Positions 1 to 41,301 of a stretch of DNA of 41,301 nucleotides are shown one piece after another. The stretch lies in contig JAQCNI010000113.1 of the NCBI GenBank assembly GCA_028275105.1, positions 1 to 41,301 on the forward strand. Reading direction: 5' to 3'. The notes under the pieces were generated by a model. That model had not been told where the DNA came from. It searched no databases and saw nothing but the letters and a program-made list of their open reading frames with translations. Origin of the DNA: Halorubrum sp. GTDB taxonomy: Archaea > Halobacteriota > Halobacteria > Halobacteriales > Haloferacaceae. Every line of letters starts with the position of its first letter. Position 1 is the stretch's first letter. Both the position numbers and the translations under genes were made by a program.

Positions 1-1337
1 CCGGAGACGATCATCTGTTTGGCGTCGTCGTCGTCGAGGCCGCGCGACTGGAGGTAGAAGATGTCCTCGTCGCCGATCTTCCCGACGGTCGCCTCGTGGG
101 CGACGTCGACCTTCGACTCGTTGATCTCCATGTACGGCATCGTGTCCGACGTCGACTCGTTGTCGAACATCAGCGCGTCACATTCGACGGCCGTCGAGGA
201 GTTCTCGGCGCCGTCGGCGATGTGGACGAGCCCACGGTAGTTGGTGCGGCCGCCGTCCTTCGATATCGACTTGGACTCGATGGTCGATTTGGTCTCCGGC
301 GCGTTGTGGTACACCTTCGCGCCGGTGTCGATGTCCTGGCCCTCGCCCGCGAAGGCGATGGTGATGTGGTTGTCCGACGCGCCGCGACCCTTCAGGATCG
401 TCGAGGGGTACAGCATCGTCGCCTTCGACCCCATCGATCCCGAGATCCACTCCATCCGCCCGCCCTTCTCGGCGATGGCGCGCTTCGTGTTCAGGTTGTA
501 CGTGTTCTTCGACCAGTTCTGGACCGTGGAGTACTGGACGTGTGCGTCCTCGCCGACGAACACCTCGACGCCGCCCGAGTGGAGGTTGAACGCGGAGTAC
601 TTCGGCGCGGAACAGCCCTCGATGTAGTGGACCTCCGAGCTCTCCTCGGCGATGATGAGCGTGTGTTCGAACTGGCCCATTCCCTCGGAGTTCATCCGGA
701 AGTACGCCTGTACCGGCATGTCGACGGTGGTGTTCTCCGGCACGTAGACGAACGAGCCGCCCGACCAGATCGCGCCGTGGAGCGCCGCGAACTTGTTGTC
801 GCTCGGGGGGACACACTTCGTCATGAAGTGCTCCTTGACGATTTCCTCGTGCTCCTGAACGGCCTCGTCCATGTTACAGAAGACGACGCCCTTCTCCTCC
901 CACCGATCCTGCATGTTCTGGTAGACGACCTCCGACTCGTACTGGGCGCCGACGCCGGAGAGCGCGTTCTTTTCGGCCTCCGGGATGCCCAGTTTGTCGA
1001 AGGTGTCCTTTATTTCGTCCGGGAGCTCCGTCCAGTCGTCGACGCCGGCGCGGGCGTCGACGTCCGGCCGGATGTACGGGATGATCTCGTCGAGGTCGAC
1101 CTCCGAGAGGTCCGGCTGGCCGGGCCAATCGGTCGGCATCGGCATCGCCTGGAACTGCTTGAGTGCGCGTAGGCGGCGCTCCAGCATCCACTCCGGTTCG
1201 TCCTTGTCCTCCGAGATGACGCGGACCGTCTCCTCGGTGAGACCCTTCTCGGTCTGGAAGGCGGAGTTCTCCTCCTTCTTGAACTCGAAGCGGGCCTCCG
1301 TGTCAGTGTCTTGAAGATCGTCTTGTTGTGAACTCAT
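1..1337 (-). CDS. sufB: Fe-S cluster assembly protein SufB (partial, runs off the left edge)
   Basis: Minus-strand translation from ATG at 1337 reads MSSQQDDLQDTDTEARFEFKKEENSAFQTEKGLTEETVRVISEDKDEPEWMLERRLRALKQF... and later CSAPKYSAFNLHSGGVEVFVGEDAHVQYSTVQNWSKNTYNLNTKRA, a typical SufB; lies directly downstream of sufC. Confidence 0.95.
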   Translation of the reverse strand, partial: MSSQQDDLQDTDTEARFEFKKEENSAFQTEKGLTEETVRVISEDKDEPEWMLERRLRALKQFQAMPMPTDWPGQPDLSEVDLDEIIPYIRPDVDARAGVDDWTELPDEIKDTFDKLGIPEAEKNALSGVGAQYESEVVYQNMQDRWEEKGVVFCNMDEAVQEHEEIVKEHFMTKCVPPSDNKFAALHGAIWSGGSFVYVPENTTVDMPVQAYFRMNSEGMGQFEHTLIIAEESSEVHYIEGCSAPKYSAFNLHSGGVEVFVGEDAHVQYSTVQNWSKNTYNLNTKRAIAEKGGRMEWISGSMGSKATMLYPSTILKGRGASDNHITIAFAGEGQDIDTGAKVYHNAPETKSTIESKSISKDGGRTNYRGLVHIADGAENSSTAVECDALMFDNESTSDTMPYMEINESKVDVAHEATVGKIGDEDIFYLQSRGLDDDDAKQMIVS

Positions 1338-1389
1338 GATATTATGTTACGTGTTGTCCGGTTTATTCCTGTTGAGTAACTGTTTATAG

Positions 1390-2310
1390 TTACGCCGCCC
1401 CGAGCGCGTTCTCGCGAACCCAGTCGTACCCCTCGTCCTCGAGCTTCTGAGCGAGCTCCGCACCGCCGCTCTCGACGACCTCACCGTCCAGCATCACGTG
1501 GACGTGGTCGGGTTCGACGTACTCGAGGATCCGCTGGTAGTGGGTGATCTGGAGGATTCCGGTGCCCTGCTCGTCACGGAGCGCGTTGATCCCCTTTGAG
1601 ACGTCCTGAAGTCGGTCGATGTCGAGCCCGGAGTCGATCTCGTCGAGCACGGCGAAAGCGGGTTCGAGCATCGCAGCCTGGAGGACCTCGTTCTGCTTCT
1701 TCTCACCGCCGGAGAAGCCCGCGTTGAGATACCGCTGCATGAACTTCTCGTCCATCTCGAGCAGTTCCATCTTCTCCGAGAGGATCTTCTGGAACTCGGC
1801 AACGCCGATCTCGCCGTCGTCGGCCGGTCCCTCCATCGGGGACGTCTCGTAGCCGTCGTCGTCGGCCGACCCCGCGTCGGCGTCTTCCTTCTGGTCCTCG
1901 AACAGCTCCTCGCGCTCCTCCGCCTTGGCGTTGAGCGCCTGCCGGAGGAAGTTCGTCATCGTGATGCCCTCGATCTCGGCCGGATACTGGAACCCGAGGA
2001 ACACGCCGAGCGCGGCGCGCTCGTTGGGCTCCAACTCGAGCAGTTCCCAGTGATAGTCCGCCTCGTCGAGTTCGACGTCAACGTCGGCGACGTCCGCCTC
2101 CTCGAGGTGGAGGGCGATGCTTCCGTCGGTGACCTCGTAGGCCGGGTGGCCGGCGATCACCTTCGCCAGCGTCGACTTGCCGGAGCCGTTCGGACCCATC
2201 AGCGCGTGGATCTCGCCGGTTTCGACTTCGAGGTCGACGCCCCGAAGGATCCGTTCCCCGTCCTCCTCGTCGACCCGTGTATGTAGGTTGCGTATCTCGA
2301 GAGTTGCCAT
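1390..2310 (-). CDS. sufC: Fe-S cluster assembly ATPase SufC
   Basis: 306-aa ORF with Walker [13 protein letters not shown] signature [11 protein letters not shown] and Walker [14 protein letters not shown]; operon with sufB. Confidence 0.95.
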
Positions 2311-2434
2311 ATGTAGTATCGGACCTCGTACCCGTAACGTGGGTGTTCTCGCGGTTAACGGTTACGGATACACCCGGAGAAACTCCCGAGTTCGAGAACA
2401 ATTCTTTCAGCGACGAAAATCCGAGTTCGGGATC

Positions 2435-5400
2435 TCACATGAACGAGCCGAGTCCGGTCTGTTCTTGGCCCGTCTTGACCTCCTCCCACGAAGTGCCGAG
2501 TGCCTCTATCACCCGTTCGATCGGCCCCTGTAGCGTCTTGTCGAGCATCTTCTCCCAGTCAACCGCGAACTCCGCGGGGATCTGGTCGGCGTATTCGAAA
2601 CAGATCACGTCCGGGTCCCGTTTGAACTCGCCGTAGATCGGGTCGTGTTGCGGGTCGAGACCGCGTTCCGCCTCCATCCGTTCCCAGAAGTCCGGATGGA
2701 CCTTCTCCAAGTAGAGCCGCTTCGGCTTCGAGCCGCTCCCGAAGTTCGTCCCGAGGAGTTCGTTGGCATATCGGGCACCCCGGACTTGGGCGGTCGGAGT
2801 CTCGTAGGCGTCGAGCCGCTTGCCGATCCCGCCCGGAATCCCGACCGCCTCGACGTCGATCTCGCCCGCCAGGAAGTCGTCGATGACGTCCGAGAGGGAC
2901 GCCGTGATCTCCGCGAGATCGTCGTCGATGTCGTCACCCATCACGATCGTCTCGATGACGTTCTGTTGGACCTCCTTCGTGATCGCTGCGATGTCCGATC
3001 GCTTGTACTCGAACCCGGTGATATCGATGTCGTCGACGTCCTTTCCCTCCTTCCAGACGATGTGGCCCGCGTACCGCTTCTTTTTGCCCGCCTGGAAGAA
3101 CCGGCGATACAGCTTCTCGAACTCGATCTCGAACCGGTGTGTCTCCGCGTTTAACTCCTCGCGCGCGAAATCATCGTACCGTCCGTTGATGTGGTCCGCT
3201 ATGTCGAAGGAGGTCTCGATCGCCGCCTCCTCGTCGGCGTCCTTGCCGAGGGAGAGCATGACGCTGTCGGTGTTGTGGAGTACGATCCCGCCGACGCCGT
3301 CAACGAAGTTCTCGTTCTCGGCGACGCTGAGGTCGTACACGTACCCGTCGTGATCTACTGCCTCAACGACCGGATCCCGTCCGCCTCGATAGTGGTCGCA
3401 CGCTCGGATCGTGTAGCGTCCGTTGTTCTCCCCGTAGTTCAGCGAGTGTTTCTCCCCGCGTTGGGTGAGTAATGTGGAGAGGCCCGCCGCGAGTTCTCGG
3501 CTCGTCGTCTCGAACTCGAAGTTTCGCTCGCAGTACGCAGCCGAGTACCGCGGGAACTCGCGTGAACCATCGCCCCCAACGAGTACGTCGACGAAGAGCC
3601 GTTGGAGATCGTCAGGGAGATTGAACACGAATCCGGGAATGCGTTTCCCACCCGACGGTTGTCCGGCGAGCTCACGGAAGAACACCGCCGAGAGTTCGTT
3701 CATCATCCGGAGTTTGTGGGTGCCGTCGTCGTACGTCACCGACTGGTCCCCGGAACCGGTCTGGTGTTCGACTGTTCGCTCCTTGGACGTATCCGACGCG
3801 ATGATACTCGCCGTCGCTCCATCGAACAGACGGCGGTAATCCTCTTGGAGACCCTCCAGCCACTCCGTTCCGGATTCGGAGATGCTCACACCACACGTGG
3901 AATCAGTCGTTTCGACGGTTGAGGCGCTCCCGTCGGCGACGTACGCGGCGAGCAACCGCACGAGCGCCCGTCCGTCTTCGGAGTCCAAGTCGACGTATCG
4001 CTGTATCTTGATGCGCTGCGCTATCACGTCATGATGCCCGTAGCCAAACCGGACCCAGTCGTCGTCTGCGTGGACGCGCTTAACTTTCGGCTCCGCGCTC
4101 TCGCTACCGACGCTTCGGCCGTCCTCGTCCTCGCGCGTGTACCCCTCCAACACGTCGTATACGTCGATCGTTTCGACCGTTTCGACCTCGGGGAGACCGG
4201 ACACTCGAAGCGGCGCTTCGACGTCCTCCGGCTTCGTTTCGACGAGGGTGCCATCCTCCTCGACGACGTACGAGTGGTCTCTCGTCGTCGTCGATTCGCC
4301 GAACTTGTGCCGGAGATTGACCACCGGCTTGTCGGTCTCGTGTCGGATCACCCGTTCGATCGGCCGCCACTCCGGTTCAGTGTTCTCGGTCACCGAAAGC
4401 GCCTCCCACCCGTCCACGCGACGCCGTTCCTTGTCGACGGATGCCGAAGCGACCGGTCCGCCGTCGGCAGTGATAACCACGTCCTCGCTCGCGGTCGCGT
4501 CCGAGCGCTCGAAGAGATCGGCAATCGGGAGGATTCGAACGATTCCGTCCGGATCGCGTACGACAACTGGCCTGTCGCCCGTGACGCTGTCCCCATACGC
4601 GACGTCGTGGCCCAACTCGTTGGCGGCGCCTTCCGTGAAGTCGATAACCTCACGGCCGGTCGCCGTAACGGCCGCAGCGCCCTCCTTGTCGTACAGCCGG
4701 AATCGATCCCATCCCGTTACACCATATAACGACTGGCCGACGAATTGGAACTTCCCGTTCCGTCCCGCGAGGAGCGTGTGGTTGTCTTCGACGGTCACGC
4801 AGTAGACGCCGTTTTCGGCCTCGCTTCGGTCGGCACTCCGATTCATCCGGAGCGTGTTCTTCCCGTCTTCCGTAACGTAAATTCGCCAGCTCCCGCTGTC
4901 GTGGTTGTAGTTCGCGGTGAGCCCGAGGTGGGCACACAGGCGGAGCACGTCGTCCCGAAGCCGCTCGCTCGACGTCGTGTATCGCCACGATCCGGACTGG
5001 CGGTCACCATCACCGTCGATCAGAGTATCCAAGAACGCGCGTTTCTGTGCCCTCGCCGACTCGAAGATGCGATCCGGGATCCGCTTCTCGAAGCTCCCGT
5101 CCCCACAGCGGTTCCGGAGGAGATCCCCGAGCAGTTTCGACGTGATCTGATAGCGGCGCTCGTTGACGGCGTAGTCAAACCCCATCCGATCGAGGAGCTC
5201 GCCGATCGTGGCGTGGGCGGAATCGCCGCCGTCCGTAACGGCGTTCTGTGCGATCGTCACCGTGGTCGCTGAGCCGCAAAAATCGTCGCCGAATCGCTTC
5301 TTCTCGGACGTGTACACGTTTCCTTCGGTGACATACCACGCGAGGAGTTCGAGGAAGTCGTCGCCGTCGAACGTCCGCGGGATCCATTTCCGACCGGACT

Positions 5401-8400
5401 CGCGGTGAACGAAGCTCCGCTCACAAACCGACTCGACGTACTCACGGTGTCGCTCGAACTCCGCGGCCGTGAACACGTAGCCGGTTTCGCCGACGTCCGC
5501 TTTCGGGACGCGTCGGGGTGTCCAGCCGAGTTCGGCGGTGAACGTCTGACCGTGGACGCTCGGTCGGACCCACACCTCGTACTCGCCGTCGACGAGTTCG
5601 GTCAGATCGACCTCGTCGGTCCGCTCGCCGTCCGGGCCGTCCCAGTCGTGGGGGAGTTCGTAGTTAGTCGCCCGATCGAGATCGCCGGCCGCCACGAAAC
5701 CGTACCCGTCCTCGGTGATCCCGTTCGTCTCGTTTTTTCGGACCAGCATCCGGTGGTTCGGCGTCACTCGGAAGTCGATCTTCGAGGTCTCGATGTCGAC
5801 GAGATCACCCCGGTAATCGGGATACGCGTGGGTCTCTTCGACGGTCCTGACCTCCATCGCCTCCGTGTCGGGATCGAGCGAGTACACGGCGTCGCCGACG
5901 GCCAAGTCCGTGATCGACCGAACCCCCTCGGGAGTCACGACCTCGGTGTCCGGCGTGAAGCAGTTCATGATAACCTTGACCGCGCCTTGCTGTCGGTCGT
6001 ACTGTTCGTACGGCTCGGTGTCAGGGGCGTGGTCGTTCCGGAGCGCCTTCTTTTTCTCGCGCTCGGAAAGGAGCTCGTCAACCATCTCGCGCATGATCCC
6101 GTCCGGCTCCTTCCGAAAGTGGGTCCCGTTGGGGGCGACGTACGTCTCGCCGTCGTACTCCGCGGGGTCAACTTTCGTTTCCGGACCCGCGTTGATCGTT
6201 ACCATACACATTGGATAGAGACTCTTTAAATCCTGGACCGTCACCATCTCCTTGACGCCGGTGATCGGGTCGAAGACGGCGCCACCTTCGAACTCCTCGG
6301 ACTCCTGTTGGCCCTTCGTCGGGAGGGCGAACTTCCCGAACGCCTTGTGGAGGACGTACATGTCGACGGTGTCGCCTGGGGTCGGTGCGTCCTCGATCTT
6401 ACAGCCCACGAACGTACGCACCTCGTCCCAGAAGGCGATCACGTCCCGTGCGCGGTCGATCCCGACGCAGAGTTCCACGTCGCGGATGCTGTACTCCAGG
6501 AGTCGCTCCGGGTCCTGCTCCCAGAGGTCGCCGATGTCGCCCGCGTACCGCTCCTTGCCGATGCCGAGCTCGCGCTCGCCGACCGCGTCGAGCCGGTACG
6601 ACTCCAGTTCGGTGAACATCGTCCGCTTGTAGGCGTACAGCAGGTCGAACACGACCCGTCCCTTGATATCGGGGCCGCCCCAGCCGGAGCGCCACACCTC
6701 GCCGATGCGGGAGAGCCGGTCGATCGACAGGTCGTACTGGCTCCCCGGATCGATCTCTTCCATCCGGTCGAGGACGTATGGAACGTCGAAATCCTCGCAG
6801 TTGTGAACGAGACAGTCGTCCGCAAAGAAGTCGTGCGTGGTCGTCTCGATATCGTACGTCGTCTCCGTGCCGACACGGTCCACACCGGTTACCTCCACGA
6901 ACACGTACTCCGGCCACTCATCGAGAGTCGTTTCGTGCCGTTTGAGATTGATCCCTCTGCGATGTTTGTCTCGGCCGATCCGCTTCTCGTCGGTGCCAGT
7001 GTCCGCCTCGAAGAGTGCGTACGAGATGTTTTCGCTGCGCCCGCTTTTCCCGCCATCCAGCGTTCTCAGCGCGTCCCGTTTTTTCGGATGTGAGAGATGC
7101 GGGAGGATCCGATCTTTGAGTCGCTGGAGGTCGCGTTCCGCGTTCGGAACTCGAACCACGTTCTCACGCTGCTCCGCGTAGACACCGATCCGACGGAACA
7201 ACTTCACGTACCATTCACCGATGGACCGATTCTCGGCGGCAACGGTCACCGAGGAGGAAACGCTACCATCCCCATCGATGACTCCCGCGAGGAACCGTTC
7301 GATATGGGATTCGGGGAGTTCGAAAACCGTCGAGAGGTCGGCCCGCTCCTCGTTTTTGTTACCCAACGGGATCCCAAGCCCGTTGAACGCGTACATCAGG
7401 GCGGAGTCCAAGACGTTCTGTTTGTAACATCCCTTGCCGTCGGGTTCGAGGTGTGGCTCACCGGGGAACTGCTCGTGTAACTCCTCGCGAGTGTTGTAGA
7501 AACGGATCCCGTCGTCCGGCGACATGGATCCGTCGGTAAGGATCAGTCCCGCGAGATACAGTTCATGTGCGGTGAGTTCCCTCTTAAGATCCCGTCGCGT
7601 ACGACGGTACTCACGCCCACCGTCAGGAAGCGGGATGTCGTATCGGTCGGCCGCGATCCGACAGCGTTCCGGGGTCCAAACGTCCGTCTTCGGGTGATAC
7701 AACGCACCCGTTTCGAGGCCGAAGTCTTCTGCCAGTTCCGAGATGGCACCGTACGGAAGTTCGGATTTGAACGGGCCGATCGTCCCTTCGTTTTCGAACC
7801 GCTGGTATTCGGTCGGGACGAGATCGCTGAGTGTCGGGACTCGAGGGGAATCGACGTTCAGTTTCCGTGGCTTGAGGAGGTAATCCCCGACCCCAATGTC
7901 TCGGCCCTCTTTCCAGTCGACCTGCTCGTCGTCGCCAACCATCACGCGATGGTCTTCGGAGCTACGGAGATCGGTCCCGTCCGCGAGCTCGTACCGGAGG
8001 ACATCCGTCTCGCTTTCCCACTTGTTTGTGACCTCCGCGGTCGTCGTCCATCGGTCGTCGCTTCCGATCACCTCGTCCCCGATGGACACGTCCTCGATCC
8101 GTTTTTCCGTTCCGTCAGCCGTGAGGATCCGGCTATCCGCTGGAAGGCAGTTCCACCCCGTAAAGAGATCCGGATCGGTGTCGTCGATGTACTCGACGAA
8201 GGCGTCGAGCATCGCGGCCTCTTCCTCGAAGGTGCGTACCTCGAAGTCGATCTCGCCGCCGCCGTCGCCGACGATCCCCTCATAGTCGGGGAGATCCTCC
8301 GGCGGCGGAACCGCCGCCTCGGGCGCGTCGTACAGCCAGACGACGTACTCGTCGTCGTAGGAGTCGTGGCTGGTGAGACAGATGATCGGCTCCTCGCCGT

Positions 8401-9127
8401 CCTCGGGGAACCCGCGGCGGTCGTCGACCTCAATGTCGAAGGTGTTCACCCGCAACTCGGCGTCGACGGCGGCGGGTTCGAGGTGGCCCTCGTGGACCTG
8501 GATCGTCCCCGCCTCGTCGTCGAGTCGCCGTTCCTCGACGCGGATCCCGCCGTTGAGCCCGTTATCGATGAGAAAGCGGTTGGGGAACAGAATATCCGCC
8601 TCGAAGGTGGTCTCGAAGTCGTCACGGATGCTCCCGACGTCGCGGGGGGTCCGGGTGACGATCCGGGTGAGCGGCTCGCCGCGGATGCTTTCATAGGGGT
8701 CGCCCCCCGGATCCACCTCACGGGTGCCGATGACGACGTCGTACGCCTCGACGGGGTCGCGGTCGAGGTCGGCGGTGGGGACGTAGAAGTACGGCTCCAC
8801 GCCCAGCACCCGGAGGTGTTCCGGGCGGGCGTATTCGGCGTCCCCGTCGACGTGTTCCGCCGGCCGACGGCCGAACACGTGAACGACGGGGTACTCGTCG
8901 CTGCCGTAGCCCTCGACGGCGTAGTCGATCTGCGTGATCATCAGCTCGACGGTGCCGGTCGAGTCCGGAAACTTCGCCTCGTCGACGTCGACGACGTCGC
9001 TGATGCGGCCGCCTCCGCCGCCGGCGACGACCTTCGCCTCCTCGGCGGCGAGGTCGCCACGGCCGGTGCCGTCGTCAGCGTCCATCCCGTCGGGCGATGA
9101 GAACTCCGAGAGCCCCGACTGTGTCAT
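2435..9127 (-). CDS. polB: Family B DNA polymerase with three inteins (start taken at MTQSGLSEFSS, 9127, not the ORF-track start at 9235)
   Basis: Extein motifs: FDIEVDDRRGFP (Exo I), DPDLFTGWN/CEDFDVPYVLDRM (Exo II), DLKSLYPMCMVTINAGPET (Pol A), KVIMN/SLYGVTGW (Pol B), AYGD/TDSVML (Pol C). Total 2230 aa; about 931 aa after removal of three inteins. Confidence 0.95.
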   Translation of the reverse strand: MTQSGLSEFSSPDGMDADDGTGRGDLAAEEAKVVAGGGGGRISDVVDVDEAKFPDSTGTVELMITQIDYAVEGYGSDEYPVVHVFGRRPAEHVDGDAEYARPEHLRVLGVEPYFYVPTADLDRDPVEAYDVVIGTREVDPGGDPYESIRGEPLTRIVTRTPRDVGSIRDDFETTFEADILFPNRFLIDNGLNGGIRVEERRLDDEAGTIQVHEGHLEPAAVDAELRVNTFDIEVDDRRGFPEDGEEPIICLTSHDSYDDEYVVWLYDAPEAAVPPPEDLPDYEGIVGDGGGEIDFEVRTFEEEAAMLDAFVEYIDDTDPDLFTGWNCLPADSRILTADGTEKRIEDVSIGDEVIGSDDRWTTTAEVTNKWESETDVLRYELADGTDLRSSEDHRVMVGDDEQVDWKEGRDIGVGDYLLKPRKLNVDSPRVPTLSDLVPTEYQRFENEGTIGPFKSELPYGAISELAEDFGLETGALYHPKTDVWTPERCRIAADRYDIPLPDGGREYRRTRRDLKRELTAHELYLAGLILTDGSMSPDDGIRFYNTREELHEQFPGEPHLEPDGKGCYKQNVLDSALMYAFNGLGIPLGNKNEERADLSTVFELPESHIERFLAGVIDGDGSVSSSVTVAAENRSIGEWYVKLFRRIGVYAEQRENVVRVPNAERDLQRLKDRILPHLSHPKKRDALRTLDGGKSGRSENISYALFEADTGTDEKRIGRDKHRRGINLKRHETTLDEWPEYVFVEVTGVDRVGTETTYDIETTTHDFFADDCLVHNCEDFDVPYVLDRMEEIDPGSQYDLSIDRLSRIGEVWRSGWGGPDIKGRVVFDLLYAYKRTMFTELESYRLDAVGERELGIGKERYAGDIGDLWEQDPERLLEYSIRDVELCVGIDRARDVIAFWDEVRTFVGCKIEDAPTPGDTVDMYVLHKAFGKFALPTKGQQESEEFEGGAVFDPITGVKEMVTVQDLKSLYPMCMVTINAGPETKVDPAEYDGETYVAPNGTHFRKEPDGIMREMVDELLSEREKKKALRNDHAPDTEPYEQYDRQQGAVKVIMNCFTPDTEVVTPEGVRSITDLAVGDAVYSLDPDTEAMEVRTVEETHAYPDYRGDLVDIETSKIDFRVTPNHRMLVRKNETNGITEDGYGFVAAGDLDRATNYELPHDWDGPDGERTDEVDLTELVDGEYEVWVRPSVHGQTFTAELGWTPRRVPKADVGETGYVFTAAEFERHREYVESVCERSFVHRESGRKWIPRTFDGDDFLELLAWYVTEGNVYTSEKKRFGDDFCGSATTVTIAQNAVTDGGDSAHATIGELLDRMGFDYAVNERRYQITSKLLGDLLRNRCGDGSFEKRIPDRIFESARAQKRAFLDTLIDGDGDRQSGSWRYTTSSERLRDDVLRLCAHLGLTANYNHDSGSWRIYVTEDGKNTLRMNRSADRSEAENGVYCVTVEDNHTLLAGRNGKFQFVGQSLYGVTGWDRFRLYDKEGAAAVTATGREVIDFTEGAANELGHDVAYGDSVTGDRPVVVRDPDGIVRILPIADLFERSDATASEDVVITADGGPVASASVDKERRRVDGWEALSVTENTEPEWRPIERVIRHETDKPVVNLRHKFGESTTTRDHSYVVEEDGTLVETKPEDVEAPLRVSGLPEVETVETIDVYDVLEGYTREDEDGRSVGSESAEPKVKRVHADDDWVRFGYGHHDVIAQRIKIQRYVDLDSEDGRALVRLLAAYVADGSASTVETTDSTCGVSISESGTEWLEGLQEDYRRLFDGATASIIASDTSKERTVEHQTGSGDQSVTYDDGTHKLRMMNELSAVFFRELAGQPSGGKRIPGFVFNLPDDLQRLFVDVLVGGDGSREFPRYSAAYCERNFEFETTSRELAAGLSTLLTQRGEKHSLNYGENNGRYTIRACDHYRGGRDPVVEAVDHDGYVYDLSVAENENFVDGVGGIVLHNTDSVMLSLGKDADEEAAIETSFDIADHINGRYDDFAREELNAETHRFEIEFEKLYRRFFQAGKKKRYAGHIVWKEGKDVDDIDITGFEYKRSDIAAITKEVQQNVIETIVMGDDIDDDLAEITASLSDVIDDFLAGEIDVEAVGIPGGIGKRLDAYETPTAQVRGARYANELLGTNFGSGSKPKRLYLEKVHPDFWERMEAERGLDPQHDPIYGEFKRDPDVICFEYADQIPAEFAVDWEKMLDKTLQGPIERVIEALGTSWEEVKTGQEQTGLGSFM
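3272..4588 (-). other. Intein 3 in PolB (439 aa, LAGLIDADG-like), at YGD/TDS
   Basis: Starts SVTGDRPVVVRDPDGIVRILPIADLF, ends NENFVDGVGGIVLHN followed by T; motifs LLAAYVADG and FVDVLVGGDG. S codon 4586-4588, N codon 3272-3274. Confidence 0.93.
4733..5962 (-). other. Intein 2 in PolB (410 aa, LAGLIDADG-type), at KVIMN/SLYG
   Basis: Starts CFTPDTEVVTPEGVRSITDLAVGDAVYSL, ends VEDNHTLLAGRNGKFQFVGQ followed by S; motifs LLAWYVTEG and FLDTLIDGDG. C codon 5960-5962, Q codon 4733-4735. Confidence 0.92.
6800..8149 (-). other. Intein 1 in PolB (450 aa, LAGLIDADG endonuclease-type), in the Exo II motif
   Basis: Starts CLPADSRILTADGTEKRIEDVSIGDEV, ends ETTTHDFFADDCLVHN followed by C; endonuclease motifs LAGLILTDG and LAGVIDGDG. 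Boundaries checked at codon level (C codon 8147-8149, N codon 6800-6802). Confidence 0.93.
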
Positions 9128-9240
9128 ACGAACCGTACGGCGGACCCGACTAAAAAACTCGGCGTTCGGGTGCGGCGTCCGGGGCGGCGATACCTCCCGC
9201 CACGGAAAGGCATATAATGTGGCATAACATACCATGGTCC

Positions 9241-9414
9241 ATGCCCTCGAACCCTCGCCGGGAGAACGGGACGCACCGCCCGGGTAGCCGCGACGCGCCC
9301 GACGCCGAGGTGGAGGCCTATGAGGACGACGGCAACGTGGTGCTTTTCGACGCCACGAACCCGCTCGCGTGGGTCGAGGCGAGCCGAACGGTCAGACTCG
9401 TCGACGCGGCCTGA
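9241..9414 (+). CDS. Short conserved haloarchaeal protein (…EAYEDDGNVVLFDATNPLAWVEASRTVRL…)
   Basis: 57-aa ORF from ATG 9241, divergent from polB, AT-rich TATA-like stretch (catataatgt) about 30 nt upstream; sequence resembles a widespread haloarchaeal short family. Confidence 0.7.
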   Translation: MPSNPRRENGTHRPGSRDAPDAEVEAYEDDGNVVLFDATNPLAWVEASRTVRLVDAA

Positions 9415-9451
9415 CGCAATCCCTTTGCTTGGTCACCCCGTAGCCACCCGC

Positions 9452-9916
9452 GTGTCACCGCGCGACGAGACGGACGCCGACGGGACCGGAGGCGTCGACG
9501 GAACGGGGGGCGCCGAGACGACCGCGCCCGACGACGGAATCACGCCGGAGGTCCCGACGGCGCCCTCGGTGAAGCGGTTCGATACCGGCGGGAGCGTCGA
9601 GACGGCGGGCGACGGGGAGGACGTCGCCGCCGACGTCACCGGCACCGCCGAGGACCTCCCGGACGTGAGCGAAGTCGACGACGAGACTCTCAGCGCGTTC
9701 ATCCGGTGTGTGATCTATGCGAACGTCGCGCTCCTTCTCGTCGCGCTGGGGCCGATGGTGTGGTTCTTCGAGGGGCGGCGGCGGCTCGGGGCAACCCTGT
9801 TGATGGTGGGGATACTCGCCGCACTCCGGACCTATCAGACGTATCGTGCGTGGGACCGGTCCCGGGACGCCCACCCCGACGACGCGGCGGACGACCGGCC
9901 GGCCCCGGAACCGTAA
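9452..9916 (+). CDS. Haloarchaeal membrane protein of unknown function (two C-terminal TM segments)
   Basis: GTG start 9452; acidic N-terminus then FIRCVIYANVALLLVALGPMVWFFEGRRRLGATLLMVGILAALRTYQTYRAW. Confidence 0.7.
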   Translation: MSPRDETDADGTGGVDGTGGAETTAPDDGITPEVPTAPSVKRFDTGGSVETAGDGEDVAADVTGTAEDLPDVSEVDDETLSAFIRCVIYANVALLLVALGPMVWFFEGRRRLGATLLMVGILAALRTYQTYRAWDRSRDAHPDDAADDRPAPEP

Positions 9917-9942
9917 TGCGTCCCGGCCGCCTCAACCCGCAT

Positions 9943-10416
9943 ATGGAGACGGTCCGCCTCCCGGACGGCGAGACGCACCTCCTCGTGAAGCGGTCCGACG
10001 GGGCGTGTCTCGTCCGCGACCCCGCGACCGGCGAGGAGCAGTACGTGGACGGCGATGACCTCGAGGTCGTCGACGGAGCGTCGCCGCTCGCGACCGCGGC
10101 CGAAGGGGTTCCGTCACCCCTCCGTCGGGTCGTTCGGGCGGTCCACGACGACCGGTCGCTTGGGCTGCTCGTCGAACACGTCGACGACGGCCCCCTGTCG
10201 GTCGGCGGGGCGATGGACGCGTCCGACATGTGTGAGTCGGACCTCCACGGCCGGCTCGCGGAGTTCCGCGTTGCCGGGCTGATCGAGGAGGTCGACGTCG
10301 CCGGACGACGCGGGTACGACGCGACACCGGCCGCCGAGGAAGCCGTGCGGCTGTTGCGCGGCGAAGAGGGGGCTGCGGCGTCGGGCGAGTCCGACGGGTC
10401 CGACGGGGCGGACTGA
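9943..10416 (+). CDS. Haloarchaeal conserved hypothetical, possible wHTH-containing
   Basis: METVRLPDGETHLLVKRSDGACLVRDPATGEEQYVDGDDLEVV...; C-terminal part HGRLAEFRVAGLIEEVDVAGRRGYDATPAAEEAVRLL reads like a winged helix. Alternative start at 9916. Confidence 0.65.
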   Translation: METVRLPDGETHLLVKRSDGACLVRDPATGEEQYVDGDDLEVVDGASPLATAAEGVPSPLRRVVRAVHDDRSLGLLVEHVDDGPLSVGGAMDASDMCESDLHGRLAEFRVAGLIEEVDVAGRRGYDATPAAEEAVRLLRGEEGAAASGESDGSDGAD

Positions 10417-10426
10417 GCGGCGGTTC

Positions 10427-10669
10427 TCACACGACCCGTTCGCCGTCCTCGTCGTACACTTCGATCGCGTCGACCGGACAGACCCGCGCCGCGAACTTTG
10501 CGTCGAACTCCTCGTCCTCGGGGACCTCGGCGACGAACACGTCGTCCGACTCCTCCTCGCCGTCGACGAGGACGGCCTTGCCGGCGTCGGTGTCCTTCTC
10601 GAATCCCTCCCACTCGGCGACACACTGGAACATGCCGATACAGGTGTCACGGTCGAACTTCACTCGCAT
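10427..10669 (-). CDS. Small ferredoxin
   Basis: MRVKFDRDTCIGMFQCVAEWEGF...RVCPVDAIEVYDEDGERVV; CxxMxxC ... CP pattern. Confidence 0.85.
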   Translation of the reverse strand: MRVKFDRDTCIGMFQCVAEWEGFEKDTDAGKAVLVDGEEESDDVFVAEVPEDEEFDAKFAARVCPVDAIEVYDEDGERVV

Positions 10670-10791
10670 ACGGGTGGTACGCCAGGCGGGTACAAAGCCG
10701 TGGCGCCCGATCGGGAGTCCCCGCGGACGCCTCACGACGCCGCTCCGGCCGACCGTCCGTTTTACGGGCGCGACGCCCGGAGTCCGGGTCG

Positions 10792-11046
10792 ATGACCGAA
10801 GTCTGGCTCGTCGACCGGCAGTTCGACTCGAAGGGGCTCGTCCGGTTGACGTACGCGACGGCGGACGGCGGGCGGGTCCACACGAAGGAACTGGCCGAGG
10901 CGCGGCTGGTCACCGGCGGCGGCGTGACCGCCGGACGCGACGTCGACGACACCGCACTCGGCGAGAGTCCCGCCGATGAGGTCGAGCGATTCGCCGAGGA
11001 GGCGTCGCGGATGGCGGCCGAACACGACCTCGACGAGACGGTGTAG
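10792..11046 (+). CDS. Conserved haloarchaeal hypothetical protein
   Basis: 84-aa ORF MTEVWLVDRQFDSKGLVRLTYATADGGRVHTKELAEARL... Confidence 0.65.
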   Translation: MTEVWLVDRQFDSKGLVRLTYATADGGRVHTKELAEARLVTGGGVTAGRDVDDTALGESPADEVERFAEEASRMAAEHDLDETV

Positions 11047-11160
11047 TTCCGCGAACACGGCGCCCGTCTTGACTGTCGACGTCGCGCGTCGCAGTCGGCA
11101 TCGCGTGTCGTGGTCGACGCCACGAACCACGGGAGTCGCGGGCGCAGTTATCGGCGGCCG

Positions 11161-11282
11161 CGGCTGCACCTCACGCCACCCCAGCCTCGGCGGACGGCCC
11201 GTCGCGGGCGGGCCGCTCCGGGCCGCCGCCTCCCTCGCGCTCGGGTTCGCGCCCGCCGGGCGCTCACCGGAGCGCGCCGAAC
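11161..11282 (-). repeat. Dispersed GC-rich repeat, copy A (inverted relative to B and C)
   Basis: Reverse complement contains CGCGCTCCGGTGAGCG, CGAACCCGAGCGCGAGGGA and GAGGCTGGGGTGGCGTGAGG, all shared with copy B at 33672-33790. Confidence 0.75.
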
Positions 11283-11358
11283 CCGCGGATCGTCGTCGAC
11301 GACCCCCTTCCCACCCCGTTCCGACGGTTTAAATCGGGTCGGGGATCAAGGGTCGGTA

Positions 11359-13851
11359 ATGCGACCGACCGCCCTCGACGGACTTCCCACCGGCGTCGGC
11401 GAGACGCTCGAAGCCGAGGGGATCGACGCGCTGTATCCGCCACAGGCGGCGGCCGTCGAGGCGGGCGTCCTCGACGGCGAGAGCCTCGTCGCCGCCGTCC
11501 CCACCGCCTCGGGGAAGACGCTGATCGCCGAACTGGCCATGTTGTCGGCGGTCGAACGCGGCGGCACGGCACTGTACATCGTCCCGCTTCGCGCGCTCGC
11601 GAGCGAGAAGAAGGCGGAGTTCGAGCGCTGGTCGAACCACGGCGTCAGCGTCGGCGTGTCGACGGGCAGCTACGACTCCGACGGCGAGTGGCTCGCGACC
11701 CGCGACGTCGTCGTCGCGACCTCGGAGAAGGTGGACTCGCTGATCCGTAACGGCGCGCCGTGGATCGACGACCTGACCTGCGTCGTGAGCGACGAGGTCC
11801 ACCTCGTCGACGACGCGTCCCGCGGCCCGACGCTGGAGGTCACCCTCGCGAAGCTCCGGAAGCTCAATCCGGGGCTACAGGCGGTCGCGCTCTCGGCGAC
11901 CATCGGCAACGCCGACGTCGTCGCCGACTGGCTCGACGCCGAACTCGTCGAGTCGGACTGGCGACCGATCGACCTCCGGATCGGGGTCCACTTCGGGAAC
12001 GCGATCAACTTCGACGACGGGAGCCAGCGGGAGGTGGAAGTCGACCGTGGCGAGGGGAGGACCGCCCGGCTCGTCGCCGACGCGCTCGACACCGAGGAGG
12101 ACGGCCAGGGCGGCTCCTCGCTCGTGTTCGTCAACTCGCGGCGGAACGCCGAGTCGGCGGCCCGCACGCTCGCGGACGTGACCGGGTCACGGCTGGCGCC
12201 CGACGAGCGCGACCGCCTCCGCGAACTGGCCGAGGAGGTCCGCAGCGTCTCCGACGCCGACACCGCGACGGACCTCGCCGACGCGGTGGAGCGGGGGGCG
12301 GCGTTCCACCACGCGGGGCTCGCCGCGGACCACCGGAGCCTGATCGAGGATGCGTTCCGGGAGCGGCTGATCAAGGTCGTCGCGGCGACGCCGACGCTGG
12401 CGGCCGGGGTCAACACCCCCGCTCGCCGGGTTATCGTCCGCGACTGGCGGCGCTACGACGGCGAGTTCGGCGGCATGAAACCCCTCGACACCCTCGAGGT
12501 TCACCAGATGTGCGGCCGCGCGGGGCGCCCGGGGCTCGACCCGTACGGCGAGGCGGTGCTGCTCGCGGACGACGCCGACACGATGGACGACCTGTTCGAC
12601 CGATACGTCTGGGCGGACCCCGAGCCGGTCCGGTCGAAACTCGCCGCGGAGCCGGCACTCCGGACTCACGTGCTCGCGACGGTCGCGTCCGGCTTTGCCG
12701 CCACCCGCGGCGAACTCCTGACGTTCCTCGACAACACGCTGTACGCAACCCAGACCGACGATGAGGGGCGGCTCACGGCCGTGACGGACACCGTTCTGGA
12801 GTACCTCGCCGTCAACGGATTCGTCGAACGCGAGCGCGACGGGGACCCCGGCGGATCCGAGCGGCTGACCGCGACCGGGATCGGTCACACCGTCTCGCGG
12901 CTCTACCTCGACCCGATGAGCGCGGCGGAGATGATGGACGGCCTCCGCGCGTCGTCGGCCGGGGACGACGCCGGCGCCCGGACTGGGACGGCCGCGTCGG
13001 ACGGCTTCGAACGGGCCGTTCCGGAGGGCGATGGCGACGGCGACGAACCGGGATTCGGGACGTACAGCCGGGTCGGGGGTGGGGAAGGAGCCGACGCCGA
13101 CGACCTCGGCGACGCGGTCCCGGTGGCCGGGGGCGACGGCTCGTCGACCGAGGATCGCGCGGCCCCCACCGCGCTCGGGCTCTATCACCTCGTGAGCCGG
13201 ACGCCGGACATGTACGAACTCTACCTCAAGTCCGGCGACCGCGAGCGGTACACGGAGACGTGTTACGAGCGCGAGGCGGAGTTCCTCGGTGACGTCCCCT
13301 CGGAGTACGAGGACGTCCGTTTCGAGGACTGGCTCGCGTCGCTGAAGACCGCCCGCCTGCTGGAGGACTGGGCCGACGAGGTCGACGAGGACCGCATCGC
13401 CGAGCGGTACGGCGTCGGGCCGGGTGACATCCGCGGGAAGGTCGAGACCGCCGAATGGCTGCTCCGCGCGGCGGAGACGCTCGCGGCCGACCTCGACGGA
13501 GTCGATGACGACGTCGCCGGCGCGGTCCGGCGGGCGCGGAAACGGATCGAGTACGGCGTCCGCGGGGAGCTGCTCGACCTCGCCGGCGTCCGGAACGTCG
13601 GCCGTAAGCGCGCCCGCCGGCTGTACGAGGCGGGTATCGAGGACCGGGACGACCTCCGGTCGGCCGACAAGGACGTCGTGCTCGGCGCGCTCCGCGGCCG
13701 CGAGCGGACCGCCGAGCGGATCCTCGAACACGCCGGCCGCGAGGACCCCTCGATGGACGGCGTCGACGCCGACCGGGCGGCGTCGGCCGCGGCGACCGCC
13801 GGCAGCGACGACGACGGCGACGGCCAGTCCAACCTCGGTGATTTCCGGTGA
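11359..13851 (+). CDS. hel308: ATP-dependent DNA helicase Hel308
   Basis: 830 aa from ATG 11359; [15 protein letters not shown] (motif I), SDEVHLVDD (DExH), [38 protein letters not shown]-terminal [15 protein letters not shown] HhH. Confidence 0.95.
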
Positions 13852-14453
13852 CCGATGACCGGCCGTCCGCCGGGTCACCGGCCGGTTTTCCGGACGGATC
13901 CCCGACGGATCTCCCGTCGCCCGATCCCCCGCTCCGGCTCGTCGAGGGGACCGCCTCGATCGACGACCTCGACGGGTTTCTGGACGGCATCGATCGGATC
14001 GAAGCGGATACCGGCGCGGTCGTCCAGGCGTTCGACGCGAATCGCGTCGTCGACGCCGACCACCTCCGCCGGGCGACGCGGCTCGCGGCCCGGGCGATCG
14101 CGCGTGACGAGGCGGTCGCTCGGGACCCGGCCGTCGAGGTTCTGCTGTACGCGGCCGGTCGCAGGCAGATCGATCGGGCGCTCGAACTCGGGGTGTCCAC
14201 GGGCGACGGGCCGGTCGTCGTCGCCGCCGCCGATTTCGGCGACGTGTCCGGGGCGGATCGCCCGTCCGCCGACCTCGACGCCGCCGTCACCGCGGGCGAG
14301 GGACTGCTGACGTCCGGATCGGCCCTCAGCGGGGTCGACGAACGAGCCGTCCGCGAGTACTACGGGGTGACCGATCGGGAACTCGCGGCGACCGCCGGCG
14401 GTCTCACGGACGCCGTCCGCGAACGGGTTGCGCTGCTCGACGTTGAAAAGTGA
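13848..14453 (+). CDS. cgi121: KEOPS complex subunit Cgi121
   Basis: GTG start overlapping hel308 stop (GTGA); [66 protein letters not shown]; known haloarchaeal linkage to hel308. Confidence 0.85.
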
Positions 14454-14606
14454 CGGGGCGATCGCCACCCGGCGGACACCCCTTCGTTTCGACTGGAGAA
14501 CGGCGTGCCGAGTGCGGATTCCCGTCCACTCGAAACGGTGGCGCGGGCCGACCGGAATACGGCTCGGTGGTCCGTGTCAATCTCTCGACGACGGCACCTC
14601 GAAGGA

Positions 14607-14679
14607 TAGTCCATCCTGGATTCGAACCAGGGTCGAAGCCCCCAGAAGGCTTCAGGATTGGCCACTACCCCAATGGACT
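14607..14679 (-). tRNA. tRNA-Gln (anticodon CUG)
   Basis: Minus strand AGTCCAT TG GGGTAGTGGCCAATCCT GAAGCC TTCTGGG GGCTTC GACCCTGG TTCGAAT CCAGG ATGGACT A: 7-bp acceptor stem, T-arm CCTGG-TTCGAAT-CCAGG, 7-nt anticodon loop TTCTGGG with CTG at 34-36; no encoded CCA. Confidence 0.95.
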
Positions 14680-14830
14680 GTGCGCACGTTCGATACTCCT
14701 CGCGTGTTTGTAAGCGTTGCGCGTCGGGTCGTCCGTGGCATCAGTTCTCACTCGCTCCGGGCGGCAGCCGTCGATCGCCGGACGTGGATCGATCGACGCG
14801 TTTTAGCCCGACGGCTGGCCACGAGCGTGT

Positions 14831-15448
14831 ATGTACATCGGACGGTTCGTCGTCGTCGCGCCGGGAATCGGGGCGTACCGTGTCTCCTCGCGGTCGTTCC
14901 CGAACCGCCGCGTGGTCGAGCGCGACGACACGTTGACGGTCGGCCCAACGCCGGACGCGCCCGCGACCGACAACCCCTACGTCTCGTACAACTGCGTCCG
15001 ACGGGTCGACCCCCCGAACGGGGACCCGCTGGCGGTCCTCGGCAACGGGTCACACGTCGATCCGATAGCGGAGAAGGCCGAGCGGGGGTATCCCGCCCGG
15101 GATGCGCTCGCGACGCCGCTGCTCGCACTCGACTTCGAGAAGGACGACTACGACACGCCCCGAGTCGCCGGGGTCGTCGGGGCCGAGACGGCGACGATCG
15201 GCGTCGTCCGCCGGGATGCCCTGCTCGTCGAGGCGGTCGACTCACCCACGCTCGTCGCGACGTACGAGAAGAACGCGCCCGAACCGTACGAACTCACGGC
15301 GACGGACCCGGGAGCCGCGGCCGCGGAGGTTCTCGCCGCCGACTTCGAGCATCCGGTGTGTGCCGCCGCCGCGACCGTCGGGGAGACGGCTGACGGCGGC
15401 CGCCGGGTCGAACTGGCGTTCGAGAACGGCGACGGGTCGGCCGACTGA
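14831..15448 (+). CDS. purO: IMP cyclohydrolase (archaeal PurO type)
   Basis: [43 protein letters not shown]...NPYVSYNC. Confidence 0.9.
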
Positions 15449-15478
15449 TCGCGGGCCTCGACTCTCCGGACGATCCCC

Positions 15479-15853
15479 TCAGGTGTCGGCCGCGTCGAAC
15501 CCCTCGATCGACTCGTGAACGCCGGCGACCCACTCGTCAAGCGCCTCGTGAAGCATGACTTTCGCTTCCGGGACCGGGACCGCGGTGTACTGGTAAACGT
15601 ACCCGCCCGAATCGAGCAGGCGGCGGCGGCGGGTCACCAGCCCCTTCTCCCGGAGCGTCGACAGCGACCGGTTCACGTTCGAGCGGTCGCGGTCGAGGAC
15701 GTCGGCCAGTTCCGCGACGGTGCTGCCGGGATACTCGATCAGCGTCAGATACGTCCGGCTCTCGTGGTCCTGGATGCCGAAGACACAGGAGAGCACGTGT
15801 CCGAACGGGGGAGAGACGTCGCCGACCAAATCCTCGATCTCTGCGTCGGCCAT
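15479..15853 (-). CDS. HTH transcriptional regulator (TrmB/MarR-like winged helix)
   Basis: YLTLIEYPGSTVAELADVLDRDRSNVNRSLSTLREKGLVTRRRRLLDSGGYVYQYTAV. Confidence 0.85.
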   Translation of the reverse strand: MADAEIEDLVGDVSPPFGHVLSCVFGIQDHESRTYLTLIEYPGSTVAELADVLDRDRSNVNRSLSTLREKGLVTRRRRLLDSGGYVYQYTAVPVPEAKVMLHEALDEWVAGVHESIEGFDAADT

Positions 15854-15884
15854 ACCCGTCCGTCGTCCGCGACGGGCTTAAATC

Positions 15885-16130
15885 TCAGTCGTCCGCGGCG
15901 TAGCCCATGCGGTGGAGACAGCCGCGCATTTCGGCCTCCTCGGCGTGTCTGTGGAGACTCGTGGGGGTGTCACAGCGGTACGTCTCGCCGTCGTACCGCA
16001 ACACGACCTCGTGGCTGTCGCCGGCGACGTCGACGTCGAGGATGACGCGGCGCCCCTCGTGTAACGCGGTGAGTATCTCGTCGGCCGGCCGTTCGCCGGG
16101 ATCGATCCGAAGGGGCTCGTCCATGGCCAT
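15885..16130 (-). CDS. Conserved haloarchaeal hypothetical protein
   Basis: MAMDEPLRIDPGERPADEILTALHEGRRVILDVDVAGDSHEVVLRYDGETYRCDTPTSLHRH...; TTTATC TATA-like box at 16149-16154 on the minus strand. Alternative start at 16124. Confidence 0.7.
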   Translation of the reverse strand: MAMDEPLRIDPGERPADEILTALHEGRRVILDVDVAGDSHEVVLRYDGETYRCDTPTSLHRHAEEAEMRGCLHRMGYAADD

Positions 16131-16179
16131 GGCTTCAGGACGTCGAGAGATAAACCCGACGAGACGGCGACGATGGACC

Positions 16180-16268
16180 GGAATCGGGATCCCGGAACCC
16201 CGGAATCGGAACCCCGGAATCGGAACCCCGGAATCGGAACCCCGGAATCGGAACCCCGGAACCCCGGG
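16180..16268. repeat. 14-bp tandem repeat (GGAATCGGAACCCC), four perfect units plus degenerate/partial flanking units
   Basis: Perfect units at 16202-16215, 16216-16229, 16230-16243, 16244-16257; degenerate unit GGAATCGGGATCCC at 16180-16193; half-units GGAACCCC on both sides. Confidence 0.95.
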
Positions 16269-16283
16269 ACGTCAACCGGGAAC

Positions 16284-16970
16284 TCAGGTCATCGTCGATT
16301 CGACGCCGCCTTCCTCTTCCGGCGGTTCGACCCCCTCGGCGGCCGCAACGTCCTCGGTCCGCTTCTCGGTCTCGACGTGCCATCGGTCGATCTCCGACTC
16401 GTACTCCGCGAGAACCTCGCCCACTTCGGTCTTCAGTTCGTCGTCGTTGACGTTCACCTCGAACTCGAACGACTCGCCGTCCTCGCCGCGGCCCATCTCC
16501 CTGACGTTGGCGCTGATGAGTTCGTTGTCGAAGTAGTACGGGGCGACCTGGGTCATCACCTTCCGGTACACCGTGTCCTCGACCTTGCGGAGGGCCTTCC
16601 GGCCCGCCGAGTCGGCGGCGCGGGCGACGTGGTCGATGGACTCTCCCCATCGCTCCACCGCGCCCTGAGTGTCGTCGGCCTCGACCTTCTCGTAGGATTC
16701 GGTGAGTTTCTCGCCGGCCGTCTGGAGGTCGTCACCCGGGGTCCGGCCGGCCTTCTCGCCGTCCCCCTCGGAGACCGAAGCCTGTTCGGCCGTCTTCTCC
16801 GAGACGTCCTCGTCGATGCGTTCGTGTGATTTCGGCCGCCAGTCGTCGAAGTCGTGGAACGCATCGCCGTCCGCGTCGGCCTCACGGAGCGCGAGCGCGA
16901 TCCGCTCGCCGTGTTCGACGATATCGCCCCAGTCCCCGCGTTGTTTGAACCCGGAGATACTCTCTTCCAT
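16284..16970 (-). CDS. Haloarchaeal conserved protein (DUF5828-like by recognition)
   Basis: MEESISGFKQRGDWGDIVEHGERIALALREADADGDAFHDFDDWRPKSHERIDEDVSEKTAEQ... Confidence 0.75.
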   Translation of the reverse strand: MEESISGFKQRGDWGDIVEHGERIALALREADADGDAFHDFDDWRPKSHERIDEDVSEKTAEQASVSEGDGEKAGRTPGDDLQTAGEKLTESYEKVEADDTQGAVERWGESIDHVARAADSAGRKALRKVEDTVYRKVMTQVAPYYFDNELISANVREMGRGEDGESFEFEVNVNDDELKTEVGEVLAEYESEIDRWHVETEKRTEDVAAAEGVEPPEEEGGVESTMT

Positions 16971-17097
16971 CGTTGCTCCGCAGTACGTGGTGGACGGGTA
17001 TAAGTTTCCCCGTGTCGCCGGCGACCGGACCGATACGAACTGATGTGACGGGTGGAGACCGTGAGCGGACGGGCCACCGGTGAGTGCTTGCCGACCG

Positions 17098-17322
17098 TCA
17101 GGCCGACCGACCGTCGGTGACTTCCGGCTGCCCGTCTTGCGGCTCGTCCTCCTCGGCCGTCGACCGACCGTCGGCACCGAGTTCCGGTCGTTCGCCGTCG
17201 CTGGGGCTCGGCTCATGTGTCCCATCGCCCATCGCGAGTCGGACGATGTACAGCATTACCGCGACCATCAGACCCGTCGCGAGCACCGCCGCAACTCCGA
17301 CGATGGAGAGGAGACTCGACAT
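17098..17322 (-). CDS. Small single-TM membrane protein with acidic tail
   Basis: [44 protein letters not shown]... Confidence 0.65.
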
Positions 17323-17429
17323 GGCTCCGGATCCGTCGGGGGGCGTATCAACGTGTCGGCTTTCGTCGCTCCAGCGCAATCGACGGCCGGTGGCAACCTT
17401 TTAAGATGGACGCGGTCCCCTCCCTGATA

Positions 17430-18107
17430 ATGACGATCGAAGACCGCGACGACGCGTACCTCATCACGCACGCACTGGCGAAGGACACCCTCTCGCGGCT
17501 CCGGGAGGTCGAGACCGAACAGGTCGCGTTCCGGAAGGGGCTCGTGAAGCTCGGCCGAATCTGTGGGTACGAGATCATCGACGGCGGAATGGGGACGGAG
17601 TACGTCCCGGTCGAGACGCCGCTCGCGGAGACGACCGGAGAGCGCGTCAAGGGAATGGAGGACGTCGTCATCGTCAACGTCCTCCGGGCGGCAACGCCGT
17701 TCGTCGAGGGGTTGCTGAAGGCGTTCCCGCGGGCGAAACAGGGCGTCATCTCCGCCGGCCGCGACGAGGACGCCGGGATGGACACGGACGGCCGGTTCCC
17801 GATATCGATCGACTACGTGAAGCTCCCCGAGATCGGGTCCGAGGACACCGTGATCGTCGCGGACCCGATGCTCGCCACGGGGTCGACGATGTGTGCCGTC
17901 CTCGGTCACATCGTCGAGGCCGCCGACGGGTACGAGGACCTGTTCGTGCTGTCGGCGGTGTCGGCGCCCGACGGGCTGGTCCGGGTCGGCGACGCGTTCC
18001 CCGACGCGGACCTGTTGACGGTCGCGATCGACGACCGCCTCGACGACGACGGGTTCATCGTTCCCGGCCTCGGCGACGCCGGAGATCGGGCGTTTCGGAC
18101 GACCTGA
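17430..18107 (+). CDS. upp: Uracil phosphoribosyltransferase
   Basis: [49 protein letters not shown]...; PRPP motif [12 protein letters not shown]. Confidence 0.95.
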
Positions 18108-18155
18108 ACCGAAACCGTGGCGTGTTTTTAAGGGCTCCCGCCGCGAGCGGAGGGT

Positions 18156-18374
18156 ATGAGCAACGCGTCGCCAAACGAGCCCTGTGACGCCTGTGGGGAG
18201 CCGACGACGGACGCGCTCGCCCGGACCGTCCGCCTCAGCGTCGATCGGGCGAACATCGACACTCAGCGGCTCTGCCCCGAGTGTTTTGCCGAGTGGATCC
18301 AGCGGTACCAGGCGGAGATGGGCGGCGGCACCGATCCCGGTGACGACGCCGACTCCGAGATCATCATCGACTGA
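18156..18374 (+). CDS. Small zinc-ribbon-like protein
   Basis: 72 aa with CDACGEP ... CPECFAEWIQRYQ, two CxxC knuckles; TATA-like gtttttaag about 30 nt upstream. Confidence 0.75.
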   Translation: MSNASPNEPCDACGEPTTDALARTVRLSVDRANIDTQRLCPECFAEWIQRYQAEMGGGTDPGDDADSEIIID

Positions 18375-18536
18375 CCCCGTCGTCGGCCGACCCCGTCAAC
18401 GACCGAACACGGTCGGGATCGTCTCCCTCGGCAGCCGGTTCCGCCGACGAGCGTCGGTCGGGCATCGTCCGGTGACGTCCGGCAACGTCTCCCCGCACCG
18501 CCCGGCTTAAGACGGGGCGGGCCGGATGGGAAGTCA

Positions 18537-19820
18537 ATGAGTCTCGCCATCGACGCCGCGACCCCCGACGCCCCGAGCTGTGCGGACGACGGAACCTGGC
18601 TTGCCTGTATCGCCTGCGGCGAGACGTTCGACCCGTTCGAGGACGTCCGATACACCTGTGACGACTGTGACGGGCTACTCGAGGTCCGGTACGCCGATCC
18701 GCCGACGTTCGGCGAGTTCGGCTCGGGCGCTCCCTCCGACGGCCCCGACCGGGGGGTGTGGCGGTACCGGGAGGGGCTCCCGTTCGATCTCGGCGTCACG
18801 CTCCCGGAGGGGGACACCCCCCTCCACCGGGTACCCCGGATCGAGGAAACGGTCGGCATCGAGACGCTCCGGGTGAAACACGAGGGGATGAACCCCACCG
18901 GGTCGTTCAAGGACCGCGGGATGACCGTCGGCGTTCGGGTCGCCAAGGAGCTCGGCGTCGGCGCGCTCGCGTGCGCGTCGACCGGGAACACGAGCGCGGC
19001 GCTGGCGGCGTACGGCGGCCGCGCCGGCATGCCGACGCTCGTCCTCCTGCCGGACGGGAAGGTCGCCGCCGGCAAGGTGGCCCAGGCGAGCCTCCACGGC
19101 GCCCGGATCCTCGAGGTCGACGGCAACTTCGACGCCTGTCTCGACATCGTCCAGGAGCTGGCCGCCCGCGGCGAGGCGTACCTGCTCAACTCGCTGAACC
19201 CGTTCCGGCTGGAGGGACAGAAGACGATCGGCTTCGAGATCCTCGAGGAGTTTTACGCCGATCACGGGACGTATCCCGACCGGATCGTCCTCCCGGTCGG
19301 CAACGCCGGCAACACCTCCGCGTTGTACAAAGGGTTCCGGGAACTCGTACAGTCCGGCGCACTCGACCCCGGCGACGTCCCCAAGCTGACCGGCGTCCAA
19401 GCCGAAGGGGCCGCCCCGATGGTCGAGGCGATCGAGGAGGGGAACGACGAGATCCGGCGGTGGGAGGAGGTCGAAACGTGCGCGACCGCGATCCGCATCG
19501 GCAACCCGGTCAACGCGCCGAAGGCGATCCCCGGGATCCGGAACACCGGCGGGACCGCCGTCGCCGTGAGCGACGCCGAGATCACGGCGGCACAGTCACA
19601 CCTCGCGAGCGAGGGCGTCGGCGTCGAACCGGCCTCGGCCGCGAGTCTTGCCGGGGCCAAGAAGCTCCGCCGTGCCGGGGTCGTCGACGCCGACGAACGG
19701 GTCGTCTGTCTCACGACCGGCCACCTGTTGAAGGACCCCGAGGCGGCCTACGAGGCCGGCGGCGACCCGGAACCCGTGCCGAACGATGTCGACGCGGTCG
19801 TCGAGCAGCTGAACGACTGA
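18537..19820 (+). CDS. thrC: Threonine synthase
   Basis: N-terminal zinc-ribbon-like LACIACGETFDPFEDVRYTCDDCDGLLEV, PLP site NPTGSFKDRGMTVGV, TLVLLPDGKVAAGKVAQA. Confidence 0.93.
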   Translation: MSLAIDAATPDAPSCADDGTWLACIACGETFDPFEDVRYTCDDCDGLLEVRYADPPTFGEFGSGAPSDGPDRGVWRYREGLPFDLGVTLPEGDTPLHRVPRIEETVGIETLRVKHEGMNPTGSFKDRGMTVGVRVAKELGVGALACASTGNTSAALAAYGGRAGMPTLVLLPDGKVAAGKVAQASLHGARILEVDGNFDACLDIVQELAARGEAYLLNSLNPFRLEGQKTIGFEILEEFYADHGTYPDRIVLPVGNAGNTSALYKGFRELVQSGALDPGDVPKLTGVQAEGAAPMVEAIEEGNDEIRRWEEVETCATAIRIGNPVNAPKAIPGIRNTGGTAVAVSDAEITAAQSHLASEGVGVEPASAASLAGAKKLRRAGVVDADERVVCLTTGHLLKDPEAAYEAGGDPEPVPNDVDAVVEQLND

Positions 19821-19911
19821 AGCTCCAAACGAGCGGGACGTCGCTCGACCGACGGTTCCGACTGGCGACCCCACACGAGGATTTATACGCGATATCGCGG
19901 CCACGGTCGGT

Positions 19912-21780
19912 ATGAGCCTCGAGTTCCCGTCGTTCGCCCGGTTCGGAACCGACGACGGGTGTCGGTGTGATCCGTCGTTCCGACGACCGATGGGAACCGG
20001 CGTCGACGATCGCGTCGTCCTCGCGGTCGACGCGAACGAGTGTCCGGGTTGTGGGGATCTCGCGGCGAGCCCCGACTGTTTGTCGACGGTCGTCGGCGCA
20101 TTGAGCGACCGGGACGCCGACGTCATCAGGACCGAGCACGCCGGTCGAGAACGGGCGTACGCCGGCCGGGCCGCGGCGTGTCTGCTCGCGGCCGGCCGGT
20201 TCCGGGACCGGGTTCGCTTCCACGAATCGCGGCTCGCGGAGCGCGTGACGCGGGATCCGATCGGGGCGGCCCACGAGGCGGTCGGACGGGCGGGACCGGC
20301 GAGCCGGATCGTCGCCGAAACCGGGCTCGCGGAGATAGCGGCGGGCGCGAACGGAACCGACGACGTGCTACGACCCCACGTCGGGCCGACCGTCTCGGCG
20401 ACGCGGATCGCGTCCGAGCCGCCCCCGGGGGCGGCGCTCGTCGACCGCTGGGAACTCGAGACGGGCGCAACGGTGCGCCGCTACGAGGGGACCGGCCCGC
20501 TCGACACGTACCACCTCACGCCGCCGTCCGCCGAGTTCGACGCGGCGACGGTCGGGACCTTGGACGCCGCGAAGGAGCGGTTACTGGTGGACCCGGCCGG
20601 CGGCGACAGGGCGCCGGGGCGGGCGGTCCGGGCCGTGGCGGACGCGGACGATCCGGTTCCGGCGCTCACCGACACGCTCCGGCGCCACACCCACGGGTAC
20701 GGCGCGTTCGAGCACGTGTTCGCCGACGAGCGGGTGAGCGACGCGACGCTCTCGGCGCCGGTCGCCGAGAACCCGCTGCGGGTCGTCCTCAACGGCGAGC
20801 GCTGCCGGACGAACGTCCGGCTCCCGCCGGAGGGCGCCGCGACGCTTGCGTCGCGACTCCGACGCACGAGCGGCCGGGCGTTCTCGCGCGCGACCCCGAC
20901 GCTCGACGCGACGATCGACACGGAGTCGGGGACGGTCCGGGTGGCGGCGACGACGACACCCGCGAGCGACGGCCTCTCGTTCACCTTCCGGCGAGGCGAC
21001 CCGGATGCGTGGACGCTGGCCCGACTCGTCGACGCCGACACGCTCCCCGCGGCGGCGGCCGGACTGTTATCCATCGCCGTCGAACGGGGCGTGACGGGGC
21101 TGGTCGCCGGCGGTCGAGGGGCGGGAAAGACGACCGCGCTGGGGGCGCTCCTGTGGGAGCTCCCGGCCGACACCCGGTCGATCCTGATCGAGGACACGCC
21201 GGAGCTTCCGGCAACGGCGCTCGCGTCGGCGGGCCGGGACGTCCAGCGGCTTCGAGTCGGCGACGGGGGTGAGCCGTCGCCGAGCGAGGCGGTTCGAACG
21301 GCCCTCCGGCTCGGCGGCGGCGCGCTCGTCGTCGGCGAGGTCCGTGGCGAAGAGGCGCGGGCACTGTACGAGGCGATGCGGGTCGGGGCCGCGGGAGAGA
21401 CCGTCCTCGGCACGATTCACGGCCGTGACCCGAACGCGGTTCGCGAGCGGGTCGTCACCGACCTCGGCGTCGCTCGGTCGTCGTTCGCCGCGACGAACCT
21501 CCTCGTGGTGTTGAACGACCACCGCGTCGGCTCGATCGTCGAAGTGACTGAGCGGGGCGACGAGGTAGTGTTCGACGCGCTGTTCGAGCGGACCACCGAC
21601 GGGCTCGATGCGACCGGACGGATCGGGCGCGGGGAGAGCCGACTCGTCGACGGGCTGGCCGGAAACGGGGAGTCGTACGCGGACGTCCGAACGAGGATAG
21701 GCGAGCGGAGCGACCGAATCCGTGAGGCGGTCGAGGTCGATCGGACGACTCCGGACGGGTACGTCGAGGTCCGTCGATGA
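19912..21780 (+). CDS. Type II/IV secretion (pilus) ATPase, PilB/VirB11-like
   Basis: Walker A VAGGRGAGKTTALGALLWELP, EDTPELP Asp box, Walker B GGGALVVGEVRGEEARALYEAM, His box GTIHGRDPNAVRERV. Confidence 0.93.
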   Translation: MSLEFPSFARFGTDDGCRCDPSFRRPMGTGVDDRVVLAVDANECPGCGDLAASPDCLSTVVGALSDRDADVIRTEHAGRERAYAGRAAACLLAAGRFRDRVRFHESRLAERVTRDPIGAAHEAVGRAGPASRIVAETGLAEIAAGANGTDDVLRPHVGPTVSATRIASEPPPGAALVDRWELETGATVRRYEGTGPLDTYHLTPPSAEFDAATVGTLDAAKERLLVDPAGGDRAPGRAVRAVADADDPVPALTDTLRRHTHGYGAFEHVFADERVSDATLSAPVAENPLRVVLNGERCRTNVRLPPEGAATLASRLRRTSGRAFSRATPTLDATIDTESGTVRVAATTTPASDGLSFTFRRGDPDAWTLARLVDADTLPAAAAGLLSIAVERGVTGLVAGGRGAGKTTALGALLWELPADTRSILIEDTPELPATALASAGRDVQRLRVGDGGEPSPSEAVRTALRLGGGALVVGEVRGEEARALYEAMRVGAAGETVLGTIHGRDPNAVRERVVTDLGVARSSFAATNLLVVLNDHRVGSIVEVTERGDEVVFDALFERTTDGLDATGRIGRGESRLVDGLAGNGESYADVRTRIGERSDRIREAVEVDRTTPDGYVEVRR

Positions 21781-23660
21781 CGGGGAACGGTTCCGGGGAT
21801 CGATCGGACGCCGAGGCGACACGGGAGTCGGAGATCGGATCGAGTCGGGGATCGAACGAGGGGATTCTGGCGACGGCGGCGACGGTCGTTACGGGTGTGC
21901 TGGCGGACCACGACGCCGGGGGTGACGCGGGGTCGGAGGAGCTGCGCCGGGCCATCGCGTTCCTCGGCTGGGACGTGACCGCGGGACGAGTCGTCGAGGG
22001 CGGAACCCGGGCCGGGATCGGCACGGGGCTGATAAGTGCCGGCGTCGGCGGGCTCCTCGCGGGGCCCGGCCCCGGAATGCTGATCGGCCTCGTCGTCGGC
22101 CTCGGGGTGACCCACGCCGTCCATCGTGGAGCGGTATGGCTCGCGGCGCTCCGACGGACGCGCGCGCTCGGGGCTGCGCCGGGGCTCGTCGGACGGCTCG
22201 TGTTGCGGATGCGGCTCGATCCGTCGACGGAGCGGGCCGTACGGTTCGCCGCTCGGACCGGCCGTGGACCCCTCGCGGAGGGGCTGGCACGACACGAACG
22301 CCGGTGCGTGAACGGGCCGACGAGCGGTCTCCGGGCATTCGCTCGCGAGTGGCGGCCGTGGTTCCCGGCGGTCGACCGGGCGGCCGCGCTGGTCCGAACG
22401 GCGGCATCGGCGCCGCCCGAACGGCGGGGGCGATGTCTGGACCGGGCGCTCGACGCGACGCTTTCCGGAACGACGGAGCGGCTGGCCGCGTTCGTCGGGG
22501 ACGTCCGCGGGCCGGTGTCCGCGCTGTACGCGTTCGGCGTGCTCCTCCCGCTCGCGCTCATCGCGTTGTTGCCCGCGGCCGCCGCGTCCGGTGTCCCAAT
22601 CCCGCCGGTCGTCGTTGCGGGACTGTATCTTTTCGTCCTCCCGTGTGGACTGCTCGTGGCGTCGGGATGGCTGCTCTCCCGGCGGCCGGTCGCGTTTCCG
22701 CCGCCGTCCATCGGGAGCGATCACCCGGACGTGCCGGAGCGGCTCCGATACGCCCTCGCCGCCGGGGTCGGTACGGGGTTCGTCGCCGCGGTCGGTTCGG
22801 GCACCGTCGTTGCGTCGTGGGTCGCGCCGGTGAGCGCGGTCGGGGTCGGGGTCGGCACGGCGCTGGTCGTCTGGGCCCGACCGCGCCGGGCGGTGCTCGC
22901 CGAGGTCAGGTCGATCGAATCCGGGCTCCCGGACGCGATGACGATCGTCGGTGGTGACGTCGCGGAAGGGGTCGCCGTCGAACGCGCGGTCGCGAACGCT
23001 GCCGACCGCCTCGACGGGTCGACCGGCGACGTCTGCGACCGGGCCGCCCGGCGGAGCGAGACGCTCCGGGTCGGGGTCCGCGAGGCGTTTCTCGGTCCCG
23101 GCGGCCCGGCCGCGACGGTGCCGTCGCCGCGGGTACAGGGGGCCGTCGCGCTCCTCGCCGTCGCCGGCCGCGAGGGTCGCCCCGCAGGCGACGTCCTGTT
23201 GGAGCTGGCGGACCAGCTGGAGCGGCTCCGCGAACTCGAACGCGACGCCCGGCGCCAACTGGCGACGGTGACGGGGACGCTGTCGAACACGGCCGCGGTG
23301 TTCGCCCCGCTCGTCGGCGGGGCCACGGTCGCGCTCGCGACGGGGGTCGACGCCGTGGGAGCCGGCGGTCTGGGTGCGACGGCCGGCGTCGCGGGCGATC
23401 CCCTCGCTGCCGGCGCGGATCCCGGGGCCGTCACATCGGCGGGGGAGTCGGCCGGCGGCCGTGGCGCGCTGTCAGTACCGGTGCTCGGTCGGATCGTCGG
23501 CATGTACGTGATCCTGCTCGCCGCCACCCTCACCGCGCTGGCGACGGGACTCGAGCGAGGGTTTGACGCGACGCTCGTCGCGTACCGCGTCGGCATCGCA
23601 CTGCCGACGGCGACGGCGACGTACTTGGTCGCGTTCGCCGGAGCGGGACTGCTGTTGTGA
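21777..23660 (+). CDS. TadC/PilC-like pilus platform membrane protein
   Basis: ATGA overlap with the ATPase gene; multiple TM segments, two platform-like halves (LGAAPGLVGRLVLRMRLDPST... and VRSIESGLPDAMTIVGGDVAEGVAVERAVANAADRL). Confidence 0.88.
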   Translation: MTGNGSGDRSDAEATRESEIGSSRGSNEGILATAATVVTGVLADHDAGGDAGSEELRRAIAFLGWDVTAGRVVEGGTRAGIGTGLISAGVGGLLAGPGPGMLIGLVVGLGVTHAVHRGAVWLAALRRTRALGAAPGLVGRLVLRMRLDPSTERAVRFAARTGRGPLAEGLARHERRCVNGPTSGLRAFAREWRPWFPAVDRAAALVRTAASAPPERRGRCLDRALDATLSGTTERLAAFVGDVRGPVSALYAFGVLLPLALIALLPAAAASGVPIPPVVVAGLYLFVLPCGLLVASGWLLSRRPVAFPPPSIGSDHPDVPERLRYALAAGVGTGFVAAVGSGTVVASWVAPVSAVGVGVGTALVVWARPRRAVLAEVRSIESGLPDAMTIVGGDVAEGVAVERAVANAADRLDGSTGDVCDRAARRSETLRVGVREAFLGPGGPAATVPSPRVQGAVALLAVAGREGRPAGDVLLELADQLERLRELERDARRQLATVTGTLSNTAAVFAPLVGGATVALATGVDAVGAGGLGATAGVAGDPLAAGADPGAVTSAGESAGGRGALSVPVLGRIVGMYVILLAATLTALATGLERGFDATLVAYRVGIALPTATATYLVAFAGAGLLL

Positions 23661-23751
23661 CCCGGCAGATCGGGACTGCCGTTGTCACCCGCCGCGGCAA
23701 GGGCACCGCCGCAATTTGCCGGGGCATCGTCGCCCGCGTGCCGCCCGACTG

Positions 23752-23759
23752 TTTATATA
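23752..23759 (+). promoter_or_regulatory. TATA box (TTTATATA) of an internal promoter in the pilus locus
   Basis: gtttatatac at 23751-23760, ~22-30 nt before ATG 23782, consistent with a leaderless haloarchaeal transcript. Confidence 0.65.
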
Positions 23760-23781
23760 CGAAAGCCGGGCCACCCGGCAT

Positions 23782-24264
23782 ATGTTCGAGACGAACCTCG
23801 ACGCCACGTACGGGTGGCTCGGTTTGGCGATAGTGAGCGTTGCGACCGCCGGCATGGTCGCGTCGCTCCCCGCCTCGCCGCCGCCCGACGCGGACGGGGT
23901 CGCACGGACGATCGACTCGGTTGCCGGCGGCGAGTACGTCGCGACGGCGGAACACGGGATCACGGCCGACAAAATGCGGCTCACGACCCGGACGGTCGAG
24001 CTCTCGGACGGCGGCGGTACCGCCCGAGCGGCGATCCACGGGTCGCCGGTGACGCCGACTCCGGCCGGGAGCGTCGACGTCGACGGCCGACTGCGGAGGG
24101 TGCTCGGCGGGATACCGCCGGAGACCGTGTTCGACGACCCGGAGGCGTTCGCCGCCGCGGCCGAGCGGGCACGGACGGCCGATCACGAGTGGAGGCGAAG
24201 TCCGGAACGACTGACGGTTCGACGGGTTAGATACGGTGATCTTCGTGTCACGCTCGTCGGGTGA
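23782..24264 (+). CDS. Pilus-operon small anchored protein (DUF7283-like, name unverified)
   Basis: MFETNLDATYGWLGLAIVSVATAGMVASLP...: one N-terminal TM and a ~130-aa extracellular-type domain. Confidence 0.78.
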   Translation: MFETNLDATYGWLGLAIVSVATAGMVASLPASPPPDADGVARTIDSVAGGEYVATAEHGITADKMRLTTRTVELSDGGGTARAAIHGSPVTPTPAGSVDVDGRLRRVLGGIPPETVFDDPEAFAAAAERARTADHEWRRSPERLTVRRVRYGDLRVTLVG

Positions 24265-24715
24265 GGGGTTCGCCGCGGCGGATCGTGCCGCAGTCGAACC
24301 CGTGGCCGCGCTGGTAGCGGTCCTCGTCGTCGGCGCGGGGCTCGGGTTGTACGTGACGGCGCTCGACGGGGCGGGATCGGCGACGGAACGGGACGATGCG
24401 GCCGCCGTCCTCGATCGGATCGAACACGAAGCGGCGGTCGGGGGGATCCTCCGGCCGGGGCGGATACGCACCGTCTCCGACGTTCGGGCCCCGGCTGCCG
24501 TCGAAGTGGCGACGAAGAACGAAACGTGGCGATACGGTGTCGGCGGAGCCGACCCCGGTGATCTCGGCGAGGTCGGCGGGCGTCTCGACGAACGGGGGGC
24601 GGATTCCGACGGGATCGATGAACGATCCGGCGGGACCGCCGAGCGGCGGGTGACGGTTCGGGTCGCCCCCGGCGTCACCGTTCGTGGGGTCGTTCGAGTG
24701 GTGGTCCGAGGATGA
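24236..24715 (+). CDS. Pilin-like anchored protein (DUF7285-like, name unverified)
   Basis: GTG start; N-terminus ...ADRAAVEPVAALVAVLVVGAGLGLYVTAL resembles archaeal class III signal/pilin helix; overlaps upstream gene by 29 nt. Confidence 0.72.
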   Translation: MIFVSRSSGEGFAAADRAAVEPVAALVAVLVVGAGLGLYVTALDGAGSATERDDAAAVLDRIEHEAAVGGILRPGRIRTVSDVRAPAAVEVATKNETWRYGVGGADPGDLGEVGGRLDERGADSDGIDERSGGTAERRVTVRVAPGVTVRGVVRVVVRG

Positions 24716-25308
24716 CCAGCACCGTCCTCGACGTGACGGTGTTGTTGCTCTGTGTCTCCGCCGGCGTCGTCGTGCTCGGGAACACGGGAGGCGGTCCCGA
24801 AGCCGGAACGGCCGGCGGCACCGCGGGAGATGTCGCCGACCGGCTCGTGACCGAAACCGCGACGATCACGTATTCCGTCGACGGAGGGGCGCGTGACGCC
24901 GTCGCCGACGACGAGCGACCAACTCACGAGGCGCGGACGGTTCACGCGACCCTCGCCGAACTCCTCGCCATGACGACGGCGAACGGTAGCGAAACCGGGA
25001 CCGAGACCGCCGATCGGTTTCGCTCGAGGGTGCTGGAAACGGTCGACGATGCGTTGGACCCGCGGACGCGGGTGGACGTCCGAGCCGGACGAACGGAGCG
25101 GCAGAGGTCGGCGGGGTCGAGGAGGGATCCATCCGCATCCGGGGGCGGCGAGGGGACGACCGGGTCCGGATCGGGATTCGGCCGTCGAACCGTCTCCCTC
25201 GGTGACGAGCCGCCACGGAATGCCGACGTCACGACGGCGGTCGTCACCCATCCCGGACCCCACGGCTCCCGCGGGCCCGACGTCCGGATAGTAGTGAGGG
25301 CGTGGTGA
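24712..25308 (+). CDS. Pilus-operon small anchored protein (DUF7284-like, name unverified)
   Basis: MTSTVLDVTVLLLCVSAGVVVLGNTGG...; ATGA overlap with the upstream gene. Confidence 0.72.
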   Translation: MTSTVLDVTVLLLCVSAGVVVLGNTGGGPEAGTAGGTAGDVADRLVTETATITYSVDGGARDAVADDERPTHEARTVHATLAELLAMTTANGSETGTETADRFRSRVLETVDDALDPRTRVDVRAGRTERQRSAGSRRDPSASGGGEGTTGSGSGFGRRTVSLGDEPPRNADVTTAVVTHPGPHGSRGPDVRIVVRAW

Positions 25309-28300
25309 CGATGTGGACGCCACGATGGGATCGGTCGGGGGGGTCCGCGGGCGACCCGCAGTCATTCGCCGGCGACGGGCGGTCGTTCGCCGGCGACACG
25401 CGGGCGCGGGTTCCGTTTGCCCTGATCGGCGTGTTGCTGTTGGTGAGCAGTTCCGCGTACGCCGCCGGCGTCGTAGATCAGGGGCTCGTGAGCGAGGATC
25501 GAAGCGTCGAGCGGGCGGCCGAGCGGGTCGACGCGGACGCGACGTCGGCGCTCAAAACCGCTGCGCGCGAGGCCGCTCACGACGCCGCTGCCCGTCCGGT
25601 GACCGAAGCACCGACCGGATCCGACGACGGGAGCGCGACGGCCGCGACCGACGCAGTCCGGCCGGGATCGGCCTTCGAGGACGCCTTTCGGATTCGGATC
25701 GCGCTCGCCGGCGCGGACGCGCTCTCCGCGATTGACGCGTCGGTGGGCGACGTCTCGGCGACCGTCTCGTTGGATCGATCCCTCGATCCGGACGACCCGG
25801 GCGATCTCCGGGGGCTCAGAGAATCCGTTACGGTCGGTTCGGTTGCGAACGGGACCGCGGCGCGGGTCGTCTTCGAGAACGTGACGACGACGGCGACCCG
25901 GGACGGACGGATCGTCGCGGAGCGGACCCGGGACCGCACCGTCGTCGTCGCGGTGCCGACGCTTGCGGCCCACGAGCGGACGGAACGATTCGAGGAGCGG
26001 TTGAATCACGGCCCCGTCGAGGGGCCGGGGCTCGGCCGCCAGATAACCGCGAGTCTCTATCCGATAACGTGGGCCCGTGGGTACGCGCAGTACGCCGGCG
26101 CACCGGTCCGGAACGTGCTCGCGAATCGTCACGTCGAACTGTCGACGAACGCCGGGATCGTCAGGACACAACGGGACGTGTTCGGGGCGAGCGACCCTGA
26201 CGCTCGGGGCGGAGTGGCCGAAGCGGCCGCAAGAACCGGCATGACTGACCTCCTCGCCCCCACCCCGCTGGACGAGTCGGCGTGGACCGACGCCGTTCTG
26301 GATACGCCGACGCCGGGAGGGGAACGCGGCGACGCCGGGTTCGAGGCGGCGGCGAACCACACGGACGAAACGACGACCGTCGAGGTCGGACACGCCGCGG
26401 ACGTCGGGGCAGTCTCGACCCACGACGGCCTCGAATCGACCGTCCGCGACAGCTATCGAGTCGAAGCGAGCGTCGAGACTGCGGCCGAACGCACCGTGTG
26501 GGGCGGGAGGCCGAGGCCGGGACCACCGAACGACGACGACTGGGTGCGCGTCGACCGCGACGTCGACTATCGGGTGGACGTCGTTCCGGACCGAGGCGTG
26601 CCCGGAGGGGCTCCATCCGGAACGGTCGAGACGGGCGAGGAACGCGACTTCGGGAGGACGACCCGGGAGGTCACCGTCGAGCGGGCCGCGACCGAAACGT
26701 GGGAACGGACCGTCATACTGGAGGGGCCCGATGGAGGGATCCGCACGAGAATCGTCGAACGGACGACCGTCGCAAGCGTGACCGACCGGTATCACGTCGT
26801 CGTCCGTGTGTCGGGGGCGTACGCGCCGGCGGGCGACGCCCCCGGTCGGCCGGTTGCGACGTTCGGCGCCGGCGGAACGGGCGACGGCCCCGACCTCGCC
26901 GGGACGCCGGGGGCGGCCCGGGCGGACCTCGGCGTCGGCACCGCGTCCGGTGTCGACCGGATCGCCCGGGAGACGGTCAGTGACGGTCGGGTCGAGCGGT
27001 CGACCGTCGTGTTCGGCCATCGATCGGCGGCGACGAGGGATCGGATCCGGGTCGACCTGGACGGCCTCCGAGTCGCGGTTCGCGGCATCGAAACCGAGCT
27101 GTCGATGGAGGCGACGGCCGTGGGCGAGGCGAAACCGTACGGGGACCTCGCCGACGAGCTCCGTTCGCGGCGATCGGCGCTGGTGGACGCACCCTCGACC
27201 TACGACGGGGCCGCGGAGCGTGCGCGGATCGCGGTTCGGGTCGCCTACCTCGACGCCGTTATCGCCGAACTAGAGGCGGCCGCCGCCGACGGTGAGGCCG
27301 CCACCGACGGGTTGCTCGACCGGGTCGATGCCACCTTCGACGGCCCGTCGGTCGGGGAGACGATCGCCGAGCGGGAGGCCGCACGGGACACCGAAACGCA
27401 CCGCGCTGGGGAACAAGGACCGGGTGGACCCGTGACGTTCGTCCCGGACGGCTCGCCGGGATACCTCCCGCGGACGGCGGTCGACGGGGACGACGCCACA
27501 GCCGTCGAGGAAACGGAACCGATCCGACCGCTCGCCACGCGGAACATCAACTACGTGACGGTGCCGTACGGCGATGCGGCGAGCGGGATCGTCGAGCGGA
27601 TCCTCGGGAACGAGGACACCGTTCGGATCGGGGTCGCGGGGCGCGCGGTCGTCGCGGCCGACGAACTCCTCGCGGGGCGCGAGGACCCGGATCTGCGCTC
27701 CGATAGGGACGAACTCGCCCGACGGATCGAAACGTCGCGGGCGGTCGTCGATCGGGAACTCGTCGTCGCGCTCGAGCGCCGAACGTCGCTGACGCGTCGG
27801 GAACGACGGTCGATCGTGACGTCGATTGGGGCCACGTACGACTCGCCGGGGACGCGGGCGGTCGCGATCGGCAACGGCGAGTACGCGGAGCGGATCGCCG
27901 CCGAGGCCACGAGGGTCGGATCGCTGTCCGATGGGGAGGAGGCAGCCCTCGCGGCACGGCTCCGTGTCGCGCTCAGGGGCGCGGCGGGACGGAACGCGGT
28001 TCGGATTCCGACGCGGTTCGTCGACGGGCCGACCGGGGCGGTTCGCAAGGGCGTCAAGAACGAGATGGCGGGGGCCATCGAGGACGGCGGGAGGCGCGCC
28101 GGCGAGGAAGCGGCCGAACGATGGACGCCGAAACCGGTCCGGAGCGTCGGTGCCGGACTGCCGGTCGCACCCGTGCCGGGGTACTGGGTGGCGACGGTGA
28201 ACGCCTGGCGGGTGGAGGTCCGCGGGGAGTACCCCCGGTTTACGCTCACCGCCGACGTGGGACCGCCGGACGAACCCTTCGAATATGTTCGGGAGGAGGG

Positions 28301-28460
28301 AACGGTAACGGTGACCGTCGGCGACGACCCGGTGCGGTTGGGAACGACGGAGCCGGTCCGGTTCGAGACGGGGACCGTCGTCATCATCGCGGTCCCCCCC
28401 AAGCCGCCGGGTGTCGGCGACGTCGACGGGACCAGAGACGAGACGTCCGAAAGATGGTGA
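25302..28460 (+). CDS. Giant N-terminally anchored pilus-operon protein (~1050 aa; DUF7286-like, name unverified)
   Basis: Overlaps upstream stop; ...GDTRARVPFALIGVLLLVSSSAYAAGVVDQG anchor helix followed by ~1000 aa. Alternative starts 25305 (GTG) and 25311 (ATG). Confidence 0.8.
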   Translation: MVTMWTPRWDRSGGSAGDPQSFAGDGRSFAGDTRARVPFALIGVLLLVSSSAYAAGVVDQGLVSEDRSVERAAERVDADATSALKTAAREAAHDAAARPVTEAPTGSDDGSATAATDAVRPGSAFEDAFRIRIALAGADALSAIDASVGDVSATVSLDRSLDPDDPGDLRGLRESVTVGSVANGTAARVVFENVTTTATRDGRIVAERTRDRTVVVAVPTLAAHERTERFEERLNHGPVEGPGLGRQITASLYPITWARGYAQYAGAPVRNVLANRHVELSTNAGIVRTQRDVFGASDPDARGGVAEAAARTGMTDLLAPTPLDESAWTDAVLDTPTPGGERGDAGFEAAANHTDETTTVEVGHAADVGAVSTHDGLESTVRDSYRVEASVETAAERTVWGGRPRPGPPNDDDWVRVDRDVDYRVDVVPDRGVPGGAPSGTVETGEERDFGRTTREVTVERAATETWERTVILEGPDGGIRTRIVERTTVASVTDRYHVVVRVSGAYAPAGDAPGRPVATFGAGGTGDGPDLAGTPGAARADLGVGTASGVDRIARETVSDGRVERSTVVFGHRSAATRDRIRVDLDGLRVAVRGIETELSMEATAVGEAKPYGDLADELRSRRSALVDAPSTYDGAAERARIAVRVAYLDAVIAELEAAAADGEAATDGLLDRVDATFDGPSVGETIAEREAARDTETHRAGEQGPGGPVTFVPDGSPGYLPRTAVDGDDATAVEETEPIRPLATRNINYVTVPYGDAASGIVERILGNEDTVRIGVAGRAVVAADELLAGREDPDLRSDRDELARRIETSRAVVDRELVVALERRTSLTRRERRSIVTSIGATYDSPGTRAVAIGNGEYAERIAAEATRVGSLSDGEEAALAARLRVALRGAAGRNAVRIPTRFVDGPTGAVRKGVKNEMAGAIEDGGRRAGEEAAERWTPKPVRSVGAGLPVAPVPGYWVATVNAWRVEVRGEYPRFTLTADVGPPDEPFEYVREEGTVTVTVGDDPVRLGTTEPVRFETGTVVIIAVPPKPPGVGDVDGTRDETSERW

Positions 28461-28576
28461 TCCGGATCATGCCGTGGACAAGGGCGATCGTGGCCGGACG
28501 GTCGTGGCAGGCCGAGCGGTTCGGCCACGCGGCCGCCGACCGGAGCCGTTTTGGGGCGCGGTGCCCGATCAGCGAT

Positions 28577-29032
28577 ATGTTCCACGAGGTCGTCGAGGGG
28601 TCCGAATCCACCGACGGAGCGGGGAGCGGTGGGGAAACGATCGAGGCGGCGTCGTTGTTGGCGGGATTCGAGACGCTGTTGGCCGAGGCGGTCGCCGACG
28701 CGGGACCGGACCGGGTTACGGCGGCGACGCCGCTGGACGCGGAAACGGTCGTCACGGTGGCGGACGGCGATGCGGCCGGCCTCACCGTGACGGAGGGAGC
28801 GGCAGTGCTCGCGGCGACCGGGAGCGACGACCCGGAAACGCTCGTCGCCGAACTCCGCGACCATCTGCTGATGGGGATGACGACGGCGGTGCTCGACGTC
28901 GACACGATCGCTGCGGCGATCGACGCCGACCTCACCGGCCAGGAGGTCCAACAGACCCTCGAAGGGCGTGCCGCGATGACCCTCGGACAGCTTGCCGAGA
29001 TCATGGCGGTCATCGAGACGAACAAGCGATGA
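28577..29032 (+). CDS. Haloarchaeal DUF5791-like protein
   Basis: MFHEVVEGSESTDGAGSGGETIEAASLLAGFETLLAEAVADAGPDRVTAATPLDAETVVTVADGDAAGLTVTEGAAVLA...QTLEGRAAMTLGQLAEIMAVIETNKR. Confidence 0.75.
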   Translation: MFHEVVEGSESTDGAGSGGETIEAASLLAGFETLLAEAVADAGPDRVTAATPLDAETVVTVADGDAAGLTVTEGAAVLAATGSDDPETLVAELRDHLLMGMTTAVLDVDTIAAAIDADLTGQEVQQTLEGRAAMTLGQLAEIMAVIETNKR

Positions 29033-29985
29033 GGGTCGTCGTCTTGGGGTGTGGCTACGTCGGCCTCGAACTCTCGCGTCAACTCGCTGAACGCGGACAC
29101 GACGTTACCGGCGTCCGTCGGTCGAGCGATGGGATCACCGCGATAAACGATCTCGGGGAGTCAGTTGGGGCCGACGGGTCGGTCGACGAAAACGGATCCA
29201 CCGACCGGATCGGATCCGTCGAGGGGATCCGTGCGGACGTGACCGATCCGGCGACGCTCGCGACGTTGCCGGACGCCGACTGCGTCGTGTTCGCGGCCAG
29301 TTCCGGCGGCCGGGGCGCGGACGCGGCACGGAGGGTGTACGTCGAGGGGCTCCGGAACGTGATGGAGGAGTACGCGGATCGATCGGCTGCGCCGGACCGG
29401 CTGGTGTACACCTCGTCGACGGGAGTTTACGGCGACCACGACGGCGGGTGGGTTGACGAGGCCACGCCGATCGATCCGACCACCGAAAAGACGCGGGTGC
29501 TGGCGGCGGCGGAGCGGATCGCATTGGAGGCGACCGAACGGGCCGGGATCGACGGGACGGTGGCCCGGTTCGCGGGGCTGTACGGTCCGGGCCGGTACCG
29601 GCTTCGGCGATACCTCGACGGACCCGTGACCGCCGGCTACCTCAACATGGTCCATCGGGACGATGCCGCCGGGGCGATCCGACACCTTCTCGAAACGAAC
29701 GGTGCGCGCGGGAAGCCGGTGGTCGTCGTCGACGACGAACCGGTGGACAAACACCCGTTCGCCGACTGGCTCGCCGACGAGTGCGGGGTCCCGCGCCCCG
29801 AAAAACGGTCGGTCGAGGAGCGGATCGCCGACGGAGACTCCTCCGCGGCGGCCCGGCGGCGGCTCCGGACGAGCAAGCGTTGCTCGAACGACCGACTCCG
29901 GTCGCTCGGGTACGAGTTCGCGTACCCGACGTTCCGGGAAGGGTACCGCGACGCGATAGCGGGGTTCCGACGACCGGAGGGGTAA
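29029..29985 (+). CDS. SDR/NAD-dependent epimerase/dehydratase family protein
   Basis: ATGA overlap with upstream gene; Rossmann start MRVVVLGCGYVGLELSRQLAERGHDVTGVRRS, VYTSSTGVYGD, NMVHRDDAAGAIRHLL. Confidence 0.88.
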   Translation: MRVVVLGCGYVGLELSRQLAERGHDVTGVRRSSDGITAINDLGESVGADGSVDENGSTDRIGSVEGIRADVTDPATLATLPDADCVVFAASSGGRGADAARRVYVEGLRNVMEEYADRSAAPDRLVYTSSTGVYGDHDGGWVDEATPIDPTTEKTRVLAAAERIALEATERAGIDGTVARFAGLYGPGRYRLRRYLDGPVTAGYLNMVHRDDAAGAIRHLLETNGARGKPVVVVDDEPVDKHPFADWLADECGVPRPEKRSVEERIADGDSSAAARRRLRTSKRCSNDRLRSLGYEFAYPTFREGYRDAIAGFRRPEG

Positions 29986-30111
29986 CCGCGACCCGAACCA
30001 TGGTAGACCAGCGTTGATCGGTTTCCGGCGGGGCCGGCTCAACACCGTCGGATGCGAGGGGACGAAAACGTCATCAAGCTTCTTGTGTCGGCAGTGACTC
30101 CGGGTGGACGT

Positions 30112-31287
30112 ATGTGGGTCTCAGGGGCGATCAGTGGGGGGATTCCCGAGGCGGAAGCGTTCGTTCGGGCGAACCCCGAGTGGGTCGCGGTGGCGGGCTT
30201 CGTCGCCGTCATCGCGATCGCGGGCGCCTACGCGCTGGTCCGAGCACGCCGCTCCGCGGGCGTCAAGTTCCGTCGGTTGCTCGCGAAAAAGTCCGAGATA
30301 GTCGTGCTGATGCACCCGAACCCCGATCCGGACGCGATGGCGTCCGCGGTCGGGATCGCGTCGCTGGCGGACCAGTTGGACGTCGACGCGACCATCCAAT
30401 ACTCCGGACAGATTCGTCATCAGGAGAATCGGGCGTTCCGGACGGTTTTGGAGCTGGAACTCGACCGTCTCGATCACGTCAGCGACCTTGCGGCGGAGTC
30501 GGTCGTCCTCGTCGACCACAACGAGGCGCGGGGCTTCGCGGGTGCGGATGGAGTCCTCCCGACCGCGGTGATCGACCACCATCCCGGGGACGGGGCGGGC
30601 GAGGAGTTCACCGACGTCCGAACCGATTACGGGGCGACCGCCTCGGTCGTCGCGGAGTACTTTGACGACAACGGCGCGGCGCCGGTCCCCCCGGACAAGC
30701 ATGCGAGCGAGGCGGGCGGCGACCTCGTGGTGCCGACGAGGGCGGCGACGGGGGTGTTGTACGGGATCCTCGCCGATACCAAACATCTCACCGTCGGCGC
30801 GAGCGAGGCCGACTTCGCCGCGGCGGCATACGTGTATCCCGGGGTCGATCAGGACCAGCTGGACCGCGTCGCCAACCCCGCAGTCGACGCGGAAGTGCTG
30901 GAGGTGAAGGCACGGGCGATCGCCGGGAGGCGGATCGAAGGGTCGTTCGCGGTCGCCGACGTCGGCGGGATAAACAACGTCGACGCGATCCCGCAGGCCG
31001 CGGACGAACTCATCCAACTCGAGGGCGTCACCGCGGTCGTCGTTATCGGGGAGCGTAACGGCGAAGTACACCTCTCCGGACGGTCGCGGGACGACCGGGT
31101 ACACATGGGGAACGCCATCGATTCGGTCCTGTCCGACGTCACCAACGGGAACGGCGGGGGCCATTCCCGGATGGGTGGCGGGACGGTCACGCCCGAGATC
31201 GATCCGACGGGGGACGAGGACCCGGAGACGGTCGACCGCGACGAGCTCTGCGATGAACTGTTCCGCGCGATGGCCGGAGACGTGTGA
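30112..31287 (+). CDS. DHH/DHHA1 family phosphoesterase with an N-terminal TM segment
   Basis: WVAVAGFVAVIAIAGAYALVRARRS TM; MHPNPDPDAMASAVGI and VVLVDHNE, VIDHHPGD DHH motifs; C-terminal GGGHSRMGGGTV. Confidence 0.9.
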   Translation: MWVSGAISGGIPEAEAFVRANPEWVAVAGFVAVIAIAGAYALVRARRSAGVKFRRLLAKKSEIVVLMHPNPDPDAMASAVGIASLADQLDVDATIQYSGQIRHQENRAFRTVLELELDRLDHVSDLAAESVVLVDHNEARGFAGADGVLPTAVIDHHPGDGAGEEFTDVRTDYGATASVVAEYFDDNGAAPVPPDKHASEAGGDLVVPTRAATGVLYGILADTKHLTVGASEADFAAAAYVYPGVDQDQLDRVANPAVDAEVLEVKARAIAGRRIEGSFAVADVGGINNVDAIPQAADELIQLEGVTAVVVIGERNGEVHLSGRSRDDRVHMGNAIDSVLSDVTNGNGGGHSRMGGGTVTPEIDPTGDEDPETVDRDELCDELFRAMAGDV

Positions 31288-31361
31288 ACCACCCGCCGGA
31301 GATGCCCGACGGACCCGTCAGCGGAGCCAACGACTAACATGGAGGACGCGTATCGACGGGC

Positions 31362-31499
31362 ATGGACAGCCCCGATGGCCGGGCCGTCGACGACGGGTGG
31401 CTGAGCCTCCTCGGAGTCGGAATCGGGTACGTGCTCGCGGCCGGGTTGGTGTTTCTCGTCGTCTTTCCGTTGCCGTACGTGATCGTGAGTGCCCTGTAA
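31362..31499 (+). CDS. Small membrane protein (45 aa), below the ORF-track length cutoff
   Basis: ATG 31362: MDSPDGRAVDDGWLSLLGVGIGYVLAAGLVFLVVFPLPYVIVSAL*; a long hydrophobic stretch. Confidence 0.6.
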   Translation: MDSPDGRAVDDGWLSLLGVGIGYVLAAGLVFLVVFPLPYVIVSAL

Positions 31500-31574
31500 C
31501 GGTACGGATCGCATGGAAACGAGAGCGGAAACCGGGACGGACCGAAACGGAGCGGAACCGATGAGCGCGGGAGG

Positions 31575-32789
31575 TTAGGCGAACGCCAGCGAGTCGTCGG
31601 CGTCGTTGCCGTCGTCGGCTCGGAGCTTCTCGTACGCCTCGAGGAAGTCGTCGAGCGTAACCCGCGTCCTGTCGTCGCGGATCGCGAACATCCCCGCTTC
31701 GGTACAGATCGCCTTGATATCGGCTCCGGACGCGTCGTCGACCATCCCGGCGAGTTCGGCGAAATCGATTCCGTCCGCCACGTTCATCTTCCGAGTGTGG
31801 ATACGGAAGATGATCTCCCGGCCCGCGGTGTCGGGTTTCGGTACCTCGATGAGACGGTCGAACCGGCCGGGACGCAGAATTGCCTCGTCGAGCATGTCGA
31901 ACCGGTTGGTTGCGGCGATGATTCGAACCTCGCCGCGCTCGTCGAACCCGTCCATCTCGGAGAGCAACTGCATCATCGTTCGCTGGACCTCGGCGTCGCC
32001 CGAGGTCTTCGAGTCGGTCCGCTTGGAGGCGATGGCGTCGATCTCGTCGATGAAGATGACGGCGGGCTGGTTCTCGCGGGCGACTTCGAACAGGTCGCGG
32101 ACGAGTTTCGCGCCCTCGCCGATGAACTTGTGGACGAGCTCGGAACCGGCCATCTTGATGAACGTCGCGTCGGTCTCGTTGGCGACCGCCTTCGCCAGCA
32201 TCGTCTTGCCGGTTCCCGGCGGGCCGTACAGGAGGACGCCGCTCGGCGGCTGGATGCCGACGTCCTCGAACATCTCCGGGCGCTCGAGCGGGAGTTCGAC
32301 GGTCTCGCGAACCTCCTGCATCTGGTCGCCGAGCCCGCCGATGTCCTCGTAGGTGACGTCGGGGGAGTGTTCGACCTGCATCACGCGGGCGCGGACGTCG
32401 GTCTCCTTTTCGAGCTTCTTGACGACGGACAGCGAGTTGTTCACCGCGACCCGGTCGTCGGGGTCAAGCGTCCGTCGGAGCTCGTCGGTGATCTCGGTCA
32501 ACGCCTCCTGGTTGTTTCCGTGCTGTTTGATGACGGCTCCCTCCTCGGTGATCTCCTGAACGGTCGCGACGAACAGCGGCGACTGCTTGAGCTTCTTGTT
32601 CTCGTGGGTGAGTCGTTCGAGCTTCTGTTGATACTTGTTGTTCTCGGCGTTCGCGTCGAGAAGTTTGTCGCGCATCTCCTCGTTCTGCGACTCGAGCACC
32701 TCGAGGCGTTCCTGGAGGGTCTCGATCTTCTCTTGTCTCGACGCCGATCCCTCGTAGGGCATGTCGACGTCGTCAACCGTATCACTCAT
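31575..32789 (-). CDS. pan: Proteasome-activating nucleotidase (PAN), AAA ATPase
   Basis: MSDTVDDVDMPYEGSASRQEKIETLQERLEVLESQNEEMRDKLLDANAENNKYQQKLERL coiled coil; GPPGTGKTMLAKAVANETDATFIKMAGSELVHKFIGEGAKLVRDLFEVA; second region of homology. Confidence 0.93.
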   Translation of the reverse strand: MSDTVDDVDMPYEGSASRQEKIETLQERLEVLESQNEEMRDKLLDANAENNKYQQKLERLTHENKKLKQSPLFVATVQEITEEGAVIKQHGNNQEALTEITDELRRTLDPDDRVAVNNSLSVVKKLEKETDVRARVMQVEHSPDVTYEDIGGLGDQMQEVRETVELPLERPEMFEDVGIQPPSGVLLYGPPGTGKTMLAKAVANETDATFIKMAGSELVHKFIGEGAKLVRDLFEVARENQPAVIFIDEIDAIASKRTDSKTSGDAEVQRTMMQLLSEMDGFDERGEVRIIAATNRFDMLDEAILRPGRFDRLIEVPKPDTAGREIIFRIHTRKMNVADGIDFAELAGMVDDASGADIKAICTEAGMFAIRDDRTRVTLDDFLEAYEKLRADDGNDADDSLAFA

Positions 32790-32853
32790 TGATCGAAACA
32801 AGGTGTCTCGCGGATAAGAGGTTTCGGGTGGGAGCACTCGCGGCGGGGAAATG

Positions 32854-32870
32854 AGGGAAATATATTCCCT
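32854..32870. promoter_or_regulatory. Inverted repeat AGGGAA-ATATA-TTCCCT in the divergent pan/wHTH intergenic region (candidate operator)
   Basis: Perfect 6-bp arms with 5-nt spacer in an AT-rich island of a GC-rich genome; second IR TAAAT-ATT-ATTTA at 32891-32903. Confidence 0.6.
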
Positions 32871-32929
32871 TAGGTAATAAAAATAGATAGTAAATATTAT
32901 TTAGTAGCATTAATTATGGAGACGTACGA

Positions 32930-33190
32930 ATGAGCACCACGGAACCCGTCGCGACCGACGAGGATTCGGATCGCTGGGAGGCGGTTCGCGATCTGCCGCC
33001 GAGCGCGAAACTCGTCGCGAAAGTACTCGAGTACGACGATACGCTGACGCAGAGCGAACTCGCCGAGGAGACGCTGCTTCCACCGCGTACCGTCAGGTAC
33101 GCGCTCTCGCGGCTCGAGGAGGTGGACGCCATCGACTCCCGGTTCTCGTTTACCGACGCGCGGAAGCGACTGTACTCGTTGTCGGTGTGA
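32930..33190 (+). CDS. Winged-helix transcriptional regulator (MarR/ArsR-like)
   Basis: SAKLVAKVLEYDDTLTQSELAEETLLPPRTVRYALSRLEEVDAIDSRFSFTDARKRLYSL. Confidence 0.88.
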   Translation: MSTTEPVATDEDSDRWEAVRDLPPSAKLVAKVLEYDDTLTQSELAEETLLPPRTVRYALSRLEEVDAIDSRFSFTDARKRLYSLSV

Positions 33191-33293
33191 CGGCGGCGCC
33201 GGCCGATCACCGGTCGGAAACGTGCCGGAAGCGTGGCCGTGGCGGGCCGGGAACGGGCCGGAGATATAAACCGGATTCCGCACCAGAAAGCGT

Positions 33294-33611
33294 GTGGTCA
33301 CCACCGAGGACGTCAAACGGGCGCTCGCCGCGCTGGCGACCCGAACCAACACGGCGACCCGACCGTACGCGGCGGTGATAGACGAGGGCGACGCCGCCCG
33401 GGACGACCTTCGACGGGCCGCGGGGTTCGTCGAGGCCGTCGGGACCGATCGGCTGACGGACGCGATCGACGACGCGGAACGCGACGGGAACGACGAGGCC
33501 GCCGCTCGCGGGCGTGAAGCCCTCTCCGCGTACCGCCGGTTCCGGTCGGCCGCGTCCGGGGCCGGCCGACCGGGAACGAAGGATGACCGCCCCGGAACGA
33601 GGATGTTATAG
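33294..33611 (+). CDS. Conserved haloarchaeal hypothetical protein
   Basis: GTG start; VTTEDVKRALAALATRTNTATRPYAAVIDEGDAARDDLRRAAGFVEAVGTDRL...; TATA-like gagatataaa about 26-30 nt upstream. Confidence 0.65.
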   Translation: MVTTEDVKRALAALATRTNTATRPYAAVIDEGDAARDDLRRAAGFVEAVGTDRLTDAIDDAERDGNDEAAARGREALSAYRRFRSAASGAGRPGTKDDRPGTRML

Positions 33612-33671
33612 ACGCCTTCCCACACCCAAAGAGGAGTCGCTCAGTACAGCCGAAGGAGCGGTCGATCCGTG

Positions 33672-33790
33672 GTGCGGTGGCGCGCTCCGGTGAGCGGGCC
33701 ACCGGCCCGCGAACCCGAGCGCGAGGGACGCGGCGAACGAAGTGAGCCGCGAGGCTGGGGAGGCGTGAGGCTGCGGTCGCGGTGCTGTGC
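33672..33790 (+). repeat. Dispersed GC-rich repeat, copy B
   Basis: CGCGCTCCGGTGAGCG ... CGAACCCGAGCGCGAGGGA ... core GAGGCTGGGGAGGCGTGAGG at 33751-33770. Confidence 0.75.
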
Positions 33791-33958
33791 GGGATGGGAT
33801 GGGACTCAAAGGGGCAGCCGCGAGGGCGACGCACGGCGAAGCAAGCACCGCAGTGAGCGAGTGAAACGAGCGAACGAGGAGCGCAGCGAGTCACGCGAGC
33901 CGTGCGAGGGCGACTGAAGGGAGCCCTCGACTGGCGAACGGCGAAGCCGTGAGCCGTC

Positions 33959-34047
33959 GCGGCTGGGGCTTTGAAGACGTTCTCTCCGACAGCAACGACA
34001 TTCTACCGAGCGGCTGGGGCTTTGAAGACGTTCTCTCCGACAGCAAC
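33959..34047. repeat. 38-bp perfect direct repeat, two copies 51 bp apart
   Basis: GCGGCTGGGGCTTTGAAGACGTTCTCTCCGACAGCAAC at 33959-33996 and 34010-34047, separated by 13 bp. Confidence 0.95.
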
Positions 34048-34214
34048 TGCGCCGTAGTGAACAAATCGACCACATTCAACACCCACATCCTCTTCGCACG
34101 CAAGTTCCCACCGGTAATTCACTGAACTCTAAACGAAATTAAACCCGGGTGAAGAGTTCTATGACACCCTCGCCCCGGAACCCCTAAATCCCACACGGGC
34201 CAACGCTCGGATCA

Positions 34215-35549
34215 ATGACACGGGTGATCCACACCGGCGACACCCACATCGGGTATCAGCAGTACCACTCGCCGGTCAGACGTCAGGATTTCCTCGACGC
34301 GTTCGAGACCGTCGTCAAGGACGCGGTCGACGACGACGTCGACGCGGTCGTTCACGCGGGCGACCTCTTCCACGACCGGCGGCCCGAACTCCCCGACCTC
34401 ATGGGGACGCTCTCGGTGCTCCGCCGGCTCGACGACGCCGGGATCCCCTTTCTCGCCGTCGTCGGGAACCACGAGTCGACGCGTGGCGGGCAGTGGCTCG
34501 ACCTCTTCGAGGGGCTGGGGCTCGCGACGCGGCTCGACGGTGCCCCGACGCAGGTCGACGACACCGCGTTTTATGGGCTCGATCACGTGCCCGTCTCCCG
34601 ACGGGATGAACTCGAATATGACTTCGAACCGCACGACTGCGAGTACGCGACCCTGGTCGCACACGGCCTGTTCGAACCGTTTGCCCACGCCGACTGGGAG
34701 ACGGAAACGGTGCTCTCGGAGAGCGACGTCGGGTTCGACGCGATGCTCCTCGGCGACAACCACACCCCCGACCGCGCCGAGGTCGCCGAAACGTGGGTTA
34801 CCTACCCGGGGTCCACCGAGCGGGCGAGCGCGAGCGAGCGCGAGGGCCGCGGATACAACCTCGTCACGTTCGACGAGTCGACGGCGGGCGGCGACGACCG
34901 CGTGTCGATCCGGCGTCGCGCGCTCGACACCCGCCCGTTCGTCTTCGTCGACGTCGAACTCCGCGACGCCGAGGGTGAGCCGCGCGTCCGCGAGCAGGTT
35001 CGCCAACACGACCTGGCCGACGCCGTGGTTATCGTTGACGTCACCGGCGACGGGGATCCGGTGACCCCCGCCGCGATCGAAGGGTTCGCCACCGACGAGG
35101 GCGCGCTGATCGCGCGCGTCAGCGACCGGCGGACGGTCGACACCGACGACGAGATCGACGTGAGCTTCGCCGACCCGGAGGACGCCGTCCGCGATCGGAT
35201 CGAGGGGATGGGGCTCTCGACCGCCGCACTCGACGTCGACGAGGTGGTCCGAGCGGACACCGTCGCCGACAGCAACGTCCGCGAGGCGGTGAAATCGCGG
35301 ATCGAGGGTCGGCTCGACGACCCGTCGGCGTTCGTTGGCGGGGAGGCGGGCGTCGACGGCGATGCCGGAGGGGAGGCGGGCGTCGACGGCGAGGAAACCT
35401 CGAGTGGGGGAACGGAAGCCGACCACGAGGAAGCCGACCACGAGGGAGCCGACACGGAGGGGACGGTCGATGGCGACGTCGCCGTCGACGGGACGGAGGC
35501 GGAGACGGAACCGACCGACGGGCAGGTGTCGATGGAGGACTACCTATGA
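34215..35549 (+). CDS. mre11: DNA double-strand break repair nuclease Mre11
   Basis: [59 protein letters not shown] phosphoesterase motifs. Confidence 0.95.
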
Positions 35550-38239
35550 AGTTCGACCGCATCCGGCTCACGAACTTCAAACCGTACGGGGACGCCGACC
35601 TCGAACTGACCGACGGGGTAACCGTCATTCACGGGCTCAACGGTAGCGGCAAGTCGTCGCTGCTCGAGGCCTGCTTTTTTGCGCTGTACGGGTCGAAGGC
35701 GCTCGACGGAACCCTCGACGACGTCATCACGAACGGGGAGGAGGAGGCCGAGATCGATCTGTGGTTCACCCACGACGGAATCTCGTACCACGTCGAGCGC
35801 CGGCTCCGCGCGTACGATGACCGGGTGGACCATCGGTGTCGCCTCGAGACGACCGCGGGAGGGGACGTCACCCGCGACGGCGCGACGGCGGTCCGTCGGT
35901 TCGTGACCGACCTCCTCCGGATGGACGCGGACGCGTTCGTCAACTGCGCGTACGTCCGGCAGGGCGAGGTGAACGCGCTGATAAACGCCACGCCGGGCCA
36001 GCGACAGGACGTCATCGACGACCTCCTCCAGCTCGGGAAACTCGAGGAGTACCGCGAACGGGCGGCCGACGCGCGGCTGGGCGTGGAGGACGTACGAAAC
36101 GCCAAGCGGGCCGTCCTCGAGGAGACGGACCGGCGGATCGAGGAGAAGGAGGAGGCGGACCTCCACGGGCGGCTCAACGGGCTCCGGAGCGAACGCAACG
36201 AGCTGAACGAACGCGTCGAAAACTACGAGACGCAGCGTCGGAAGGCGAAGACGACCCGTGACGAGGCCGCGACGATTCTGGAGGAGCATGCCGAAAAACG
36301 GGCGGAACTCGACGGCGTCGAGACGGACGTCTCCGAGCTCGAAACCGCCGTCCGCGAGGCCGAACGCGAGCGGGAGGAGCTCCGATCGGAGATCGCGGAC
36401 GCCCGCGACCGACTCGCCGAGCTGGAGGCCGAGATCGACGATCGGCTCGAGCCGGCGGGACTCGACGCGGCGACGGAGGCGGCGATCGCGGAACGCCGGG
36501 AGGCGTTGGAGGAGCGGGAAACCGCGATCCGGGAGACGCTGGACGAGGCGCGCGTCGCCGTCGAAACCGCCAGCGATCGGGCGGAGACCCTCGCGGAGAC
36601 CGCGGAGGAGCGGGGGGATCGCGCGGATGCCGCGGCCGAACGCGCCGAGGAACTGGCGGCCGAGGCGGCGGCCGCCGAGGACGAGGCGGACGAGCGCGAG
36701 GCGTCGCTGACGGAGCTTCACCGGGAGGCCGACGAACTCCGCGAGCGGTTCGCGACCGCCGATATCGACGTCGAACGGGGTGAGGCGGCGCCCCGCCGGA
36801 CGGAGCGCCGCGAGGAACGGAGCGACGCCCGCGAACGCGTCGCGGAGCTCGAAACCGAGCTGCGAAACGCCCGCGAGCGCGTCGACGAGGCGGAGGAGCT
36901 GCTCGCGGCCGGGAAGTGTCCGGAGTGTGGGCAGCCGGTCGAGGACTCGCCCCACGCCGATCGGATCGAGGCGGACCGCGAACGTGTCGCCGAACTGGAG
37001 GCCGAACTGGAGGCCGCCCGCGGGCGTGAGACCGATCTCGCGGAACGAATCGAGGCGCTCGATCCGCTCGTCGCGGCCGAGGAACGGCTCGCGAAGATCG
37101 ACGAGACGGCCGGAATGCTCGAGGAACGGATCGCGGAGAAGCGCGAGGAAGCAGCCGCCAAACGGACCGATGCGGACGAAAAATTCGAGGAAGCCGAGGG
37201 GCTACGCCGGGAGGCGACGGCGACCCGGGAACGGGCCGACGGGAAACGCGGGGAGGCGGCCGAGGCCCGCGATCGGGTGACGGCCCTCGAGGGCGACATC
37301 GGAGCGGTCGAGGACGCCCGCGAGCGTGTGAGCGCGGTCGAGGATCGCCTCGAGGAGGTGGCGGAAGTCGAGGCGCGGATCGAGCGTCTCCGGGAGCGAC
37401 GGAAGAGTATCGACGACGTCAACGATGAGCGGCGGGAACGGCTGGCGGAGAAACGCGAGCGCCGCGACGAACTGCGCGAGGCGGTGGACGAGGCGGCCGT
37501 CGAGGACGCTCGCGAACGGAAGTCGGACGCCGAGGAGTACCTTGAGCAGGTCGAAGGAGAGCTCGATCGACTCGACGACCGGCGGACCGAGCTTCAGAGC
37601 GAGATCGGGGGCGTGAAAGGCGAGATTGCGGCGTTAGAGGAGCTTCGGACGGAGCGCGAGGAACTCGCGGAGACGGTCGCGGCGCTCGAGGCGGTACACG
37701 AGGAGACGGCCGGGTTGGAGTCGACGTACGGCGACCTCCGGGCGGAGCTCCGCCAGCGCAACGTCCGCGAGTTGGAGCGGACCCTCAACGAGACGTTCGA
37801 GTTGGTGTACGGGAACGACGCGTACTCGCACATCGAACTCGACGGGGAGTACTCGCTCACGGTGTACCAGAAGGACGGACAGGCGCTCGATCCCGAGCAG
37901 CTCTCGGGCGGCGAGCGGGCGCTGTTCAACCTCTCGCTCCGCTGTGCGATCTACCGGCTGCTCGCGGAGGGGATCGAGGGGGCCGCTCCGACGCCGCCGC
38001 TCGTCCTCGACGAGCCGACGGTGTTCCTCGACGCCGGGCACGTCTCCCGGCTCGTGGACCTCGTCGAGGAGATGCGCGGGTTCGGGGTGCGGCAGATCGT
38101 CATCGTGAGTCACGACGACGAACTCGTCGGCGCCGCCGACGAACTCGTGACCGTCGAGAAGGACCCGCGGACGAACCGATCGACGGTCGTTCGCAAGGAC
38201 GCGTCCGAGACCGACATCGCGTCGCTGGCGGACGACTAA
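35546..38239 (+). CDS. rad50: DNA double-strand break repair ATPase Rad50
   Basis: ATGA overlap with mre11; Walker [19 protein letters not shown], zinc hook KCPECGQPV, signature [21 protein letters not shown], Walker [12 protein letters not shown]. Confidence 0.96.
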
Positions 38240-38341
38240 CGGCCCGGGCGGGGAACGAAGCGGCGACTGAACGGTCGCGGTTGGCGCGCGTGGAACGAGC
38301 GACGGCGTCACGAGGATCGCACGCGAGGGAGGTCGGTGGCG

Positions 38342-38402
38342 GCCGGGGCGGGGCGGGGCGGTTCCCGCGGCCGCCGGCGACCGAGGCTGGGGAAGCGTGA
38401 GG
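38342..38402 (+). repeat. Dispersed GC-rich repeat, copy C (partial)
   Basis: Core GAGGCTGGGGAAGCGTGAGG at 38383-38402, same orientation as copy B; runs directly into the 8-bp tandem array. Confidence 0.6.
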
Positions 38403-38403
38403 T

Positions 38404-38580
38404 GGCGGTGCGGCGGTGCGGCGGTGCAGCAGTGCGGCAGTGCGGCGGTGCGGCGGTGCGGCAGTGCGGCGGTGCGGCGGTGCGGCGGTGCGGCGGTGCG
38501 GCGGTGCGACGGTGCGGCGGTGCGACGGTGCGGCGGTGCGGCGATGTAGCGGTGCGGCGATGCGATGTGGCGATGCGGCC
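38404..38580. repeat. 8-bp tandem repeat array (GGCGGTGC)n, ~22 units with point variants (GGCAGTGC, GACGGTGC, GGCGATGC)
   Basis: Read directly from sequence; all overlapping frames translate to 8-residue periodic peptides such as RRCGGAAV. Confidence 0.95.
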
Positions 38581-38627
38581 GGTAGAACGCCGACGGTACG
38601 ACGACATCGACGACGGTGTCGGCCCGA

Positions 38628-39305
38628 CTACGGCGCGACGCCGACGGTCAACAGCGTTCCCCACGTCCGGTATCGGTCGACCATCGCCTCCCGAGTCTTC
38701 CATTCGTCGGTCGGGAACGCTTCGGCCGGCGGGATCTCGACCTCCCGGTCGGGGATCGCGTCCTGCTCGGCGACGTACAACCCGGCGTCGCGGAACGCGT
38801 CGCGGTACTCCGACCGGTCCCAGAGGGTCATGTCGACGGAGATGTGCTCCTGCCACGCGTGTGTCGACTCGCTCTCCGCGAAGTAGTTGACCGCGCAGTA
38901 GAACGTCCCGCCCGGGCGGAGCACCCGACTGACCTCCGCGAGGGTGTTGTGGGGGTCCGCTGCGTAGTAGAACGATTCCATCGAAACCATGTGGTCGATC
39001 GACCCATCGGCGAAGGGGAGCGCGTCGAAGTCGCCGACGAGGAATCCGATCGCGTCGTCGTCGGTGTATGCCCGGGCGTTCCGTGCCATCTCGGGCGCGC
39101 CGTCGAGACCGTAACCCCGACCGACGTCGCGCTCCCGGAGGGCTCGGAGGGCGTAGCCGGAACCGGTCCCGAGGTCAAGGACGGCGTCGCCGGGTTCGAC
39201 CGGCATCCGCGCGAGGACGTGTTTGGCGGTGTGCCAGTGGCGCCGCTCCATACCCCGATCCTTGCCGGCGGTCGCCCACTCGTCGAACTCCTCGCGAACG
39301 CTCAT
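38628..39305 (-). CDS. Class I SAM-dependent methyltransferase
   Basis: VLDLGTGSGYALRALRERDVGRGYGLDGAPEMARNARAY, DFDALPFADGSIDHMVSMESFYYAADPHNTLAEVSRVLRPGGTFYCAVNYF. Confidence 0.9.
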   Translation of the reverse strand: MSVREEFDEWATAGKDRGMERRHWHTAKHVLARMPVEPGDAVLDLGTGSGYALRALRERDVGRGYGLDGAPEMARNARAYTDDDAIGFLVGDFDALPFADGSIDHMVSMESFYYAADPHNTLAEVSRVLRPGGTFYCAVNYFAESESTHAWQEHISVDMTLWDRSEYRDAFRDAGLYVAEQDAIPDREVEIPPAEAFPTDEWKTREAMVDRYRTWGTLLTVGVAP

Positions 39306-39403
39306 ACCGGGGGGAGGGGCGGGGGAGTCAAAACCGGATCGACCGGGAACGCCGATCCGCGCGCGAACGACGCGTTTTTGCTCCGCGGGCGGGTGATCGG
39401 GGT

Positions 39404-39847
39404 GTGAAGCGACCGAATCGGCTGCGGCGTCCCAACTTCCGGATCGCCGACTCGGCACAGCAGACGGTCGGGGGGTTCCTCCTCGCGGGGCCGTTCGTCG
39501 TCACCGAGGAGGTCTGGGTCCTTGCGAACGGGATGAACGCCGTCCAGACCGTCCTCACCGCCGGAATCGTCGCGGCGATCGGGTACGCCGCGCTGTACCG
39601 CGCCGACACGGACCGCGATCCGGAATCGGAACGGGAGATCGCCGGGGTCCCGGTTCGGTTCCTTTCGCTGATGATCGTCGCGTTCGGCTCGGTGGTCGTG
39701 CTCGCCGTCCTGTTCGACGCACCGGACACGTTCCTGATCGAGGAGGGGATCGCCGGGGTCGAGCTGTGGGTGACGACGGTCAATGCCATCACCGTCGGCG
39801 CGGTGTTCAGCGTCGTCGGCGCCGCGACGGCCGACAGCGTGTTCTGA
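39404..39847 (+). CDS. DUF2391-like integral membrane protein
   Basis: GTG start; four hydrophobic segments, DSAQQTVGGFLLAGPFVVTEEVWVLA ... WVTTVNAITVGAVFSVVGAATADSVF. Confidence 0.65.
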   Translation: MKRPNRLRRPNFRIADSAQQTVGGFLLAGPFVVTEEVWVLANGMNAVQTVLTAGIVAAIGYAALYRADTDRDPESEREIAGVPVRFLSLMIVAFGSVVVLAVLFDAPDTFLIEEGIAGVELWVTTVNAITVGAVFSVVGAATADSVF

Positions 39848-39864
39848 CGTGGGACGGGATCGGA

Positions 39865-40470
39865 TCAGACGACGATCGCGACGACCGCAAACAGGATCAA
39901 CACGCCGGTGACGTCACAGACGTTCGTGACGACCGGGATCGTGGTACTGTCCGGATCGAGCCCGATCCGATAGGAGGCCTCGACCGCAACGAGGCTCGTC
40001 GTGACGACGAGGACGGCCAACAGGAGTCCCGAAATCAACGATATTAGCAGGACACGGATCAGTCCGAGGGTGCCGCCGAGCGCGACGCCGATCGCCCACG
40101 CGGCGATACCCACGAGTCCGAAGACGGTCCCGGCGAGCGCGAACACCGCGCCGACGTTGGCCCTGACGTCCGGGTTCGAAAGACTCGGCTCGTACGTGCC
40201 GAGGTACAGCTGCGTCGTGAGCCGCGAGCACATGATCGACGCGAGGTTGCCGGCCGTCCCGATCTGAACCGGCACCAACACGAGCAACGCGGGGTACTGT
40301 AACAGGATTTCCTCGAAGCTCTCGAGGACCGTTCCGGACACCAGCTGGAGGACCGATAGCGCCGCCAGAAGCGGGACCATCGTTCGGACGATCCGCCGGA
40401 TCGACCACCCGTCAACCACGGTTTTGTCGGTCGGATCGCCGGCACCGGGAGTAGGGTGAGAATCGGTCAC
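39865..40470 (-). CDS. MgtE/SLC41-type integral membrane domain protein (second of a pair)
   Basis: PALLVLVPVQIGTAGNLASIMCSRLTTQLYLGTYEPS, LDPDSTTIPVVTNVCDVTGVLILFAVVAIVV; ~200 aa, overlaps upstream paralogous gene by 4 nt. Confidence 0.85.
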   Translation of the reverse strand: MTDSHPTPGAGDPTDKTVVDGWSIRRIVRTMVPLLAALSVLQLVSGTVLESFEEILLQYPALLVLVPVQIGTAGNLASIMCSRLTTQLYLGTYEPSLSNPDVRANVGAVFALAGTVFGLVGIAAWAIGVALGGTLGLIRVLLISLISGLLLAVLVVTTSLVAVEASYRIGLDPDSTTIPVVTNVCDVTGVLILFAVVAIVV

Positions 40471-41039
40471 AACACCACCCTAACGGCGCGGATGGCGACG
40501 AGGAGGAACAGAACCCCGAACACGTCCCCCAGCGTCGTCACGACCGGACCGATCACGTTGTCCGGGTTGAGTCCGCGCCGATACCCGAGGAAGACGACGG
40601 TGATGAGCACCGAGATCATCAGTATCGCCGAGAGGAAGCCGGCGATGACCATGATCCCGAGGAGTTCCAGCAGGCTCCCCCGCTGACCGAGCGCGAGGAG
40701 GGCCAGATACGTGATGAACGCGATGAACACGGAGACGGTCATCCCGTTGACGAAGGAGGCGACGATCGCGTTGGTGAGCCGGCGGTCGAGTTCGAACTGC
40801 GGCTCGATCAGCCCCTGATGGAGACCGGTCGAGAGGCGCGCCCCGAGCGACCCGTAGACGCCGCCGCGGGTCGCGAGGAATGCCGGCAGCAGGAGGAGTA
40901 CTCCCGGAACGCTCGCGATCCCTTCACGCATCGTCTCGGATCCGAGGACCGCCCCGGCGAACAGCCCCGCCACGAGGCTGACGAGAACCACCGGTAGGGA
41001 CTGTCGATAGACGTCCCGCGCCGTCTCGTGTCCCTTCAT
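40467..41039 (-). CDS. MgtE/SLC41-type integral membrane domain protein (first of a pair)
   Basis: PGVLLLLPAFLATRGGVYGSLGARLSTGLHQGLIEPQFE, GLNPDNVIGPVVTTLGDVFGVLFLLVAIRAV. Confidence 0.85.
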   Translation of the reverse strand: MKGHETARDVYRQSLPVVLVSLVAGLFAGAVLGSETMREGIASVPGVLLLLPAFLATRGGVYGSLGARLSTGLHQGLIEPQFELDRRLTNAIVASFVNGMTVSVFIAFITYLALLALGQRGSLLELLGIMVIAGFLSAILMISVLITVVFLGYRRGLNPDNVIGPVVTTLGDVFGVLFLLVAIRAVRVVL

Positions 41040-41069
41040 TCGAGCGTACCGACGGCGTGGACCGGTGAA

Positions 41070-41301
41070 CTACCCTGCCCTACCGCGCTCGGGGCTACTC
41101 GCCCCTCGCTTGTTGAGGACAGGGCTTCCTGTTTCTGTATCGGAATTTATACCCGAAGGCACAGGGATTCCAGACTCCGCAGGCGACTTCCCTTCACGGA
41201 TGGTTCGGAGTGTCCCACTCCTACCAAATGGACACTCAGCCACAATCGACGGTGCGCGCTTGTTTTCGCGCTTGAACACCGTCGTAGACGTGGTGAGCAT
41301 C
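41070..41301 (-). mobile_element. Probable TnpB (IS200/IS605/IS1341-type) C-terminal fragment running off the right edge
   Basis: Tail ...ESGIPVPSGINSDTETGSPVLNKRGASSPERGRAG* resembles haloarchaeal TnpB C-termini (…ETGSP.LNER…); GGGGC-TACTC-GCCCC hairpin at 41091-41105 close to the expected element right end. Confidence 0.5.

Follow-up and report, generated by a model that had tools for sequence, protein, structure and literature searches.

A conserved haloarchaeal gene cluster coding for a candidate type IV filament machine with a large, putatively surface-presented subunit

Introduction

Do the pilus-type genes of a Halorubrum sp. contig code for one of the known archaeal pili or for a type IV filament (T4F) machine of their own? 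The window, which is the whole stretch of 41,301 nucleotides analysed here (contig C16), carries a run of six such genes on one strand, all of them open reading frames at the coordinates claimed (Table 1). A preliminary description, made from the letters of the window alone, had read them as a PilB/VirB11-like ATPase, a TadC-like protein and four anchored proteins, and both the six reading frames and the hydrophobic helices quoted there are present. The reading that we favour, and think somewhat likelier to be right than wrong, is a distinct T4F machine in which an ATPase of its own clade and a TadC-like platform go together with a conserved cassette of proteins with one anchor each, and in which a short pilin-like complex would present the large protein DUF7286. 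Whatever in this machine goes beyond a motor assembling pilin-like subunits is what we infer.

Results

Gene organization and conservation of the locus

The pilB/tadC and DUF7285/DUF7284 gene pairs are joined by exact ATGA overlaps. The DUF7283 and DUF7285 genes share 20 nt, the start of the latter being taken as the GTG at 24245 (24236 is an alternative), and those of DUF7284 and DUF7286 share at most 7 nt. The run had been described as tightly packed, which applies to the two ATGA junctions but not to the boundary between tadC and DUF7283, where a gap of 121 nt accommodates a TATA-like element.

Table 1. Features of the pilus-type locus in the window (start..end)
Feature	Position	Strand	Evidence or remark
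TATA-like TTTATA, 30 nt 5' of the pilB start	19882..19887	+	Sequence; kept despite DUF7311 displacement
PilB/VirB11/TadA-type ATPase, 622 aa	19912..21780	+	PF00437 E=4.4e-17
TadC/PilC-like membrane platform protein, 627 aa	21777..23660	+	PF00482 E=5e-4, under curated cut-off
TATA-like element, 30 nt 5' of the DUF7283 start	23752..23757	+	Motif statistics over loci
DUF7283, N-terminal hydrophobic helix	23782..24264	+	PF23954 E=1.9e-52; alignment
DUF7285, pilin-like subunit	24245..24715	+	PF23956 E=1.1e-18
DUF7284, pilin-like subunit	24712..25308	+	PF23955 E=1.6e-16
DUF7286, 1052 aa, pilin-like anchor and large, putatively extracytoplasmic body	25302..28460	+	PF23957 E=0

Five of the six genes match Pfam families with E-values of 4e-17 to 0, TadC (5e-4) being the exception. 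In the gene-neighbourhood analysis that the preliminary description had proposed, the order DUF7311-pilB-tadC-DUF7283-DUF7285-DUF7284-DUF7286, on one strand, is found in 72 of the 75 named haloarchaeal loci (scripted count), and the remaining three (L052, L076, L109) miss upstream genes where their contig ends. The tadC gene follows the ATPase gene in 72/75 loci, and the locus is also present in a genome of the same genus (G489). Given these E-values and the conserved order and strand, the six-gene run is not a product of chance. Two neighbours were considered as further members of the system and rejected. DUF5791 is coded after the cassette in 69 of the 75 named loci; it shows no enrichment of sequons (see below) and stays with DUF7311 in locus L162 after the rest was lost, so it is regarded as a neighbour. 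In the 75 named loci thrC never adjoins pilB.

Displacement of the DUF7311 gene

In relatives DUF7311 heads the run, about 5–6 kb upstream of DUF7286. In the genome of the window its gene lies on contig C93. There it ends in a stop codon of its own, the next gene is serA on the other strand, and the genes 5' of DUF7311 match those found 5' of the operon in relatives. Upstream of pilB stands thrC, a gene that in two relatives faces serA at distances of 0.9 and 3 kb. The new reciprocal junctions are thrC/pilB (window 19820–19912) and DUF7311/serA (L241, G000:C93, 9811–9873). Since the old neighbour pairs of the relatives are here exchanged for both reciprocal junctions, the gene order suggests that an inversion or translocation probably swapped DUF7311-pilB and thrC-serA for DUF7311-serA and thrC-pilB, splitting the operon. 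An error of assembly is a conceivable source of the same arrangement, but both reciprocal junctions are present and each lies between intact genes. The locus had been called a minimal system, which is abandoned here: DUF7311 is a standard component (72/75 loci) that is only displaced in this genome. Two degraded loci were also found, L162 (G126), which keeps DUF7311 and DUF5791 with DUF7286 only as a C-terminal scrap, and L161 (G012), where a C-terminal piece of DUF7286 lies beside DUF5791.

Promoter-like elements

Of 74 loci, 46 have the motif TTTA[AT]A 28–31 nt 5' of the DUF7283 start, as compared with 3 of 1520 random positions; at the same spacing it is found in 0/75 loci before DUF7284 and 0/75 before DUF7285. 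For pilB the strict motif occurs in five of the 24 loci scored and variants are visible in others. A spacing of this kind between TATA element and start suggests leaderless transcripts in haloarchaea. The element 5' of DUF7283 is probably a separate promoter of the pilin-like cassette and, as the cassette is preceded by a TATA-like element of its own, it may be expressed apart from the motor.

The motor and the prepilin peptidase

The ATPase scores 62 bits with PF00437 (cut-off 24.9), as expected of an assembly ATPase of the type IV filament superfamily. It features a Walker A motif GGRGAGKTT, a Walker B region LVVGEVRG, a His box TIHG and an N-terminal extension that contains Cys. The platform protein reaches 20.4 bits with PF00482, under the cut-off of 25.2; its position and conservation agree with a TadC role. 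In the ATPase tree the locus-type and methanogen-type ATPases form one clade (support 100/99), set apart by an internal branch of 2.7 from 13 other PilB sequences, one of which (L116) has a long branch and is of unsure placement. The ATPase of this subfamily was found in 10/10 cassette genomes tested (217–517 bits), even where the cassette has no neighbouring motor, while 4/4 genomes without the cassette had distant paralogues only (at most 90 bits).

No prepilin peptidase gene is adjacent to the locus, as had been remarked before; the genome carries a peptidase A24, the prepilin peptidase expected of the superfamily, on contig C71. In one distant genome a peptidase A24 gene lies some 2.4 kb 5' of the motor, and the surroundings of a stand-alone motor of family f19 (L238) code for a type IV leader peptidase as well as a HerA-like ATPase and a small protein whose amino terminus is prepilin-like (5075–6677, 12077–12559). 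The motor and the leader-type sites described below support membership of the locus in the type IV filament superfamily, a sequence-based assignment in which the platform domain stays under its cut-off and a fold match is missing.

Note that a further VirB11-type ATPase is coded in L115 (G000:C24) at 7231–8937. The genes of L115 have a GC3 of 0.55–0.66, far below the rest of the genome, and the region is perhaps a mobile element.

The anchored proteins DUF7285, DUF7284 and DUF7283

DUF7285 carries a class III-type site, DRA/AVEP (the slash marks the expected cleavage point), with the cut expected after position 24289. The pattern [KR][GA]xx[EDST]P is present in 73 of 76 loci, and a 74th protein (L099, RRGQLSP) escaped it solely through the residues after the proline. 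We take this pattern to fit the style of haloarchaeal class III prepilins. The AlphaFold2 model of DUF7285 (38 sequences, pLDDT 85.6) consists of a helix of 46 residues (6–51) and a four-stranded sheet. Foldseek retrieved nothing from the PDB at E ≤ 0.001 for this model; its putative pilin fold is based on the topology and the site. No anchored protein matches a known pilin family above cut-off. Weak DUF7287 matches are found in 7 of the 38 DUF7285 members, and profile comparison detected no relation between DUF7285 and DUF7283.

In the window, DUF7284 starts where the mature protein would (M-TSTVLDV). Its relatives read RG/VSTVVDV, DRA/ISTVMDV or MTDRG/VSTVVDA, and distant haloarchaeal and methanogen members have R[GA] or a similar pair before a hydrophobic residue and ST. 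By pattern, a prepilin-type site is present in 9/76 loci; in the others, the window included, translation appears to begin at that point or within a few residues of it, as judged from start codons assigned by eye. For DUF7283 no prepilin site is recognisable in the alignment. Class III leaders, identified by motif only, are found in DUF7285 and, in other lineages, in DUF7284, which bears out the earlier remark that the anchors resemble pilin helices.

The absence of a cleavable leader from DUF7283 and from leaderless DUF7284 in the lineage of the window, together with the lack of a fold relative of DUF7286, would suit a fixed membrane complex, serving for example DNA uptake or envelope maintenance, that is energised by PilB/TadC and has no filament subunits. 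The class III-type sites of DUF7285, and of DUF7284 in distant lineages, speak against such a complex, which we regard as highly improbable.

DUF7286 and orientation of the anchored families

DUF7286 has a pilin-like N-terminal anchor, R[AG]RVPFAL, and a conserved C-terminal GVGDVDG..E; the GVGD-type motif and the E behind it can be traced from Halorubrum to the methanogens. An A or G precedes R[VI]PFAL in 73/73 proteins scored, a count in which the search pattern itself demanded A/G and from which two rows failing the anchor pattern drop out as misplaced fragments; in an unfiltered alignment of 15 sequences the column likewise holds only A or G. The +1 residue is almost always R in haloarchaea, outside the usual prepilin set, and some distant members have G or S at -2. 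The AlphaFold2 model (pLDDT 76.8, pTM 0.52) begins with an N-terminal helix of low confidence; besides regions of mixed alpha/beta structure it contains two very long strands, a helical region and, at the C-terminus, a beta domain. Nothing in the PDB matched it at E ≤ 0.001 (Foldseek). The structure prediction proposed in the preliminary description thus yielded a pilin-like topology for DUF7285 and no significant PDB match for either DUF7285 or DUF7286. Viral Foldseek matches of DUF7286 (TM about 0.04) were discarded, and profile matches of DUF7286 and DUF7285 to solved structures, at E 0.35–0.67 only, were taken as noise.

N-glycosylation sequons of DUF7286 are 2.6 times more frequent than the shuffled expectation over 75 loci. 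For the five anchored families, among them DUF7311, the ratio is 1.7–2.6, and for PilB, TadC and DUF5791 it is 0.4–1.1. The window's own anchored proteins have 0 to 3 sequons each, so that the enrichment is a statement about families. Because sequons are enriched in the anchored families, an outward orientation of all five is supported, though not proven.

A set of few minor subunits of which one is large recalls the minor pilin tips of type II secretion systems (T2SS; GspH-I-J-K) and type IV pili (FimU-PilV-PilW-PilX with PilY1). This is an analogy only: no sequence or fold similarity of the anchored proteins to GspH-I-J-K or FimU-PilV-PilW-PilX was detected. It raises the alternative of a T2SS-like secretion system, in which the pseudopilus would work as a piston that exports folded proteins through the S-layer, and DUF7286 would be a large GspK-like tip or a receptor for substrates. 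The four or five minor-pilin-like proteins, one very large, resemble GspH-I-J-K in number and no major pilin is obvious, but there is no linked substrate and the relation to GspK finds no support in sequence or fold, which makes this alternative rather improbable.

Distribution and co-occurrence

Of the 244 Halobacteria genomes sampled, 189 have DUF7286; in the set of 14 control genomes it was found in Haloferax volcanii and Methanosarcina acetivorans. The families f13 and f19 were the main additions from sampling across the phylum, together with a few weak matches; f13 is taken as the Methanosarcina family in view of the control match in M. acetivorans. In f13 and f19 the cassette begins with a relative of DUF7311 (96.6% and E 6.7e-10 in the profile match), continues with a second small protein, DUF7285 and DUF7284, and has DUF7286 next or nearby. 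Homology of the second small protein with DUF7283 is not claimed: the register is plausible, but the pairwise P is 0.017 and the probability 2.7. Neither pilB nor tadC was found within the 20-kb stretches around f13/f19 cassettes or beside the haloarchaeal cassettes L149, L151, L152, L155, L157, L158 and L160. The system, described as haloarchaeal, is indeed found in Halobacteria but extends further, as relatives of DUF7311, DUF7285, DUF7284 and DUF7286 keep their order in methanogen-type genomes whose motor lies elsewhere. In three methanogen-type loci DUF7286 is followed by a protein of 177–203 aa with a signal-peptide-like start (L191 11030–11563, L188 8421–9032, L195 8024–8623), one of which has a weak BatD-like match.

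Over 238 genomes, 179 have both DUF7286 and DUF7311, four DUF7286 only (G012, G045, G056, G067), none DUF7311 only and 55 neither, the presence lists being compared by hand. The Fisher P of 1e-49 overstates the evidence, as relatedness of the genomes is uncorrected. DUF7283 is absent in 20/20 genomes without DUF7286. By these sequence matches the cassette of single-anchor proteins (DUF7311, DUF7283, DUF7285, DUF7284, DUF7286) is retained or lost as a unit. DUF7286 had no tblastn match in plasmid records.

Discussion

Relation to known systems

The euryarchaeal pili of PilB3 and PilB4 type (H. volcanii), assigned to clade 2 systems by Makarova et al. 2016 (PMC4858521), have PilB and TadC, class III prepilin-type subunits and a peptidase encoded elsewhere. 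The locus resembles them in this layout, with a TadC-like platform, and differs by its separate ATPase clade and its one subunit of ~1000 aa. PilB4-type subunits are DUF7287, DUF7288, DUF7261, DUF7266 and DUF7289, as opposed to DUF7311, DUF7283, DUF7285, DUF7284 and DUF7286 here. The genome has a PilB4-type locus as well (L114, G000:C36, 204–9257), which codes a 1130-aa ATPase, a TadC-like protein and the pilin-like DUF7287, DUF7288, DUF7261, DUF7266 and DUF7289. With its ATPase in a separate clade and no PilA-type or DUF7287/7288/7289 match above cut-offs, the locus of the window falls outside the PilB3/PilB4 type. Like the bacterial Tad pilus (TadA, TadB/TadC, TadE/F/G), it codes anchored pilin-like proteins after the motor, and among NCBIfam models the ATPase fits a TadA-like one best (E=4e-31, score far below cut-off). 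Unlike the Tad pilus it has a single platform gene, and no TadE-family Pfam match was found among the single-anchor proteins.

A dedicated adhesive or sensory pilus, with DUF7285 as major subunit or with a PilA-family pilin from elsewhere in that role, is quite unlikely. Archaeal PilB/TadC modules are believed to draw on pilins in trans (PMC4858521), and the cassette has its own TATA element. In a distant archaeon (L190) genes for DUF7288 and DUF7287 (2399–3546, minus strand) lie beside the cassette, about 2.1 kb upstream of it on the opposite strand, with no pilB detected in the 20-kb stretch. Such neighbours were seen in one genome only, however, and H. volcanii lacking pilB3-C3 had no surface pili (PMC4371748), so that under the conditions used no visible pili came from another system.

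The claim of an undescribed system holds in part. The locus is distinct from the PilB4-type locus and from the other PilB ATPases sampled, but its DUFs are already in Pfam and H. volcanii carries them. As a genome paper (PMC7921747) counts six pilBC pairs, with associated genes, in that species, parts of the locus have probably been seen earlier. No paper naming DUF7311, DUF7283, DUF7285, DUF7284 or DUF7286 was found in a search that covered few subscription papers, nor was a function of the locus found described in the literature searched.

Proposed machine

In the T4F machine that we favour, PilB and the TadC-like platform would be the motor that assembles pilin-like subunits. DUF7285 would be a class III prepilin, DUF7284 would descend from one and DUF7286 would bear a related amino terminus, and the prepilin peptidase would act from elsewhere in the genome; these steps are supported, not proven. 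As no separate major pilin is obvious among the genes of the locus, the stalk would be DUF7285 itself, short, or completed by pilins encoded elsewhere. The resulting short pilin-like complex would show DUF7286 at the surface. A more far-reaching version, which we consider unlikely, is a separate T4F class common to Halobacteria and Methanosarcina-type methanogens: not a pilus but a motor-assembled stalk that would carry through the S-layer a protein of ~1000 residues and new fold, while one of the subunits would have become leaderless by translation from its mature end.

If the favoured reading is true, about three quarters of sampled Halobacteria have a T4F machine that is undescribed in the papers found; this machine would have an ATPase clade to itself and a giant subunit at the surface. 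It would be testable, as the genetically tractable H. volcanii carries the machine. It would also provide a natural series of pilin leader shortening and loss, and would help to explain why haloarchaea retain several PilB-TadC pairs.
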